Shown: positions 1-64,000 of the stretch, piece by piece | How the letters are laid out: each line of letters opens with the position of its first letter | Numbering within the stretch: position 1 is the first letter of the stretch | Source: Magnetococcales bacterium | Lineage (GTDB): Bacteria; Pseudomonadota; Magnetococcia; Magnetococcales; UBA8363 | Length of the DNA stretch: 64,000 nucleotides | Direction: 5' to 3' | Assembly (NCBI GenBank): GCA_002753515.1 | Contig: PEAK01000002.1 | Span: forward strand, 1 to 64,000 | Made by a program: the position numbers and the translations under genes | The notes under the pieces: generated by a model | Database searches by the model: none | Seen by the model: the letters and a program-made list of their open reading frames with translations, nothing else | What the model was told of the DNA's origin: nothing

Positions 1-43
1 GGGGGGGGCGGGGGGGGGGGCCGGGGGGGGGGGGGGGGGGGGG
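1..43. other. G homopolymer at contig edge
   Basis: The first 43 bases are G except for a single C at position 9, a CC near position 21 and a C near the end of the run. The frame of the downstream exoprotein stays open through it as poly-glycine. Glycine runs before a QVNIGGG-type segment do occur in haemagglutinin-type exoproteins, so part may be real. Such a long pure G run at a contig end is more likely a sequencing or assembly artefact. Confidence 0.7.
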
Positions 44-3000
44 CAGGTGAATATTGGTGGCGGCTGGCAGGGTAAGGATAAGACCATTGCCGAAGCGCGT
101 CGGGTGACGGTGGAAAAAAAGGCCCAGATGCGGGCGGATGCCTTGACAGAGGGTGATGGGGGTCAGGTGGTGTTGTGGTCGGGCAAGGCGACCGATCATG
201 AGGGGGTGATCTCGGCGCACGGGGCTGGCAAAGGGAAAGGGGGGCAGGTTGAAACGTCGAGTCGCGGGGAGTTGGGTGTTTCGGGTCAGGTGGATGTGGC
301 ATCGCCTTTGGGAACGGGTGGTGACTGGCTGCTCGATCCTTACGATCTGACCATTTCCACGGCGGCGACGAGTAATGCGGCCGCTTTTGCCGCCACGGGT
401 ACCGGTGCCATCGTCCAGGCCAGTACCATCGAATCGGTGATCAATGCTGCCGGTACGGTGACCTTGAGTACCGGGGGTGGTGGGGCGGAATCGGGTAATA
501 TCACCATCAGTTCCGACATATCCAAAACATCCGGTGGGGCGGCGAGCATTATTTTCTCCGCCGCCAACAACATCACTTTGTCATCGGGTGCCAACATTTC
601 TTCCACGACCGGGGCTTTGAACCTTGATTTTGGCACCAGTTCCCTCAACAGCGGCACGGCTACCATTCAGGGGACCGTTGCCACCAACGGCGGCAACGTC
701 AATTTTTACAAGACGACCGTATTGGGGCATGCCACGCCGGTTTCGACCAAGATCACCGAGGTAAGTACTTCGGCATCGGGCAATATCACCTTCTACAAGG
801 ATGTTTCCATGGCGGCACCCGGTTACGCCGTAACATTGTCGGCCACCGGACCGGAAAGTGGTGGCAGTTATACCGGCAATGGTGGTGCCATCGATTTCCA
901 GAACAACATTTCCAGTTCCATGCCCAGCTCGCCGGCGGTGTTGTGGTCGCAGGCGCTCTCTGTTGATACGTCGGGGGTGACTCCGGGAGCGATCACCCTG
1001 GGCAGCCTTTCCACCCATAGCGTTGGCGGATCGGCGGCCAACACGCAACTTAAAAGCTTGACCATGACGGGTCCCACCAGCGTGACCCTGAACTCAGGCA
1101 CCATCAATCTGATGGATGTATCGGGCAACGTCATGGTGGCTTCCAGTACCCAGGGGACGCCAGCGGTGAAGATGGTGGCTCCCAATACCATTATCAATGT
1201 CACGGGTGGATCGCGGGCCGGGGTGAATGGTTATGCCGACTATATCCAGGAAACATTTGATTTAAAAACGCCGGCGGATGCCACGGCGCGGACTTTGACC
1301 GTCAATGCGGACCGTTCCATCAAGATTAAAAATCGTTCCATTGATGGGACGACTGGTACCAATACTTTGACTGTCACCTTGAATCCTTTCGTTGCCTCCG
1401 GGGCGGTGGGGGGTGGTATTTATCTCAACAATGCCAGCATCAAAAGTAATGGAGGGGCGATTAACCTGGGCAGCAGCAGTGCTTATGCGACGGGTTATGG
1501 TAGTGACTCCGATGGGGTTACCGATGGCATTTACATCCTGAACGGCAAGCTGTTATCCAGCAATGGTGCTGTTTCACTCTATGGCAAGGCACCGCTGACC
1601 ACCGATGCCGGTTCCGGTATTCGTTTGTCGGGGGCGCAGACGGATCTGAATTCCGGCACGGGTAATCTGTTGCTGAGTGGCTTGGTGACGGCGGCCACCA
1701 ACGCGGGTAACAAGGATGGTTTGGTCGTTGGTGAAGGGGGGTCGTCCCGGGTGACCTTGCAGGCTTCGGGGACGGGGACCATCACTTTGACCGGTGATGG
1801 TTCGGCTGTGGGGACCAATCCCACGGGTGGTTCGCGCTATGACGGTGTCATCATCTCCAGCAAGGCGTTGATCAAGACGGATACTGGCGATATTACCATC
1901 ACCGGCACGGGTGGGGGTGGTGACCAAACCTTTTTGAGTGAAAACCATGGTATCCGCATCGAAGACACCAACACGGCTATTGCGACAACGAGTGGCAACA
2001 TCTCCCTGACCGGCACGTCGGGCGGCAAGACGACGTTCACCACCGGGGAAAACAGCTATGGCATTTACGGCAAGGGCCAGACCATGTACATCGGGTCGGC
2101 TGCCGCTGCGGCCAACGATAACGTCACCGCTATCACGGACTCGGGGATTATCACGTTGACGGCGGATTTCATGAAGTTTGTCAATTCGTCATCCTTGCAC
2201 TTGAAGGTGGCCAGTTCCGGGGAACTGCGCATTCAGCCGAAAACGGCCAGTCGCGATATCCAGTTTCATCCCGACCCGGCATCGCCCACCTTGAACGACG
2301 ATAGCAGTGTGGTCGGGAAGCTCTACCTTGGGAGCAATTGGTTCAATGGCGGCTCGTTGTCCATATTCCAGGCGGGATTTGGCACCGGGGCTGGTTATGG
2401 TACGGTGGGCACGTTGCCGACTGGGGCCATCACCATCGGTCGCACCGATGGGACCGGAACGGGCACCTTGACGGTCGCGGATTCCACGACCTTGCGCGAC
2501 AACACGACCTTGTTGATGGGGACCTCCACCGGCAACATCAAGATCAATGCGCCGCTGACGGTGCAAGGTGCGGCATCGGCTGATCGCACCCTGACCCTGG
2601 ATATGGCTGCTGGAGGAGCGGGTGCGAGCGCCATCACGGCGGCCAATCTGTTGTTGTTGGGGACGGGGGATTATGTCTTCAACGGCAGCAATCTGGTGGG
2701 GACATTGGCGGCCACCCTGACGGGGGCCACCACGGGTCATTTGACTTTTAACAATGCCCAGGCGTTGACCATCGGCAGTGTCTCCAGCGAAGGGTTGAAC
2801 ACCGTACGCACGGCGACGGGTATTGTCGCCAATTCCAATACCACCAGCAATCAAGTCAACGTGGGCACCACTTCGGGCGCCTTGACCATTGCCAATTCCA
2901 TCGATACCGGCAACAAGGGGGTGACGGCGGTTTACGCGACCCATGCCACCACGGGCGGCGTGGTGGAAACGGGGACGGCCATCATCACCGCAGGGGGGCT

Positions 3001-6000
3001 GTATGTTGGTTCGGGTGGGGTGTTGTCGCAACTGCGCAACGATAACGTCATCAAACAGGCGGCGGCGGATGGCCTGTTGGCGGCCAGTGCCACGAATGGC
3101 CTGGAGTTCAAGAATGCAGCGGCGGCTGGGGGTATCCAGGTGGGACGGGTCACGTATCTGGCGCGTACCGCCGATACTTCATCCACCGTAACCACAAGTA
3201 CTGTCAACAAGGATGGCATCGCCAGTTCCGGGGCTGTGGCCTTGTGGTTACCCGCCGGTAATCTGACCCAGGATACGACTGCCAACAGTACGGTCCGGCT
3301 CGGGGATATCCAGGCGACCTCGTTGTCGATGAAAGTGGATACGGGTTATGTCACCCTGGATAATCCCACCAATCAGGTGGGAACCATCGCCGCTGTTCTG
3401 GCCGGGGCGGGCCAAGCGTTTAGCGAAATGGACCTGGATGGTTTGACGGTGGGTAGCCTGACTTCGACGGTGACTGGGGCCAGCACCACGGTCAGTGGTA
3501 TCACCACCAATGTCGGGGATGTCATCCTCAAGGCCTCAGCCAACAGCACCAGTACGACCGGGGATTTGGCCGTTTCCCAAAATATCGATACCACCAATGG
3601 TGGGGCCATTGGTACGGGGGCGGTTGTTCGGGCGGCTGCGGGCAAGGGGGCGGTGACCGAATCGGGTACGGCCATCGTCAAGGCCAAATCGTTGCTGGTA
3701 GATGCAACGTCCACCTCGTCGTTGGACAATCTGAACGAAGTTTTTGACAGTGGTGCCGGTTTCGGGACCCTTACGGCCAGTATCAGCGGCGCCAGTCAGG
3801 GGCTCAAATTCAAGAATGTACGCTCCCTGGATGTGGGCACCGTGACGGTATCCCACTCGGTGGGACCATTAAGTGGGATTACGGCGACCACGGGTGATGT
3901 CACCCTGACGTTGTTGAATGCCGCGACCACCAACGATCTGACGCAGACGCAATTGGTCAAGGCGGGTGGGCTCAAGACCGACGTGGATACCGGCAAAGTG
4001 GCGCTCAACCTGATCAGCGCCGGCAACACCAATGAGATCGGCACCTTGTCGGCGGTATTGGGTGGGGCTGGCAAAGATTTCACCCTGAACGAAAAAGATG
4101 GGCTCAGCATTGGTACCGTTAATAATACTTCCGGCATTACCACCGCCAGTGGTGGCAAGATTGCCGTGGCGACGCAGGGGGGTACGATTACCGTCACCCG
4201 TAATGTGACGGCTGGCGGGACGGGTACGGTGGATCTCCGGGCCAACGGGGCGACTTCGGACATTGCCATCAATCCGGCGACCTCGCAGACGGCCACCATC
4301 AGTTCGGGCAATGGCGGTACTTTGCAGCTCTATGCCGGTCAATCGTTGACGACGGCCACCGCCAACGGTACCGGAACCGAGTTGGATACCAGCGGCAACA
4401 TTTTGTTGCAGACCGGGTCGGGCATGGGGAGTGACAGCAATCGCATCGAGATCGCCAATGCGGCCAAGCTGGCGGCGACTGCGGGCAACTCAGTGTTCTT
4501 GCGCAAGTTGGGGACGGCGAGTGATTTGGAGATCGGCACGGTTACGGCACTTGATTTCAATGGGCTGACCACGTTTGTCGCCGGTCCTGCCAATACGAGT
4601 GGGCTCACGACCACGGCCAACAATGGCAACATTTCGCTCACGGATCAGGGTGGGGATATTACAGTTACCCAAAATATAACGGCGCATGGCAGTGGCTATG
4701 TTGATATTCGGACGGCGAATGCCGGTAATTTGGGGGATATCGCCATCACCAATGGCTCGACGATTTCGAGTACCAGCGGTACCGTGCAGGTCATTGCCGG
4801 TAACACCATCACCACCAGCAGTGCCAATGGCACGACGACGGAGATTGCGACCACCGGCAGCGCGTTGTTGGAAGCGGGTTTGAGCGTCGGGACCGACAGC
4901 AACCGCATCGAGATGGGTAGTGTGAGCAAGGTGGCGGCGCGCACGTTGAGCAATGGTGCCAATAGTAATTTATGGTTGCGCAAGCTGGGGACCACCAGCG
5001 ATCTGGAGATTGGTACGGTGACGGTGCAAAACAGCGCCAGCACCTTGGATAATGCGGTTTCGGCGACTGGTCAGACGACGGTGGCAAGTGCCAAGGCCAC
5101 GGAGTTGAAGGGATTATCGACTACGGCCAACAATGGCAATATCACCCTGACGGACCAGGGGGGTGATCTGACCATCACGCAAAATGTGACGGCGCATGGC
5201 AGTGGGTATGTGGATATCAGGACGGCCAATGCCGGTAATTTGGGGGATATCGCCATCAACAATGGCGCGACGGTATCGAGTACCAGCGGTGCGGTGCAGG
5301 TGATCGCCGGCAACACCCTCACCACCGACAGTGCCAGTGGCACGACAACGGAGGTGGCCACAGCGGGTACGGCATTGTTGGAAGCGGGATTGAGCGTAGG
5401 GACTGACAGCAACCGCATTGAGATGGGCAGTGTGAGCAAGGTGGCGGCGCGCACGTTGAGCAATGGAGTCAACAGCAATCTGTGGTTGCGTAAGCTTGGG
5501 AGCAGCAGCGATCTGGAGATTGGCACGGTGACGGTGCAAAACAGCGCCAGCACCTTGGACAATGCGGTGTCGGCGACTGGGCAAACGACGGTAGCTGCTG
5601 GTTTGGCAACGGCGTTGAAAGGATTGTCGACCACGGCCAACAATGGCAACGTCACCCTGACGGATCAGGGTGGGGATATCACGATTACGCAAAACATCAC
5701 GGCGCATGGCAGTGGGTACGTGGATATCAGGACGGCCAATGCCGGCAACCTGGGGGATGTCGCCATCAATAATGGCGCGACGCTATCGAGTACCAGCGGT
5801 GCCATTCAAATGATTGCCGGGAATACCATTACCACCGACAGTGCCAACGGCACGACAACGGAGATTTCGACGACGGGGACGACGTTGTTGGAAGCGGGTT
5901 TGAGCGTGGGCACCGACAGCAACCGCATCGAGATGGGCAGTGTGAGCAAGGTGGCGGCGCGCACGTTGAGCAATGGTGCCAATAGTAATTTGTGGTTGCG

Positions 6001-9000
6001 CAAGTTGGGGACAGCCAGCGATCTGGAGGTGGGTACGGTGACGGTGCAAAACAGCGCCAGCACCTTGGATAATGCGGTATCGGCGACTGGTCAGACGACG
6101 GTGGCGAGTGCCAAGGCCACGGAGCTGAAGGGATTATCGACTACGGCCAACAATGGCAATATCACCCTGACGGATCAAGGGGGTGACCTTACCATTACGC
6201 AAAATGTGACGGCGCATGGCAGTGGGTACGTGGATATCAGAACGGCCAATACCGGTAACCTGGGGGATATCGCCATCAACAATGGTGCGACGGTATCGAG
6301 TACCAGTGGTACCGTGCAGGTCATAGCTGGTAATACCCTCACCACCGACAGCGCCAATGGCACGACGACCGAGATTTCGACGACGGGAACGACGTTGTTG
6401 GAAGCGGGTTTGAGCGTGGGGACCGACTTGAACCGCATTGAGATGGGCAGTGTCAGCAAGCTTGCGGCGCGCACCTTGAGCAATGGTGCCAACAGTAATC
6501 TGTGGTTGCGCAAGCTGGGGACTGCCAGCGATTTGGAAGTGGGGACGGTGACGGTACAAAACAGCGCCAGCACCTTGGACAATGCGGTTTTGGCCTCGGG
6601 TCAGACGACGGTGGCGAGCGGCAAGGCCACGGAGCTGAAAGGCTTATCGACCACGGCCAATAACGGGAACATTTCGCTCACGGATCAGGGTGGGGATATC
6701 ACCATTACGCAAAATATCACGGCGCATGGCAGTGGTTACGTGGATATACGCACAGCGAATGCCGGTAACTTGGGGGATATCGCGATTAATAATGGTGCGA
6801 CGATTTCGAGTACCAGCGGTGCCATTCAAATGATTGCCGGGAATACCATCACCACCGACAGCGCCAACGGTACGACGACGGAGATTTCGACGACGGGAAC
6901 GACGTTGTTGGAAGCGGGTTTGAGCGTGGGGACCGACAGCAACCGCATCGAGATGGGCAGTGTCAGCAAGCTTGCGGCGCGTACCTTGAGCAACAGTACC
7001 ACCGGGAACCATCTGTGGTTGCGCAAGTTGGGGACTGCCAGCGACCTGGAGATTGGTACGGTGACGGTGCAAAACAGCGCCAGCACCTTGGACAATGCGG
7101 TATCGGCGACAGGTCAGACGACGGTGGCGAGTGCCAAGGCGACAGAGTTGAAAGGCTTATCGACCACGGCCAACAATGGCAACATTTCGCTGACGGATCA
7201 GGGTGGGGATGTCACGATTACGCAAAACATCACGGCGCATGGCAGTGGGTACGTGGATATCAGGACGGCCAATACCGGCAATCTGGGGGATATCGCGATT
7301 AATAATGGTTCGACGATTTCGAGTACCAGCGGTGCCATTCAAATGATTGCCGGGAATACGATTACCACCGACAGTGCCAACGGTACGACGACGGAGATTT
7401 CGACCACCGGCAGCACGTTGTTGGAGGCGGGTTTGAGTGTCGGTACCGACAGCAACCGCATCGAGATGGGGAGTGTCAGCAAGCTTGCGGCGCGCACCTT
7501 GAGCAACAGTACGACCGGGAACCATCTGTGGTTGCGCAAGCTGGGGAGCGGCAGCGATCTGGAGGTGGGGACGGTAACGGTACAAAACAGTGCCAGCACC
7601 CTGGACAATGCAGTTTTGGCCTCGGGTCAGACGACGGTTGCGGGAGGTTTGGCGACGGCGTTGAAAGGCTTATCGACCACGGCCAATAATGGTAACATTT
7701 CACTCACGGATCAGGGTGGGGATATCACCATTACGCAGAATATCACGGCGCATGGCAGTGGCTATGTTGATATACGCACAGCGAATGCCGGTAACCTTGG
7801 GGATATCGCCATCAACAATGGCGCTACGGTATCGAGTACCAGCGGTGCCATTCAAATGATTGCCGGTAATACCATTACCACCGACAGCGCCAATGGCACG
7901 ACGACGGAGATAGCGACAACGGGAACGACGTTGTTGGAAGCGGGTTTGAGCGTCGGCACCGACTTGAACCGCATCGAGATGGGTAGTGTGAGCAAACTGG
8001 CGGCGCGTACCTTGAGCAACAGTACCACCGGGAACAATCTGTGGTTGCGCAAACTTGGAAGCACCAATGATTTGGAAATCGGCACGGTGACGGTGCAAAA
8101 CAGCGCCAGCACCTTGGACAATGCGGTTTTGGCCTCGGGTCAGACGACGGTTTCCGCTGGTTTGGCGACGGCGTTGAAAGGATTGTCAACCACGGCCAAC
8201 AACGGAAATATTTCGCTGACGGATCAGGGTGGGGATATCACCATTACGCAAAACATCACGGCACATGGCAGTGGTTATATAGATATCAGGACGGCAAATG
8301 CCGGCAATCTGGGGGATATCGCCATCACCAACGGTTCGACGATATCGAGTACCAGTGGTGCGGTGCAGGTGGTTGCGGGTAATACCATCACCACCGACAG
8401 CGCCAATGGCACAACGACGGAGATTTCGACAACGGGTACGACGTTGTTGGAAGCGGGTTTGAGCGTGGGGACCGACTTGAACCGCATCGAGATGGCCAGT
8501 GTCAGCAAACTGGCTGCGCGGACGTTGAGCAACAGTACCACCGGGAACCATCTGTGGTTGCGCAAGCTTGGCAGTACCAATGATTTGGAATTGGGGACGG
8601 TGACGGTACAAAACAGCGCCAGCACCTTGGATAATGCGGTTTTGGCCTCGGGTCAAACAACGGTGGCGAGCGGCAAGGCCACGGAGCTGAAAGGATTATC
8701 GACCACGGCCAACAACGGTACCATTTCGCTCACGGATCAAGGGGGTGATCTGACCATTACGCAAAATGTAACGGCGCATGGCAGTGGTTATGTGGATATA
8801 CGCACAGCGAACGCCGGCAATCTCGGGGATATCGCCATCAACAATGGTGCAACGGTATCGAGTACCAGCGGTGCGGTGCAGGTGATTGCCGGGAATACGA
8901 TTACTACCGACAGCGCCAACGGCACGACGACGGAGATTGCCACAACAGGTACGGCATTGCTGGAGGCTGGTTTGAGCGTGGGGACCGACTTGAACCGCAT

Positions 9001-12000
9001 CGAGATGGGTAGTGTGAGCAAACTGGCGGCGCGTACCTTGAGCAACAGTACGACCGGGAACAACCTGTGGTTGCGCAAGTTGGGGAGTGGCAGCGATCTG
9101 GAAATTGGCACGGTGACGGTGCAAAACAGCGCCAGCACCTTGGACAATGCGGTATTGGCCTCGGGTCAGACGACGGTGTCTGGAGGTTTGGCGACGACGT
9201 TGAAAGGATTATCGACCACGGCCAATAATGGCAACATTTCGCTGACGGATCAGGGTGGGGATGTCACCATTACGCAAAATGTGACGGCGCATGGCAGTGG
9301 TTACATTGACTTGCGAACGGCCAATGCCGGCAATCTTGGGGATATCGCGATCAACAATGGCGCGACGATTTCGAGTACCAGCGGTGCCATTCAAATGATT
9401 GCCGGTAATACCATCACCACCGACAGTGCCAACGGTACGACGACGGAGATTTCGACGACGGGAACGACGTTGTTGGAAGCGGGTTTGAGCGTGGGGACCG
9501 ACAGCAACCGCATCGAATTGGGTAATGTGAGCAAGCTGGCGGCGCGTACCTTGAGCAATGGTGCCAACAGCAATCTGTGGTTGCGCAAGCTTGGCAGTAC
9601 CAATGATCTGGAATTGGGGACGGTGACGGTGCAAAACAGTGCCAGCACCTTGGATAATGCGGTATTGGCCTCGGGTCAGACGACGGTTGCTGGTGGTTTG
9701 GCAACAGAGCTGAAGGGATTATCGACCACGGCCAACAATGGCAACATCACCCTGACGGATCAGGGGGGTGATCTGACCATTACACAAAATGTAACGGCAC
9801 ATGGCAGTGGTTACGTGGATATACGCACAGCGAATACCGGTAACCTGGGGGATATTGCGATTAATAATGGTGCGACGGTATCGAGTACCAGCGGTGCGGT
9901 GCAGGTGATTGCCGGGAATACGATTACTACCGACAGCGCCAACGGCACGACAACGGAGATTGCCACAACGGGTACGGCATTGCTGGAGGCTGGTTTGAGC
10001 GTGGGGACCGACAGCAACCGCATTGAGATGGGCAGTGTCAGCAAGCTTGCGGCGCGTACCTTGAGCAACAGTACGACCGGGAACAATCTGTGGTTGCGCA
10101 AGTTGGGGAGTGGCAGCGATCTGGAAATTGGCACGGTGACGGTGCAAAACAGCGCCAGCACCCTGGATAATGCGGTCCTGGCCTCGGGTCAGACGACAGT
10201 AGCAAATGGTTTGGCGACGGAATTGAAGGGCTTATCGACCACGGCCAACAACGGTACCATTTCGCTCACGGATCAGGGTGGGGATATCACCATTACGCAA
10301 AATGTGACGGCCCATGGCAATGGTTATATAGATTTGCGAACGGCCAATGCCGGCAATCTGGGGGATATCGCGATTAATAATGGCGCGACGATTTCGAGTA
10401 CCAGCGGTGCCATTCAAATGATTGCCGGGAATACCATCACCACCGACAGCGCCAATGGCACGACGACCGAAATATCAACGACGGGGACGACGTTGTTGGA
10501 AGCGGGTTTGAGCGTCGGCACCGACAGCAATCGGATTGAGCTGGGCAGTGTCAGCAAGCTTGCGGCACGTACCTTGAGCAACGGTACGACCGGGAACAAT
10601 CTGTGGTTGCGCAAGCTTGGCAGTACCAATGATCTGGAATTGGGGACGGTGACGGTGCAAAACAGTGCCAGCACCTTGGATAATGCGGTATTGGCCTCGG
10701 GTCAGACGACGGTTGCTGGTGGTTTGGCGACGGAATTGAAAGGATTGTCCACCACGGCCAATAACGGGAACATTTCTCTCACGGATCAGGGTGGGGATAT
10801 CACCATTACGCAAAACATCACGGCATATGGCAGTGGTTACGTGGATATGCGCACAGCGAATACCGGTAACCTGGGGGATATCGCTATCACCAATGGTGCG
10901 ACAGTATCGAGTACCAGCGGTACCATCCAAATGATAGCCGGGAATACCATCACCACCGACAGCGCCAATGGCACGACGACGGAGATCGCCACAACGGGAT
11001 CGACGCTGTTGGAAGCGGGTTTGAGCGTGGGGAGCGACAGCAACCGCATCGAGATGGGCAATGTGAGCAAACTGGCGGCGCGCACCTTGAGCAACAGTAC
11101 GACCGGGAACAATCTATGGTTGCGCAAATTGGGGAGTGGCAGCGATCTGGAGATTGGCACGGTGACGGTGCATAACAGCGCCAGCACCTTGGACAATGCG
11201 GTTTTGGCCTCGGGACAGACGACGGTGTCAGGAGGTTTGGCGACGGCGTTGAAAGGCTTATCGACCACGGCCAACAATGGCACTATTTCGTTCACGGATC
11301 AGGGTGGTGATCTGACCATTACACAAAATGTGACGGCGCATGGCAGTGGGTATGTAGACATACGAACAGCGAATGCCGGTAACCTGGGGGATATCGCCAT
11401 CACCAATGGCGCGACGGTATCGAGTACCAGCGGTGCCATCCAAATGATAGCTGGCAATACGATTTCCACCGACAGCACCAATGGTACGACAACGGAGATC
11501 GCCACAACGGGTACGGCGTTGTTGGAAGCCGGGTTGATGATTGGTACTGATGGTTACCGCATTGAATTGGGCAATGTGAGCAAGCTTGTGGCGCGAACCT
11601 TGAGCAATGGTGCCAACAGCAATCTATGGTTGCGCAAGCTGGGAAGTGGCAGCGATCTGGAAATTGGTACGGTAACGGTGCAAAACAGCGCCAGTACCTT
11701 GGATAATGCGGTTTCGGCGACTGGCCAAACCACGGTGGCAAGTTCCAAGGCCACGGAGCTGAAGGGATTATCGACCACGGCCAATAACGGTACTATTTCG
11801 CTGACGGATCAGGGTGGGGATATCACCATTACGCAAAACATCACGGCGCATGGCAGTGGTTATGTTGATATCAGGACGGCCAATGCCGGTAATCTGGGGG
11901 ATATCGCCATTACCAATGGTGCGACGATTTCGAGTACCAGTGGTGCCATTCAAATGATTGCCGGGAATACCATCACCACCGACAGCGCCAATGGTACGAC

Positions 12001-15000
12001 AACGGAGATTTCGACAACGGGTACGACGTTGTTGGAAGCGGGTTTGAGCGTGGGGAGCGACAGCAACCGCATTGAGATGGGCAATGTGAGCAAACTGGCG
12101 GCGCGCACCTTGAGCAATGGTGCCAACAGCAATCTATGGTTGCGCAAATTGGGGAGTAGCAGTGATCTGGAGGTGGGTACGGTGACGGTGCAAAACAGCG
12201 CCAGCACCCTGGATAATGCGGTCCTGGCATCGGGTCAGACGACAGTGGCGAGTGCCAAGGCAACGGCGTTGAAAGGATTATCGACCACGGCCAATAATGG
12301 TAACATTACCCTGACGGACGAGGGTGGGGATATCACCATTACGCAAAACATCACGGCACATGGTAGTGGCACTGTAGACTTACGAACAACGAATGCCGGC
12401 AATTTGGGGGATATCGCGATTAATAATGGCGCGACGGTATCGAGTACCAGTGGTGCCGTCCAAATGGTTGCGGGTAATACGATTACTACTGACAGCGCCA
12501 ATGGGACGACGACGGAGATTTCGACGACGGGAACGACGTTGTTGGAAGCAGGTTTGAGCGTGGGCAGCGATAGCAACCGCATCGAGATGGGCAGTGTGAG
12601 CAAGCTTGCGGCGCGTACTTTGAGCAATGGTGCCAACAGCAATCTATGGTTGCGCAAGCTGGGGAGCGGCAGTGATCTGGAATTGGGGACGGTAACGGTG
12701 CAAAACAGCGCCAGCACCTTGGATAATGCGGTATCGGCGACCGGCCAGACAACGGTGGCGAGTGCCAAGGCCACGGAATTGAAGGGCTTATCGACCACGG
12801 CCAATAATGGTAATATCACTCTGACGGATCAGGGTGGGGATATCACCATCACACAAAACATAACAGCGCATGGCAGTGGTACTGTAGATTTGCGAACAGC
12901 GAATGCCGGCAATCTGGGGGATATCGCCATTACCAATGGTGCGACGATTTCCAGTACCAGTGGTGCCATTCAAGTGATCGCCGGCAATACCATCACCACC
13001 GACAGTGCCAACGGTACGTCGACGGAGTTTTCGACAACGGGAACAACGTTGCTGGAAGCGGGTTTGAGCGTCGGCAGCGACAGCAACCGGATTGAATTGG
13101 GCAATGTCAGCAAACTGGCGGCGCGTACCTTGAGCAATGGTACGACCGGGAACAATCTGTGGTTGCGCAAGCTGGGGAGTAACAGTGACCTGGAAATTGG
13201 CGCGGTGACGGTGCAAAACGGTGCCGGCTCCGTGGACAATGCCATCCTGGCCTCGGGTCAGACGACGGTTGTGGGTGGGTTGGCGACGGAGTTGTTGGGC
13301 TTATCGACCTCGGCCAACGATGGCACGATTACCCTGACCGATCAGGGCGGGAATATCGCCATCACGCACAATGTGACGGCACAGGGGAGTGGTACGGTTG
13401 ACATGCGGACCGCCTGGGCGGGCAATGGCGGTAGCATCGGCATCAACAACGGCGCCAGGGTGGGGAGTACCCGGGGTACGGTGCAGTTGGTGGCCAATTC
13501 GTTAACGAGTGGCAGCAAAACCGGTACATCGGTCGGGATCGCCACCAATGGGGATGTTTTGTTGCTGGCCAATGCCGCCGTGGGCAGTGACGACTATCGC
13601 ATCACAACCTCCGGCGTGGGTACCTTGGCGGTGGAATCGGTGGGCGGCGAATGGTTGCGGCAAGAAAACGGTAACTTGAAAATCGGTACGGTGGCTGCCG
13701 TGAACAGCGGCTCGACGTTGGACCATGACATTGCCAGCCGCTCCGGGTTGAAAACAATTTACGCCCCGATCGTGCTTTCGTTGGCGGCGGGTGATGTGAC
13801 GGTCGCGGAGCGCATCGATGCCGGTGCCGCCGATGTTACCCTGAAGGCATCCGGCAGTCAATCGCTGGCGTCTGATATCACCGGCAACGTTGTCACCCTG
13901 TTGGCTGGATCCGCATCCGGCAACAACATCACCCAGTCGGGCACGGGTAAACTGACCGCCACGGCGGTGCGCGTTGTCGCGGGCGATACCGTGACCCTGG
14001 ATCGTTCGAGCAATATGGTTGGGACGATTGCGGGGCGGGCCGGTAACAATCTGACCATGACCAATAACACCGATTTGGTGATTGGCGATGTCACCACCAC
14101 CCAGGGTTCCGATGCTGCCGGGACGAGTTCCGGATTGGTGTCCACATCCGGCAATGTCGTGCTTGCGATCAAGGGAACCTTGAGTCAATCCCCCGGGTCT
14201 GTGATCAAAACATCGGCTGCCAAAGGATTGGGCATCGATGCCGTGGGCCAGGTCACCCTGAATGAGGCCAACGAGATTGGCCTTTTGGCGGCCAATGTGA
14301 GCGGGTTGGCGCAAGGCTTGGCGTTTACCAACGTCGGTGATTATGCCATCGATAGCGTGGGAAATCTGACCGGTATCACCACGCGCTACAGCCCCGTGGC
14401 CCTGACCTCCACCCAAGGCGCCATCAAAGAGACCGGGGCGGCGAAAGTGATCGCCAGCGACCTCAAAGTGAAGGCGGCAACCTCGGCAACGCTGACGAAT
14501 GCCAATCAGGCCAACAGTTTGGTGGCGGTGACGGGGAGCGATATCAGCTATTACAACGATGGCAGTCTGAATATCGGTACCGTCAATGACACCACGGGCA
14601 TTACGGCGGGTGGCAAGGTTTGGGTCCGGGCAACGGGAGATGTACAAAGCCTGCGCCCGGTTGTGGGTAGTGGCAGCGGTAATCAGGTGGTGGTCCTGGC
14701 GGCGGGACACTTCTACCGTAATCTTGCCGGCTCGGGTTCCGTACAGGCCCCCAATGGTCGCTGGTTGATCTATGACGACAATCCCACCTTGGAATATCGT
14801 TTGGAAGGATTGATGTACCAATTCCGCCGCTTGCATACCGCGTACGACTCTTATACCCCTGGAAGCGTTATCGAGGCGGGCAATGGTTATATCACGACGA
14901 CCATTATCGATGACCCCGAGCAATACGCCCGGCAGGCGGGTGGTGCTTCCTCCGCCGTGGCAACGGGTAACAACAGTACCAATGCGGTTTCCCTGTCCAG

Positions 15001-15397
15001 CGTTGGCAATGCCTCCGCAGCTGCCGGGGTGACGCCGGTGCAATTGGCCTCGATCATTCCCCCGGCGCGACCCGCCTTTGGTATTGAGGGTGGCGTAACG
15101 CCGGTATTCAGTGGTTTACCCCTGATGTTGCCAATCAAGGCGAATGGGCATTTCGTCGCCGATTTGTCGAGTGTGGTACCCAAGGGGGATATCGTCGGCA
15201 TCGAAACCAAGAGCGGGGAACCATTACCCTCCTGGTTGCGCGTGGATAAGGAAACCATGCGTGTTTCCGGTACCCCTCCCGAGGGTACCCCAGCGGTCGA
15301 ACTGCGTTTGAAAGTGAATGTTCCCGGCCAGGCAGATCCACAGACCATCGATATGACGTTATCGCCAACTTCCGATGTGGCGGCACTTCAGAGGTAA
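2..15397 (+). CDS. Giant filamentous-haemagglutinin-type exoprotein, 5'-partial
   Basis: This is the C-terminal >5,100 residues of a very large secreted adhesin-like protein. The signal peptide and TPS secretion domain lie outside the window because the frame is open at the left edge; the first ATG is at 47. The first ~110 residues match the segment that follows the haemagglutinin domain in TPS proteins: a GGGW stretch, GGQVVLWSGKATDHEG, GGQVETSS and LLDPYDLTI. A low-complexity Gly/Thr/Ser/Asn region typical of a beta-helix follows. Residues ~1520-4420 are a tandem array of ~171-residue repeats. The C-terminus (~residues 5030-5110) resembles a putative Ig/cadherin-like domain (LPSWLRVDKETMRVSGTPPEG). 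Family knowledge implies export by a TpsB/Omp85 partner, which is not in this window. No cysteines or catalytic motifs are evident, so a structural or adhesive role is inferred. Confidence 0.85.
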   Translation, partial: GGAGGGAGGGGGGGQVNIGGGWQGKDKTIAEARRVTVEKKAQMRADALTEGDGGQVVLWSGKATDHEGVISAHGAGKGKGGQVETSSRGELGVSGQVDVASPLGTGGDWLLDPYDLTISTAATSNAAAFAATGTGAIVQASTIESVINAAGTVTLSTGGGGAESGNITISSDISKTSGGAASIIFSAANNITLSSGANISSTTGALNLDFGTSSLNSGTATIQGTVATNGGNVNFYKTTVLGHATPVSTKITEVSTSASGNITFYKDVSMAAPGYAVTLSATGPESGGSYTGNGGAIDFQNNISSSMPSSPAVLWSQALSVDTSGVTPGAITLGSLSTHSVGGSAANTQLKSLTMTGPTSVTLNSGTINLMDVSGNVMVASSTQGTPAVKMVAPNTIINVTGGSRAGVNGYADYIQETFDLKTPADATARTLTVNADRSIKIKNRSIDGTTGTNTLTVTLNPFVASGAVGGGIYLNNASIKSNGGAINLGSSSAYATGYGSDSDGVTDGIYILNGKLLSSNGAVSLYGKAPLTTDAGSGIRLSGAQTDLNSGTGNLLLSGLVTAATNAGNKDGLVVGEGGSSRVTLQASGTGTITLTGDGSAVGTNPTGGSRYDGVIISSKALIKTDTGDITITGTGGGGDQTFLSENHGIRIEDTNTAIATTSGNISLTGTSGGKTTFTTGENSYGIYGKGQTMYIGSAAAAANDNVTAITDSGIITLTADFMKFVNSSSLHLKVASSGELRIQPKTASRDIQFHPDPASPTLNDDSSVVGKLYLGSNWFNGGSLSIFQAGFGTGAGYGTVGTLPTGAITIGRTDGTGTGTLTVADSTTLRDNTTLLMGTSTGNIKINAPLTVQGAASADRTLTLDMAAGGAGASAITAANLLLLGTGDYVFNGSNLVGTLAATLTGATTGHLTFNNAQALTIGSVSSEGLNTVRTATGIVANSNTTSNQVNVGTTSGALTIANSIDTGNKGVTAVYATHATTGGVVETGTAIITAGGLYVGSGGVLSQLRNDNVIKQAAADGLLAASATNGLEFKNAAAAGGIQVGRVTYLARTADTSSTVTTSTVNKDGIASSGAVALWLPAGNLTQDTTANSTVRLGDIQATSLSMKVDTGYVTLDNPTNQVGTIAAVLAGAGQAFSEMDLDGLTVGSLTSTVTGASTTVSGITTNVGDVILKASANSTSTTGDLAVSQNIDTTNGGAIGTGAVVRAAAGKGAVTESGTAIVKAKSLLVDATSTSSLDNLNEVFDSGAGFGTLTASISGASQGLKFKNVRSLDVGTVTVSHSVGPLSGITATTGDVTLTLLNAATTNDLTQTQLVKAGGLKTDVDTGKVALNLISAGNTNEIGTLSAVLGGAGKDFTLNEKDGLSIGTVNNTSGITTASGGKIAVATQGGTITVTRNVTAGGTGTVDLRANGATSDIAINPATSQTATISSGNGGTLQLYAGQSLTTATANGTGTELDTSGNILLQTGSGMGSDSNRIEIANAAKLAATAGNSVFLRKLGTASDLEIGTVTALDFNGLTTFVAGPANTSGLTTTANNGNISLTDQGGDITVTQNITAHGSGYVDIRTANAGNLGDIAITNGSTISSTSGTVQVIAGNTITTSSANGTTTEIATTGSALLEAGLSVGTDSNRIEMGSVSKVAARTLSNGANSNLWLRKLGTTSDLEIGTVTVQNSASTLDNAVSATGQTTVASAKATELKGLSTTANNGNITLTDQGGDLTITQNVTAHGSGYVDIRTANAGNLGDIAINNGATVSSTSGAVQVIAGNTLTTDSASGTTTEVATAGTALLEAGLSVGTDSNRIEMGSVSKVAARTLSNGVNSNLWLRKLGSSSDLEIGTVTVQNSASTLDNAVSATGQTTVAAGLATALKGLSTTANNGNVTLTDQGGDITITQNITAHGSGYVDIRTANAGNLGDVAINNGATLSSTSGAIQMIAGNTITTDSANGTTTEISTTGTTLLEAGLSVGTDSNRIEMGSVSKVAARTLSNGANSNLWLRKLGTASDLEVGTVTVQNSASTLDNAVSATGQTTVASAKATELKGLSTTANNGNITLTDQGGDLTITQNVTAHGSGYVDIRTANTGNLGDIAINNGATVSSTSGTVQVIAGNTLTTDSANGTTTEISTTGTTLLEAGLSVGTDLNRIEMGSVSKLAARTLSNGANSNLWLRKLGTASDLEVGTVTVQNSASTLDNAVLASGQTTVASGKATELKGLSTTANNGNISLTDQGGDITITQNITAHGSGYVDIRTANAGNLGDIAINNGATISSTSGAIQMIAGNTITTDSANGTTTEISTTGTTLLEAGLSVGTDSNRIEMGSVSKLAARTLSNSTTGNHLWLRKLGTASDLEIGTVTVQNSASTLDNAVSATGQTTVASAKATELKGLSTTANNGNISLTDQGGDVTITQNITAHGSGYVDIRTANTGNLGDIAINNGSTISSTSGAIQMIAGNTITTDSANGTTTEISTTGSTLLEAGLSVGTDSNRIEMGSVSKLAARTLSNSTTGNHLWLRKLGSGSDLEVGTVTVQNSASTLDNAVLASGQTTVAGGLATALKGLSTTANNGNISLTDQGGDITITQNITAHGSGYVDIRTANAGNLGDIAINNGATVSSTSGAIQMIAGNTITTDSANGTTTEIATTGTTLLEAGLSVGTDLNRIEMGSVSKLAARTLSNSTTGNNLWLRKLGSTNDLEIGTVTVQNSASTLDNAVLASGQTTVSAGLATALKGLSTTANNGNISLTDQGGDITITQNITAHGSGYIDIRTANAGNLGDIAITNGSTISSTSGAVQVVAGNTITTDSANGTTTEISTTGTTLLEAGLSVGTDLNRIEMASVSKLAARTLSNSTTGNHLWLRKLGSTNDLELGTVTVQNSASTLDNAVLASGQTTVASGKATELKGLSTTANNGTISLTDQGGDLTITQNVTAHGSGYVDIRTANAGNLGDIAINNGATVSSTSGAVQVIAGNTITTDSANGTTTEIATTGTALLEAGLSVGTDLNRIEMGSVSKLAARTLSNSTTGNNLWLRKLGSGSDLEIGTVTVQNSASTLDNAVLASGQTTVSGGLATTLKGLSTTANNGNISLTDQGGDVTITQNVTAHGSGYIDLRTANAGNLGDIAINNGATISSTSGAIQMIAGNTITTDSANGTTTEISTTGTTLLEAGLSVGTDSNRIELGNVSKLAARTLSNGANSNLWLRKLGSTNDLELGTVTVQNSASTLDNAVLASGQTTVAGGLATELKGLSTTANNGNITLTDQGGDLTITQNVTAHGSGYVDIRTANTGNLGDIAINNGATVSSTSGAVQVIAGNTITTDSANGTTTEIATTGTALLEAGLSVGTDSNRIEMGSVSKLAARTLSNSTTGNNLWLRKLGSGSDLEIGTVTVQNSASTLDNAVLASGQTTVANGLATELKGLSTTANNGTISLTDQGGDITITQNVTAHGNGYIDLRTANAGNLGDIAINNGATISSTSGAIQMIAGNTITTDSANGTTTEISTTGTTLLEAGLSVGTDSNRIELGSVSKLAARTLSNGTTGNNLWLRKLGSTNDLELGTVTVQNSASTLDNAVLASGQTTVAGGLATELKGLSTTANNGNISLTDQGGDITITQNITAYGSGYVDMRTANTGNLGDIAITNGATVSSTSGTIQMIAGNTITTDSANGTTTEIATTGSTLLEAGLSVGSDSNRIEMGNVSKLAARTLSNSTTGNNLWLRKLGSGSDLEIGTVTVHNSASTLDNAVLASGQTTVSGGLATALKGLSTTANNGTISFTDQGGDLTITQNVTAHGSGYVDIRTANAGNLGDIAITNGATVSSTSGAIQMIAGNTISTDSTNGTTTEIATTGTALLEAGLMIGTDGYRIELGNVSKLVARTLSNGANSNLWLRKLGSGSDLEIGTVTVQNSASTLDNAVSATGQTTVASSKATELKGLSTTANNGTISLTDQGGDITITQNITAHGSGYVDIRTANAGNLGDIAITNGATISSTSGAIQMIAGNTITTDSANGTTTEISTTGTTLLEAGLSVGSDSNRIEMGNVSKLAARTLSNGANSNLWLRKLGSSSDLEVGTVTVQNSASTLDNAVLASGQTTVASAKATALKGLSTTANNGNITLTDEGGDITITQNITAHGSGTVDLRTTNAGNLGDIAINNGATVSSTSGAVQMVAGNTITTDSANGTTTEISTTGTTLLEAGLSVGSDSNRIEMGSVSKLAARTLSNGANSNLWLRKLGSGSDLELGTVTVQNSASTLDNAVSATGQTTVASAKATELKGLSTTANNGNITLTDQGGDITITQNITAHGSGTVDLRTANAGNLGDIAITNGATISSTSGAIQVIAGNTITTDSANGTSTEFSTTGTTLLEAGLSVGSDSNRIELGNVSKLAARTLSNGTTGNNLWLRKLGSNSDLEIGAVTVQNGAGSVDNAILASGQTTVVGGLATELLGLSTSANDGTITLTDQGGNIAITHNVTAQGSGTVDMRTAWAGNGGSIGINNGARVGSTRGTVQLVANSLTSGSKTGTSVGIATNGDVLLLANAAVGSDDYRITTSGVGTLAVESVGGEWLRQENGNLKIGTVAAVNSGSTLDHDIASRSGLKTIYAPIVLSLAAGDVTVAERIDAGAADVTLKASGSQSLASDITGNVVTLLAGSASGNNITQSGTGKLTATAVRVVAGDTVTLDRSSNMVGTIAGRAGNNLTMTNNTDLVIGDVTTTQGSDAAGTSSGLVSTSGNVVLAIKGTLSQSPGSVIKTSAAKGLGIDAVGQVTLNEANEIGLLAANVSGLAQGLAFTNVGDYAIDSVGNLTGITTRYSPVALTSTQGAIKETGAAKVIASDLKVKAATSATLTNANQANSLVAVTGSDISYYNDGSLNIGTVNDTTGITAGGKVWVRATGDVQSLRPVVGSGSGNQVVVLAAGHFYRNLAGSGSVQAPNGRWLIYDDNPTLEYRLEGLMYQFRRLHTAYDSYTPGSVIEAGNGYITTTIIDDPEQYARQAGGASSAVATGNNSTNAVSLSSVGNASAAAGVTPVQLASIIPPARPAFGIEGGVTPVFSGLPLMLPIKANGHFVADLSSVVPKGDIVGIETKSGEPLPSWLRVDKETMRVSGTPPEGTPAVELRLKVNVPGQADPQTIDMTLSPTSDVAALQR
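4600..13740 (+). repeat. Tandem array of ~512-bp coding repeats in the exoprotein
   Basis: Seventeen near-identical units (510-516 bp, 170-172 aa) run from about 4600 to 13297, then a degenerate 18th to ~13740. A more diverged unit lies just before, at ~4129-4599. Each unit starts with GLSTTANNGNISLTDQGGD and carries TAHGSGYVDIRTAN, NTITTDSANGTTTE, LLEAGLSVGTDSNRIEMG, LWLRKLG and VTVQNSASTLDNAV. Units differ in a few swappable blocks: SNGANSN or SNSTTGN before LWLRK, SATGQ or LASGQ after STLDNAV, and ASAKATELKG or GGLATALKG. The mosaic of shared variants suggests unequal crossing-over and gene conversion. Confidence 0.95.
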
Positions 15398-15475
15398 TGC
15401 GCGGGGCGGAATCGTTTGGGTGAGCGGCTACCCGGGGGTGGCCAAACCTTCAATCCATCTCAAGGTACACTATCC

Positions 15476-15982
15476 ATGACCGTTTGTTTGGTTCACTTGG
15501 GTTGCTTGACAAAAGAATGGGCATACGCGATAAAGTGTGCCGGTTTGTTGGCCGTTTTTTTGTTCGTGGGGTGTGTCCAGGTCCATCCGGCCAGAGCCGC
15601 TTTGGGTGGTGATGAAGCATCGATTGCCCGTGACCAGACCGAAATGAATGGCACCAGACGTATCCTCAAGGGGCAAACCTTCACCACGCATGAAATCCTG
15701 GCCGACTCCGGTACGTTGGTCCGGGAGTTCATCGCAGTACCGGGTGTGGTGTTCGCGGTACTTTGGAAAGGACCCATCATGCCGGACCTGGAGCAACTAT
15801 TGGGCAACTATTTTACCGATTATCAAACGGCTGTGGAAAGCGGACGTGTGCGACGTGCCCCGGTCCTGGTGCAGCAACCGGGAATCGTTATCCGCTCAGA
15901 AGGTCATATGCGGGCCTTTTCCGGGCGTGCGTATCTCCCCCAACAGATTCCCTCCGAAATTTCCCTCGAAGACATACAATAA
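15476..15982 (+). CDS. DUF2844 family exported protein
   Basis: The product is 168 residues. The ATG at 15476 was chosen over an in-frame TTG 60 bp upstream because it follows an AAGG sequence and begins directly with a hydrophobic export signal (about residues 17-40, ending in HPARA before ALGGD). A Cys in LFVGC could alternatively be a lipobox. The mature part has the DUF2844 landmarks ALGGD, HEI, GTLVREF, VFAVLWKGP, PDLEQLLG and GHMRAFSGRAYLP. The function of the family is unknown. The next gene starts 5 bp after its stop and encodes DUF3443, a pairing also seen in Burkholderia-type genomes, so the two are probably cotranscribed and act together at the envelope. Confidence 0.85.
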   Translation: MTVCLVHLGCLTKEWAYAIKCAGLLAVFLFVGCVQVHPARAALGGDEASIARDQTEMNGTRRILKGQTFTTHEILADSGTLVREFIAVPGVVFAVLWKGPIMPDLEQLLGNYFTDYQTAVESGRVRRAPVLVQQPGIVIRSEGHMRAFSGRAYLPQQIPSEISLEDIQ

Positions 15983-15987
15983 AAATT

Positions 15988-18153
15988 ATGTACACAAACT
16001 TTTTTACCCGTTTATCCCTGTCAATTCTGGCGCTTTTGTTCACCATTGTTGCTGTAGGTTGTGGAGGCGGGGGTGGCGGCTCGTCGGATAGCGGCTCCGG
16101 CGGCTCCGGTGGTTCCGGGAGCGGTTCCACCACAAGCTCCGGGAGTAGCAGTACCGTGGTGACGACCAACATTCTCAACGGTGTCGCCGCCGTTGGCACC
16201 CCGATCCTTGACGCCAATGTCAGTGTTGTCTGTGCATCGGGCTCGCTTCTCTCCACAACGACGAGTAGCACCGGCGGGGTCTGGCAAGTCACATTATCCG
16301 GGCAAACGCTGCCCTGTGCCGTGGAATTGGGCAACGGCAAGGTCAACGGCGTGACCAACACAACATTGTATCATTCCATCGCCGTCGAGGCGGGTACCAC
16401 GAACATCACACCGTTGACCGATCTCATGGTGGCCAACCTGGCGGGAACCACTTCCCCGGCAACGTGGTTTTCGGGGCTGACGAACAACCAGAGGTCACTT
16501 GCCAGTGTCACGCAAACCCGGATCAAATCGGCATTATCCGCCTTGAGTGTCACTTTGAACGGTTTGCCCCTGTCCAGCAACAACCCGATCACGACCCCGT
16601 TCACGCCGCAAAAGGGTAACACCACAGACGACATGCTGACGGCTTTGACCAATGCCATCAACGCGACGACGGGTTTTTCCTATGCGAAAATGTTGTCTGT
16701 CATGGCCACGTCAACGGCAACGACGACCACGGTTTCGTCCTCCTTTGCGAGCAACCTGGCAACGGCCTACACCGCCATTTCCAAGGGGAGTTTCCTGGTC
16801 AGCGGCACGGTGAGTGGACTGGATGGTACTGTCGTATTGCAGAACAATGGCGGCGACAGCACATCCGTGACCAGCAATGGTACCTTCAATTTTTCCTCAA
16901 CCGTGACCTACAACTCCAATTACAGTGTGACCGTCCTCACGCAACCTGGTGGGCAAACCTGTGTGGTCACGGCGGGCAGTGGTGTGATGAAAGCCAACGT
17001 CAGCGATGTCATCGTGACCTGTACGAAAAATACGGCGACCACGACGACCGGGCAAAATGTTTTGCCGATTGTTGTCGATGCCGGTCCAGCGGGTGCCAAC
17101 GCGGTCAATACCCCGTATACGTCGGTCACCCTCTGCACCCCGGGGAAATCCACCTGCCAAACCATCGATCACATCATTGTGGATACCGGATCATCGGGAT
17201 TGCGGATCATGTCCTCTGTGCTGTCGTCATCACTTTCCCTGCCGGCAAGAACGTCCAGTACGGGTAAGCCTCTTTATGAATGCACCCGATTCACCAACAG
17301 CTACGTATGGGGTTCCATCAACACGGCTGACGTCCAATTGGGTGGGGAACCGACCTTGTCGTCGTTGGCGATTCAGATCATTGGGGATCCCAACGCCCCC
17401 TCGGCCCCACGAGGTTGTTCCCGCTCGGGTGGCGCTTCCAACAATACGGTGGCCACGTTTGGTGGCAATGGCATCCTGGGTGTGGGAACCTTCCAACAGG
17501 ATTGTGGTTCCGCATGTGTCACCGCGCCGACCGGTACCCGGGCGTATTATTCCTGCTCGGGATCGACCAGTTCTTCCTGCCTGACCGTCGCGGTTCCCCT
17601 GTCCCAACAGGTGCAAAACCCGGTCAGCTTGTTGCCCACCGACAACAATGGCGTGGTCATCACCATGCCTTCGGTTCCAGAGTCGGGCGCGGCAACGGCC
17701 AGCGGTTCCCTGATCCTGGGTATCGGTACCCAGTCCAATAATGCCTTTTCCGGCGTTACGGCGTACACGCTTGACCCAACGGATGGAACCTTTACCACCA
17801 CGTACAATGGTCAGGTTTATTCAGGGAGCTTCGTGGACAGTGGATCCAACGCCGTCTTTTTTGCTGATAGCGGTATCAGCCAATGCAGTAGTGGTTTTTA
17901 TTGTCCAAAATCGACACAGAGGCTTTCGGCGATCAATCAGGGGTTTGACGGCAAGAGTGGCATCGTCAACTTCAGTATCGTCAATGCGGACGATTTGTTC
18001 GCGAACACTTCCTATACCGCTACGAGTGGTCTCGCGGGAACCGGTACGTACAGTTTTGATTGGGGATTTCCGTTTTTCTATGGTCGGACGGTTTATACCT
18101 CCATTCAGGGTACGAGTAGCGGTGGTGTCAGTGGTCCCTATTTCGCGTATTGA
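15988..18153 (+). CDS. DUF3443 family lipoprotein with two D[TS]G motifs
   Basis: The product is 721 residues. The ATG at 15988 is preferred to a longer frame because it begins a lipoprotein signal (hydrophobic core, then VAVGC followed by a Gly/Ser linker), placing the protein in the outer envelope. Residues ~50-340 form an Ig-like/carboxypeptidase-like stretch with disulphide-type cysteines. From ~residue 360 the DUF3443 domain starts with NVLPIVVDAGPAGANAVNTPY. It contains IIVDTGSSGLRIM (Asp399) and FVDSGSNAVFF (Asp617), separated by 218 residues, the same layout as the two catalytic Asp motifs of pepsin-like bilobal aspartic proteases. Family function is not established; peptidase activity is an inference. 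It directly follows the DUF2844 gene. Confidence 0.82.
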   Translation: MYTNFFTRLSLSILALLFTIVAVGCGGGGGGSSDSGSGGSGGSGSGSTTSSGSSSTVVTTNILNGVAAVGTPILDANVSVVCASGSLLSTTTSSTGGVWQVTLSGQTLPCAVELGNGKVNGVTNTTLYHSIAVEAGTTNITPLTDLMVANLAGTTSPATWFSGLTNNQRSLASVTQTRIKSALSALSVTLNGLPLSSNNPITTPFTPQKGNTTDDMLTALTNAINATTGFSYAKMLSVMATSTATTTTVSSSFASNLATAYTAISKGSFLVSGTVSGLDGTVVLQNNGGDSTSVTSNGTFNFSSTVTYNSNYSVTVLTQPGGQTCVVTAGSGVMKANVSDVIVTCTKNTATTTTGQNVLPIVVDAGPAGANAVNTPYTSVTLCTPGKSTCQTIDHIIVDTGSSGLRIMSSVLSSSLSLPARTSSTGKPLYECTRFTNSYVWGSINTADVQLGGEPTLSSLAIQIIGDPNAPSAPRGCSRSGGASNNTVATFGGNGILGVGTFQQDCGSACVTAPTGTRAYYSCSGSTSSSCLTVAVPLSQQVQNPVSLLPTDNNGVVITMPSVPESGAATASGSLILGIGTQSNNAFSGVTAYTLDPTDGTFTTTYNGQVYSGSFVDSGSNAVFFADSGISQCSSGFYCPKSTQRLSAINQGFDGKSGIVNFSIVNADDLFANTSYTATSGLAGTGTYSFDWGFPFFYGRTVYTSIQGTSSGGVSGPYFAY

Positions 18154-18215
18154 TTGTATCAGGATGGTTTGATCAGAGGGTATTAATATTCAAAATGGCT
18201 CCTCGCTGTTTCTAT

Positions 18216-18291
18216 TGGAGCCGATGTGGGGAATCGAACCCCAAACCTACGGATTACAAATCCGTTGCTCTGCCAATTGAGCTACATCGGC
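18216..18291 (-). tRNA. tRNA-Thr (UGU)
   Basis: On the minus strand the sequence folds as a complete 76-nt tRNA. The acceptor stem GCCGATG pairs with CATCGGC, the D arm contains AGCTCAATTGGCAGAGCA, and the anticodon arm ACGGA-TTTGTAA-TCCGT gives anticodon TGT. The T arm is GGGG-TTCGATT-CCCC, and CCA is encoded at 18216-18218. The rest of the ~320-bp gap between 18154 and 18474 shows no gene. Confidence 0.97.
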
Positions 18292-18474
18292 ATCTTGCTG
18301 TTTTCCAACGGGTAACGCGACTGCCTCTTCATGTTGATCCACAGTGGGATATGGTTGTACGGGTATCATGAACCCGGGTGATAGGGGCAACCGGATTCTA
18401 GCGTACCGTCAACACGCCCCTCTATCCTGACACAAGAGGCGATCATTTTCCAGTGCGAACGGACAGGATGTTTG

Positions 18475-19173
18475 TCATTCGGATCTATCGACCCGGCGCA
18501 ACACCAGGAGCATCAGCATGGTGCCAACGAAAAACCAACCGGCACCAAGCAGCCAAAGTGAAAATGGGAGTAGAAAGTAGTAACCTCGCATCCCGAGGGT
18601 ATAGTGGGCCGCACCCCGATTGAGTGTTTCGGCCACTGGGCGAATGCCTGTTGCAACCGTTGGCAATTGGTTCATATCAATGAAAAGACCGGGTTTCTGG
18701 AAAACGTTCAGATTTTGTTTTGCCAGGGGGACATTGATGTAGATGGCCACCAGATTGTAGTAACGGATAGAGAGCATGAAATTGGCGAAGCAGAACATGA
18801 AAATGATTATCAATGCAATTAACTTATAGACCCACCATTTTTCCTGGCTCCATCCAGGGGAGGATAAAATCTTAAAGGTGTTTTCTCGAGAGGGATCCCC
18901 CAAAATGGCGTTCATGAGCCAGAGATCGACCATGATTGCAGTGGACGCCAAAAAGCTTGCGGCCATGGTCAGGTTGCGCAGTGTCTGCACCGCCAGGACA
19001 TCTCTATCCTTGTTCATGACGTGTTCGACCCAACGGGTACGCATATCATTGGATACGCCAATGGATGTGCGGTTGGGTTTGCGTTTGAGAAAGTAAAAAA
19101 GGCGAGCGTGGTACGAAATCAGTACCAGGAGTGCCAAGCCGGATAGGATTAATTGTTCGGTCATGATGTCCAT
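18475..19173 (-). CDS. DUF599 family inner-membrane protein
   Basis: About 232 residues from the ATG at 19173; a second ATG at 19164 and an upstream TTG at 19194 are alternatives. It has four hydrophobic segments (near residues 8-25, 70-95, 115-140 and 195-225) and the DUF599 hallmarks YHARLFYF, RTSIGVSNDMRTRWVEHVM, RDVLAVQTLRNLTMAASFLAS and HYTLGMRGYYFLLP. The function of this family is unknown; a membrane role is all the sequence supports. It is the last gene of a minus-strand run, about 170 bp after the fliG-like gene, and may be a separate unit. Confidence 0.85.
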   Translation of the reverse strand: MDIMTEQLILSGLALLVLISYHARLFYFLKRKPNRTSIGVSNDMRTRWVEHVMNKDRDVLAVQTLRNLTMAASFLASTAIMVDLWLMNAILGDPSRENTFKILSSPGWSQEKWWVYKLIALIIIFMFCFANFMLSIRYYNLVAIYINVPLAKQNLNVFQKPGLFIDMNQLPTVATGIRPVAETLNRGAAHYTLGMRGYYFLLPFSLWLLGAGWFFVGTMLMLLVLRRVDRSE

Positions 19174-19341
19174 TTCGGTGTCGCTGCCGGGCAACTGTTC
19201 TCAATTGGAATCACAGCGTTTTCCCCACACCTCTCACCCTGGATTCTAGCGTAAAAGGTCACCATATGGAATTGTCGCCATTCACAAATGAAAGGGATCG
19301 GGGATCGAACGTATTCTGAATCGGTACCGGGTGATGATGTG

Positions 19342-20346
19342 TCACGATTGGTTTTGGACGATGGGGTGGATGTCGTGGCCCCGTGGGGTGTGTTGTGGCA
19401 TACGATTCCCCTTGCCACACAGGGTGATGGTACCATTCGCCAACAGGGGACGGACCCGTTCCAGGATGCGCAGGCGGGCGGCGTGAATTTCGTCGAAGGC
19501 GGGGATTGGTTTGGATGCCATGTCTTCGCGATTCAGTTGGCGCACACGCTGGGACATATTGTTGAAGAATCGATCCGTCAACGCGGTGGAAACGTGGGAC
19601 AGGGCGCAGTATAGATCGTTGAGATCGATCAACCGCATAAGTTGTTGCATGCTCCGGTCATCCAGGAGGATGAGGTCTTCAAACAGGATCAGGCCCCGGC
19701 CCAAGCGTTCCGCTAGGGCGGCGTCATCCTGATCCAGGCGTTGCAGGATGTGACCGGCCCATTCGGGGCGTTGGCGTTGCAGCAGGGTGGTGAGGCTATC
19801 CGGGTCCATTCCGGTGCCGCCAATGCCGTCTTCCCGGTCCAACCCCAAAGAAGCCAAATGTTCCAGCAGGGCTGATTCGATTGTGCGCAGTATTTCAGGC
19901 GTGGGAGGACGTTGCGCAATCATGCAGCGGGCCACCCGGGATTGGAGCGGGAGGGGAAATGTTTCCATGACCTGGGCGGCTTGGCTCGCCTCCAACTTTT
20001 CCAGGATGAGGGCTATGGTTTGTGGATGCTCTTTTTCCAGGAGTTGCGCGACGGCTATTGCTGGCAACCTTCGGAGTGCAAGCCAGGGTGTCCGGACGGG
20101 TTCTGCCGAAGCCGCCGCTATCTTCAAACCCGATTGCAGGAAAGAGTGCGCCCGTGCCGCTCCGCCCATGACGGTGCCTTCGCCGGGTGTGACTCCCCGG
20201 GATTGGCCATGCCCGGTCACTTCCATATGGGTCATGAGCGCCACGATCTTTTTCAGATCTGTCTCACGCAAGCGGGTGATCACCTTGGTGGCCTCCTCCC
20301 ATTGGGCTTGCAAGAGGTAATGGGCGATCTTTTCGTGATGATTCAT
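19342..20346 (-). CDS. FliG-like flagellar motor switch paralogue
   Basis: The product is 334 residues, the usual FliG length. Residues ~1-75 are a poorly conserved helical region resembling the FliG N-domain. Residues ~90-155 are a clear middle domain with the EHPQTIALIL signature, QAAQVMETFPLPLQSRVARCM and PEILRTIE. Residues ~205-300 resemble the torque domain: FEDLILLDDRSMQQLMRLID, then FFNNMSQRV. The stretch aligned with PLREKF of standard FliG reads ALTDRFF, so one charged torque residue is not conserved. No other flagellar gene is nearby, and it sits 15 bp after an SRAP gene. It is therefore probably a specialised or diverged paralogue rather than the main rotor FliG. Confidence 0.8.
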   Translation of the reverse strand: MNHHEKIAHYLLQAQWEEATKVITRLRETDLKKIVALMTHMEVTGHGQSRGVTPGEGTVMGGAARAHSFLQSGLKIAAASAEPVRTPWLALRRLPAIAVAQLLEKEHPQTIALILEKLEASQAAQVMETFPLPLQSRVARCMIAQRPPTPEILRTIESALLEHLASLGLDREDGIGGTGMDPDSLTTLLQRQRPEWAGHILQRLDQDDAALAERLGRGLILFEDLILLDDRSMQQLMRLIDLNDLYCALSHVSTALTDRFFNNMSQRVRQLNREDMASKPIPAFDEIHAARLRILERVRPLLANGTITLCGKGNRMPQHTPRGHDIHPIVQNQS

Positions 20347-20361
20347 GAGTGATAACCGATA

Positions 20362-21108
20362 TTACACGGTGTTTTCATGGTCGGGATGTGTCGGTTGCAT
20401 GGCGCTGTCGTCTTCCCAGAGAGATTTTTGTACGGTCACGGGTTGCATGCAAGACGCGGAATCATGGGCAGGGGAGTTGACCCGATCCGAGACGGGATGG
20501 GATTGCATTCGCTGCGCGGGAAAGGGGGCCAGAATAGCTGCCATGGAACAGACCGGAATCGTAGTGTCCAAGTTTAGCCAGGTGGCATAATGTTCCCTTG
20601 CCACAATGACCGGCATGCGGTTATGGATGGGCGCGACCAGGGCATTGGCCTGTGTGGTCAAAAGGGTGAATGTTTCGATACAGGTTTCCTCCGGGGCATG
20701 CCATGCTTCCCATAATCCGCCCATGGCAAAGGATTGGCCATCGGCCATACCAATAAAAAAGGGCTGTTTATCCCGGCCTTTTCCCCGCCACTCGTAAAAG
20801 CCGTTCGTGGGCACCAAACATCGTCTATGGATGAACGCGTCACGAAAAGAAGGTTTTTCCGTCACGGTTTCACTGCGGGCGTTGATGAGAGGCGCGCCGA
20901 AGGAGGGATTCGGGGTCCAATGGGGCACGAAACCCCAGCGTAGCAGGGAAGCGATGGGTGTAGTTTGCTGCGAAAGACGGCGAATCACCACGGCTTGTTG
21001 GGAAGGGGCGATATTATAACGGGCAGGTGTAGCGCTGGCTGTGACGACAATGCCGAGTTGTTCCATCAATCCCTTACCACCATCGGCCTGGGCGAACCGA
21101 CCGCACAT
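20362..21108 (-). CDS. SRAP-domain abasic-site processing protein (YedK/HMCES family)
   Basis: The product is 248 residues starting MCGRF, so Cys2 becomes the N-terminal catalytic residue after Met removal. This residue forms the thiazolidine DNA-protein crosslink with abasic sites in single-stranded DNA. Other family residues are visible: Asn76 and Arg78 in LINARSE, Glu106 in GFYEW and His162 in PIHNRMPVI. The ribosome site AGAGGAG lies 6 bases before the ATG. The C-terminal ~40 residues are a poorly conserved tail. It is 23 bp downstream of the transglutaminase gene and 15 bp upstream of the fliG-like gene. A role in shielding abasic sites during replication follows from the family. Confidence 0.93.
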   Translation of the reverse strand: MCGRFAQADGGKGLMEQLGIVVTASATPARYNIAPSQQAVVIRRLSQQTTPIASLLRWGFVPHWTPNPSFGAPLINARSETVTEKPSFRDAFIHRRCLVPTNGFYEWRGKGRDKQPFFIGMADGQSFAMGGLWEAWHAPEETCIETFTLLTTQANALVAPIHNRMPVIVAREHYATWLNLDTTIPVCSMAAILAPFPAQRMQSHPVSDRVNSPAHDSASCMQPVTVQKSLWEDDSAMQPTHPDHENTV

Positions 21109-21131
21109 GGCGTTCTCCTCTGCGTAACTGT

Positions 21132-23147
21132 TTAGTCACTGCGATGCAGGTTTTTTTCTTGCTGCAACCATGCCGCCACCTCCTGTTTGAAACGGTGGGC
21201 CTTGTGTTCACTCATACCCATGGGATCGAAACGCCACTGGTAATGGTGACGGAGGAGATCCAGGAGTTCCGGTCGTTGTCGTTCCAGTATCCATGCGGAC
21301 AGTGGTTCGGCAGGATGTCTGGCGGTACCGGTTCGCTCCAGATGCGTTATGATGGCACCAAAGGGTGATCGTGTTCCCGCCGTTCCCGGTGAGGTTGTGT
21401 TTTCCGTATTTTCACGAAAACGGGGATTGCCCTTGCGGAGTCCTTTTTGATTGGACTTTCGGTAAAAATAAAACACCCCGAGTCCCAGCAAACCGATTCC
21501 CGGTATCGCCAGTCGCATTTCTTGTGTCCAACTTTGGATCCATTGCGAAACAGTATAACGCGCCGCGTCGAACAAATCCAACATGGATTGCCAGGCGGTT
21601 AAATCGTTGTTGACCTTTTGAAGCCAATCGGGAGGGGTGAAATCCTCATTCCGCCATTTTCCGTTGATGAACACCGAAGTCCATGCATGGGCATTTCTTT
21701 GGCGTGCCAGGTACCATCCTTTTTGGGAATCCGGTTCAGAAACGGCATATCCGAACACATAACGCGCAGGAATGCCGGCCCGGCGCAGCAACAAAGTCGA
21801 TGCAGTGGCAAAATATTCACAATGCCCCCGTTTCGACCCCAGTAGAAAAGCGGTCAACGGTGTGGAAAACCGGGAATGATCGGCCAAGTTCAGGGAATAT
21901 TGAAAATGTTCTAGAAAATATCTGTGCAAACCTTCGATGACCTGCTCTTTGGACAGGCCATCCCATTGCGCTTCCTTGAAAACCTGATCGATCCCATTTT
22001 TTTCTGCCCGGGGGATTAACAGATCGGTTTCTGTAAACTCATGATTCTGTACACTTGCGTTGCCATGGGGCGCGTAAATGATGCTCCAGGGTTGCCCCGG
22101 GGCACCGTGTCGATAACGCACGCTGCCAAATCTGTTTTTTTCCAGGAGGGTTACGTCCAGATTTTCAATGCGCAAGGCATGGGCGGGGAGGAGCAACAAA
22201 CCCTGTTCGCTGGCCATGGTGAGATGCATGATGACACGTTGGGTTTGTTCGCCAATGGGGTTTTGTTCATCCAGCACCCAGGCGTGGGCAGGGCTTGCAG
22301 GTGGTATCGAGAAGAACGTACTCCTGGTTTGATTCCAACCGCCATCCTGGTAAAAATCGTAAGAGCTTTCACTCAGCAACAACGGCCGTGAGAGTGGGTT
22401 TTCATGGAAGATGCGAAACAGGATACGACCCGACAAGGACAATGGACCGACTCTGCCAATGTCCGTTTGCATGCGATTCGTGTCTTCCTTGCTTTTGAAG
22501 AACCATTGATCAAGGTATTGCGGCAGATGATACATGAGGGAGCGTTGCAAGCTGAACAGACCGTTTTGCAACTGGTATCCCATGGCGACGGCAAGTGCCA
22601 GCAGCAAAAACCAACGCAATCGCCCCACCTGTCGCACCCGCCAGGGTTCAATGACCAGGGCTGTGAGCAGGGCGGCACCGGGAAAAAACCAGGCATGGGG
22701 ATTTTGTGCCGCCCCCGCCGCCAGGATGGCGGCGAAGAAAAACCAATAAAACCAATTCTCCTTAGGCAAACCGTGAGATTTTGTCTTTTTGACAGGAGTC
22801 TTGTTTTTTGAAAAAAAGATGTCGGGAGCCAACCGTGTTGCGCTGTCGAGGGCTATTATCAGGACCAGGGGCATCCAAATCAGGGGGGAGAGTCGCAAGA
22901 GTGCCATGACATAAATTTCATCTTTTTGCAGGAACAGGCTCCAAACGATCACTGCAATGCTGATCACAATGCTGATGTGGGCTATCTTTTGGTAGGTTTC
23001 CGGGGAGATGGTTGTTTTTCGCCTGTTCATGCTGAGAACGATCAACGATCCACCGGGAAGGGCGGCCAGGTACAGCCAACCCGTTTGCCACCCCCAAAAG
23101 ATTACGGCGGTTCCCAAGAGCAGGGTGGCATGGTTGCGGGGGGTCAT
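21132..23147 (-). CDS. TgpA-type transglutaminase-like membrane protein
   Basis: About 671 residues from the ATG at 23147, whose ATGA overlaps the stop of the DUF58 gene; an ATG 6 bp upstream is also possible. The N-terminal ~210 residues hold several membrane segments (DUF3488/TgpA N-region). A periplasmic transglutaminase-like core follows, with Cys443 in RGHCEYFATASTLLLRRAGIPARYV, a His in RNAHAWTSVF and an Asp in EDFTPP forming the expected triad. One more membrane helix lies near residue 545, followed by a ~100-residue cytoplasmic tail (DUF4129-like). It is the third gene of the classic MoxR-DUF58-TgpA cassette. The substrate is unknown; TgpA is essential in Pseudomonas aeruginosa. Confidence 0.9.
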   Translation of the reverse strand: MTPRNHATLLLGTAVIFWGWQTGWLYLAALPGGSLIVLSMNRRKTTISPETYQKIAHISIVISIAVIVWSLFLQKDEIYVMALLRLSPLIWMPLVLIIALDSATRLAPDIFFSKNKTPVKKTKSHGLPKENWFYWFFFAAILAAGAAQNPHAWFFPGAALLTALVIEPWRVRQVGRLRWFLLLALAVAMGYQLQNGLFSLQRSLMYHLPQYLDQWFFKSKEDTNRMQTDIGRVGPLSLSGRILFRIFHENPLSRPLLLSESSYDFYQDGGWNQTRSTFFSIPPASPAHAWVLDEQNPIGEQTQRVIMHLTMASEQGLLLLPAHALRIENLDVTLLEKNRFGSVRYRHGAPGQPWSIIYAPHGNASVQNHEFTETDLLIPRAEKNGIDQVFKEAQWDGLSKEQVIEGLHRYFLEHFQYSLNLADHSRFSTPLTAFLLGSKRGHCEYFATASTLLLRRAGIPARYVFGYAVSEPDSQKGWYLARQRNAHAWTSVFINGKWRNEDFTPPDWLQKVNNDLTAWQSMLDLFDAARYTVSQWIQSWTQEMRLAIPGIGLLGLGVFYFYRKSNQKGLRKGNPRFRENTENTTSPGTAGTRSPFGAIITHLERTGTARHPAEPLSAWILERQRPELLDLLRHHYQWRFDPMGMSEHKAHRFKQEVAAWLQQEKNLHRSD

Positions 23148-24505
23148 GACCATTGCAAACCGTGTCCCATGGTTCCCGAACGCAGCACATGGAAACCTGG
23201 CCATGTTTTGTGGGGTGGGGCGACTGCGGTTGGTGATGCCTGGTCATCTTGAATCAAGAAAACCCGCATGGGCAACCCCATGGCCCGCAGGGAATGGATC
23301 AAGGATTCCCGATCCCGATCCCAGTGAATCAGGACAAGGATAATGCTGCTGAAGCGTTTGGTCTGGGACAGGACCAGATTGGCCAATCGGGAAAACGGTT
23401 GGTCGCCATGGGGTTGGGTATGGGCCAGGATTTCCAGGATGCGTTGGCTTCCCCCAAAGCCGCGACCGGTGGTGAATTGCCATGATTTCAGGCCCACGAA
23501 CATGAAATCGAGCAATGTGTCGAGAGGCTCATGCCCCACTGCCAGAGAAGCGGCCAAGGATACCGCATCTTCAAAGACTGCTTCAGGGACATGGTTCAGG
23601 GTATCCAACACCAGGGCATGCCGGGTAAAAAATTCTTCCTGGCGTTCCACGACAACGGGTTTTCCGGTTTTGGCCAACCCGGGCCAGTACATGGTACGGG
23701 GGCTGTCTCCCGTGCGATAATCCCGCAACGCGAAAAATTCGTCCTGTTCCCCCACATGGACCGCCATGGTAATACCTCCGGGCAAGTGTTTGCGGCCCCC
23801 CGGGATGCGAAACGTTTGTGGCAAGGGATGAGCTTCTGGTACTGCCAGCACCATGCCGGGGAGATGACAGCGTGTGAAACGGCGGAACAACCCCAATGGA
23901 TCGGCACGACCGACCAACAATCCGCTGAAATGGATGCCCCCCCTTCGGGTGGCCGTGGCGCACAGGCGCAAGCGCATCTCGCCATGGGGATCCAGGGGCC
24001 CCAGAGAGATCATTGCTACCCGAATGCCCCGATTTTTTTCGGTCAGTCGAACAAATCGATAATAACCAACCCACCGGTCATAAGCGTTTCTCCGCCGCTC
24101 TTCCGGCTCCTGGCGCGCTTGCACGAATTGTTCAAGAGAAGGGCGTGGGTCGGGAAAGGTTTCAAAAATGACCACGTCTTGTTGCAGAACACCGGATGGA
24201 TTGCGCAGGTGCAGTTCGTATTCAAATGGTTTATTCACCATGACTTGGGCGGGAAGGGTGCGGTACCCTTCGAGGGTGACGCGGGTGAAGAAGGCGGCGA
24301 TCACCGAAAGAAAGAACAGGGAGAGCAAGAGGGAAAAAACTTGGTAGACCATGGAAAGTTCGGTGTTGATACCAAAGATGGCGGCCAAAAACGCCCCTGC
24401 CGCCACCCGTTTCCCCATGGGGGTCAACGATTGTGAAAACCAGTGACTCCAGGCGGTGATGCGCCAGGCACCACGCCATAAAAGACGGCTGATCAGGTGT
24501 TTCAT
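23144..24505 (-). CDS. DUF58 domain protein
   Basis: The product is 453 residues. Two hydrophobic segments lie at ~residues 28-75 (a membrane anchor). A beta-rich region with HLRNPSGVLQQDVVIFETFPDP follows, then the DUF58 domain at ~residues 240-330 with FALRDYRTGDSPRTMYWPGLAKTG and LVLDTL (a vWA-like fold). It overlaps the MoxR gene before it (ATGA at 24502-24505) and the transglutaminase gene after it, so translation is probably coupled. In known MoxR systems the AAA+ ATPase acts on vWA/DUF58 partners at the membrane; the cellular target here is not visible. Confidence 0.9.
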   Translation of the reverse strand: MKHLISRLLWRGAWRITAWSHWFSQSLTPMGKRVAAGAFLAAIFGINTELSMVYQVFSLLLSLFFLSVIAAFFTRVTLEGYRTLPAQVMVNKPFEYELHLRNPSGVLQQDVVIFETFPDPRPSLEQFVQARQEPEERRRNAYDRWVGYYRFVRLTEKNRGIRVAMISLGPLDPHGEMRLRLCATATRRGGIHFSGLLVGRADPLGLFRRFTRCHLPGMVLAVPEAHPLPQTFRIPGGRKHLPGGITMAVHVGEQDEFFALRDYRTGDSPRTMYWPGLAKTGKPVVVERQEEFFTRHALVLDTLNHVPEAVFEDAVSLAASLAVGHEPLDTLLDFMFVGLKSWQFTTGRGFGGSQRILEILAHTQPHGDQPFSRLANLVLSQTKRFSSIILVLIHWDRDRESLIHSLRAMGLPMRVFLIQDDQASPTAVAPPHKTWPGFHVLRSGTMGHGLQWS

Positions 24506-25455
24506 GAGGGGACCGGGGTATCCGCCAGGATATCGGCAATTATTTTTTCCCCCGTGATGCCCGAAAAACGTGCATCATCATCCAGCAACAGTCGATGGCC
24601 CAATACGTTGATGGCTATTTCACGTACCGATTCCGGGGGGACGAATGGCAGGTTGTCCAATAAGGCCAGGGCCTGGGACATTTTCATCAAGGTGATCGCC
24701 CCACGGGTACTGACTCCAAGGCGGACACCGGGCCACGTTCTGGTTTTGGCGGTTACGCTGACAATGTAGCGTTTGATGGCATCGCTGACCCGGATCAGGC
24801 GCACCGTTTCTTGAATGAACAGGGCATCCTGGCGTTGGATGCGGGTTTGAATCCGTTCCAGGGGATGGCTTGCGATTTGATCGGAAAGAATGGCCATTTC
24901 CATCTCTGCGGAGCTGTATCCCAGGGAACAACACAGGGCGAATCGATCCAATTGGGCTTCCGGGAGGGGATAGACGCCATGGAACAAAACCGGATTTTGG
25001 GTTGCGATGACGAGGAAGGGTGTGGGCAGGGGGCGAACCTGCCCTTCAACACTGACTTGTTGTTCCGCCATGGCCTCCAGCAAGGCCGACTGGGTGCGGG
25101 GAGAGGCGCGGTTGATTTCATCGGCCAGGACCAGGTTGGTGAAGACCGGCCCGGGGCGGAAATCAAACCGTTTGGCCCCCTGATCAAAGATGGAGACGCC
25201 AAGGATATCGGAAGGCAGCAAGTCGGGGGTGAACTGGATGCGTTTGAAATCGATGCCGATGGATTGGGCAAAAGCCTTGGCCAGGGTGGTTTTCCCCGTA
25301 CCGGGGACGTCTTCCAACAAAACATGCCCGCCACTGGCAAAGGCGGCCAACAGCCAACGAATGGCTGCGGATTGGGTTCGGATCACCTGCGATAATTGCT
25401 GTCCAACCGATTGCAAATCGGTTCGGGACTTGAACACGGCTTCTTCCATGGTCAT
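24502..25455 (-). CDS. MoxR-family AAA+ ATPase
   Basis: The product is 317 residues from the ATG at 25455, the start that puts the AAA+ domain at the usual distance; upstream in-frame sequence overlaps the kinase gene and is not conserved-looking. Walker A is at residues 51-56 (PGTGKT), Walker B is LADEINRASPRTQSALLEAM, and ATQNPV with GVYPLPEAQLDRF forms the sensor region. The C-terminal lid ends near GHRLLLDDDARFSG. It starts 13 bp after the stop of the sensor kinase and overlaps the DUF58 gene by 4 bp. The likely role is as the ATP-driven chaperone of the DUF58/transglutaminase partners. Confidence 0.93.
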   Translation of the reverse strand: MTMEEAVFKSRTDLQSVGQQLSQVIRTQSAAIRWLLAAFASGGHVLLEDVPGTGKTTLAKAFAQSIGIDFKRIQFTPDLLPSDILGVSIFDQGAKRFDFRPGPVFTNLVLADEINRASPRTQSALLEAMAEQQVSVEGQVRPLPTPFLVIATQNPVLFHGVYPLPEAQLDRFALCCSLGYSSAEMEMAILSDQIASHPLERIQTRIQRQDALFIQETVRLIRVSDAIKRYIVSVTAKTRTWPGVRLGVSTRGAITLMKMSQALALLDNLPFVPPESVREIAINVLGHRLLLDDDARFSGITGEKIIADILADTPVPS

Positions 25456-25468
25456 GGGTAACACGGAG

Positions 25469-28081
25469 TCATCTCCCGGGCGTCTCGGATTCTTCTGTTC
25501 CCTTGATCCCAGTTGGCAATTCAACGGTAGCCACGGTTCCACCACCCGGTTCCGAGGCGAAGGAGAGGCACCCTTTGTGGTTTTTGACGATTGTTTCGCT
25601 GATGGACAATCCCAAACCCATGCCCCCTGTTTTCCCCTTGGTGGTGAAGAAGGGTGTGGTGATCCGCTCCAAAATGGGTTTGGCGATACCATGACCCTGG
25701 TCAGCAACGGAAACGAGGACCCGATTTCGTCCCGGATCGTGTCGCACATCAACGGTCACCTGACACTCGCGATTGGGCAGGGCTTGCAAGGCATTTTGGA
25801 TCAGGTTGATGAACACCTGTTCCAGTTGCAAGGCATTGCCGGGCACCGTGACCGATTCCTGACCGCAGTTCAGGGAGAAGTGTTCGGTATGTTTGACGAT
25901 CTGCACATGCAAAATGGCGACGGCGGATCGGACGATTTCCAAAATATCCAAATCTTCCTCAATTTTGCCTTCGTCTTCCCGGCCCATGTGTTTGAGGACA
26001 TCCACCGTTTTTTTAATGCGTTCCACATTGCGGCCGATGCCGTCTATCAAGCGGGGCATGGTAGTCATCATTTCCGGCAATGACATTCCCGCCATTTCCC
26101 AATCACCGCGTTGTTCTTTGAGATCATTGAGAATGGGTACCATTTCCCGCCAAAAGTGACCCAACGAGGATGCGGAAAAACCGATGGCATTGTTGGGATT
26201 GTTGATTTCGTGCGCCACGCTGGCGGCGAGGATACCCAAAGAGGCCAAACGGGCATTGCGAATCGCCTGGACCTGGAGGGTGCGTTTTTCGGTGATGTCG
26301 GTCAAGACCATCATGACCGAATGGGGTTGGTTTTCCCGGATGATGGGTGCCAGGCGCATTTCCCACCAGGAATCGTTTTCGCTCACCACTTGTAACGATT
26401 GGGCGGAATGTTTCTCAATGACCCGTTTCAGGGCACGTTGACACCGATGGTACATTTCGGCGGGCAGTGCATCTGCCAATGATCGTCCCAGAATCATATG
26501 CGGAAAGGTGTCCGTTTGCAGCCGATTGAGGAATTGCACCTTTTCCTGGCGGTCCACCGTCAAGATCAGATCGGGTGAATGATCGAACAAGGCCCGCAAG
26601 GTTTCCTCGACTTTTTTGCGTTCGCCGATTTCATCCAGTAAGGCGATATTGGCTTGTTCCAAAGCCTGTGTTCGATCCGCCACGCGCCGTTCCAACTCGA
26701 CATTCAAATCGCGCAGTCGCGATTCAATACGTTTGTAGTCGGTGATATCCTGAATGAACCCTTCCATTCTCAGGGGATCACCCTGGGCATTGCGAATGAT
26801 TTCCCCCAACAGATGGACATAGCGTACCACGCCGTCGGGGCGCACCACCCGATAGTGCATTTCATAATTGGCTCGGGGATCGTCCAGTGCCCGACTCATG
26901 GCATTACGTTCCTCAAGTCGATCCTCGGGGTGGACGGCTTGCAGGAAGGCTTCGTAGGTGGCACGAAATTCCTGCGGTTTCAGGCTGAATATGCGATACG
27001 TTTCATCGGACCAGGTGATGGTATTGGCCGGGATATCCCAGTCCCAACTCCCCAGATGGGCCAACTCCTGCGCCCGCGCCAAACCACGCTGACTTTTCTG
27101 CAAGGCTGTTTCCGCTTTTTTGCGGTCGGTAATGTCATACAGGAAGGTGATGAAATAATCGACCTTGCCGTCGTCGCCCCAGACACACCGCAATGAGGTT
27201 ATGGCGTCAAAGCTTTTGCCATCCTTGCGGATAAATCGTTTTTCCCGGGTATAGCCGGCGATTTCGCCATGCAAGGCGCGGCGGAATTCATGGAGTTCTT
27301 CATTCAGATCATCGGGATGGGTCAATTCGACCCAGTTGGTTCGTTTCAATTCATCCGGGCTGTAACCCAGGATTTCGCACAACCGATCGTTAAAGCGTAA
27401 CCATCCGGTTTCCAGGGACGTGTCGGCAATCCCTACCAGGCCGACGTCATAATATTTTTGAAAACGTTTTTGGATGGCATTGACTTCCCGAATCAGACTG
27501 ATGCGTTCGCTCCAGAAAAGGATGACGAGAAATCCGGAAGAAAAGACTATGACCAGAACAATGGCATAGGCGGATGGGTACAAGGTGGCACGCAATGCCG
27601 TCAAATCGCGGTGTACGAGCAGGATCAAACCTTGTTCCGGTATTTCGTGGATTGCGATGATGGAGACGACACCCCGGGGGTCTGTCCCGACCCACTGATG
27701 ATCCACACCGCGTTCCTTCATGCGATTCAAGGTTTGCGTGAAGGGTGCGCGGGGATCAAGAATGGTGTGGGATGGTTCCAACCACAGACCATCGGGGTAG
27801 TTGAAGATCAGTTCTACAAACAGATCATCTCCCTGTATCATGGGGAGCAAGCGGGTGAGGGGTATTTCCCCTTGCAGGTTCAGAAGATGCCCGGCGTGGG
27901 AGCGCGCCAAAAGCTCCAGGCGATTCTTTTCATTGGTTTCATGAACCTGAAACAGGATGGCGATGGCGGAGGTGCTGATCAACATCAGGACGACCACGGT
28001 CATGGCCAACAATACCGGGATACGTTCGTCGGTATGTTTGCGAATGCCTACCGGGGTTGATGCCACCGTGTTTTCAGTCAT
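25469..28081 (-). CDS. Membrane PAS histidine kinase
   Basis: About 870 residues from the ATG at 28081, chosen because GGAGG lies 10 bases upstream; a GTG two codons earlier is less well spaced. Two membrane helices (~residues 22-45 and ~168-190) flank a periplasmic sensor region. At least three PAS domains follow (~205-320, ~330-450, ~495-600), one with HLGSWDWDIPANTITWSDE. The dimerisation/phosphoacceptor site is His624 in VAHEINNPNNAI. The ATPase domain has NLIQNAL, VADQGHGI and GGMGLGLSI. No receiver is encoded beside it. The MoxR cassette starts 13 bp downstream, so the kinase may be expressed with that envelope system. Confidence 0.9.
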   Translation of the reverse strand: MTENTVASTPVGIRKHTDERIPVLLAMTVVVLMLISTSAIAILFQVHETNEKNRLELLARSHAGHLLNLQGEIPLTRLLPMIQGDDLFVELIFNYPDGLWLEPSHTILDPRAPFTQTLNRMKERGVDHQWVGTDPRGVVSIIAIHEIPEQGLILLVHRDLTALRATLYPSAYAIVLVIVFSSGFLVILFWSERISLIREVNAIQKRFQKYYDVGLVGIADTSLETGWLRFNDRLCEILGYSPDELKRTNWVELTHPDDLNEELHEFRRALHGEIAGYTREKRFIRKDGKSFDAITSLRCVWGDDGKVDYFITFLYDITDRKKAETALQKSQRGLARAQELAHLGSWDWDIPANTITWSDETYRIFSLKPQEFRATYEAFLQAVHPEDRLEERNAMSRALDDPRANYEMHYRVVRPDGVVRYVHLLGEIIRNAQGDPLRMEGFIQDITDYKRIESRLRDLNVELERRVADRTQALEQANIALLDEIGERKKVEETLRALFDHSPDLILTVDRQEKVQFLNRLQTDTFPHMILGRSLADALPAEMYHRCQRALKRVIEKHSAQSLQVVSENDSWWEMRLAPIIRENQPHSVMMVLTDITEKRTLQVQAIRNARLASLGILAASVAHEINNPNNAIGFSASSLGHFWREMVPILNDLKEQRGDWEMAGMSLPEMMTTMPRLIDGIGRNVERIKKTVDVLKHMGREDEGKIEEDLDILEIVRSAVAILHVQIVKHTEHFSLNCGQESVTVPGNALQLEQVFINLIQNALQALPNRECQVTVDVRHDPGRNRVLVSVADQGHGIAKPILERITTPFFTTKGKTGGMGLGLSISETIVKNHKGCLSFASEPGGGTVATVELPTGIKGTEESETPGR

Positions 28082-28187
28082 CGCCACCCATCCTCCAGGC
28101 CCTGGACAAGGGATTGGGAGTGCGATGTGATTGGATCAGGTCGCCTCCTTGTATCCAGGGGTTCGGAGGTGGATCATACGACTGAAA

Positions 28188-29891
28188 TCAAAATGATTCA
28201 AAGTCGTCATCGCCGTGTTTCGTCCCAAGTTTCAGATCAACGCCGTTGCCTTTGTGTGCAACGACGCCACCCGACTTGTGTTCCCCATGGGACAATGCCT
28301 TGCCCCCCTTTTTTGGAGTGTGGGTGATTGGCCGTCCGGGGTGAGCCTTTGGCCTGGGTGCCGCAGCCCTGTGGACACCCTTGTTCGTCTGACCCAAGTC
28401 AAAAAAGGCAATGGCCTGGCTTAACATGCCAGCTTGGGCGCTCAATTCTTCCGCCGTTGCGGCCATCTCTTCAGACGCGCCGGCATTTTGTTGGATCACC
28501 TGGTCAAGTTGTTGAATGGCCTGATTGATTTGGGATGCCCCCTGGTTTTGTTCCTGGCTGGAGGCGGCAATTTCCTGAATGAGTTCCGCTGTTTTCTTGA
28601 TATCTGGAACCAGTTGGTTAATGATTCCCCCGGCTCTTTCCGCGACACTGACGCTGGATGAGGAAAGATGGCCTATCTCTCCGGCGGCCGTTTGGCTGCG
28701 TTCCGCAAGTTTTCTGACTTCTGCGGCAACGACCGCAAAGCCTTTACCATGTTCACCCGCTCGTGCCGCTTCAATAGCCGCATTCAGCGCCAACAGATTG
28801 GTTTGTCTGGCAATTTCCTCAATGATTCCAATCTTGGAAGCAATTTCTTTCATGGCTTTCACGGCTTCACCAACAGCCACCCCCCCTTTTTCCGCATCGG
28901 TAGCCGCTTTTTGCGCAATGGTTTGGGTTGTATCCGCGTTGTCCGTATTTTGCGCAATGTTTGATGTCATTTGCTCCATGGCGGAGGAGGTCTCCTCGAT
29001 GGAGGCGGCTTGTTCCGTGGTTCCTTGGGAGAGTCGTTGTGCCGAATTCGATATTTCGTCGCTTCCCAAAGATACTTGCGAGGCCGCAGTCGAGACGTTA
29101 CCCATGACTTCCCGTAATTTCATGGCCATGGTTGATATTGCGGCGGCCAACTGACCCAATTCGTCTTTGCGCAGCAAGGTACAACCGATGGTCAGATCAC
29201 CACCGGAGAGACGCGCCAACATACCGGAACAAGTGGTCATGGGTATGGTGATGCTGCGTGTCACCAGCAAGGCGATGAGCATACCCAACAAGACAGCGGC
29301 AATACTGCTGGTGATAATCACGACGATGGCTTGGGAGACCTTTCCTTTGGCCTCTTTTTCCGCAGATTCGGTCAGTCGGGTGGTGTAAGTCGCAACCTCG
29401 TGGATCGCCTTCCGGTGCGCGTCAAAAAGTACCTGCATCTCTTCCACAAGCGGTCGATTCTAGGCAACATCACCAGCTTGCACGGTCTTTATAAATTTTT
29501 CATGAACGATGGCGAAGAGAGCCACCGCTGGTTTGTGGGCCTTTTCGATAAGAGCGACCAATTCAGGTTCCAGCCGCTCCTTGTGCCAATACTCTTGTCG
29601 ATCATTATAATTCTTGATCAGTTTGAGCAAACCTTTCGAGTCATTTTCAATCTCTGTTTTGTCCGTTGTGCCACTCAATTCCAGGATGGATAACCAGGGT
29701 TCAATGATGAACAGGGGGGGCGGCAGCACATCCGCCAATAAATCTTTGTCTTGCACAATATTCTGATAAATCGGGCCATTGATCTTATAGGTCTCGATGG
29801 CATTCCAGGAAACGAACGAAACAAGTGCCAGAAGTCCCAGTACAATTCCGAAGCCAAGACCAAGTTTGGCACCGAGTTTCAGATCTTTCAT
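28188..29891 (-). pseudogene. Methyl-accepting chemotaxis protein interrupted by an in-frame TAG
   Basis: A complete chemoreceptor architecture reads in one frame from the ATG at 29891, with GGAGGG 6 bases upstream, except for a TAG at 29460-29462 (codon 144). Upstream are a membrane helix (~residues 9-31) and most of an all-helical periplasmic domain. Downstream in the same frame are the rest of that domain, a second helix ([20 protein letters not shown]), a HAMP-like segment and the signalling domain. The hairpin tip is [22 protein letters not shown]. The C-terminal tail is Lys/His-rich and ends DDDFESF, like a receptor-tether motif for methylation enzymes. With only one point change and no frame loss, this could be a recent nonsense mutation, a sequencing error or a suppressed codon. 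Confidence 0.88.
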
Positions 29892-29985
29892 GGTAACCCT
29901 CCAATAAAACAAAATACGCCCACTGGACCGGCACTGGGAAAACAACACAATGTACGATATGGAAAAAACATAAATAAATACATAC

Positions 29986-30008
29986 GTTAGATTAAATCAT
30001 TATCTAAC
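29986..30008. promoter_or_regulatory. Perfect 7-bp inverted repeat upstream of the chemoreceptor
   Basis: GTTAGAT and ATCTAAC are separated by 9 bp (dyad at ~29997), about 95 bp before the chemoreceptor ATG in an AT-rich stretch. The layout fits a dimeric regulator operator, but no binding protein can be named. The rest of the ~425-bp gap (29892-30317) holds a palindromic repeat element and no convincing gene. Confidence 0.35.
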
Positions 30009-30147
30009 AGGGAAATGATGTACATTTGTGATTTGATATGGTAATGGATTGTGTCGGATACATCAATGAAAAAAAACTATTCCATTCTTGATTCTTATCG
30101 TGAGTGTGATACAGATGGTGTGATCAAACCGGGTGCTGCCGATGAAC

Positions 30148-30294
30148 CAAACCGCAGCTATTTTGGGATGCGTAGTTTTTGTCATCCCCGCGAAAGCGGG
30201 GATCCAGAGATCTTCCTATCTCCCATGACTTTCTGGATTCCCGCTTTCGCGGGAATGACGCTGGAAAATTACGTATCCCGAGTTGGTTTCGGTA
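30148..30294. repeat. Dispersed palindromic element, copy 1
   Basis: A ~147-bp copy of the window-wide element. It has two internal hairpins built on CCCCGCGAAAGCGGGG and CCCGCTTTCGCGGG, flanked by GTCAT/ATGAC and ATCCAG/CTGGAT. The ends AAACCGCAGCTATTTTGGGATG and CGTATCCCGAGTTGGTTTCGG form an imperfect terminal inverted repeat. It is nearly identical, in the opposite orientation, to the partial copy at the window end (63918-64000). It lies between the stop of the HNIGN kinase and the chemoreceptor and could serve as a transcription terminator. The short frame that reads through it is not a gene. Confidence 0.9.
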
Positions 30295-30317
30295 CAGCAC
30301 AATTGTGAAAAAAAAAT

Positions 30318-33300
30318 TCAGGTGGAAGGGTGGGTGATGGGCAGGGAAATGACGAAACGCGCCCCGGCTCCAGGACCCGGGCTGTGACCGGTGATGGAAC
30401 CACCCAGGTGTTGCACGAAGTTGGCGGCGGAATGGAGACCAAAACCGGAACCCCGGGCCTTGCTGCTGTAACCGGACGAAAAAATTTGGGTCAGTTGAGT
30501 GGCTGTCATGCCGATACCGTTGTCTTCGACGGCGATTTCCAGGAAGGTTTCCTCAATGTACTGGGAGGTGATGGTGATACGTCCCGGTTGGACAAGGTCG
30601 TGTTGGGGATCGGCAATGGCTTCGCAGGCGTTTTTGACCAGGTTGATCATCATTTGCAACATTTGCCCACGGGGCAGATGCACGTCATGCACGCCCTCGC
30701 CCGGGATGTAGGTGAGCTGGATCTGGTCCCGGGACAACAGGTCCATGAGAATAACCCGGCAATCGTCGATTAAATCTTTGAGGACGAATTTTTGTTTCAA
30801 GGTATAGTGACTCGATTCCTGCTGGATGCGGATGATATCCCGGACATGTTCCGTGGCTTCCCGTATGTGCAGGGCGTTCCTTTTGAATCCGGTTGCGGCC
30901 AATGTTTTCAATTCGTTGGCCATTTCATCGCTGATGGTGACCACCTTGTGCAGAATGGCTGCCGGGTCGCTTCCGCTGCTGGTTTGTGCGTTCACCATGG
31001 GACGCACACGGCTGAAGAGTTCAGCCAGGCGCTCCAATTCGTTGCAATGATGGGTGATATCTTCGCTGCGTCCCATGAGGCTCATCATGGCGTTACCGAT
31101 ATTATGCAGCACGGAAACGCTCATATCGGCCACGCCGGCCTGGAATGAGGCGAACCGGTCCTGTTCCTCGGCGCGTTTGCGTTCGGTGATATCGCGCACG
31201 ATGCCGACAACGCGTTGATCTTCACCCCGATGCTCCATGAGGCTGATGGAAAGTTCCACGGGGAATTCTTCCCCATTTTTGCGTCGGGCATTCAAGGTGA
31301 CGACTCGCCCCGGTTCCAGGTGCCGCTTCTGGGTGAAGAATTGCGCGAACGAGGCATTGGCCTTGGCGAGCATGGCTGCGGGTACGACGAGTTGATGCAG
31401 ATTTTTGCCCAGGGCTTCCTGATCGGAATAGCCGAACATTTTTTCTGCGGCGGTATTCCAGAATCGGACGATACCATCCCGGTTGACCTCGACGATGGCA
31501 TCCTGGGCCGTGCTGGCCATCATGCGAAAGCGGGCTTCGCTGCGGCGAAGCCGGTCTTCCGTCCGAACCTGCAACGTGACATCCTCACCAACGCATAAGA
31601 GACCATCGTTTTCTTCCTGGTCATTGGTCAGGAGACCGACTTTCCAGGCGACGGTACGCAAGGTTCTGGTATGGGTGATCACCTGGGTGTGTACGGTGAC
31701 ACTTTTATGGGTTTTGCCCTCCAGGAGGCGGCGCTGGCTTTTGATCATATCGGAGCGCCAATGTTCGGGGATCAGGTCGGTGACCAGGTTTTTCCCGAGC
31801 AGATCCTTCATGGTATAGCCCAGAATACCCAATCCCTTTTGATTGATGAAATGGATATTGCCGTTGAAATCCAGGACCATGATGATGGTGTCGGCCATAT
31901 CGAGGTATTGCCGGGTCATATCTTTTTCAAGACGCAATCTTCTATTCAAATGGACGTGTTCGCTGATATTTTGCAATATGACCAGACACCCGGTCCTGTG
32001 ACCCATGCCATCGTAGAGGGGGGTGATGTAGACATCGATGAACAGGCTTTGTTTGTCAGATTGTTTTGGCCAGGTGACCTGGGGCATGAATTCATCGCTT
32101 CCCAGCTCCATGGATTTGTGACATAAGGCGGCGAAACCATCCAGATGCTTGAACTCTTCGATGTCCTCGATACGGCGACCGAGAATCCCACTGTCCCATT
32201 CTTTGACCAAGGGGACCAGGAGGTCATTGCAGATGGTGATGCGGAGATCTTTATCCAAAACCATCTTGCCATTGAGTCCCACATCGAACAATCTTTCGGA
32301 GAAAGCCTGCGCTGTGGCGTTGCGCTGGAAGAGCTTCGCCATGCCATGCAGATACAGGGTGATCAGCAGTGTGATGAACAGGCCGGTCACCAGGGCGAAC
32401 CAGGGATAGAAAGTGGCATGGGAACCATCTTCCGTTTTGGTTTGGGTGATGAGGCGCCAATGGTTGCTCCCCAGTGATACCGGTACTCCTCCCGTATGCG
32501 GGGGTGTTGGTTGCGGTAAGCCGTTCAGGGCGGTCCCTTGTGCGGAATGATCGCGGTGACTCAGTGAATTATAAAGCGTTCGAACCTGATTTGGATCGGT
32601 ATCATCGAGTAGCCACAATTCCAGATAGCCCTGGACTTCCGGAGTCATGTAGGCTTCCATCCAGGCCGTTAGATTCAGTCCAGCGGCGATGAATCCCGTT
32701 TGCGGCGGGTTGAAACTTCCATGATCCGATTGTGAGACCCATTTATCAAATATCGGTATGAGAAAGATGATGTGACATACTCCCGGCTTGCTGTCTGGCC
32801 AGGGTATGCAGCCGGAGATGACCATCTGATTGTTTTGTTTCGCTTTGGCCAGGAGTGGTGCCAAATTGGGATCGGTTTGCCAATTCTTGTCTTTGAGATG
32901 GGGCGCGGCGGCTGCGGGTTCGATGTATTCGGGATGGTAATCGCGATGGGTTGAGGTGGTAACGCTTGTCAGCGGCAGGGATCCTTGAGAAACGGGGATC
33001 CAGAACAAAAAGGTTGGGGAAATGCCAATATGTTTGAGCAGGGGACGGACGAAACGGTGAAATTCGTTGGCATCGACAAACTCGGAGGCTTCGTACAAAC
33101 CGGCAACACTGATCAGGGAGATGCTGAGTTGATTGATATGGTCGGAAAAGGTGCTGTTGGCGGCATAGGTGATCCGGGAAGAAGTGTGGAAACGCTCCTG
33201 CTGGTATTCTTTTTCCAGAAAGGAAAAGGTGTAAAAACTTAACAACAAACCAACGATGACCACGAAGGGGACCGTGGCGTGACGTGCCCTGGAGGAATAA

Positions 33301-33350
33301 AACTGGGTTTCGATCCAGGAAGGCTTACGCGGTGAATGAATGGATTTCAT
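30318..33350 (-). CDS. CHASE-PAS sensor histidine kinase of the HNIGN type
   Basis: The product is 1,010 residues. A membrane helix (~residues 27-46) precedes a CHASE-like periplasmic domain (~80-300; FVDANEFHRFV and FWIPVSQ). A second helix lies at ~320-340, then three to four PAS domains (~350-470, ~490-600, ~620-730) with PAC-type ends such as VGIVRDITERKRAEE. The phosphoacceptor is His749 in VLHNIGNAMMSLMG, a variant in which HNIGN replaces the usual HE-N-P. The ATPase domain has NLVKNACEAI, VEDNGIGM and SGFGLHSAANFV. The gene follows the response regulator by only 6 bp, so the two are one operon and probably a signalling pair. The ligand is unknown. Confidence 0.9.
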   Translation of the reverse strand: MKSIHSPRKPSWIETQFYSSRARHATVPFVVIVGLLLSFYTFSFLEKEYQQERFHTSSRITYAANSTFSDHINQLSISLISVAGLYEASEFVDANEFHRFVRPLLKHIGISPTFLFWIPVSQGSLPLTSVTTSTHRDYHPEYIEPAAAAPHLKDKNWQTDPNLAPLLAKAKQNNQMVISGCIPWPDSKPGVCHIIFLIPIFDKWVSQSDHGSFNPPQTGFIAAGLNLTAWMEAYMTPEVQGYLELWLLDDTDPNQVRTLYNSLSHRDHSAQGTALNGLPQPTPPHTGGVPVSLGSNHWRLITQTKTEDGSHATFYPWFALVTGLFITLLITLYLHGMAKLFQRNATAQAFSERLFDVGLNGKMVLDKDLRITICNDLLVPLVKEWDSGILGRRIEDIEEFKHLDGFAALCHKSMELGSDEFMPQVTWPKQSDKQSLFIDVYITPLYDGMGHRTGCLVILQNISEHVHLNRRLRLEKDMTRQYLDMADTIIMVLDFNGNIHFINQKGLGILGYTMKDLLGKNLVTDLIPEHWRSDMIKSQRRLLEGKTHKSVTVHTQVITHTRTLRTVAWKVGLLTNDQEENDGLLCVGEDVTLQVRTEDRLRRSEARFRMMASTAQDAIVEVNRDGIVRFWNTAAEKMFGYSDQEALGKNLHQLVVPAAMLAKANASFAQFFTQKRHLEPGRVVTLNARRKNGEEFPVELSISLMEHRGEDQRVVGIVRDITERKRAEEQDRFASFQAGVADMSVSVLHNIGNAMMSLMGRSEDITHHCNELERLAELFSRVRPMVNAQTSSGSDPAAILHKVVTISDEMANELKTLAATGFKRNALHIREATEHVRDIIRIQQESSHYTLKQKFVLKDLIDDCRVILMDLLSRDQIQLTYIPGEGVHDVHLPRGQMLQMMINLVKNACEAIADPQHDLVQPGRITITSQYIEETFLEIAVEDNGIGMTATQLTQIFSSGYSSKARGSGFGLHSAANFVQHLGGSITGHSPGPGAGARFVISLPITHPST

Positions 33351-33356
33351 ATCGGT

Positions 33357-34280
33357 TCATGGCCTCAATGGGGGGAATCCCTTCCCCGGACCGATGGCTT
33401 GTAAACGTTTGCGCAACAGTTCCAGATCGTTGAGTACCAGCAGGACCGAATGGACATTGCCATGGGCATTGGTGATCACCGATCCCGAAACCAGGAGTTC
33501 CCGGGAGACGTCGGATGCGGTTTCCAAGAGCCAATGCAAATGTCGCGGTTTTTCGTTGTAATCGACGATGGTTTCAAAAAAATGCATCATATCAACCTTG
33601 GGGAACAGATGATCGATGGGTCGGTTGATCAGTTCATCGACCCGGTCACCGATCAGACGCACGGCGGTATGGTTCAAAAACAGGATATTGCGGTCGGGGC
33701 GGCATAAAACGATTCCTTCGCTTATAGATCCGATGACGTCCAGGAGAAAGGCGCTGTTCAAATCCAGGGAATCGACCCGTTTTCGCAGGTGGAGTCGTTC
33801 GAGGCGCTCCTTATCCTTGTCGTCCCAGGCGATGCAGGCATTGCGGGCATGTTGCAATATTTCATCATGGGTGACTGGTTTACGGACGAACAACAGGTCA
33901 TGTTGCAGTTGTTGTTGGATTTCGTCGACCGTGCGGTCGGAAAAAGCGGTGACGATGACGATGGTGATCCTGTCATCCAGCGCACGTATGCGTTTGGCGG
34001 TTTCCAGGCCGTCGATACCGGGGGGCATGCGCATATCGACGAAGGCAATGGCGTAGGGTTGCTCTTCAATGATGGATTGATGCACCAGGAGTACCGCATC
34101 TTCGCCTTGATCGGTGGTATCCACCGCAAAAACGGGTTTCGCGCTCGTTTCTTGTATCGGGGCATTGACAAACTCTTCCAGGAGCAGGCGTTTCTTTTCT
34201 TGGGGTGGTTGCAGGAGAACTTTATAGAAAGTTAAGAGATCGTGGTCGTCATCGACAACCAATATCCTGTTATTGTTCAT
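33357..34280 (-). CDS. Response regulator with receiver plus PAS domain
   Basis: The product is 307 residues. The receiver begins ILVVDDDHDLL and has Asp82 in AFVDMRMPPGIDGLE, a Thr in IVTAFSD and a Lys in FVRKPV. There is a ~25-residue insertion between the acidic pair and the phosphoacceptor, making the receiver longer than usual. Residues ~165-290 are a PAS-type domain (SISEGIVLCRPDRNILFLNHTAV), with no DNA-binding or enzymatic output. Such a protein probably relays phosphate or modulates the kinase encoded 6 bp downstream. The 57-bp gap to the pilus operon upstream leaves open whether the two are cotranscribed. Confidence 0.88.
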   Translation of the reverse strand: MNNNRILVVDDDHDLLTFYKVLLQPPQEKKRLLLEEFVNAPIQETSAKPVFAVDTTDQGEDAVLLVHQSIIEEQPYAIAFVDMRMPPGIDGLETAKRIRALDDRITIVIVTAFSDRTVDEIQQQLQHDLLFVRKPVTHDEILQHARNACIAWDDKDKERLERLHLRKRVDSLDLNSAFLLDVIGSISEGIVLCRPDRNILFLNHTAVRLIGDRVDELINRPIDHLFPKVDMMHFFETIVDYNEKPRHLHWLLETASDVSRELLVSGSVITNAHGNVHSVLLVLNDLELLRKRLQAIGPGKGFPPLRP

Positions 34281-34337
34281 GGATCACCCCCTGATCCGGG
34301 TTGTGGGGATTGTTTTGAATGGCAACACGCACGGGAA

Positions 34338-35543
34338 TCATTGTTGGGCGGCCTGGCGGGTCAAAAAATCGATCCGTCCCAGGACAAATCCCAGGGCTTC
34401 TCCCGTGAGCTGTTGTCCGGCAATTGATTTACGATAGGTACCCAGTGCTTCCCCTCCCTGTCCCAGCCGGTCCTGGGCCAGGGCCAAACCCAGCAACCAT
34501 TGGCTGCGACTGGGATCACGCAGCAATAACCTTTGGTAAATCCCCAATGCCCGGTGATGGGCGCCACGGCGGTGTTCCAAGGCGGCCAAGGTGGCCAGAT
34601 AGTCTTCCCGATCGCGCATCAGAACGTCCACCTTGTTCAGCCAGGAATCGGCACGGAAGATATCGCCGCTGGCCAGGGCCTGGCGTGCCTGCTCCAAGGC
34701 TTGCATACTCTGAAGGTGTTGTTGTGCTTTGACCTCGGTGAGTTCCGGGGGGGGGGCGGGGATCTGGGCCTCTTTGGTGGGCAACGGTGCTGGGGGGGAC
34801 TGTACGGCATCCGGAACCTGGCGAGAGGACGTGTTATGCTCCGTTTTCTTTTTCCCATCGGCGTGCAGGTTGTTTTCTTTATTGGTTGTTGGGCGTGTCC
34901 GCTCTTTGGTTGGTGGTGCTGCAACGCCCTGTGTCGCCTGAGTCGTCGCCTTGTTGACAGGTGCATGAGCCTGCTCACCGGCGGGTGCGTGGGCATCAGG
35001 CTTTGCTTTCGCAGGGGGGGTGTGTTTGTCGACAGTTTCCGGGGGTAGCAAAAAATCCAATTTTTTGTCGAGTAATAGATTGGTATTTTCAGGATTGGGG
35101 AGATCCTGCGGGCTTGTTTCCGCATGTATTGTCGTTTGAGAAGGTGCTGCCTTGGCCAATGTTTCGGTAGGTACTGGGGAAGGTTTTGCGGGTGGAGTCC
35201 CCATGTTGGCAGGGGGTGGCGTGTGACCCAAAGAAGACACCAGGAGTTCAATTTTGCTGACAACAGGCTCCATGGTATTTGAAAGCTTATGAAATAAAGG
35301 TTTTCCGCCAATGAAGACGGCTCCCAGGATCAACACCAGGAGTAATGACAGACGAAAGATGATTTTTCTGTTATTTTGATTGTGCAATCGTTCGCCAATG
35401 ACGACCGCTTCCTTTTTAAAGTCCACTTCGCCATCCAAGCGGATGGTTTCATCGACGTCGATGGAGGGCTGCGGGGTGGATTGCGTCTGGGAAAGGCGTT
35501 TACGGAGATCCAGATTTTTTAATGAGGACAAAAGAAGGCTCAC
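34338..35543 (-). CDS. TPR membrane protein of the MSHA-like cluster
   Basis: The product is 401 residues. A GTG start at 35543 overlaps the stop of the PilN-like gene by 4 bp. The layout is a short cytoplasmic N-terminus (~60 residues), one membrane helix (~63-82), a long Pro/Thr/Lys-rich linker (~105-285) and TPR-type helices at ~290-400 (LATLAALEHRRGAHHRALGIYQRL and LALAQDRLGQGGEALGTY). It resembles the MshN-like protein of the same operon in plan but not closely in sequence. An inner-membrane anchored periplasmic scaffold for pilus assembly is inferred. It is the last gene of the overlapping set. Confidence 0.7.
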   Translation of the reverse strand: MSLLLSSLKNLDLRKRLSQTQSTPQPSIDVDETIRLDGEVDFKKEAVVIGERLHNQNNRKIIFRLSLLLVLILGAVFIGGKPLFHKLSNTMEPVVSKIELLVSSLGHTPPPANMGTPPAKPSPVPTETLAKAAPSQTTIHAETSPQDLPNPENTNLLLDKKLDFLLPPETVDKHTPPAKAKPDAHAPAGEQAHAPVNKATTQATQGVAAPPTKERTRPTTNKENNLHADGKKKTEHNTSSRQVPDAVQSPPAPLPTKEAQIPAPPPELTEVKAQQHLQSMQALEQARQALASGDIFRADSWLNKVDVLMRDREDYLATLAALEHRRGAHHRALGIYQRLLLRDPSRSQWLLGLALAQDRLGQGGEALGTYRKSIAGQQLTGEALGFVLGRIDFLTRQAAQQ

Positions 35544-36319
35544 GGTTTTTCTCCCTGTCCCATGAGTTTATTAAGTATGGCCAGGGGGTTGGGCCTGTTT
35601 TTGGCCGCTTCCAACTTTTCGGACAAATCGATGGGCATTTTATCCTCGTTTTGTCCCGATTTGGCTTCCCCGGCCGTCAAATCGTTTTCCCACACCTCCT
35701 TAATGGCTTCCAATTGATTGCCGAAAGCAAAACGGACCACGGGTTGCTCCTTCGCACTCTGGATGGGAATGGCTTTCATTTGGAAATATTGAAAATTGCG
35801 ACCACTGTAAACCTTGCTTTCTGTGAGTGATTGGAAAAAATCGAGGACATCAGCGCGTACCAGGGTCCGTCCGACAATGGCAAGGTTGCGTCCCCCGTCT
35901 CGCAATTGGATTTGCGTCAACCACAGCTTCGGATACGGTTTACGGGCCAAATCGGCGAAATATCCGGAAAAACCGGTGCGGTTGCCTACGGTGTGCCCCG
36001 AAAGGAGTTCCAACACCAATTTTTTTACTTTGATGTCTTTTTCCAACTGTTCCTGGTGTTGTATTTGCGCCGGGTCGGGACTGGCGAATTGCTGGCTGGT
36101 TTCAAATTCACGCATGACCTCCTGCAGCGTTTGTTTTTGTTTTTCCAGGTTCGAGAAGTCACGAGCCGTTGTGAATTTTTGCACCGCGACCACTAGGCTA
36201 CCCAGGAGCAACAGGGAAAATAAAGAAAGATAGATCAAAAAGGCCTTGCTGGCATCGAGCCAATCGTGACTGGATGGAAAGGCTTCGGGATCGTAGAGGT
36301 TGATACGGGGGCGAATCAT
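35540..36319 (-). CDS. PilN/MshJ-like pilus assembly protein
   Basis: The product is 259 residues. It starts MIRPRINLYDPEAFP, close to the PilN pattern (a cytoplasmic INLL-type peptide that contacts PilM). A membrane helix follows at ~28-48, then a coiled-coil stretch at ~50-110 and a periplasmic ferredoxin-like region. The order after the PilM-like gene with a 4-bp overlap (36316-36319) matches the PilM-PilN arrangement of type IV pilus alignment complexes. The C-terminal ~50 residues are charged and not family-typical. Confidence 0.78.
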   Translation of the reverse strand: MIRPRINLYDPEAFPSSHDWLDASKAFLIYLSLFSLLLLGSLVVAVQKFTTARDFSNLEKQKQTLQEVMREFETSQQFASPDPAQIQHQEQLEKDIKVKKLVLELLSGHTVGNRTGFSGYFADLARKPYPKLWLTQIQLRDGGRNLAIVGRTLVRADVLDFFQSLTESKVYSGRNFQYFQMKAIPIQSAKEQPVVRFAFGNQLEAIKEVWENDLTAGEAKSGQNEDKMPIDLSEKLEAAKNRPNPLAILNKLMGQGEKP

Positions 36320-37272
36320 TCCGTTGTCTCCACACTGCGCAGGGCGGCACCCAGGGCTGGCAGGGCGTGGATGAAGGCGATGGGATCCTCTGGGGTGGGG
36401 CCTTTGAACAAAAAGTCCAGTTGCAAGGTTTTGATGCGGACGTTCAAATGGTTGGTCAGGGAGTGACGCAACAACTGATCGGTTTCCGGAATGGCGATCA
36501 GGTAGAGTATTTCCACGGGTTGGCTAAAAAAGTTGGATTCGGCATAGTTGAGGGAGCGTTGGACATCGGAGGCCATGGCCCGACCCGGATCGATGCCCAG
36601 TTCCAGGGCATCGGCGCTCATGGCGGCGACGCGGCGGGCGAGAAACAGGGAACCACCGCGGCAGACCAGCAAACATCCCCATTCGCCTACCGGGGGGAAG
36701 TAGAGCAGGGCCAACCCCTTGGGGCTTTCGGGGAGGAAGGAGGCGAGGTTGTTCAATGCCAGTTCCGTGATTTCGATAGCTTTCAACTCCAGGCGGGTGG
36801 GGCGGATGATTTCCAAACATTTTTTGACGTCTTCCTTACGTGTGGCCGCCACATAGACTTTGCGTTGGGTGGCGACGCGCAAGGTGTCGGGGATGAAGAA
36901 ACAATCGACGATGGCTTCCTCCACCGAAAAATCGAGGCGATCACGCACGGCCCATTTCATCGCCTGCGCCAGTTCCGACAGGGGAACATCTGCGGCATCG
37001 TTGGGGAACAGGGAGTAGGAATCCAGGTCCATGCAAAAAACATAGGGAACCTTCAGGGCGTCAAAACGTTTGGCCAATCCCAGGAGTACCAGGGAGCGTC
37101 CCACCCCTTCTTCCCAAGGGGTATGGTGCAGCACTTTGACACTGGGGGTATCCGCGAGCATGCCGCTTACCAGGGCCATGGATAGCCCGGTATCGTCCCA
37201 GGAGAGGCCGACCTGGGCATCGGAACTCCCCTCCTTATTCAGAAATTTTTGCAATAACTGTTTTATATCCAT
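36316..37272 (-). CDS. mshI: PilM/MshI-like cytoplasmic pilus assembly protein
   Basis: The product is 318 residues with no signal or membrane helix. The actin-like PilM/MshI plan is visible: VGLSWDDTGLSMALV near the N-terminus, WAVRDRLDFSVEEAIVDCFFIP (~105-125), an EITELALNNL stretch and a central ALLYFPPVGEWGCLLVCRGGSLFLAR segment. In family members this part forms a cytoplasmic ring or clamp that links the assembly ATPase to PilN. It lies between mshG and the PilN-like gene. The symbol follows the MSHA-type context; orthology to Vibrio mshI is likely but not proved here. Confidence 0.75.
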   Translation of the reverse strand: MDIKQLLQKFLNKEGSSDAQVGLSWDDTGLSMALVSGMLADTPSVKVLHHTPWEEGVGRSLVLLGLAKRFDALKVPYVFCMDLDSYSLFPNDAADVPLSELAQAMKWAVRDRLDFSVEEAIVDCFFIPDTLRVATQRKVYVAATRKEDVKKCLEIIRPTRLELKAIEITELALNNLASFLPESPKGLALLYFPPVGEWGCLLVCRGGSLFLARRVAAMSADALELGIDPGRAMASDVQRSLNYAESNFFSQPVEILYLIAIPETDQLLRHSLTNHLNVRIKTLQLDFLFKGPTPEDPIAFIHALPALGAALRSVETTE

Positions 37273-37321
37273 GATTTACCACAATTCCTGATCGGTGACG
37301 GTTTGCTTGGATCCAGCATCC

Positions 37322-38539
37322 CTACTTGGCTCCCTTGACCAGATCCCACAGGGGGAGAAAGACCCCCATGGCGAGGATGGCGATCATGATACCCATGACG
37401 ATGGTGATGAGGGGTTCGATGGCGCTGCTGAGTGCTTTGACGTCGTATTCCACTTCGCGTTCGTAGAAGGAGGCGATATCGTCCATCATTTGATCCATGC
37501 TACCGGATTCTTCGCCAACCGCCAACATTTGGATCACCAGGGGTGGAAACAGTTGCGTGGCGTAGGCTGCCTGGACCAGGCTTTCGCCACGTTCGATGGC
37601 GATCATCATTTCCCAAATCTTTTTGGCCACATAGGCATTGTCCACGGCATGGGCGACCGATTCCAGGACGCCGAGGATGGGGACTCCCGATTTCGATGCC
37701 ATGGCAAAGGAGCGGGAAAATCGGGCCAAGGTGCCGCGTTTGATGATGTCCCCGACGATGGGCAGCTTGAATTTCATCTGATCCCACCACAGTTTGCCTT
37801 CCGGTTTCTGGATGTGGGAGAGAAACCAGGCTATCCCGGCCACCAGGGAGATCAGGATCACATACCAATAATTCACGGTGAACCGGGATGTTGCCATCAA
37901 CAGTTTGGTCTGCCAGGGGAGATCCAGTTTAAATGATTGGAAAAATCCCATGAAATTGGGCAACACGAAATAGGTCATGACAAACAAGGCCCCAAACATC
38001 CCGGACATGACAAAAGTGGGATAGCGCAGGGCCGATTTGATCTGTTTGCTGGTGGCTGCGTCCAATTCCATATAGCGGTAGAGTTGCCCGAAGGCTTCAT
38101 CCAGGCGTCCGGTGGTTTCGCCGACGCGGATCATGTTGATGAACAGGGAACTGAAAATTTTCGGATGGGAGGCCATGGCGCGTGACAGATCCTGTCCCGC
38201 TTCCAGGGCCATGGCGATTTGGTTCAAAGCTTTTTGCAACATGGCGTTGCGTGATCCCCCCTGGACGCCATTGATGGCGCGCACCATGGGGATGCCGGCG
38301 CGTACCAATGTTTGCAATTGCCTGGACATCAGCACCAGATCGTCGGTTTTTGGCGGTGTTTGGCCGAAAAGTTCCTCCAACAGGCTCAAATTGACGAGGG
38401 AAGCCGATTCTTTGACCTCCAAAGGTTGAATGCCGCGTTTGAGCAATTGTTCCGCCAGCGCGGCCGAGGATTCAGCGGGCATGTCGCCAGTGATTTTTTT
38501 GCCTTCCCGGTCCCGACCGACAAACTTGTAGACCTTCAT
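37322..38539 (-). CDS. mshG: MshG/PilC-type inner-membrane platform protein
   Basis: The product is 405 residues, typical for the type II secretion/type IV pilus F family. Two T2SSF domains are present (about residues 70-195 and 275-395), each with the GxP...L and F-P motifs (AGIPMVRAIN; FPPLVIQMLAVGEESGSMDQMM). Three membrane helices lie near residues 170-195, 220-240 and 375-400. The N-terminus MKVYKFVGRDREGKKITGDM is typical. The protein is expected to be turned by the MshE motor to insert pilins. It is 65 bp downstream of mshE. Confidence 0.92.
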   Translation of the reverse strand: MKVYKFVGRDREGKKITGDMPAESSAALAEQLLKRGIQPLEVKESASLVNLSLLEELFGQTPPKTDDLVLMSRQLQTLVRAGIPMVRAINGVQGGSRNAMLQKALNQIAMALEAGQDLSRAMASHPKIFSSLFINMIRVGETTGRLDEAFGQLYRYMELDAATSKQIKSALRYPTFVMSGMFGALFVMTYFVLPNFMGFFQSFKLDLPWQTKLLMATSRFTVNYWYVILISLVAGIAWFLSHIQKPEGKLWWDQMKFKLPIVGDIIKRGTLARFSRSFAMASKSGVPILGVLESVAHAVDNAYVAKKIWEMMIAIERGESLVQAAYATQLFPPLVIQMLAVGEESGSMDQMMDDIASFYEREVEYDVKALSSAIEPLITIVMGIMIAILAMGVFLPLWDLVKGAK

Positions 38540-38604
38540 GAGAATGGATACCTTTTGCCTAAAGAACTAATAAAGCATGATCGGTCGGGCCATTACCATC
38601 ATGA

Positions 38605-40491
38605 TCAAGATTCCCCGGCCAGATACATAGCTTCCGATAACGTGGTCCGACCCTGGCTTGCCAGCATGACCCCCCTTTTGCCGAGGGTGATATAGTTGGG
38701 ATTGGCACGGGCGACCTCCTCGAATCCGGAGGAATCTTCGTTGCGGATGCGATGGGCCAGTTGCGAATCGATTTCCAAAATTTCCGCAACCGCCACCCGA
38801 CCGGAGTAACCGGTTTGCAAGCATTGGCCGCATCCGGCCCCTTTGTGGAAGACGGCACCCGCCAAATCGGGTGCCAGGGTTTCGATCCAGGATTGTTCCT
38901 GCACAGAAGGTTGATATGGTTGGCTACATTGGGGGCAAATCTTGCGGACCAGGCGTTGGGCGATGACGCCTACGAGCGAGGAGGCCACGGCGAAGCCGCG
39001 TGCGCCGATTTCAAACAGGCGGATGACCGTGGAGACGGCATCGTTGGTGTGCAGGGTCGAAAGCACCAAGTGTCCGGTCAGGGCGGCGCGAATGGCGATG
39101 TCGCAGGTTTCCTCGTCGCGCATTTCCCCCACCAGCACGATGTCGGGATCCTGCCGCAGCACGGTGCGCAAGACACTGGCGAAGGTCAAGCCGATTTTGG
39201 GATGCACTTGGACCTGAACAATCCGGTCGAGGCGATATTCCACGGGATCCTCGACGGTGATGATTTTTTTACCCGGGGTATTCAGTTCATTGAGGGCGGC
39301 GTATAGGGTCGTCGATTTTCCCGAACCGGTGGGGCCGGTGACCAGGACCAGACCATGGGGTTTGTGAATCCATTTGTCGATCCGCTGGATGGAATCCTCG
39401 GGGAGACCGGTGCGATTGAGACGGGTCAACCCCGTGGTTTGGTTCAATATTCTCAGAACCGCACTTTCGCCGTTCTCCGTGGGTAATGTCGAAAGACGGA
39501 CGTCCACATCGCTGTCACCAACTTTCAGGCTGAAGCGTCCCCCCTGGGAAAGACGTCGTTCGGAAATTTCCAGACCCGCCATGAGCTTGAGTTTGGAAAG
39601 CAAGGGGACGCTCACCGTTTTTTCGCGAATGATCTGTTCGTGTAGGACGCCGTCAATCCGTTTGCGAATGCGTAACACATGCTGGCCCGGTTCGATGTGG
39701 ATGTCGGAGGCGTTTTGGCGGATGGCTTCTTCAAACAAGGTTTGCAAAATTTTGACAACCGGGGCGTCCTGAACCATCTCAGTATTGACAAACTGATTGA
39801 GATCCAGGCGGTTACGGCTCATTTCCTCGCCCAGTTCCTGCATCAGTCCCTGGATTTCCCCGGTTTTGCGGAACACCCGATCCAGAACCTGGCGCATTTG
39901 TTTTTCCAGGATCAACGCGACCTCGACCGGACGTCTGAGAGCCTGGGTGACTTCATCGAAAGCCAGGAGATCCGTGGGATCCACCATTCCCACCAGCACC
40001 CCGCCGCCCGCCCGTTTGATGGGTAGTGCCCGCAGACGACGGATCGTTTCTTCCTCCATCATCTTGACGCTGGCGTCCTCAACGGTGATGGTGCTTAAAT
40101 CGAGACAGGTGACACCGATATGTTTGGCAAAGAATTGCGCAAATCCCAGTTCGCTCAAATAGCCCAGGGTGACAAGGGCTTCACCAAAGCGGGATCCGGA
40201 ACGTTTTTGTTCCTTGAGTGTTTCCTGCAACTGTTGAAAGGTGATTTTACCCGCCTTGACGAGCAGGTCACCCATCATGAGTGTCTTACGTTGATTGTTT
40301 AAGAAATCGGTCAGTTCCTGAGCGGTCAGAAAGTGCAGGGCAACGAGTGCCTCACCCAATTTGACATCCTTGGCGTGTTGATAATCCAACGCCTCTTTCA
40401 ATTGTGCTGCCGAGATGATGTTGGCTTCGACCAACATATCCCCGAGCTTGGGACGCCGGGTAACGGAAGGGGCTTGGGATGGTGTTTCCAT
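38605..40491 (-). CDS. mshE: MshE/PilB-type pilus extension ATPase
   Basis: The product is 628 residues. The N-terminus has tandem MshEN-type repeats (residues ~14-150; KLGDMLVEANIISAAQLKEAL, MGDLLVKAGKITFQQLQETL, RFGEALVTLGYL), the domain that binds c-di-GMP in MshE. One usual Gly is Ala in the first repeat. The ATPase core has Walker A GPTGSGKSTTLY (~385), the Asp box, Walker B DPDIVLVGEMRDEET and the His box HLVLSTLHTNDA. A zinc-type tetracysteine is present (CPQC...CGQC, ~525-575). It should power pilin polymerisation and be activated by c-di-GMP, in keeping with the GGDEF and HD-GYP genes 5-12 kb away. It starts 9 bp after the mshN-like gene. Confidence 0.93.
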   Translation of the reverse strand: METPSQAPSVTRRPKLGDMLVEANIISAAQLKEALDYQHAKDVKLGEALVALHFLTAQELTDFLNNQRKTLMMGDLLVKAGKITFQQLQETLKEQKRSGSRFGEALVTLGYLSELGFAQFFAKHIGVTCLDLSTITVEDASVKMMEEETIRRLRALPIKRAGGGVLVGMVDPTDLLAFDEVTQALRRPVEVALILEKQMRQVLDRVFRKTGEIQGLMQELGEEMSRNRLDLNQFVNTEMVQDAPVVKILQTLFEEAIRQNASDIHIEPGQHVLRIRKRIDGVLHEQIIREKTVSVPLLSKLKLMAGLEISERRLSQGGRFSLKVGDSDVDVRLSTLPTENGESAVLRILNQTTGLTRLNRTGLPEDSIQRIDKWIHKPHGLVLVTGPTGSGKSTTLYAALNELNTPGKKIITVEDPVEYRLDRIVQVQVHPKIGLTFASVLRTVLRQDPDIVLVGEMRDEETCDIAIRAALTGHLVLSTLHTNDAVSTVIRLFEIGARGFAVASSLVGVIAQRLVRKICPQCSQPYQPSVQEQSWIETLAPDLAGAVFHKGAGCGQCLQTGYSGRVAVAEILEIDSQLAHRIRNEDSSGFEEVARANPNYITLGKRGVMLASQGRTTLSEAMYLAGES

Positions 40492-40500
40492 GACGGACGG

Positions 40501-41700
40501 CTAGGGTGAGGGGGCTTGGGTGGCATTGCCTTCCAGGACCCGCAATCGTTCTTGGGCGAAGCGGACGACCTGGTTGTCAGGCGGATTCATTTTGATCACA
40601 TGTTTGTAAAAGGAGATGGCTTCACCCTTGTGTTTGGATTGGTCCATATTGACCGCCATGCCCAACCACCACCGATATTGATCCGGTTCCAGGCGCAGCA
40701 GACGATTATAGTAACGGTTGGAAGATTCCAGATTGCCACGTTTTTGTTCGAGTACCGCCATGATTCCCAGGGCGGCGGGCGATTCCCCTTCCTGCGCGGT
40801 CTGCTGCCGCACCACCCGTTCCGCCTCTTCATATTGGCCTTCTTCCAGCAGGGTGCGTGCCCAGGTCAAGGATTGGGCGGGCTGCAATGGCATGACCGTA
40901 TCCAGTGTTGCCGTGGATTCCGGCCCTTTGCGGGCCACGATCATGTTGGTGGGTTTGCCGGGTTTCGCCGATGTGGGTGTGGTTGCGGATGTTTCCAAAC
41001 CCACCGAGGTGATGTTGTCGATGGAGTTGGGACCGGGGGTGCCATCGGGTCTGCTGCGTTGAATGATGGGGGGGGCGGCCTTGATGACCACGGGTGGGAC
41101 CATCGTCGATGTTGGTTTCAAGGGGAGGGGATCGGCTTTGACCTTTTTCGGCGGCGGCGGGGTGGGGACCGCTCCCGGTTTTTGGTTGCCACGGTTGGCG
41201 AGCGGCGCCGTGGTCGGAACTTCTCTGGCATGGGATGCCGACCCCTCCGACGTGGATGTCGGGGTGACGATGGCCCTGGGGCTGGCAACCGTCTCTTCTT
41301 CGGTGATGAGGTGGGCCATGCTGCTGGGTGGTGGCGCTGGTGGTGTCGGTTCCGGTGGGGCGACCGGCGCAGCGGCTGCCGGTGGCGGGGGGGGTAGCGG
41401 ATTGGGGGCCAGGGCGGCTACGGGAAGGTTCGGGGGCTGTTCGACCTTTTCCTGAATTTCGCCACTACGGGGCAGTTGCAGCTTGCCATGGTTGTGCAAC
41501 CAGACCAGGGTACCGGCTCCGCAGATGAGCAGGATGGCGATTGTGGCGATGACAGGCGATCCAAAACGTTTGGGTTCCGGGCGTTTTTCAGTTGCGGGGG
41601 CAGCAACGGGGGTGACGCCGAGAGCGAACAGATCCGCCTGGTCGGTGAGTCTCGCCTGGCGATCCCGCAGGTCCACCAACAGTTGGTTGATCAGACTCAT
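40501..41700 (-). CDS. MshN-like TPR membrane protein
   Basis: The product is 399 residues. It starts MSLINQLLVDLRDRQARLT, the N-terminal signature of MshN-type proteins. One membrane helix lies at ~50-68, followed by a long Pro/Ala/Thr-rich linker (~75-270). The C-terminal TPR region (~275-395) has WARTLLEEGQYEEAERVV, ALGIMAVLEQKRGNLESSNRYY and ISFYKHVIKMNP. The start overlaps the mshM stop by 4 bp. A periplasmic scaffold role in MSHA-type pilus biogenesis is inferred from context. Confidence 0.8.
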   Translation of the reverse strand: MSLINQLLVDLRDRQARLTDQADLFALGVTPVAAPATEKRPEPKRFGSPVIATIAILLICGAGTLVWLHNHGKLQLPRSGEIQEKVEQPPNLPVAALAPNPLPPPPPAAAAPVAPPEPTPPAPPPSSMAHLITEEETVASPRAIVTPTSTSEGSASHAREVPTTAPLANRGNQKPGAVPTPPPPKKVKADPLPLKPTSTMVPPVVIKAAPPIIQRSRPDGTPGPNSIDNITSVGLETSATTPTSAKPGKPTNMIVARKGPESTATLDTVMPLQPAQSLTWARTLLEEGQYEEAERVVRQQTAQEGESPAALGIMAVLEQKRGNLESSNRYYNRLLRLEPDQYRWWLGMAVNMDQSKHKGEAISFYKHVIKMNPPDNQVVRFAQERLRVLEGNATQAPSP

Positions 41701-42644
41701 GACAGATGGTCCGAAATAGGGGTATCAAGCCACCAGCCAAGCACAAAAACGGCTGCTGGCCACTTGACGCCAACGGTGATCAGACGCGGAAACAAACGTT
41801 TCATTTTCCCTGTTAAACCAGTCGCATACAAACCTTCGGTATCGGCAGCGGCGGCGGCCACATGCACGGTGTCAACGCTGGTGACCCCTTTGCCGAATGC
41901 TGCCATGAGGCTTTTGTGGGCCAGGATGTTGATCAGGCGTGGTATGCCACCGCTGTGACCATGGATACGTTTGATCGCCTTGGGGGTGAATAATTCGCCC
42001 CCTTGATAACCGGCGACTTGCAAGCGATGGTTTATATAAAGGTGAATCTCCTCAAGATTCAGGGGTTTGAGGCGACTGGAAAAGGTGATCCGCTGCCGTA
42101 GCTGCCGCAAATTGTATTGGTTTTCCAGGCGTTGATCGAGTTCCGGCTGCCCCAGGAGAACCACCTGGAGAATTTTTTGTTTTTCGGTTTCCAGATTGGT
42201 CATGAGGCGAACCGCCTCCAAGGTTTCATCCGCCAAGGTTTGGGCCTCGTCGATGAACAGCACCACGTTCTTGTTTTGTGCTTTCAATTCGATCAAACGA
42301 TCCGTTATCAATTTGATGAAATGTTGAAATCCCCGGGATTCGTCGAAGGCTTCCAATCCCAGTTCGCCGGCGAAAGCCTTGTAGGCATCTTCCGGTTTCA
42401 TCATGGGATTGATCAGGTAGGCGGTAACGAAATGACGTTCGCCGAGCATGGTTAACAGTTTGCGGCACAACAAGGTCTTACCGGTGCCGACTTCCCCGGT
42501 GATTTTGACAAAACCTTCGCCAAAGGACAGGGCGACCATGGCAACGTTCAAGGTTTCCTGGGCCGCCTGGCTGAAATAGAGGAAATCGGTATCGGGTGTT
42601 ATTTGGAAGGGTAGTTCTTTCAATCCAAAATGGCTGCGGTACAT
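41697..42644 (-). CDS. mshM: MshM-type AAA ATPase (ExeA-like)
   Basis: The product is 315 residues. It starts MYRSHFGLKELPFQITPD, nearly diagnostic of MshM/ExeA ATPases. Walker A is at residues 50-57 (GEVGTGKT), Walker B is NVVLFIDEAQTL, sensor residues lie in VVLLGQPELDQRL, and LRQRITFSSRLKPL contains the arginine-finger region. A C-terminal hydrophobic stretch suggests membrane association. It heads the minus-strand pilus operon, preceded by GGAG ~10 bases before the ATG. In Vibrio the secretin mshL sits just upstream of mshM; here an Rpn-family nuclease occupies that place. Confidence 0.9.
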   Translation of the reverse strand: MYRSHFGLKELPFQITPDTDFLYFSQAAQETLNVAMVALSFGEGFVKITGEVGTGKTLLCRKLLTMLGERHFVTAYLINPMMKPEDAYKAFAGELGLEAFDESRGFQHFIKLITDRLIELKAQNKNVVLFIDEAQTLADETLEAVRLMTNLETEKQKILQVVLLGQPELDQRLENQYNLRQLRQRITFSSRLKPLNLEEIHLYINHRLQVAGYQGGELFTPKAIKRIHGHSGGIPRLINILAHKSLMAAFGKGVTSVDTVHVAAAAADTEGLYATGLTGKMKRLFPRLITVGVKWPAAVFVLGWWLDTPISDHLS

Positions 42645-42766
42645 GCGTTTTTGGCTCCTTCACATCCCGGTAGGGTGACTGGTGCCGGCGCAAAAACAAT
42701 CCAGCCGACCGAATGATGGCCCCACGTTACCGGAAGGCTTAATCTAAAAGGTGCCATTTTAACGGA

Positions 42767-42795
42767 ATCCAGACATAATGTCCTGGATCTTTTTT
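42767..42795 (+). terminator. Possible hairpin plus T-run in the mshM leader region
   Basis: ATCCAGACAT pairs imperfectly with ATGTCCTGGAT and is followed on the plus strand by CTTTTTTG. No plus-strand gene ends here, so it may be a leftover, or it may act on antisense transcripts entering the gap between mshM and the Rpn gene. Confidence 0.3.
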
Positions 42796-42852
42796 GTTCA
42801 CGTCCTATTTACGTTCCCCCGGTTATCAAGGAAATAGGGAACTGGCCGTTTG

Positions 42853-43893
42853 TCACTCCCGGAACACATCCTCCAGGGATTGCGAAGTCAAAACCCGGTC
42901 ACCCCAGTTTTCCAGTGTTGCCGCATCGGCGGTACGAATGCGCTCGTCCGCCCACTCAGGCAATGATCCAAAACGTCGCTTGAGTTGCCGCATCAGCAGC
43001 GCGGACGCGCCTTCCTGGCGTCCTTTGTATTCGCCGATCTGGATGCCTTCCTGGCGTCCTTTGTATTCGCCGATCTGGATGCCTTCCTGGCGTCCTTCCT
43101 GGCGTCCTTCTTTCCACCAAATCTGCTTGTTTTGTTCTACAATCTCTCGTGCGAATTGGGACATCATTTCCGTTTCCTCCTGTGGACTAACCCGAACGAC
43201 AATACCTCGGACCGATTCCCTATCCAGTTCTGGAAAGGTGGTTAACAGATAGATTACAATGGGGAACAAAAGTTCTGGCGCTTCGGCCAAAGCGACCACG
43301 ATGGTTTCCAAGGCATCGTGTTGGGCTTTCGCGTCCCGGGTGCCATATTTCAGGGCCAACAAGCCAGCTCGTAGCCGGGCATGGCGTGCAATCTGCGCAT
43401 CTTCAATGTTGCCGAGGTTCACCGTGACAAACCGGACATTCATCAACCAAGGGTGCAGAATGGGGTTCGCATCCACCAGGGTGATGAATTCATGGGGAAC
43501 ATGCCACTCTTGTTCCCCATGGTAAAAAATCATCTGGACGATGGCTGGCAACAGGGTCCAGTCTTTATTTTCCCGAGTCTTCTGGTCTAGAAAAGCGAAC
43601 GTGCCACGTAATGCCTGCCAACCGACCTTCCGGTCCGGGTAGCTTTTATGCTCGATCAGCACGTAGATGTGTAGTGGCTTGCCACTGAGCATGGTTGCAA
43701 CGAACATGCGGTCCGAAAAATATCCCCGCAACTCTTCATCCACGAACGAGCCATCCACCAACTGTGGTGGCAAGGATGCCAGCAGCTCAGAGATTTCCAC
43801 AGGCAGATACTCGTGCAGCAAGGCCCCGGCGGTCTCAGGATGGGACATCAACGCCTTGAACAGGCGGTCATGCGGTTGGGTGAGGTCAGTCAT
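42853..43893 (-). CDS. Rpn-family (PD-(D/E)XK) nuclease / putative transposase
   Basis: The product is 346 residues. The N-terminal ~250 residues carry the Rpn pattern: HDRLFKALMSHPETAGALLHEYLP, LVDGSFVDEELRGYFSDRMF and a catalytic-type IYVLIEHKSYPDRKVG (E-x-K). The C-terminus holds a Glu/Gly/Gln-rich tandem repeat (EGRQEGIQIGEYKGRQ) and a DUF4351 domain (residues ~295-345; LLMRQLKRRFGSLPEWADERI). Rpn proteins promote RecA-independent recombination and some are implicated in phage defence. It stands alone on the minus strand between mshM and the pilin gene, next to a palindromic element. Confidence 0.92.
   Translation of the reverse strand: MTDLTQPHDRLFKALMSHPETAGALLHEYLPVEISELLASLPPQLVDGSFVDEELRGYFSDRMFVATMLSGKPLHIYVLIEHKSYPDRKVGWQALRGTFAFLDQKTRENKDWTLLPAIVQMIFYHGEQEWHVPHEFITLVDANPILHPWLMNVRFVTVNLGNIEDAQIARHARLRAGLLALKYGTRDAKAQHDALETIVVALAEAPELLFPIVIYLLTTFPELDRESVRGIVVRVSPQEETEMMSQFAREIVEQNKQIWWKEGRQEGRQEGIQIGEYKGRQEGIQIGEYKGRQEGASALLMRQLKRRFGSLPEWADERIRTADAATLENWGDRVLTSQSLEDVFRE
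43009..43095 (-). repeat. 36-bp tandem repeat inside the Rpn gene
   Basis: Two perfect 36-bp units (43009-43044 and 43045-43080) and a partial third encode the 12-residue unit EGIQIGEYKGRQ. Whole-codon units allow slippage to change the linker length without loss of frame. A further short GRQE repeat follows on the upstream side of the coding strand. Confidence 0.95.
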
Positions 43894-43952
43894 AGGGTAC
43901 GAGGATAGCAGAAACGCGGGGAAAATTCATGCTTCGATGGGGTACGGGGTCT

Positions 43953-44103
43953 TAAACCGCAACCAGCGCGGGATACGTAGTTTTCTAGCGTCATCCCCGC
44001 GAAGGCGGGGATCCAGAAAGTCTGGGAAAGGTGTGTAGACTCCCTGGATCCCCGCTTTCGCGGGGATGACAAGAACTGCGCATCCCAAGATAGCTGCGGT
44101 TTA
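43953..44103. repeat. Dispersed palindromic element, copy 2
   Basis: This 151-bp copy has perfect TAAACCGC...GCGGTTTA ends. Internal hairpins are CCCCGCGAAGGCGGGG and CCCCGCTTTCGCGGGG, with the GTGTGTAGACTCC spacer shared with the copy at 56613. It lies in reverse orientation to that copy. It sits between the Rpn gene start and the pilin terminator, in a ~410-bp gap (43894-44303) that otherwise holds only the terminator. Confidence 0.95.
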
Positions 44104-44155
44104 ATACCGAGCATGAAACGGCGCAGCCATAGCCAAACCGCAAAATGGGCAGTAT

Positions 44156-44216
44156 AAAAAAGGCGCTCACCCCCGAGAGACAGAGTTTGCCGAGACAAAC
44201 TTCAGTCTCTCGGGTG
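44156..44216 (-). terminator. Intrinsic terminator of the pilin gene
   Basis: On the minus strand CACCCGAGAGAC pairs with GTCTCTCGGGGGTG, enclosing a second small stem (GTTTG/CAAAC), followed by AGCGCC and a TTTTTT run at 44161-44156. It lies ~90 bp past the pilin stop. Confidence 0.8.
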
Positions 44217-44303
44217 CGCAAATGCATGGAAAGCTCAGAGTTGAGACTTTCCGCAGAAAACCGGCACCAGCTAGCTATGATGCCAGCCAGAGCATTATTT
44301 CAG

Positions 44304-44579
44304 CTACTTATTGTTGATAGTATTCCCAGTAACTGTTCCGCACACAGCATCAGCTTTGGCTGTATCAGTTCCCCACTTAGCCCGACATTCGGTCACCGAG
44401 GCTGCAGATTGTGTTCCCAAAGCTGCTGTGGCGGAACCAGCTTCTGTGGAGACATTACCAAACCTCGGCAGGGCCATGGCGGCCAGGATGCCGATGACGA
44501 CGATGACCATGATCAATTCGACCAGGGTGAAACCATCTTGATGTTTTTTACCGGTTTTTTCTGCTGTTTGCGAAGTCAT
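44304..44579 (-). CDS. Type IV pilin-like protein (MSHA-type major pilin candidate)
   Basis: The product is 91 residues from the ATG at 44579, which has a strong GAGGAGG site; a longer frame upstream is not needed. A charged leader (MTSQTAEKTGKKHQDG) precedes the prepilin peptidase site G|FTLVEL. The hydrophobic N-helix VELIMVIVVIGILAAMALPRF follows. The mature C-terminal part is short (~55 residues) with two cysteines that could form a D-loop disulphide. It is 1.7 kb upstream of mshM on the same strand, and is the only pilin in the window, so it is the likely substrate of the assembly operon. Confidence 0.9.
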   Translation of the reverse strand: MTSQTAEKTGKKHQDGFTLVELIMVIVVIGILAAMALPRFGNVSTEAGSATAALGTQSAASVTECRAKWGTDTAKADAVCGTVTGNTINNK

Positions 44580-44966
44580 ATTATCCTCCTCATCATGAAA
44601 GATGCGACACTTTATACAGTTCTTTGTTGAATTATAGGCAACAGGAAGCTGGTTGCCCAGAAAAAAAATGGCCAATGTGACGATTCATTCCACCAAGGCG
44701 GAACCCCGTCACACACCTTATCATTCCATCCAAGGGAACACGAAACACCACTTAAGCTTAAAGGGGCCAGAACAATCTTGCAAGGTTAACCATCATTCGT
44801 GAAGAAATATTCATGTCAGTGTGGCTGTGTAGCCTCATGTGTCGAGAATAAATGGACCATACCCGTTATCTTTAGGTTCACTTCCAGGGGTGGGAACCGT
44901 TATTCTACCCTATAATGTCAATGTTGTCATCAAAACTGTGCCAGATCCCGGAAGAGGCCCCCTGCC
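44580..44966. other. 387-bp divergent intergenic region
   Basis: This gap separates the divergent pilin and DUF433 genes. A TATAAT box for the pilin lies at 44636-44631 (minus), ~52 bp before its ATG, but no good -35 box accompanies it. Another TATAAT at ~44911 (plus) lies ~55 bp before DUF433, also with a weak -35. No gene or RNA fold is evident in the middle. Confidence 0.4.
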
Positions 44967-45206
44967 ATGGATTACAACGCACGTATTGTCAGTGATTCCC
45001 GCATTTGCGGTGGCGCACCAGTCATCAGGGGAACCCGTGTTACCTTGCGCACTGTCTTGGCCAGCCTGGAGGAAGGCTGTACTCCGGAGGAGATTGTGGC
45101 GGGATTCCCCTCCTTAAAGGTGGAGGACGTCCGCACCGTCATCGCATTCGCCGCCGCATCGGCCAGGGAGGACATGCCCAGACCGGGAGTTCCCAGAGTG
45201 GCGTGA
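44967..45206 (+). CDS. DUF433 antitoxin-like protein
   Basis: The product is 79 residues covering a full DUF433 domain: RIVSDSRICGGAPVIRGTRVTLRTVLASLEEGCTPEEIVAGFPSLKVEDVRTVIAFAAA spans most of it, read here as motifs CGGAPVIRGTR and EEIVAGFPSL. GGAAGAGG precedes the ATG at 44967. DUF433 proteins are usually the upstream partner of a DUF5615 PIN-like toxin whose start overlaps this stop. Here a GTGA overlap at 45203 opens such a frame, but it is cut short by an inserted element. It may therefore be an orphan antitoxin. Confidence 0.88.
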   Translation: MDYNARIVSDSRICGGAPVIRGTRVTLRTVLASLEEGCTPEEIVAGFPSLKVEDVRTVIAFAAASAREDMPRPGVPRVA

Positions 45207-45247
45207 AGATCAAACTCACGGTCTCGGAGAAGAAGGTGCGTGTCTTT
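45203..45247 (+). pseudogene. Possible truncated DUF5615-type partner of DUF433
   Basis: A GTG overlapping the DUF433 stop opens a frame reading (M)KIKLTVSEKKVRVF before the terminal repeat of the inserted element at 45247. The MKIKL start and the overlap resemble DUF5615 toxins, but the following DENLP motif is not seen. With only 15 codons the call rests mainly on position. Confidence 0.3.
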
Positions 45248-45282
45248 AGTTCTACTTTGTCACATTTCCAGTTCGGAGTTTG

Positions 45283-45411
45283 TGGCCTCTGGATTCCCGC
45301 TGAAGCCTGCCCCCGAATGCCTGAATCGGGGGCGGGAATGACGGTTACCTTTTTTCAACGGATTTTCTGCTTCGTCATCCCCGCGAAAGCGGGGATCCAG
45401 AGCGTATATTC
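45283..45411. repeat. Variant half of the dispersed palindromic element
   Basis: This holds a long hairpin CCCGCTGAAGCCTGCCCC...GGGGGCGGG, the same variant insert found inside the copy at 52184, followed by one standard CCCCGCGAAAGCGGGG hairpin. It looks like a rearranged or partial element next to the complete copy. Confidence 0.7.
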
Positions 45412-45561
45412 TAAACCGCAGCTATCTTGGAATGTGCAGTTATTGTCAACCCCGCGAAAGCGGGGATCCAGAGAACCTTCCTACTTTCCCTGACTTTCTG
45501 GATTCCCGCTTTCGCGGGAATGACGCGGGAAAACTACGTATTCCGCGTTGGTTGCGGTTTA
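45412..45561. repeat. Dispersed palindromic element, copy 3 (nested)
   Basis: This 150-bp copy has TAAACCGC...GCGGTTTA ends and both internal hairpins. It abuts the right terminal inverted repeat of the surrounding MITE-like element. Confidence 0.92.
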
Positions 45562-45581
45562 ATGTGACAAAGTAGAATTAG

Positions 45582-45705
45582 TTCCCCGGAATGATTTCAA
45601 GTGCAAGACGTGTTCTCGCTACCAACCCGGGGCATTGGTCCATCGAAAACTGTTGCCACTACGTGGCCGACTGGAACTTCGACGGGGTTCACCGTGTTCA
45701 TTTAT
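45582..45705 (+). pseudogene. Transposase C-terminal remnant (ISAs1/IS4-like)
   Basis: One frame here encodes ARRVLATNPGHWSIENC followed by CHYVADWNFDGVHRVH. This closely resembles the conserved R-HW-IEN--HYV-D--FDED segment around the catalytic Glu of ISAs1-type DDE transposases. There is no start region or downstream part, and the frame runs into the 3' end of the HD-GYP gene. It is a relic of an insertion sequence rather than a working gene. Confidence 0.65.
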
Positions 45706-46756
45706 GCGGCTTTTCCCGAAATTGTTCCATGATTGTCAACATTTCCGGCAACACATCAACGAAGCTCTCAACGATTTTATCCTGGAAGTGGATCCCCTTG
45801 GAGGCGACGATGGTTGCTACGGCCCGATCCACTTCCCAGGCCAGTTTGTAAGGTCGGGCCGAGGTGAGGGCATCGAAGACATCGGCGAGTGCGGCGATTT
45901 GGCCACTGAGAGGGATGGCATCTCCTTTCAATCCTTGGGGGTAGCCGCTACCGTCCCATTTTTCATGGTGGGTCAGGGCGATATCCCGAGCTATTCGCAA
46001 CAATTCCGAAGGTTGGTTGGAAAGTATTTCCGCACCGATATCGGGATGGGTACGCATGATCACCCACTCTTCGTCATTCAAGGGTCCGGGCTTGAGTAAA
46101 ATACGGTCCGGGACACCGACTTTACCGATATCGTGCATGGGGGCGGCATGGAGCAACAGTTCGGTAACCCGGGGGTCCAATCCCATTCCGGTCCCCAGGA
46201 TGCGGGAATAATGGGCCATTCTTTGGATGTGCAAGCCGGTTTCGGGATCTTTGCGTTCTGCGGCCCGCCCCAGACAGGTGATGGTGGCCAAGCGACTTTC
46301 ACGCAACTCCCGAGTGCGTTCGCGCACGCGCTGTTCCAGGAGTTCATTTTGATTTTTCAGAGCCCTGCGGGAGTTGAACAATTCCAGATGGGTTGCCACG
46401 CGGGCCTGGACGATGGGGATGCTGATGGGTTTGGTGATGTAATCCACCGCCCCGACGGCCAAGCCTTCCGCTTCGTTTTCCTCCTGCGACATGGCGGTGA
46501 TGAAGATAACCGGGATTTCCCGCAGATTCGGGTCTTTTTTGAGTCGCCGGCAGACCTCGTAGCCATCCATTTCCGGCATCATGATGTCGAGCAGAATCAG
46601 ATCGGGTGGATTTTCACTAGCGCTGGCCAGGGCTGTTCGCCCATCGGTGGCAACGGCCAGATCATAATCGCTTTCGAGTCCTTCGACCAAAATGTCAATA
46701 TTGGTCTCGGTATCATCGACCACCAGCAGGGTGGGACGTTTGTGGTCAAGGTTCAT
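45698..46756 (-). CDS. Response regulator with HD-GYP c-di-GMP phosphodiesterase domain
   Basis: The product is 352 residues from the ATG at 46756 (GGGAGG upstream). The receiver has Asp57 in LILLDIMMPEMDGYE. A coiled coil (~125-160) leads to an HD-GYP domain with His208-Asp209 (APMHDIGKVGVPDRILLKPGPL), LTHHEKWDGSGYP and ALADVFDALTS. It should hydrolyse c-di-GMP when phosphorylated. The start lies 11 bp inside the end of the hybrid kinase gene, so translation is coupled and that kinase is the probable phosphodonor. The 3' end abuts an IS remnant, but the domain is complete. Confidence 0.93.
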   Translation of the reverse strand: MNLDHKRPTLLVVDDTETNIDILVEGLESDYDLAVATDGRTALASASENPPDLILLDIMMPEMDGYEVCRRLKKDPNLREIPVIFITAMSQEENEAEGLAVGAVDYITKPISIPIVQARVATHLELFNSRRALKNQNELLEQRVRERTRELRESRLATITCLGRAAERKDPETGLHIQRMAHYSRILGTGMGLDPRVTELLLHAAPMHDIGKVGVPDRILLKPGPLNDEEWVIMRTHPDIGAEILSNQPSELLRIARDIALTHHEKWDGSGYPQGLKGDAIPLSGQIAALADVFDALTSARPYKLAWEVDRAVATIVASKGIHFQDKIVESFVDVLPEMLTIMEQFREKPHK

Positions 46757-49700
46757 GGTGGCCCTCCCGGCCTCCAATGTTTTCAAGGATGTGAGCCAAC
46801 GTATTTTGCGCGTCTTTGTACTTGTAGCGTTTGATCTGCTTGATCATTTCCTCCACCGATTCTTTAACGCCATCGGGCCAGGCCAAGGTTTCGATCTCCG
46901 CCAAGATAGGCTTGCAAATACCGGGCTTGCCCGTTTTCACTCCGGGTTCCAATCGAAGTAAGATTTCCCGATAGGCGGTTATTTCCGCATGGCAGACCTG
47001 TGGGGTGACGGAAGCCTGGTCTTCCGGTTTTTTGGGAAGGGTCGTCGTCATGGCGCGATGGATGTTGTCCGCCAACTCGGAGGTGATTTTTTCAAAGCGG
47101 CGCAAGCGGTCCGCCAGGGCGTTTTCCTGGCCGCTCTCCATGGCCTGTTCCAGGGAGAGGCTGGCCTTTTGCAGCGCGCGGCAACCGATATTGCCGGCCA
47201 ACCCCTTGATGGTGTGGACGATGCGTTTGGCCTCGGCACTATCCCCCCGGGCCATGGCCTGGCCCACCTGTTGGCCGCAATCCTGGTAACTTTCAGCGAA
47301 TTTGACCAACAGTTTGGCGTAAAGTTTCACATTGCCGCCAACGCGGTTGAGTCCGAAACGGTGATCGACATCGGGAATGTCGGGGTACTCCCATTCCAGG
47401 GAGCCCTTTTCGCTTGGCGTCGTGATCTCTACATGGACATGTTCCTGACTGGTCACATCCAGCCAACGCGCCAGTGTTGTGAACAATTGTTGCAGGTCGA
47501 TGGGCTTGGAGACGTAATCGTTCATGCCCGCCGCCAAACATTTTTCCCGTTCCCCGGCCATGGCATTGGCGGTCATGGCGATGATGGGGAGGCGGTTGAA
47601 ACCATCCTTGGCGCGAATTTTTTCGGTTGCGCCGTAGCCGTCCAACACCGGCATTTGCAAATCCATCAACACGCAATCGTAGTGGGCTTTTTCCACCATG
47701 ATCACCGCTTTTTGGCCATTTTCCGCCCAGTCCACGGCGATTCCGGCCCCTTCCAACAATTCCTGGGCAACCTGTTGGTTGATTTCATTGTCTTCAACCA
47801 GGAGGATACGGGCCCCGCGAAATTTATCGCTGAACTGGCTGGCGAGGATATCGGGGTCGATGATGGCATGGTGTTGATTGCGGCCCTCTTCGCCGAAGGC
47901 CACCATGATGGCATCCAGCAACGAGGAATGACTGACCGGTTTGGTCAGGAAACCATCCAGGCCCACCGATTCCGCCCCCTGGCGAATTTTTGGATCATCG
48001 AAGGCGGTCATCATGATGATGCGCGGCGTTTTCCTGAGGGAGGAGGAACGGATGCGCTTGATGGTTTCCAGGCCATTCAATCCCGGCATTTTCCAGTCAA
48101 CGAACACCAGTTCGAAGGGATGGTCCATTTCCCCTTGCGCGATTAACGCATCCACTGCGGAGAGGCCCGATTTTTCCGTGGTGACATCCATGGAAAACCC
48201 TTCGAGCATTTGTTTGAGGATGGTTCGGGCCATGGCATTGTCATCGATGACCATGACTTTGAGCCCCTTGATGTTACGGGGTGGGGCATAGGATTGCGCC
48301 CGGGTTTCGGTTGTTTTGCAGACGAAATCGGCGGTGAACAGGAAGGTGCTTCCTTGACCCGGGGTGCTGGTGACCTGGATGTGACCATGCATCAATTCCA
48401 CGAGGCGTTTGCAAATGGCCAAGCCCAGTCCGGTGCCGCCGAAACGGCGGGTGGTGGAGGCATCCACCTGCGAAAAGGTGCGGAACAGTTTGGCGATTTG
48501 ATCTTCGGACATGCCGATGCCGGTATCCTGGACGCTGAACTGGATGGTGACCTTATCCTCAGTTCGCTCAAGTGTTTCGGTGCTGACGACCACCTCGCCA
48601 TCCGAGGTGAATTTGACAGCATTGTTGACGAGGTTGATCAGGACTTGTTCCAGGCGGTAGCTGTCCCCCACCAGATTGCGGGGAATATTGGGATCGAGGC
48701 GGAACAGGAGTTCCAATCCCTTGTCCTGGACCGGCAGCGACACGATCGCGGCCACGTTGAACATGACATCATCCAGGCGGAATGGTGCCGCTTCCATTTC
48801 CAGGCGTCCCGCCTCGATTTTGGAAAAGTCGAGGATATCGTTGATGATACGCAGCAAGGATTGCGACGAGGTATCGATTTTGGTCAGATAATCCCGTTGT
48901 TTCTGGGTCACCTCGGTGCGCAGGCACAGTTTGGTCAAGCCGATGATGGCGTTCATGGGGGTGCGAATTTCATGGCTCATGTTGGCCAGGAATTCGCTTT
49001 TGGCGCGGTTGGCCTCTTCCGCTTCCCGGGATGCGGCCATCAGTTGATCCTGGATGGCTTGAAGTTCGGTGATGTCGTGATGGGACACCACGGCCCCTTC
49101 GAGGAGTCCTTGTTCGTTACGGATGGGGGCCACGGTGACCTGACACCAGAAAGGTTCGCCGGGCTGGTTGGGGGAGCCGGTCCATTTTTGGTTGAACAGC
49201 GTGCCACGCCATTCCTCCCCACGGTGGAGTGTTTGCCACAATTGTTCGTTCATGGCATCGTCCAGGCCGGTCAAGAGATCCCGATGTTTTTTCCCTGTGG
49301 CGTCCCGGGGTGACCAGCCGGTCAGCGGCTGGAACGAGGGATTGGCATACCCCACATTGCCTTGGAGGTCGATGAGGGCAATGGCATCGGCAGTTGATTC
49401 CACGGCGCGGGTCATGCGCAACCATTGTCGGGAAACGCGACGGTTCTGGTACAGGAGGAACAACAGCAGGGCCAGGAGAACCATGGCGGCGAAATACAGG
49501 AGGAAACGGTTGCGATTGGCTTGTTTCTGTTCCTGCTCCACCCAGAGGGAGGAACGGTGTATGACCTCCTGGGTCAGTTCGCGTAACGGCATCATGGCCA
49601 GCAGGCGATGCAGGGCGTCATCGAGTTCGTCCCGGGTTCGGAACAACTCCTGGGACAAGCCGATGGTTTCCTCCAATTTGCTTTGCAGTGGCCCCGGGGT

Positions 49701-50312
49701 TCGGATGACGAGTTTGATCAGTTGCATGACCAGATTGTTTTGTTGTGCCCGGATATCATTTTCGGGAGTGGTGCCCGGGGATCCCTCCGTCATTCGGGTA
49801 CTCTGGGCGAACAATCGGAGTTGGGCCAGTTTTCCCTCCAGTTGCCGGGCCTGATCCGCGTCGATTTCCCGGATGGCACCCAGTTCTTGCAAATTGGCTT
49901 CGATTTTTTTGGAAAAATCGTTGCGTCCGGAAACGAGATGGGTCCGTCGTGCGAGGAAATCCTCGATCTGGGAGCGTTTGTCCTGCAACACCTGTTTCAG
50001 ACGTTTGACCAGCAGTTCCAATTCCGGTTGAACCCCGGAAATGGTATGGAGATGTTCGACAACTTGGTCCAGGGCTTGGGTGGAGGTATCCAGGAGTTTT
50101 TGCATTTCCCGGGAGGAGGCGTGGTCGTGGTGGCGAAGGAGGATCAATTCTTGATTGATGCGATTATCCTGGTCAGACGTTTGAAACATGGCCGTTTGCA
50201 GAAAGTCATGGACGCGACGGTCAACGTCACCCTGGGATAAAAGTGCTGTCATGACTGCGGCAAACAACAATACGACGAGTATTCGTGACGTGTCTGTGGA
50301 TTGGATCGTCAT
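46746..50312 (-). CDS. Hybrid histidine kinase: sensor-PAS-HisKA-ATPase-REC-REC-HPt
   Basis: The product is 1,188 residues. An N-terminal helix (~8-26) and a second at ~270-290 flank an all-helical periplasmic domain of ~240 residues (DAHL-like in appearance). A PAS domain (~300-420) follows. The kinase has His447 in [32 protein letters not shown] and GTGLGLAI. Two receivers follow (~690-810, [10 protein letters not shown]; ~835-955, [12 protein letters not shown]), then an HPt with His1033 in [12 protein letters not shown]. The full set allows an internal His-Asp-His-Asp relay ending at the HD-GYP regulator encoded next. The signal is unknown. Confidence 0.93.
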
Positions 50313-50392
50313 TAGTGTTTCAGGAATTGGGAAAAATGTCCGAAAAAGGAAAGTGGGGTTGAAGGTACACGAGACCGCATAGAGGATTGACT

Positions 50393-50419
50393 GGCACGTT
50401 CTGGTGACGGTGCCTTTTT
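50393..50419 (+). terminator. Small hairpin with T-run before the hemerythrin gene
   Basis: GGCACGT and ACGGTGCC pair around a short loop and are followed by TTTTT. It lies on the plus strand in the 245-bp divergent gap between the hybrid kinase and hemerythrin genes, with no known gene before it. It might end a short leader or an unannotated RNA. Confidence 0.35.
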
Positions 50420-50557
50420 GATTAAGCCAACCTAATACAGACCATCTCGCATTTCAATAGATCACAAAACAATCGGGTCGTTTTTTTATCGGTCCATAAA
50501 GACTTATGATGAATGATCGTTAATATGAGATGCATGCCGTAACTGGGAGATCCCCCC

Positions 50558-51070
50558 GTGGCCAATATACTGTACCGACGTATCAACAGTGTTGCCGTAC
50601 CGTTGTTTGACGAGCATCATCGATTGATAGCCGATGGTATCATGATGCTGTCCCGATGCATGGCGATGAGTTGTTGTGAGGAAGACAAAAAAACACTGGA
50701 GTGCTTTGAGAATGCGTTCAAGTTGATCAAATCCTATGTCTTCGTCCACTTTTCCTGTGAGGAAGCCTTCTTGCAGTACATTCATTTTCCCCATTTGGAG
50801 CAACACAAGCGTCGGCATCAAAATTTTATCCAGGAGGCAATGCGCATCAAGGAACTCGTCACGGAATCCGACTTGTCCCATATTGCCGATATGAGCTGGT
50901 TTTTGTTCTCCTGGCTGGTGGGACATATCAATGAAGAGGATATCCAGTATCGACAATATTTCAAGGGGCCGGAGCTGATTGATTTCATGGAGGGGTATCA
51001 GGGACCCATGCAATTGGAGAAACCTGATTTCTCCAAAAAGCGGATGGTGCTTGACCTCTTTGGGCTTTGA
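50558..51070 (+). CDS. Bacteriohemerythrin-type O2-binding protein
   Basis: The product is 170 residues. The GTG start at 50558 follows GGGAGA by 7 bases. The four-helix hemerythrin ligands for a di-iron site are all visible: His20/21, His64 and Glu68 (HFSCEE), His83 and His87 (HKRRH), and His123 with Asp128 (HINEED). It has no output domain and should be cytoplasmic. Known roles are oxygen storage, delivery or sensing. The GGDEF regulator begins 79 bp downstream on the same strand, so oxygen may feed into c-di-GMP control. Confidence 0.92.
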   Translation: MANILYRRINSVAVPLFDEHHRLIADGIMMLSRCMAMSCCEEDKKTLECFENAFKLIKSYVFVHFSCEEAFLQYIHFPHLEQHKRRHQNFIQEAMRIKELVTESDLSHIADMSWFLFSWLVGHINEEDIQYRQYFKGPELIDFMEGYQGPMQLEKPDFSKKRMVLDLFGL

Positions 51071-51149
51071 TGGAATATTCGCTCACTGTCCGGTTGCGCC
51101 GCAACACATGATCCAGCGTCGTTCATAGCCTATTCTGGAAACGATCATT

Positions 51150-52082
51150 ATGATTTTTGATCAACCCAACCGCAGGCAAAAGGTTTTGGTGGTCGATGAC
51201 ACCGAAACCAACATTGATGTGTTGCTGGAATTGCTGGATCCGATCTATGAGGTCAGTGTGGCCCTGGATGGTCGGACCGCCCTGGATCTGGTGGTCAGGG
51301 AACGTCCCGACATCATCCTTTTGGACGTGATGATGCCGGAGATGGACGGCTGGACGGTCTGTCAACGGCTCAAAAAAGACGATACCACAAAAGATATCCC
51401 GATCATTTTCCTGACGGCTCGGGGTCACATCGATGATGAGCTGCGTGGTTTTGAATTGGGGGCGGTTGATTATATCACCAAGCCGTTTGCCGCCATTGTC
51501 GTCCAGGCCCGGGTGAAAACCCATCTGGAGTTGAAAGCGCAACGCGATTATCTCTCCGCCTTGTCCACCCTGGATGGACTGACCGGGATTCCCAACCGCC
51601 GGCGCTTCGACAGTGCCATCATCCACGAGTGGCATCGGGCGGCGCGCAGCCGTTCGTCGCTGTCCCTGGTGCTGATGGATGTCGATTTCTTCAAGCATTA
51701 TAACGATAATTATGGCCATGCCGCTGGCGATGAATGCTTGCGCAAGGTTGCGACCGAAGGGTTTCGCCGCGTGGTCCATCGGGTGGCCGATCTGGTGGCC
51801 CGATATGGTGGCGAAGAGTTCGTCTGTCTGCTTCCCGATACCGATTACGAAGGGGCGCGCCATGTGGCGGAAGTGTTTCGCGCCAATGTGGAAGGGATGC
51901 GCATCCCCCACGCCCATTCCGCGACCGCCGCATACGTCACCTTGAGCCTGGGGGTGGCGACGTTGATCCCCTCCATGGAGTTCGATCCGGTTTTCTTGAT
52001 TGAAAAAGCCGACTCACAGTTGTATCTTTCCAAGAAAAATGGGCGTAATCGGGTGACGGGTACGGATTTTGGTAAACTTTAG
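51150..52082 (+). CDS. PleD-like response regulator with GGDEF diguanylate cyclase domain
   Basis: The product is 310 residues. The receiver has Asp59 in IILLDVMMPEMDGW, a Thr in FLTARG and a Lys in YITKPF. The GGDEF domain begins DGLTGIPNRRRFD, and the active-site motif is GGEEF at residues 220-224. An inhibitory I-site RVAD sits at ~211-214, spaced as in PleD, so feedback inhibition by c-di-GMP is expected. The receiver closely resembles that of the HD-GYP regulator 5 kb away, suggesting opposed outputs under related kinases. It follows the hemerythrin gene. Confidence 0.94.
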   Translation: MIFDQPNRRQKVLVVDDTETNIDVLLELLDPIYEVSVALDGRTALDLVVRERPDIILLDVMMPEMDGWTVCQRLKKDDTTKDIPIIFLTARGHIDDELRGFELGAVDYITKPFAAIVVQARVKTHLELKAQRDYLSALSTLDGLTGIPNRRRFDSAIIHEWHRAARSRSSLSLVLMDVDFFKHYNDNYGHAAGDECLRKVATEGFRRVVHRVADLVARYGGEEFVCLLPDTDYEGARHVAEVFRANVEGMRIPHAHSATAAYVTLSLGVATLIPSMEFDPVFLIEKADSQLYLSKKNGRNRVTGTDFGKL

Positions 52083-52183
52083 AATACGCCTGGTGTGTTG
52101 CATCGAGCCTTTTGCCTTTAGCCACGGCTGGTCGGAACCGGGAAGAACAGATTGGTAAATGGGTGTCTCATGTCGGCGGGCTT

Positions 52184-52363
52184 TAAACCGCAGCTATTTT
52201 GGGATGCGTAGTTATTGTCATCCCCGCCCCCGATTAAAGCATTCGAGGGCAGGCTTCAGCGGGGATCCAGAGGATCTTCCTACCTTCCCTGACTTTCTGG
52301 ATTCCCGCTTTCGCGGGAATGACGCAGGAAAACTACATATCCCGCGATGGTTGCGGTTAAAGC
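52184..52363. repeat. Dispersed palindromic element, copy 4 (long variant)
   Basis: This ~178-bp copy has TAAACCGCAGCTATTTTGGG at the left and a TIR ending GGTTGCGGTTAAA at the right. One internal hairpin is enlarged by a CCCCCGATTAAAGCATTCG...CAGGCTTCAGC insert. Its right end forms the start region of the outer-membrane protein gene. Confidence 0.92.
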
Positions 52364-53655
52364 CTTATGCCATTTTTTTATTTTTCTTCTTTTTCCCGGG
52401 GGACGGTGCCGCCGTTGACCATGTCGGGCGTTGGCATGTCATGGGCTATGGTACGTTGGGCCTCAATGCCGACGACGGCCATCCCAAAGCATCGTTTATT
52501 CGTGATATCACCCAACGGGAGCAGGATTCCTCAACCACCAGTTCCCTGATCACGGATGATGCCTGGAAACGCGATACCCGACTCGGTTTGCAGGTGGCGT
52601 TTCAAGTGACGCCAACGGTTTCGGTCGTGAGCCAGGGGGTGTTGCGTGATCAGGTATCCTCCAAACTGACCCATTTCATCGATTGGACGTTTGTCGCTTT
52701 CAACCCGATACCCGAGGTGGATGCCCGGATCGGTCGCGTTGGCTACGATGTTTTTTTGATGTCGGAACAGCGTAATCTGGGTTATTCGTATCCGTGGGTG
52801 CGGCCACCGGTTGAGTTTTATGGTTGGGTACCGTTGTATTCCGTCGATGGGGGGGATTTGGCCTACAACCTGACCGACAAGGGGAGCCGTTGGCGCTTCA
52901 AGATTCAGGGGGGCAGCAGTCCGGGGTTGGGAGTCCCCATAGATCGCGACGATATTTTTTATGTGGCGAGCGACACGATCTTCTCGGCCACGGTGACCCG
53001 GGAACAGGGACCATGGCAGTTGAAGGTGGGGTACTCCTACGTCCATGTCGGCAGCGAGGCCGATCCCCTGGATTTCAGGTTGGGGTTGTTCACGGCCCTG
53101 GATGGTGTTGCGGCGATGAACATTCCGACGGTCAGTGCCGATGCCCAGGCGTTGCGTCGCAACATGACCTGGAAAGATTCCCGAATGAATTATTATACTC
53201 TTGGAATTGTCTATGACCAAAAAGATTGGTTGATGCAGGCGGAATTGGGGAAGGTGGTCTCTTCCATCGATATGTCGATAAACAGCACCATGGCTTATGT
53301 CGCTTTGGCCAGAAGGTTGGGTGATTGGACCCCGTTCGTCATGGTCAGTGGCATTCGTCCCAGAGTGGGCGTGCATACCGCAAGCGTCCCATGGGGGGAT
53401 GGCCTGCCCGAAGAGGTACAGGGGCCACTGAACGCATTGCAGGCGGGTGCCAACCAAGCATTGAATTCAACCCGCATGAACCAGGAGACCTTTGGTTTGG
53501 GGCTGCGATGGGATGCCAACAGTCGGGTTGCCCTCAAATGGCAATGGGATGCCACCCATGTTCGTGCCAACAGCCATTTATTGCGTCCGGCCCTGGATGT
53601 GTCGCAGGATGTGCATGTCAATCAATTGTCCGTCAACCTGGATTTCATCTTTTAA
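52351..53655 (+). CDS. Outer-membrane beta-barrel (porin-like) protein
   Basis: The product is about 434 residues if translation starts at the TTG at 52351. That TTG lies within the right end of the repeat element and begins a signal peptide (basic LRLKPY, hydrophobic IFLFFFFF, then GDGAA before VDHVGRW). No in-frame ATG fits as well; an upstream one at 52159 reads through the whole repeat. The mature part shows alternating strands (RFKIQGGSS, QLKVGYSYVHVG, YYTLGIVYDQKDWLMQAELGKV, ALKWQWDATHV) and ends in Phe, the barrel-assembly signature. The stop is 5 bp before the PstS-like gene, so these form one unit with the kinase. A channel or receptor for a kinase ligand is inferred. Confidence 0.75.
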   Translation: MRLKPYAIFLFFFFFPGDGAAVDHVGRWHVMGYGTLGLNADDGHPKASFIRDITQREQDSSTTSSLITDDAWKRDTRLGLQVAFQVTPTVSVVSQGVLRDQVSSKLTHFIDWTFVAFNPIPEVDARIGRVGYDVFLMSEQRNLGYSYPWVRPPVEFYGWVPLYSVDGGDLAYNLTDKGSRWRFKIQGGSSPGLGVPIDRDDIFYVASDTIFSATVTREQGPWQLKVGYSYVHVGSEADPLDFRLGLFTALDGVAAMNIPTVSADAQALRRNMTWKDSRMNYYTLGIVYDQKDWLMQAELGKVVSSIDMSINSTMAYVALARRLGDWTPFVMVSGIRPRVGVHTASVPWGDGLPEEVQGPLNALQAGANQALNSTRMNQETFGLGLRWDANSRVALKWQWDATHVRANSHLLRPALDVSQDVHVNQLSVNLDFIF

Positions 53656-53660
53656 CTGCC

Positions 53661-54092
53661 ATGAAAATGTTGACTCATCATCTGCTGGCTCTGGGTGCCG
53701 TTTTGGCAAGCGTTTCCAGTGCCGGTGCCGCCGATCTGTCGGTCGTCGCCCACCCGCAAAATTCCCGGGATGCACTGGATAAAAGCCAGGTTTCCGATCT
53801 CTACCTGGGGCGAACGCATCTTTTTCCCGATGGCAGCCATGCCAGGGTGATCGATCACCCACGGGACAGTGACATTCGTAAAGATTTCTTTGAAAAGGTC
53901 AATGGCATGTCCCTTAATCAAGTCAATGCCTATTGGGCGCGCATGACCTTTACCGGCAGGGTGTTGCCCCCCGAAACGGCTGCGGATAGCCAGGCGGTTC
54001 AGACCATCGTTGTGGATACACCCCAAGCGATTGGTTATGTCCCGGATGCCCAGCGGCAGCCTGCGGTCAAGGAGATACTTCATCTTCAATGA
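53661..54092 (+). CDS. Small PstS-like periplasmic binding protein
   Basis: The product is 143 residues, about half the size of a full phosphate-binding protein. A signal peptide (residues 1-~23, SSAGA before ADLSVVAH) leads to one PBP-like domain. Motifs are VSDLYLGRTHLFPDG, DHPRDSDIRKDFFEKV, YWARMTFTGRVLPPE and QAIGYVPD. Such short forms resemble the ligand-binding lobes of PstS/PBP-like_2 proteins. It overlaps the hybrid kinase start by 4 bp (ATGA) and could present a ligand to that kinase's periplasmic domain. The ligand (an oxyanion such as phosphate?) is not shown by the sequence. Confidence 0.82.
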   Translation: MKMLTHHLLALGAVLASVSSAGAADLSVVAHPQNSRDALDKSQVSDLYLGRTHLFPDGSHARVIDHPRDSDIRKDFFEKVNGMSLNQVNAYWARMTFTGRVLPPETAADSQAVQTIVVDTPQAIGYVPDAQRQPAVKEILHLQ

Positions 54093-56725
54093 ATTCCGGT
54101 CGATCCAGTTTAGAGTATCGCCTGACGATCTTTGTTGGTTTGGGGATGACGCTGTTCGCCTTGCTGATCGGGGTGGGAACCTACGATTACATGGTCGATA
54201 CCGAGGTCAACAATGCGTTGATCCTGGAGGATCAGTTGGCACGAACGGTTCTTTCCCAGGCCTCGGTCGGTGTCTACGCTAAAAATATTGTTATTTCACA
54301 AGATGTTATCCAAGCACTGATGGTAAATCCCTTGATTTTAGCAGTGCAGGTCATCTCCCACGATGGTTTCCTGGTGGAACAGAACAAAATGCCGGTATTG
54401 GAGGTTACCAAGGCTGTTATTCATCCCTTGCCGTCACCGGTGAATACCGCTGAAGGCATTGGATCTTTGCTCGTTTTTCTGGATTTTCCCGCCATTCATC
54501 GAGCGGCTACCAAAAAATCGCTCTCCTATGCCGGGGTGATGGTGGCGCAAACCGTTGTTGCAACAATGATTGTCCTTTTCCTGGTTCATACCCTGCTGGT
54601 CAAACCGGTCACCCGCTTGGCCAAACGAATGGGTGCGATCCAACCGGGTCATGGGGATCGATTGCCGATGGATGACCACAGCCGCGACGATGAAATACTC
54701 CTGCTGGCCCGAAGTGCCAATGCCTTGCTGGATGCCGCCGAGGAATCCATCGCCCTGGAACGGCAATTGCGTCAGCAATTGGCCGAGACCAATCAGCAGT
54801 TGCAGGAAGCCTTGCGTGCGGCGGAGCAGGCGACACGCAGTAAAGGGTTGTTTCTGGCCAACATGAGCCATGAAATTCGTACCCCGATGAACGGTGTCGT
54901 GGGGATGATCGACTTGGCTCTGAACACGCCCATGTCGGATACCGCCCGGGATTATCTTCTCCAGGCGAAAAAATCATCACGGCACCTGCTGCGCGTGATC
55001 CATGACATTCTGGACTTTTCAAGACTGGAGGAACATGCAATAACGTTGGAATCCGTGGAATTTGATTGGGATACCCTGCTGAGTGACGTCATGGGCATGT
55101 GCAGTTGGGGAACTGGGGGCAAAGATATCCAACTGATTCAGGTGACGTCACCCGAGCCCATCGGGGTGGTGATCGGTGACCCGTTTCGTTTGCAACAAAT
55201 CTTGATCAACCTCATTGACAATGCCCTCAAGTTCACCGAAGCGGGTGAAGTTGTCATTCGGGCCGAGGTGTTGCAACGGCTGGGGGATTCGGTGCGGGTG
55301 CAATTCTCGGTTCAAGATACCGGTCCGGGTATTCCCCGGGAACATCGGGACAAAATTTTCTCTGCCTTTACCCAGGCGGACGACAGCATAACCCGGAAAT
55401 TTGGCGGCTCGGGGCTGGGCTTGTCCATTTGTCAAAGCCTGGTGATCTTGATGGGTGGGACGATGCGTTTGGAAAGTGAACCGGGTCGTGGGAGTATTTT
55501 TTATGTCACGGTGACATTGGGGTGCGGTGTGGAACCCCTGCCCCGGGTTTCGCCCCTTCGGAATGGCTTGTCAGGGGTCAGGGTGTTGTTGGTGGATGAT
55601 CAAGCCATCAATCGGCTGGTTGCGACAAAAATGCTTGAGGTGTTCGGTCTGGTAGTTGATACGGCGGAGACGGGCGCGGATGCTGTCAACAGGGTGAAAT
55701 CGCAACACTATGACCTGGTATTGATGGACCTGCAAATGCCGGGAATGGATGGATTCACGGCAACGCGGCTCATACGTGGCGAACCTTGTGGGGCCAATAT
55801 GCCCATTCTCGCCATGTCAGCCCATGCTTCTGACGGGGACCGTCGCCGGTGTCTGGAGGCGGGTTTGAACGACCTCATCACCAAACCGATCGATCAGGAA
55901 CACCTGTTTCGGGTTTTGCTGCGCTGGATGGGACCGCGCAATCAGGAGGTTCAAGGGATTGCCAACAGCGAAACGCGGGCATTCCCTTTTCCCGGTATCG
56001 ATCTGACCATTGCCCTGTCGCGTGTGCATCAGGATTGGCGTTTGTTGCGCACCGTGTTTGCCGATTTTCGCAGCCAATATGCCGAAGCGGGGGAGCAGCT
56101 TGACCACTGGTTGGCAAGTGGTCATCCGGATGATGTAGCGTCTGCCGAACGATTGCTCCATGCGCTTCGGGGCGTGGCCGGAAATCTCGTCGCCCCGGAT
56201 CTCATGGCGATAACGGAAACATTCGAGGCGGCGCTTCGTTCCCGCGACACCGGGCGGTGGTCTGTCCTGTCGCACGCTTTACGGGATGCTTTGACCGTGG
56301 TTCTGGGCTCCATGGCCGCTTGGGAGCGGCAGATCGCACAGCGGGCCGGTGCTGACGATACAGCATCGGATGGGCGGCAGGCTGTGGATTGCCTGTCGGT
56401 CGTCACGATGGTCGAACAGCTACAGGGGTTATTGCAGGCCCGCGATGTTCGGGCACAAACCGTATTCGCCACCTTGAAACCTCTATTGATTAACCAAATA
56501 TTTGCCGGGATCTGGCTGGACCGCCTGCATTCTATCGATTATTATGTAGATCATTTTGATTTTAAAAAAGCACATACGGTTTGGATGACGGTGTTGCCGG
56601 AATTGACTCTATTAAACCGCAGCTATCTTGGGATGCGCAGTTCTTGTCATCCCCGCGAAGGCGGGGATCCAGAAAGTCAGGGGAAGGTGTGTAGACTCCC
56701 TGGATCCCCGCTTTCGCGGGGATGA
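54089..56725 (+). CDS. Hybrid histidine kinase with HPt; C-terminus altered by repeat insertion
   Basis: The product is 878 residues. A membrane helix (~12-32), a periplasmic domain (~33-145) and a second helix (~150-173) lead to a HAMP-like region (~175-230). The kinase has His261 in [32 protein letters not shown] and GSGLGLSI. A receiver holds Asp547 ([13 protein letters not shown]), and an HPt has His691 (LHALRGVAGN). About 110 residues follow the HPt; the last ~38 (from LLNRSYLGM) are translated from the palindromic element beginning at 56613, so the native end has been replaced. The start overlaps the PstS-like gene by 4 bp. Confidence 0.92.
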   Translation: MNSGRSSLEYRLTIFVGLGMTLFALLIGVGTYDYMVDTEVNNALILEDQLARTVLSQASVGVYAKNIVISQDVIQALMVNPLILAVQVISHDGFLVEQNKMPVLEVTKAVIHPLPSPVNTAEGIGSLLVFLDFPAIHRAATKKSLSYAGVMVAQTVVATMIVLFLVHTLLVKPVTRLAKRMGAIQPGHGDRLPMDDHSRDDEILLLARSANALLDAAEESIALERQLRQQLAETNQQLQEALRAAEQATRSKGLFLANMSHEIRTPMNGVVGMIDLALNTPMSDTARDYLLQAKKSSRHLLRVIHDILDFSRLEEHAITLESVEFDWDTLLSDVMGMCSWGTGGKDIQLIQVTSPEPIGVVIGDPFRLQQILINLIDNALKFTEAGEVVIRAEVLQRLGDSVRVQFSVQDTGPGIPREHRDKIFSAFTQADDSITRKFGGSGLGLSICQSLVILMGGTMRLESEPGRGSIFYVTVTLGCGVEPLPRVSPLRNGLSGVRVLLVDDQAINRLVATKMLEVFGLVVDTAETGADAVNRVKSQHYDLVLMDLQMPGMDGFTATRLIRGEPCGANMPILAMSAHASDGDRRRCLEAGLNDLITKPIDQEHLFRVLLRWMGPRNQEVQGIANSETRAFPFPGIDLTIALSRVHQDWRLLRTVFADFRSQYAEAGEQLDHWLASGHPDDVASAERLLHALRGVAGNLVAPDLMAITETFEAALRSRDTGRWSVLSHALRDALTVVLGSMAAWERQIAQRAGADDTASDGRQAVDCLSVVTMVEQLQGLLQARDVRAQTVFATLKPLLINQIFAGIWLDRLHSIDYYVDHFDFKKAHTVWMTVLPELTLLNRSYLGMRSSCHPREGGDPESQGKVCRLPGSPLSRG

Positions 56726-56763
56726 CGCTAGAAAACTACGTATCCCGCGCTGGTTGCGGTTTA
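56613..56763. repeat. Dispersed palindromic element, copy 5
   Basis: This 151-bp copy has perfect TAAACCGC...GCGGTTTA ends, hairpins CCCCGCGAAGGCGGGG and CCCCGCTTTCGCGGGG, and is the reverse complement-like partner of the copy at 43953. It supplies the stop codon of the hybrid kinase gene and lies 43 bp before the next gene. Confidence 0.95.
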
Positions 56764-56806
56764 GAACAGGGTGAACGGCGGTGGTCTTGATGCATGGGGG
56801 GGTGTT

Positions 56807-57865
56807 ATGGAATCGCAACGGCAATGGTGCGTGTTGTGCGTCGATGATGTGATCATTGATTTACGATATCTTGTGACCGTGTTGCAGGGGACCTACAGGG
56901 TATTGGTGGCGACGAACGGCACGGAGGCCCTGGAAACGGCGCACAACGAAGCCGTCGATATCATTTTATTGGATGCCAACTTGCCGGTCATGGACGGCTA
57001 TGAAATTTGTCGTCGTCTCAAGGGGGATCCCGTGACCGCTGCGATTCCCATTTTATTTTTGACGGCCAGGCATGAGGATGCAGATGAGGCCAGGGGATTG
57101 GCTTCGGGGGCGGTGGATTACATTCGCAAACCGATCAATTCGCAACTCTTGTTGGCGCGCATCCACAACCAACTGGAATTGATACGGCATCGCAACCATT
57201 TGGAAACCATGGTGCAGGAACGTACCAACGAATTGGAACATGCCCGATTGTTGCTGACATCCGCCAATCAGACCATCGCCCGGGAAATCCATGACGAATT
57301 CGGTTGTAATTTGGCAGCGATTCGCATCGCCTTGAGTTTGTTGGAGCGGCAACAATCAACCGGCGATGCCAGGCAACGGTGCCAGGAAATCATCGCTTTG
57401 GTGAATCATACACAGCACATGGTACAACGCATTGTCATGTCGTTGCCCCCGACCGCGTTGGATTATCGGGGGTTGTTCGCCGCTCTGGAATGGTTGACCG
57501 GGCAGATCGCCCGGCACTCCGGCTTGAAGGTGCAATTGATCAATAAGGCGACCTTTGTCCTGAATGATGCGCAATCCATGGCCCTGTTCCGCATCGCCCA
57601 GGAAGCGATCACCAACATTCTACGCCATGCCCAGGCATCCTCCATCGACGTCATCCTGGGACTGGAGGGGGATTGGGTGGTGTTGCGGGTTTGCGATGAT
57701 GGCCGGGGATATCAGCGGCTGCCGTCCGATCCCGGGACTTCCTTTGGCATTGCCGGCATGGAAGAGAGGGCCAGAGTGGTGGGCGGGAGGGTTACCATCG
57801 CGACCGGAACCGGGGGACGGGGAACCGAGGTCATGGCCCGGGTACCGTTAATTTGTGAGGCTTGA
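56807..57865 (+). CDS. Soluble receiver-histidine kinase fusion (HisKA_3, NarX/DegS-type)
   Basis: The product is 352 residues from the ATG at 56807; a GTG 36 bp upstream lies next to the repeat element and is less likely. The order is receiver first (Asp56 in IILLDANLPVMDGYE, Lys in YIRKPI), then a coiled coil (~125-155). A HisKA_3 dimerisation helix follows with His162 in AREIHDEFGCNLAAIRIALS, then a compact ATPase domain (EAITNILRHAQAS, VCDDGRGY, GIAGMEERA). No membrane segment is present. It ends only 5 bp before the NarL-type regulator and is the obvious kinase for it. The upstream hybrid kinase HPt could phosphorylate its receiver. Confidence 0.92.
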   Translation: MESQRQWCVLCVDDVIIDLRYLVTVLQGTYRVLVATNGTEALETAHNEAVDIILLDANLPVMDGYEICRRLKGDPVTAAIPILFLTARHEDADEARGLASGAVDYIRKPINSQLLLARIHNQLELIRHRNHLETMVQERTNELEHARLLLTSANQTIAREIHDEFGCNLAAIRIALSLLERQQSTGDARQRCQEIIALVNHTQHMVQRIVMSLPPTALDYRGLFAALEWLTGQIARHSGLKVQLINKATFVLNDAQSMALFRIAQEAITNILRHAQASSIDVILGLEGDWVVLRVCDDGRGYQRLPSDPGTSFGIAGMEERARVVGGRVTIATGTGGRGTEVMARVPLICEA

Positions 57866-57870
57866 ATCCC

Positions 57871-58503
57871 ATGTTCAAACTCTTTGTCACCGATGATCAT
57901 GCGGTCCTGCGCAAGGGAATCCTGTCCCTGTTGGCCAATGAACCCGATTTTCAGGTGGTTGGTCAAAGTGGTAGTGGTCGGGATACCATTCGCCAAGTCC
58001 TCAATGGCGATGTGGATATCCTGGTACTCGATCTCAGGTTGCCGGATATCAGCGGTTTGGACGTTTTGCAGCGCGTCAAGTTGGACAAACCCGCAGTCAA
58101 AGTGGTTGTTTTGACCATGTTCTCCGGTGATGACTGGGCTTTGCGGTCCCTGAATGCGGGCGCATCCGGTTATTTGACCAAGGACATGGCTCCCGATCAC
58201 ATCGTTGCCGCCATTCGTTCCATAGCCAATGGTGGTAAATATTTATCCCCTGCCGTGGGGGCACTTTTCATGGAAAAAACGGCCATGAATAGTGGTGAAT
58301 TATCGCATCAATCCCTCTCGAACAGGGAGTTTGGCATTTTCCTCAAGCTTGCCGCCGGTGTCCCTATTGCACGCATTGCCGAGGATCTTTGTCTCTCCCC
58401 CAGTACGGTCAGTTCCTACCGCGTGCGCATCCTTAAAAAAATGGGCATGGCCAACAATGCCGATCTCGTACGCTATGCCGCCCAGCATGGTTTGTTTTCC
58501 TGA
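57871..58503 (+). CDS. NarL/FixJ-family response regulator
   Basis: The product is 210 residues from the ATG at 57871; an overlapping TTG at 57862 is possible. The receiver has Asp54 in ILVLDLRLPDISGLDV, Thr in VVLTMFSG and Lys in YLTKDM. The C-terminal LuxR-type helix-turn-helix (~145-205) has LSNREFGIFLKLAAGVPIARIAEDL and LSPSTVSSYRVRILKKMGMANNADLVRYA as its recognisable parts. It should act as a DNA-binding output of the preceding REC-kinase. Target promoters are not evident nearby. Confidence 0.94.
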   Translation: MFKLFVTDDHAVLRKGILSLLANEPDFQVVGQSGSGRDTIRQVLNGDVDILVLDLRLPDISGLDVLQRVKLDKPAVKVVVLTMFSGDDWALRSLNAGASGYLTKDMAPDHIVAAIRSIANGGKYLSPAVGALFMEKTAMNSGELSHQSLSNREFGIFLKLAAGVPIARIAEDLCLSPSTVSSYRVRILKKMGMANNADLVRYAAQHGLFS

Positions 58504-58563
58504 CGAACAGCGATGGCGGGGTGGGAAGGCAACTTGAGCGGGATTAGCAGTAGCAAATGCCCA

Positions 58564-58607
58564 ATAACCGCAACCAACACGAGGGACACATCGTTTCCCA
58601 GCGGCAT
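58564..58607. repeat. Possible decayed end of the dispersed palindromic element
   Basis: Sequence here (AACCGCAACCAACACGAGGG, then a CATCGTTTCCCAGCGGCAT stretch) aligns loosely with the right-hand end of the ~150-bp element (AACCGCAACCAGCGCGGGA, then CGTAGTTTTCTAGCGTCAT). No hairpin follows, so it would be a relic. Confidence 0.4.
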
Positions 58608-58619
58608 TGCAAGCGAAAC

Positions 58620-58824
58620 AAGGTGATCATTGTACCCTCTATGAACATCTTGAACATCTTGAACACCTTGAACATCTTGAACATCTTGTTTTATATAAAT
58701 TATATATTAATAAATAAATAATAAATACTTCTAAAATTTGTTATAAATGTTATTCAAGGTGTTCAAGGTGTTCAAGATGTTCAAGGTGTTCAAGATGTTC
58801 ATGGTGGGGGGGCATGATCACCTT
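58620..58824. repeat. 205-bp dyad built from 9-bp tandem repeats
   Basis: The left arm (58642-58688) is five units of TGAACATCT (one TGAACACCT) plus TG. The right arm (58755-58801) is five units of the reverse complement, AGATGTTCA or AGGTGTTCA. The 66-bp centre is almost pure A+T. Both arms begin, from the outside, with AAGGTGATCAT (58620-58630 and, inverted, 58814-58824), then 10 or 11 bp, then ATG. Each arm thus opens a short inward frame: MNILNILNTLNILNIL... (26 aa, plus, from 58641) and MNILNTLNILNTLNTL... (23 aa, minus, from 58802). It fills most of the ~420-bp gap between the NarL-type regulator and glnA, which converge on it. Its function is unknown. Confidence 0.95.
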
Positions 58825-58868
58825 GGCGCTCAAGGGGGACGATCAGGGGGTCGGGGACTTCAAAGGAA

Positions 58869-58898
58869 CGGCCCTTTCCCAATGAAGGAAAAGGGCCG
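58869..58898 (-). terminator. Terminator hairpin of glnA
   Basis: CGGCCCTTTTCC and GGAAAGGGCCG pair on the minus strand around a 6-7-base loop, 29 bp after the glnA stop. A mixed GTTCCTTTG follows instead of a clean T-run, so it is a moderate terminator. It could also act for transcripts from the plus side. Confidence 0.7.
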
Positions 58899-58926
58899 CC
58901 GAGATCCCACCGGATGATTTCGGGGA

Positions 58927-60348
58927 TTAGAGGCTGTAATACATGAGGAATTCCACCGGGTGCGGGGTATGCTCCATGCGGTAGACCTCACCCATTTTCA
59001 GGTTGATCCAGGCGTCGATGAGATCGTCGCTGAACACCCCACCCTTTTTCAAGAATTCGCGATCCTTGGAGAGTTCCTGCAAAGCTTCGCGCAGGGATCC
59101 GCACACCGTGGGAATGGCTTTCAATTCCTCGGGCGGCAGGTCATACAAGTTTTTCTCCATGGGGGCACCGGGATCGATTTTATTTTCGATTCCGTCCAGG
59201 CCGGCCATGAGAATGGCGGCAAAGGCGAGATAGGGGTTGGAGGCGGGATCGGGGAACCGGACTTCGCAACGCTTGGCTTTGGGATTGGTGGCCGCCGGGA
59301 TACGGATGCTGGCGGAGCGGTTGCGGGCCGAATGGGCCAACAACACCGGGGCTTCAAAGCCGGGGATCAGACGCTTGTAAGAGTTGGTGGTCGAGTTGGT
59401 GAACCCGTTCAGGGCGCGGGCATGTTTTTTGATGCCCCCGATGAACCACAGGGCTTCCTGGGAGAGATCGGCGTATTGGTTGCCGGCGAATTTGGGTTGC
59501 CCATCCTTCCAGATGGAGACGTGGCAATGCATGCCGGAGCCGTTGTCACCGGAAAGGGGCTTGGGCATGAACGTGGCGGTTTTGCCGGCGGCATGGGCGA
59601 CGTTATGCACGACATATTTGTATTTTTGCACATTGTCGGCCATGAGGGTGAGCTTGTCGAAGCGCATGTCGATTTCGCACTGACCGGCGGTGGCGACTTC
59701 GTGGTGATGGAATTCAATGTTGATCCCCATGGATTCCATCATCGTGCACATTTCGGAACGCAAATCCTGGAAGGAGTCCACTGGCGGCACGGGGAAGTAG
59801 CCACCCTTGATGCCGGGACGATGGCCATGGTTGCCATCTTCGTAGTCGGCATTGCTGTTCCAGGCCCCCTCTTCTGAGTCGAGTTCCACTTGGGCGTAGT
59901 TGATACCGGCACCGAAGCGGGCGGAGTCGAAAATGAAGAATTCCGCTTCCGGTCCGAAAAAGGCGGTGTCGCCGATACCGGTGAATTTCAGGTAGGCTTC
60001 GGCCCGTTTGGCCACGGCACGCGGGTCACGGGAGTAATTTTCGCCGGTGAACGGATCGTGAATGTCGGCGAACAGGATCAGTGTCGCCGCTTCGGTGAAC
60101 GGATCCAGGACAGCCGATGTCGGGTCTGGTTTGAACACCATGTCGGAATGGTTGATTTCGCACCAGCCGGCGATGGAGGAGCCGTCAAAGCCGAAGCCGT
60201 TCTCAAAAACGTCCTCGTTGAACATGCGGGACGGACAGGTGATGTGCTGCCATTGGCCATGAAAATCGGTGAAGCGGAAATCGACGAATTTGACATCGTT
60301 TTCCTTGATCATGGACATCACTTTTTTTACCGCTTCTTGATCAGCCAT
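58927..60348 (-). CDS. glnA: Glutamine synthetase type I
   Basis: The product is 473 residues from the ATG at 60348 (GAGAGG 9 bases upstream), close to the usual 468-471. It condenses ammonium and glutamate to glutamine with ATP. GSI signatures are present: [26 protein letters not shown], the metal and glutamate residues in [27 protein letters not shown] and RCEVRFPDP. The adenylylation loop is present with Tyr in [10 protein letters not shown], so control by GlnE-type adenylylation is expected. It lies 99 bp after amtB on the same strand, and the two may share the sigma-54 promoter before amtB. Confidence 0.98.
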
Positions 60349-60447
60349 TATGCCAATCCTCTCTCTTTTCCTGAAATGTTGATAATTCACCCGGAGGTCG
60401 TGTCTTGATGGTTATCCTGCCTGGCACGTACCCGTCGAGAGCTTACG

Positions 60448-61782
60448 TTAAAAAGAACCCGAGTCGAAGTTGTATCCTTTTTCATCGTGGAATGCCAGAT
60501 CCAATCCTTCGGACTCTTGATCGCGGTCAGCACGCAGGCCCACCATGCCGTCGATGATTTTGAGGATGACAAAGGTCAAGACACCACTCCAGGCAAGGGT
60601 TGCCACGATGCCCAAGGATTGAATCAGCAGTTGGTGCGACATGGATCCGCCGCTGGCGAAGCCGCTGCCGCCGAGCATGGGGGAGGCGAAAACGCCGGTC
60701 AGGAGTGTTCCGAGGATACCGCCGACACCGTGGACGGGGGAAACGTCGAGGGAGTCGTCGATTTTCAAACGTTGTTTGATCAGTTGCGTGAACCAGTAGC
60801 AGGCCCATCCGGCACTGGTGCCGATGACGGCGGCACCGATGGGTCCGACGAATCCGGAGGCCGGGGTGATGGTGCCGAGTCCGGCGACCATGCCGGTGAC
60901 GATACCCAGGATACTGGGTTTGCCGTGGCGTACCCATTCCATGGTCATCCAGGCGAGGGATCCCGTTGCGGCACCGATATGGGTGACGAGCATGGCCATA
61001 CCGGCGTTACCGTTGGCGGCCAGGGCGCTCCCGGCGTTGAAGCCGAACCAGCCGACCCAGAGCATGGCGGCACCGGTGAAGACCATGGTCATGTTATGGG
61101 GCATCATCGGTGTTTTGGGAAAGCCACGGCGATTGCCGATGAGGAGGGCGGAGACCAGGGCGGCGATACCGGCATTGATATGGACGACGGCACCGCCGGC
61201 GAAGTCCATGAATCCCATTTCCTGTAGCCATCCCCCGCCCCAGACCCAATGGCAGATGGGGGCGTAGACGATGGTGACCCAGAGGACGGAAAACAGCAGC
61301 ACGGCGGAAAACCGGGTGCGTTCGGCAAAGCCACCGATGACCAGGGCCGGGGTGATGATGGCGAAGGTCATTTGAAACATGACGAACACGGTTTCGGGGA
61401 TATCGTTGGAGAGCGATGTCGGGGAGATGCCGAGGAGGAATGCCTTGCCCAGGCCACCCCAAAAGGCTTTGAGGGGGCCGCCGTCGCCGAAGGCCAGGCT
61501 GTAATCGATGAAAAACCACGCGACCGAAACCAGACAGGCGATGGCGAAGCATTGCATGAGGATGGAGAGGACGTTGCGCGTCCTGACCAGGCCGCCGTAG
61601 AACAGGGCGAGGCCCGGGAGGGTCATGAACAGCACCAGGGCGGTGGAGGTCAATACCCAGGAGGTATTGGCGGCATTGAGGGCAACGGTTTCCGCGGCGT
61701 GGGCATGGCCCGTGATGAGCATGACGAGCAGGGCGAGACCGGGACCGGGGAGTTTTCGGATGATGTGTTGGCCATCTTTCAT
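60448..61782 (-). CDS. amtB: Ammonium transporter
   Basis: The product is 444 residues with a signal peptide (to HAHA) and eleven membrane helices. Conserved AmtB landmarks are the pore twin histidines in FAGGAVVHINAG and DVSPVHGVGG, the periplasmic S1-site region (ALFYGGLVRTRNVLS) and the Phe gate segments. The C-terminal tail that normally docks GlnK is present (GLRADRDQESEGLDLAFHDEKG). No glnK lies beside it, unlike the common glnK-amtB order, so the regulator must be encoded elsewhere. It is followed by glnA. Confidence 0.97.
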   Translation of the reverse strand: MKDGQHIIRKLPGPGLALLVMLITGHAHAAETVALNAANTSWVLTSTALVLFMTLPGLALFYGGLVRTRNVLSILMQCFAIACLVSVAWFFIDYSLAFGDGGPLKAFWGGLGKAFLLGISPTSLSNDIPETVFVMFQMTFAIITPALVIGGFAERTRFSAVLLFSVLWVTIVYAPICHWVWGGGWLQEMGFMDFAGGAVVHINAGIAALVSALLIGNRRGFPKTPMMPHNMTMVFTGAAMLWVGWFGFNAGSALAANGNAGMAMLVTHIGAATGSLAWMTMEWVRHGKPSILGIVTGMVAGLGTITPASGFVGPIGAAVIGTSAGWACYWFTQLIKQRLKIDDSLDVSPVHGVGGILGTLLTGVFASPMLGGSGFASGGSMSHQLLIQSLGIVATLAWSGVLTFVILKIIDGMVGLRADRDQESEGLDLAFHDEKGYNFDSGSF

Positions 61783-61869
61783 GGGGCATTGGCTTACGGT
61801 TGGGGGTTGATTCCAAGAAGGGGATCCGGGATTCCCTTGCCGATACTGACCTTAAACGGGTTACTGCCA

Positions 61870-61884
61870 GCAAGGGGTGGGCCA
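61870..61884 (-). promoter_or_regulatory. Sigma-54 promoter of amtB(-glnA)
   Basis: On the minus strand CTGGCCCACCCCTTGCT fits the sigma-54 pattern YTGGCACG-N4-TTGCW, with the invariant GG and GC dinucleotides at the correct spacing. It ends ~88 bp before the amtB ATG. Sigma-54/NtrC control of ammonium uptake genes is well established. No clear NtrC binding palindrome was seen in the ~115 bp upstream to the next gene. Confidence 0.75.
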
Positions 61885-61997
61885 GAGGGGGACTCCATGG
61901 AAGAACAAGGGCTTGTGGTATTTCCAGTCACTGTAGATTGCCTGATTAATTGGCATTGTGCTTAACAATGAGGCAGAGATCCCTGAAAAACGCCTAA

Positions 61998-63848
61998 TTA
62001 TTGGTCAGTTTTGGCCGGCATCGTCCTTTCCTTGAGTTCGTTCACCACGGTTTCCATGACCGATCCCCATTGTTTGGCTCGCTGTTGGCGAATCAGTCGC
62101 AAAGTCGGATACCACGGGGAATCGGACCGGTTGAGCAACCAGCGCCAATCGGGTACCGCCGCCAGCAGTACCCAACCGGGTCGCCCCAGGGCGCCGGTCA
62201 GGTGGATGACGGCACTGTCCACGGCGATCACCAGATCCAGTGGCTGGATCAGCGCGGCGGTGCTGGCGAAATCGCTTAATTCCCCGCTGCAATCCATGAT
62301 GTGGGGATAACGGGATAACAAGTGCCGTTCGGAAGGGGTGATGTCTTTTTGCAGCGAGACGAAGGTCACCCCGGTCAGCTCCAGAAGGGGTATCAGGGTC
62401 TCCAGTTCCAGCGAACGGTTGCCGTCATTCTTTTGATTTGGATTGCCCCGCCAGGCGATGCCAATGGTCGGGGTGTTGGCAAAACGCAATCGTTCCCGGA
62501 AAGCCGCGGTCAGGTCAGGATCGGGCGTGAGATAGGGGATACGTCCGGGAATGGTATCCAGGGTGGTGCGCATCACCTGCGGCAGACTCATGAGGGGGAG
62601 TTGATAATCGCACGGGGGGATGGGATCAGCCGGCCCCGGGAGGGCATCACATTCGGGCAGGGAGGCGAATAAACGCTGGAGCGGCGGCGGGGCGAGGAGT
62701 ACCAGCCGGCCCACCCGGGGTTTGACCAGCGGCAGATAACGAATCATTTGCAGGCTGTCGCCGTACCCCTGTTCACAATGCAACAACAACGTTTTTCCCG
62801 GTATGGGGGTTCCATCCCACAACGGTTGCGGATGCGGATGCGGGGCGATGTCCCGGGATTGCCAACGCCAGGCCCATTTTTGCCATCCCAGGGGATAATC
62901 CCCCATCAGCAGGCGGATCAGGCTTTCATTGTAATGCGCCGAAGGGGCGTGGGGCTGAATGGCCTGTGCCCGTTGCAACGCCTCCAGGGCCTCGGGCAAG
63001 CGACCCAGTTGATGCAGGCACCCCCCCAGGTTACTCCACGCGTCCCCATAATCGGGTTTCAGGCGTAAAGCCTCCCGGTAATGGGCCAACGCTGGCTCCG
63101 GTTGCAGGCGCTTTTGCAGGAGATTGCCACAATTATTATGGAGTTCCGGGGTGTTGGGCTCAAGCTGCAACGCCTTTTGCAAGCACGCCATGGCCCGGTC
63201 CCCATCCCCTCGGGCATCCCAGGCCATGCCCAACAGGTTGAGCAGGGCGACGTGGTGGGGTTGCAGGGCCAAACATCGTTGCCAAGTGTGGATGGCCTGA
63301 TCCAACTGCCCTTGTTGCCAGTGGACCCGCCCCAGTTGCATCAGGATATCGGGATGGTCGGGGGCCTGTTGTTCGGCACGGGTCAACATCTCCCGCGCCA
63401 ATGCCCACTCACCACGGGATAACAGCAGACAACCGGCATTATACAGCGCTTCCAGATAGTCGGGGCGGGTGAACAGGGCGCGCTGCCACAACGTCAAGGC
63501 CGCATCCGGCTGACCTTGTTGATTCAGGAGCGTGGCCAGGTTGTTCATGGCTTCAACGAAGTCGGGCCGCAGGATCAGGGCACGTTGGAAATATTCCCGC
63601 GCTTCCGCCAACGCCCCCTGATCCTGCAAAACGATGCCCATATTGTTCAAGGCATGGACATGGGTGGGTTGATGCTGCAACACCTGTTGGTAACGGGCCG
63701 TGGCCTGTTCCAGATGTCCCAGGGACTGGAAACGGACCCCGGTTTGAAATATCTCATCGATTGTGGTTTGCGGGAGCGGGCTCACAGGGGCGCTGGCTTT
63801 TGCTGACCCACCCCTCCGCCTCTGCCGGGATAACTGTTTCTTGCCCAT
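61998..63848 (-). CDS. TPR protein with C-terminal glycosyltransferase-9-like domain
   Basis: The product is 616 residues. A basic N-terminus (~1-20) precedes about nine TPR units from ~residue 30 to 335 (for example ALNNMGIVLQDQGALAEAREYFQRAL split over two helices). The C-terminal ~270 residues resemble the ADP-heptose/GT9-type GT-B fold found in many TPR-glycosyltransferase fusions: LLHCEQGYGDSLQMIRYLP, IGIAWRGNPNQKND and LDLVIAVDSAVIHLTGALG. A sugar transfer role in glycan or flagellin decoration is inferred; donor and acceptor are unknown. It is not linked to amtB in function. Confidence 0.85.
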   Translation of the reverse strand: MGKKQLSRQRRRGGSAKASAPVSPLPQTTIDEIFQTGVRFQSLGHLEQATARYQQVLQHQPTHVHALNNMGIVLQDQGALAEAREYFQRALILRPDFVEAMNNLATLLNQQGQPDAALTLWQRALFTRPDYLEALYNAGCLLLSRGEWALAREMLTRAEQQAPDHPDILMQLGRVHWQQGQLDQAIHTWQRCLALQPHHVALLNLLGMAWDARGDGDRAMACLQKALQLEPNTPELHNNCGNLLQKRLQPEPALAHYREALRLKPDYGDAWSNLGGCLHQLGRLPEALEALQRAQAIQPHAPSAHYNESLIRLLMGDYPLGWQKWAWRWQSRDIAPHPHPQPLWDGTPIPGKTLLLHCEQGYGDSLQMIRYLPLVKPRVGRLVLLAPPPLQRLFASLPECDALPGPADPIPPCDYQLPLMSLPQVMRTTLDTIPGRIPYLTPDPDLTAAFRERLRFANTPTIGIAWRGNPNQKNDGNRSLELETLIPLLELTGVTFVSLQKDITPSERHLLSRYPHIMDCSGELSDFASTAALIQPLDLVIAVDSAVIHLTGALGRPGWVLLAAVPDWRWLLNRSDSPWYPTLRLIRQQRAKQWGSVMETVVNELKERTMPAKTDQ

Positions 63849-63897
63849 GGTTGACCGGTGCCGAAGGGCTGTCAGGGAACGTTTCAGGCATGATCCT

Positions 63898-64000
63898 TAA
63901 TTCTACTTTGTCACATTATACCGAAACCAACTCGGGATACGTAGTTTTCCAGCGTCATTCCCGCGAAAGCGGGAATCCAGAAAATCAAGGGAGATAGGAA
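63898..64000. mobile_element. MITE-like element with nested palindromic repeat, cut by window end
   Basis: It starts with the terminal repeat TTAATTCTACTTTGTCACAT, matching the ends of the element at 45247-45580. From 63918 it continues as a near-identical inverted copy of the palindromic element at 30148 (ACCGAAACCAACTCGGGATA, then CATTCCCGCGAAAGCGGGAATCC). The right side is outside the window. Confidence 0.8.

Follow-up and report, generated by a model that had tools for sequence, protein, structure and literature searches.

DUF3443 lipoproteins are predicted to be exported, pepsin-like aspartic peptidases of bacteria

Structural modelling and residue conservation lead us to propose, at a probability of roughly four in five, that DUF3443 proteins are bacterial aspartic endopeptidases of the pepsin type, exported, lipid-anchored, and rich in disulphides. 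The member considered here is encoded in a window of 64,000 nucleotides of Magnetococcales DNA, and an initial annotation had likened it to a bilobal aspartic protease of the pepsin type. This comparison was upheld: AlphaFold2, Foldseek, and VIA-align agree on a pepsin-type bilobal fold, and both aspartates of the putative active site are invariant.

Protein layout and the two aspartate loops

The gene (15988..18153, + strand, as are all its features below) encodes a lipoprotein of 721 aa, a predicted pepsin-like aspartic peptidase, recognized from its open reading frame, its translation, and a PF11925 match (E = 7e-129). The match, which scores 430.4 bits against a curated cut-off of 25 bits, spans residues 355-721 (17050..18150), the DUF3443 domain. 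Searches with the 721-aa protein returned no other family from Pfam up to E 10 and no match from NCBIfam. The translation begins with a signal peptide and a lipobox, VAVGC, with Cys25 and a glycine at +2 (15988..16062), in keeping with the earlier description of the protein as a lipoprotein. A Gly/Ser-rich linker lies behind the lipid anchor (16063..16158) and is followed by an N-terminal extension to which the Pfam search assigned no family (16159..17049). Within the extension, residues 62-214 share ~34% identity with hypothetical proteins encoded by three large phages of Burkholderia glumae; no phage match was found for the DUF3443 domain itself.

Each predicted lobe of the domain contributes one aspartate loop. 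In the N-lobe, IVDTGSSG (17176..17199) carries Asp399 (17182-17184), and in the C-lobe, FVDSGSN (17830..17850) carries Asp617 (17836-17838); the positions, the hydrophobic residues before each aspartate, and the spacing of 218 residues are as originally described. To determine conservation, we gathered relatives from 19 contig loci and from further genomes. Asp399 and Asp617 are each present in 107 of 107 distinct full-length DUF3443 domains, a set with a median pairwise identity of 0.43 and a minimum of 0.24 (2000 sampled pairs). Only ten columns are fully invariant among the 107 domains, and both aspartates are among them. Around Asp399, residue 398 is V/L/I/M in 107/107, residue 400 is T in 106/107 and T or S in all, residue 401 is G or A in 105/107 (Ala rather than Gly in 19), and S402 and G404 are found in every domain. 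Around Asp617, residue 616 is F/I/L/V/M in 104/107, and S/T at 618 and G619 each occur in 106/107. Both aspartates are thus set in the D-[TS]-[GA] loops that are catalytic in clan AA. An earlier alignment of 60 domains gave the same picture, with Asp617 in 60/60 and Asp399 in 59/60, the remaining sequence being a fragment with a gap at that position. Ten cysteines are also conserved, each in 94-107 of the 107 domains; together with a lipobox that a regular expression detects in 96/107 members, they fit an exported protein in an oxidising compartment.

These counts apply to intact genes, since 59 of 169 open reading frame hits were partial, many of them pieces of broken genes, and were excluded from the 107-domain count. 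Neither the 60- nor the 107-domain set is a random sample: both are biased to high-scoring hits, and 16 genomes, most of them low-scoring, were added deliberately. Weak DUF3443 matches in five genomes (G555, G573, G603, G614, and G624; loci L074-L079, L082-L086, L089-L093, and L096-L100) proved to come from genes broken by stops and frameshifts. Four of these five genomes belong to one genus and are reduced assemblies, mostly very fragmented. Among the members examined, decay of DUF3443 takes the form of gene breakage and never of aspartate loss in an intact gene. A match in another genome (G142; E = 3.9e-4) fell below the cut-off and was taken as spurious. The nearest relative (L002:5899-7002) is without the stretch right before the first aspartate loop, where it reads GQNVMPIIVDTGS; this gap is either an in-frame deletion or an assembly error between two similar words.

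The surroundings of the gene in the window were also surveyed. An adhesin-like open reading frame of 5116 aa (47-15397) is repetitive and Gly/Thr/Asn-rich, a unit around DQGGDITITQNITAHGSG recurring many times, and no Pfam family was found for it at E<=0.001; its start is close to the contig's left edge, and it is possibly truncated. Directly downstream of the DUF3443 gene is a tRNA-Thr(tgt) (18216-18291, - strand) whose 3' end faces it. This tRNA was considered as the insertion site of a possible genomic island; the comparison with a close relative (G001) reached as far as the tRNA-Thr, next to which the G001 contig stops. A FliG-like gene (19342-20346) was rejected as evidence of a flagellar link in the window: this gene lies two genes off and on the other strand from DUF3443, and the DUF599-adjacent stretches of three genomes of the same genus (L150-L152) are without DUF3443.

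Predicted fold and distance from known pepsins

We modelled the window DUF3443 domain together with 16 relatives (17 sequences) in AlphaFold2, leaving two frameshifted sequences (L015 and L018) and one fragment (L020) out of the folding alignment. The resulting model has a pLDDT of 73.1 and a pTM of 0.77 (the five models span 58.8 to 73.1); its N-lobe is confident, and its C-lobe has a pLDDT of ~60-75, falling below 50 at model residues 341-367. A Foldseek search of the PDB returned 289 chains at E<=0.001, the best at E 3.5e-8 with a probability of 1.00; the best 50 of the 289 were BACE1 entries and one endothiapepsin, with TM-scores of only 0.42-0.52. In VIA-align, 540 of 998 chains reached Z>=8 and the best 50 were all aspartic proteases, headed by 3fv3_A (Candida parapsilosis Sapp1; Z 17.3, rmsd 3.5, 259 residues aligned) and, among the matches listed, including rhizopuspepsin, chymosin, cathepsin D, BACE1, and pepsin, down to Z 15.9. 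Both lobes are covered by the structural matches, which extend over model residues 1-347. The same pipeline applied to DUF2844, the product of the neighbouring gene, as an internal negative control gave no Foldseek match at E<=0.001 and none at Z>=8. The predicted model therefore has the pepsin-type fold of clan AA, with two lobes per chain and one aspartate in each, as in family A1; the A2 retropepsin layout of a single lobe that homodimerizes does not apply to a chain with two lobes and two aspartate loops. Overall, a pepsin-like fold for DUF3443 is very likely. Neither a fold unrelated to aspartic proteases nor the loss of an aspartate from intact members, either of which would have spoken against the original proposal, was observed.

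Local features of the domain are consistent with two pepsin lobes. The N-lobe psi-loop motif, NGILG (residues 494-498; 17467..17481), has G498 in 106/107, and residues 496-498 read [IV][LIV]G in most of the 107 domains. The C-lobe psi-loop region, FDWGFPFFYG (residues 690-699; 18055..18084), has a near-invariant Gly693 (106/107) and F697 in 104/107; here the pattern is x-[WLFI]-G693 with Asp at residue 691 in 86/107, so that hydrophobic-hydrophobic-Gly is not strict. When profiles of the N-lobe and the C-lobe were aligned to each other, the best match fell precisely on the two aspartate loops, in register (E 0.011, against 0.084 for the reversed control). Pepsins, which contain an internal repeat, would give such a match; the signal is weak, with an hhalign probability of <=4%.

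A predicted hairpin at residues 428-450 (17269..17337), delimited from the secondary structure of the model and from conservation, probably corresponds to the pepsin flap. Within it, residue 435 is F in 96, Y in 10, and S in 1 of the 107 domains; we take this residue to be the equivalent of pepsin Tyr75, having set the register against pepsin by eye. Likewise, Arg406 (106/107) presumably occupies the site of Trp39 in pepsin. Residue 620, three past the second aspartate, is Ser or Thr in 106/107, in contrast to the Ala218 that a 2009 survey by Rawlings and Bateman gives for most bacterial pepsins (PMC2761423). The same survey reports that Tyr75Phe weakened rhizopuspepsin and that, as of its writing, none of the pepsin homologues with Phe75 had been shown to be active (PMC2761423). 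Taken as a whole, Phe435, Arg406, residue 620, and the cysteine set suggest an exported aspartic peptidase whose flap chemistry is altered, and not a copy of the shewasins.

At the level of sequence, the relationship to pepsins is faint. Neither the window protein nor any of the 17 aligned members matched PF00026 with E values allowed up to 10, and direct Pfam, NCBIfam, and phmmer/PDB searches with the window protein found no link to pepsins; rows that phmmer placed at the low-complexity linker were dismissed as chance. Compared with PDB sequences, the 17-member profile had its best match at the Asp617 loop, to covalent HIV protease dimers, with a non-significant E of 0.97. An hhalign profile of 57 of the 60 domains (again leaving out L015, L018, and L020) paired both aspartate loops with the catalytic loops of three bacterial A1 proteins at E 0.011-0.027, with a reversed-profile control at E 0.45 and a probability of 3.7% at best. 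These alignments were run locally; the -glob option gave only alignments of 2-30 columns, which are meaningless, and a larger A1 set, run at -mact 0.01, yielded a long alignment of poor quality, the register of which was discarded. Because the sequence misses PF00026, we place DUF3443 in clan AA by its predicted fold and not in family A1.

The DUF2844 partner and genomic distribution

The initial annotation described DUF3443 as always close to DUF2844, and this held almost without exception: of 60 DUF3443 loci, 59 have a DUF2844 gene immediately upstream in the same orientation, and the one that does not is a fragment that starts at the edge of a contig. In the window, the partner (15476..15982, + strand; PF11005, E 2.3e-37) starts with a signal peptide that ends in ARA, and its mature part begins at ~15599. 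Among 249 genomes from a single family (that of G321), 113 have both genes, 134 have neither, one has DUF3443 alone, and one has DUF2844 alone (Fisher p 8e-70, uncorrected for kinship); the lone DUF3443 is a partial match and the lone DUF2844 a weak one. One locus has tandem DUF2844 copies (L012:5152-5529 and 5553-5930) ahead of a single DUF3443 gene.

The DUF2844 model is confident (pLDDT 93.2) and consists of a helix, four strands, a helix, and three strands. Its structural matches are weak, with a best Z of 7.0 and PepSY-like (DUF2874) and BLIP-like rows at Z 5-6. We looked for a known inhibitor fold and found no clear match beyond these rows, an absence that excludes nothing. DUF2844 is most likely a chaperone or an inhibitor, a role that we offer as a guess because the structural rows are weak.

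Of the 249 genomes, all drawn from one Burkholderiaceae-like family, 114 carry DUF3443, often more than once; DUF3443 also occurs in records of Sphingomonas, Asticcacaulis, Geotalea, Neisseriales, Oligoflexia, and Bdellovibrionales. The genome of the window was the only carrier among 41 genomes searched, and none was found in seven other genomes of its genus. The nearest relatives of the window DUF3443 are in betaproteobacterial MAGs, at 61-64% identity, and the window gene was likely acquired horizontally.

Beyond DUF2844, no conserved neighbour was found across L002-L020, and neither cheZ nor flhB was found in L002-L019. We then compared 40 hand-picked regions of 15 kb each from 28 genomes. 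In 14 of them (14 genomes; L160, L163, L165-L169, L171, L173, L175, L177, L181, L187, and L195), the pair is preceded on its own strand by cheZ within Burkholderiaceae chemotaxis/flagellar clusters, and flhB follows downstream within the stretch in 11 of these 14. A pair beside cheZ is also present in L154. On Burkholderia glumae plasmid pBGF2, the pair sits between cheZ and flhB. Genomes from which several copies were fetched have at most one copy beside cheZ. In Burkholderia cenocepacia, BCAL0136 is cheZ and BCAL0140 is flhB, with three genes between them (PMC3079749); we infer that two of these three are DUF2844 and DUF3443. In the 26 non-flagellar regions, one additional open reading frame is common to 7 loci in 3 genera and was taken as ordinary synteny. 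A separate open reading frame after the pair (L009:7202-8857) matches a calpain-type C2 peptidase (E 2.3e-8), and its homologues follow the pair in L010 and L014.

Proposed function and comparison with known systems

The window protein is most likely an outer-membrane-anchored, disulphide-rich aspartic endopeptidase, an activity that we deduce from its predicted fold and conserved residues. It would be exported and lipidated at Cys25 and, because of the glycine at +2, probably sorted to the outer membrane, with the linker and the N-terminal extension keeping the catalytic domain off the membrane. The domain is strongly predicted to fold into two pepsin lobes, each giving one aspartate loop, and by analogy with aspartic peptidase chemistry Asp399 and Asp617 would hold between them the water molecule for attack on the peptide bond, beneath the flap at 428-450. 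The exported DUF2844 might silence the peptidase or aid its folding. Since, in Burkholderiaceae, one paralogue sits in a chemotaxis/flagellar cluster, its substrates may be surface or motility proteins.

Three other readings bear on this proposal. A pepsin fold that is no longer enzymatic and instead binds a protein, a peptide, or a glycan has precedents in plant xylanase inhibitors and 7S globulins, which are non-enzymatic pepsin-fold binders; the Phe at the putative flap site (96/107) and Arg406 at the presumed Trp39 site would weaken classical catalysis, and a lipid anchor with an N-terminal extension would suit a binding protein. However, pepsin folds without enzyme activity have usually lost a catalytic aspartate, whereas in DUF3443 both persist in 107/107 domains, whose median identity is 43%, and Thr400, Ser402, and Gly619 are kept in 106-107 of 107; we consider such a binder improbable. 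Far more remote, to the point of being hardly credible, is a beta-rich lipoprotein of adhesin type whose DTG and DSG motifs arose by chance: the giant repetitive adhesin-like open reading frame upstream in the window, and the frequency of Gly/Ser/Thr-rich sequences in surface proteins, would suit it, but the invariant aspartates in both loops and a pepsin match across the whole domain at Z 17.3 argue against it.

The third reading, an aspartic peptidase whose main target is not an outside substrate but itself or DUF2844, the two genes forming a zymogen, is compatible with our preferred explanation and competes with it on substrate only. It draws on the near inseparability of the two genes (59/60 loci; 113 of the 115 genomes that carry at least one of them have both), on the apparent export of DUF2844, and on the PepSY-like and BLIP-like rows obtained for a confident DUF2844 model. 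Those rows nevertheless stay below Z 8 (best 7.0), a range that the tool grades as possibly a common arrangement only, and we consider an internal role rather unlikely. A bolder version, which we put forward tentatively and also consider rather unlikely, casts the DUF2844-DUF3443 pair as a two-gene secreted zymogen: an anchored pepsin with a dedicated exported inhibitor or folding partner, possibly of a new fold, one Burkholderiaceae copy of which acts on the flagellar/chemotaxis apparatus. If this were true, exported bacterial pepsins would form a widespread family that lies far from the cytoplasmic pepsins known to date.

Our preferred reading remains that of an exported, lipid-anchored, pepsin-like endopeptidase. 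Should the family prove active, exported proteolysis of the pepsin type would be common in DUF3443-bearing bacteria, DUF2844 would gain its first function, and the finding would bear on the origin of bilobal pepsins. Both families of the pair, PF11925 (DUF3443) and PF11005 (DUF2844), are annotated as of unknown function. A literature search that covered few subscription papers and preprints found no paper naming DUF3443 or DUF2844 and none assigning DUF3443 in its title or abstract, and a search by accession number returned only Plasmodium gene names that contain the string. An existing Pfam clan or MEROPS assignment of DUF3443 is possible.

By a long-held view, pepsin-like enzymes were eukaryotic; the 2009 survey describes them in seven bacterial genomes of >960 prokaryote genomes, all predicted to be intracellular (PMC2761423). 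It describes these bacterial A1 homologues as having no signal peptides (PMC2761423), and shewasin D is described as cytoplasmic (PMC4814920). Like shewasins A and D (MEROPS A1, bacterial), DUF3443 is predicted to be of the bilobal pepsin type with a D-[TS]-G loop per lobe; unlike them, it has a lipoprotein signal, ten conserved cysteines, a DUF2844 partner, and no detectable PF00026 similarity. N-terminal sequences that resemble signal peptides occur in two bacterial PF00026 proteins (L071 and L072), though not in the shewasins, and export is therefore not in itself the novel part. Eukaryotic pepsins and BACE1 (A1) are, among the matches listed, the top structural matches across nearly the whole DUF3443 domain at 12-19% identity; DUF3443 differs from them in its bacterial lipid anchor, in the predominance of Phe at the putative flap site, and in Arg406 at the presumed Trp39 site. 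RloA, one of the secreted retropepsin-like proteases of Pseudomonas aeruginosa, is an exported bacterial member of clan AA, as DUF3443 is predicted to be, but RloA has one DTG motif and retropepsin hallmarks (PMC12239564), whereas DUF3443 has two aspartate loops in one predicted bilobal chain. What is likely new in DUF3443 is hence an exported, lipid-anchored, far-diverged bacterial pepsin type with a constant partner and a predicted peptidase activity.

Follow-up and report, generated by a model that had tools for sequence, protein, structure and literature searches.

In P4, the region annotated as required in cis for replication, crr, directly follows the alpha primase gene on its 3' side. 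The type 1 repeats of crr, 8 bp in length, at 4314 and 4323 on the + strand, face others at 4366 and 4384 on the - strand across a T-rich centre. In the SaPI islands, the C-terminal domain of Rep reads iterons that lie downstream (PMC7581432). Plasmid maintenance has been assayed for pri-ori (PMC6092414). The archaeal plasmid pRN1 requires a long stem-loop downstream (3') of its replication gene, a primase-helicase gene; the stem is kept while the sequence is not, and the element is functional when moved (PMC4234260). Satellite origins are recognised by two repeat sets flanking an AT-rich region and by a position immediately 3' of a primase or rep gene.

We compared with these systems a dyad of 9-bp repeats located in the window, that is, the whole 64,000-nucleotide stretch of Magnetococcales DNA analysed here (contig C45 of its genome). 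The dyad spans 58619-58825 (207 bp) and consists of two inverted sets of 9-bp iterons around an AT-rich centre, bounded by outer boxes. The features of the region are listed below, where C18 and C121 denote contigs of the same genome that carry further dyads and G001 denotes the genome of a sister species.

57862..58503, + strand: response regulator gene (Response_reg + GerE), neighbour of the dyad
58565..58618, + strand: left flank, similar to the left end of a short repeat found genus-wide (ACCGCAACCAACACG...GTTTCCCAGCG.CATT...GCGAAAC)
58619..58630, + strand: left outer box CAAGGTGATCAT, complementary at 12/12 positions to 58814-58825
58631..58641, no strand assigned: spacer TGTACCCTCTA, whose counterpart in C18 and C121 starts CGTACCCC
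58642..58686, + strand: left iteron array, 5 x TGAACAYCT with a 9-bp period
58687..58756, no strand assigned: AT-rich centre, the proposed melting region, 70 bp between full units
58757..58801, - strand: right iteron array, 5 x TGAACAYCT inverted, with a 9-bp period
58814..58825, - strand: right outer box ATGATCACCTTG, pairing with the left box at 12/12 positions
58872..58894, - strand: glnA site resembling an intrinsic terminator, independent of the dyad, with a counterpart in G001 where no dyad is present
58927..60390, - strand: glnA, within a 5-kb block inverted relative to G001

The sequence-only reading had described a symmetric dyad in which five units face five inverted units and outer boxes extend the symmetry, and both the coordinates and the complete pairing of the boxes confirm this description. 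Its 66-bp AT-rich centre is correct as to composition, 58689-58752 being 94% AT compared with 45% for the window, and close as to length. Four units of the left array are TGAACATCT and one is TGAACACCT; the arms differ from each other at four unit positions, all of them T/C. The suggestion that these differences preserve G-U pairing holds for RNA of the + strand (three G-U and one C-A) and fails for the - strand, where the reverse is found. Predicted minimum free energy is -107.7 kcal/mol for + strand RNA, compared with -40.2 +/- 4.1 for 200 dinucleotide shuffles (z -16.6), and -91.5 for - strand RNA (z -14.9), with 0/200 shuffles reaching the value of either strand. The inverted repeat structure of the window dyad is not due to chance. 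RNA covariation is no discriminator here, because identical paired changes are expected if a single protein reads the iterons of both arms. Against Rfam, the window dyad matched only microRNA-precursor models, all well below the gathering score, as would be expected of a long stem.

Other repeats were observed in the window and in the genus. The C-terminus of a sensor kinase open reading frame at 54089-56725 (...SSCHPREGGDPE..., window ~56640-56712) is a REP-type repeat read as protein, a perfect 36-bp tandem repeat of 2.5 copies is located at 43009-43097, and positions 1-44 are a run of G, possibly a sequencing artefact at the contig end. A genus-wide repeat of ~200 bp (L109, L108, L111, L110; for example G000:C67:52663) has ends of the form ACCGCA...TGCGGT, TTAA-like flanking bases and REP-type hairpins inside, and looks like a MITE family.

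Two further dyads are present in the same genome, at C18:13253-13441 and C121:38226-38378, together with a single dyad end at C36:8904-8921. The outer box with its adjoining GTACCC recurs in C121, in C36 and at one end of the C18 dyad. The C18 dyad is 79% identical to the window copy and contains the same TGAACAYCT units and outer box. The C121 dyad resembles the window copy in standing alone between housekeeping genes, in this case two co-directional ones, and in having a centre that begins TTGTTTTATATAAATTAT; its word is TGAGCATCT, changed in both arms together. The exact array was found in none of the others among 48 genomes of the order, and comparison of the whole dyad with plasmids and phages gave no match. 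Exact-array matches were obtained in 19 GTDB contigs and 73 viral contigs, which were scanned for facing arrays, and the outer-box pattern was detected in 5 stretches of viral contigs. With respect to whether the dyad is conserved in place or dispersed, it is dispersed in its own genome, and the sister species lacks it at the corresponding position.

The sister species, G001, is the nearest genome and is 97% identical at glnA. Relative to G001:C160:13546-18538, the 5.0-kb block glnA-amtB-TPR (window 58862-63856) is reversed, and the window dyad sits in one of the two breakpoint intervals of this inversion. Both intervals contain repeats in this genome. In G001, the two places flanking the block are only 85 and 232 bp long and contain no dyad. 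The right interval, from window 63897 to C45:64223, contains a 22-bp inverted repeat, TTAATTCTACTTTGTCACATTA (starting at 63897) and TAATGTGACAAAGTAGAATTAA (starting at 64202), enclosing a cluster of CATTCCCGCGAAAGCGGGAATCC-type repeats. In an attempt to polarise the inversion, other members of the genus were examined, and the regulator and FHA neighbours were not found beside their glnA. G001 also lacks a dyad at the C121 site, where it has ~66 bp in place of 295, and at C18 likeness to G001 ends just before the dyad, near the contig end.

The stop codon of a P4-type primase-helicase gene (AAA_25) marks the start of the C18 dyad; the 614-residue product of this gene matches phage primases in its N-terminal part. 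A weak match led to a dyad at G005:C142 with a different word, TGATCACCT, in both arms, and the dyad at G008:C190 has the same layout with the word TGACCATCT. Both are located at the 3' end of genes homologous to the C18 primase, in islands that each contain a tyrosine integrase, accompanied by AlpA in G005. AT content of the centres of four dyads is 94, 85, 87 and 73%. The G005 array is part of the reading frame, giving ...HDHLDHLDHLD... in translation, and related arrays, where translated, form a primase tail of varied residues (DHLDHLDHL, VTGVTG, HPPHPP). Searches for the primase gave no match in viral contigs or, as DNA, in phages, and its profile found no relative in the PDB. In G001:C166:13500-20500 (L376), the 3' end of a primase gene carries an 18-bp composite unit, CCTTGGCAATGTTGGCAT, with more than one facing array. 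Two islands (L279:7527-8315 and L281 after 2157) contain a small open reading frame after the primase gene and dyad, the products being similar at the N-terminus, MG..E.L..SGL...L.GD.L...PRE..T...R..IR..K..L..LLQ.

The association of facing arrays with primase genes was surveyed at 44 primase/AAA_25 loci of the order, a locus counting as positive when, no further than 500 bp from the stop codon, some 7-mer occurred two or more times in tandem and two or more times in inverted orientation. Inverted tandem arrays were detected at the 3' end in 18 of the 44 loci, compared with 0/40 in-gene stretches further upstream in the same loci and 1/880 dinucleotide shuffles. Seven of the 18 positives had already been seen before the test was written; among loci unexamined until then, 11/30 were positive. 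A relaxed test was positive at 22 loci, compared with 1/110 control windows, and 45 of the 74 unit-to-unit steps it recorded were 9 bp, with 8 of 18 bp. The words vary by locus and match between arms (TGTTACGGG, TGAAACGGG, TGTCCCATG, TTCCCACCC, TCCACCCCA, GCAACAGGT, TGGCCACCT and others), and in many relatives the array is located upstream of the stop codon, within the gene. The assemblies are for the most part drafts; by these tests no array was seen at about half of the loci, and some positives are weak, with irregular spacing, or are pairs of close relatives (L340/L355, L352/L353). Of seven phage records that contain a related gene, three have arrays just 3' of the stop codon and nowhere else in the stretch read.

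Combined, these comparisons indicate that the window dyad is probably an orphan copy of an iteron replication origin of the phage-satellite type, P4-like or PICI-like. The sequence-only reading could name no family for the dyad; the layout matches P4 crr and PICI origins. P4 crr and ori resemble the dyads in that repeats at 9-bp spacing, here 8 bp long, face inverted copies over a T-rich centre directly downstream (3') of a Zn-ribbon/Toprim primase-helicase gene, and the crr word, TGTTCACCT, is one base from the G005 word. P4 crr differs in comprising two 120-bp direct copies with fewer and less regular repeats and no long in-register stem, the stem of the window copy being tighter than crr needs, and in adjoining its gene, as the window copy does not. 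The window copy also differs from PICI and SaPI origins in having no rep, integrase or island. The pRN1-type crenarchaeal origin shares a stem-loop 3' of a primase-helicase gene but belongs to an archaeo-eukaryal primase and is reported without iteron structure. Two repeat sets, of 5+5 units of 9 bp, flank an AT-rich region in the window copy, whereas a position immediately 3' of a primase or rep gene is found for C18, G005 and G008 and not for the window copy.

Analogy with P4 crr, SaPI Rep and pRN1 leads us to infer origin function for the dyads next to primase genes. The initiator would be a primase-helicase with a DNA-reading C-terminal part that binds the iterons of both arms, helicase would assemble from each side of the dyad, and the AT-rich centre would melt. 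The distinct 9-bp word of each island may keep each initiator loyal to its own origin. Likeness to C18 is what points to descent of the window and C121 copies from such an origin. No primase or integrase remnants were found around either copy, and because no such gene is nearby and the position differs from that of satellite origins, the window copy is classed as an orphan rather than a working origin. Most likely this copy is a displaced passenger that a short repeat may have carried along; any action on it would at most be in trans, with the C18 primase as one candidate. A bolder proposal, which we regard as unlikely, is that solitary satellite origins, coupled to a short repeat, spread in the chromosome, where the primase-helicase of a resident satellite replicates them in trans or is titrated by them as decoys.

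The alternative that survives best, though improbable as a full account, is that the dyad is a dispersed palindromic repeat of MITE or REP type with no role in replication, the arms of which are kept alike by slippage and hairpin-templated correction. Such palindromes are likewise short, dispersed and intergenic, and the presence of dyads at three places in this genome and their absence from G001 at the C45 and C121 sites fit this explanation, as does the joint change of the C121 word. Similarly, the left flank of the window copy resembles the genus-wide short repeat, and the GTTTCCCAG-to-box junction recurs at C121 and, more distantly, at G001:C172, although not at C18. This flank at 58565-58618 and the similar junctions suggest that orphan copies may have travelled with such a repeat. 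However, a mobile palindrome explains neither the dyads at primase-gene 3' ends, each with its own word, nor the likeness to P4 crr, and the dyad differs from MITE and REP palindromes in its 9-bp internal arrays, its link to primase genes and its very low copy number. While the outer boxes are inverted repeats, the matching G001 sites show no duplication; a target-site duplication was not found at C121, and the matching G001 sites differ over tens to hundreds of bases. The mobile-repeat explanation may nevertheless hold for the spread of the orphan copies, while the dyad itself descends from an origin.

We consider it very unlikely that the dyad is a bidirectional transcription terminator, as the sequence-only reading had proposed, or an RNA processing hairpin between convergent genes. 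The neighbours are indeed convergent, the regulator on the + strand and glnA on the - strand, and the predicted RNA stem is extremely stable on both strands. However, a terminator-like site already serves glnA (58894-58872) and has a counterpart in G001, where there is no dyad, the C121 copy lies between co-directional genes, and many related arrays are within a reading frame. In addition, a hairpin has no need of arms built, as here, from homogeneous direct repeats, and a search for intrinsic terminators, defined by a short G+C-rich stem, a short loop and a T run directly after it, found none within the dyad, the loop of which is ~70 bases.

Two other proposals of that reading are barely credible. 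A pair of repeat peptides draws on open frames that do read ATG-(Asn-Ile/Thr-Leu)n over 26 and 23 codons, but these peptides are accounted for by the 9-bp unit, since any open frame through it reads as a three-residue repeat, no ribosome-binding sequence was seen before either ATG, the ATG is missing from some arms (TTG in one C18 arm, GATCACC in the G005 arms), and residues change freely in relatives. Iteron-like arrays can also be centromeres, and a nucleoid-protein or parS-like partition array would be close in kind to the protein-bound array proposed here, but the constant neighbour of non-orphan copies is a primase-helicase gene, partition families were not found among the genes tested beside them, and the protein would most likely be a satellite replication initiator.

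The origin reading brings together P4 crr, PICI origins and the tripeptide-repeat tails at primase C-termini, which are usually seen apart, in one testable pattern, in which the 3' end of a primase gene carries an inverted iteron dyad with 9-bp spacing and each island has a word of its own. This pattern gives a route to find satellite origins by sequence and to match initiator to origin. The orphan chromosomal copies may be passengers, decoys or sites for a satellite initiator acting on host DNA.
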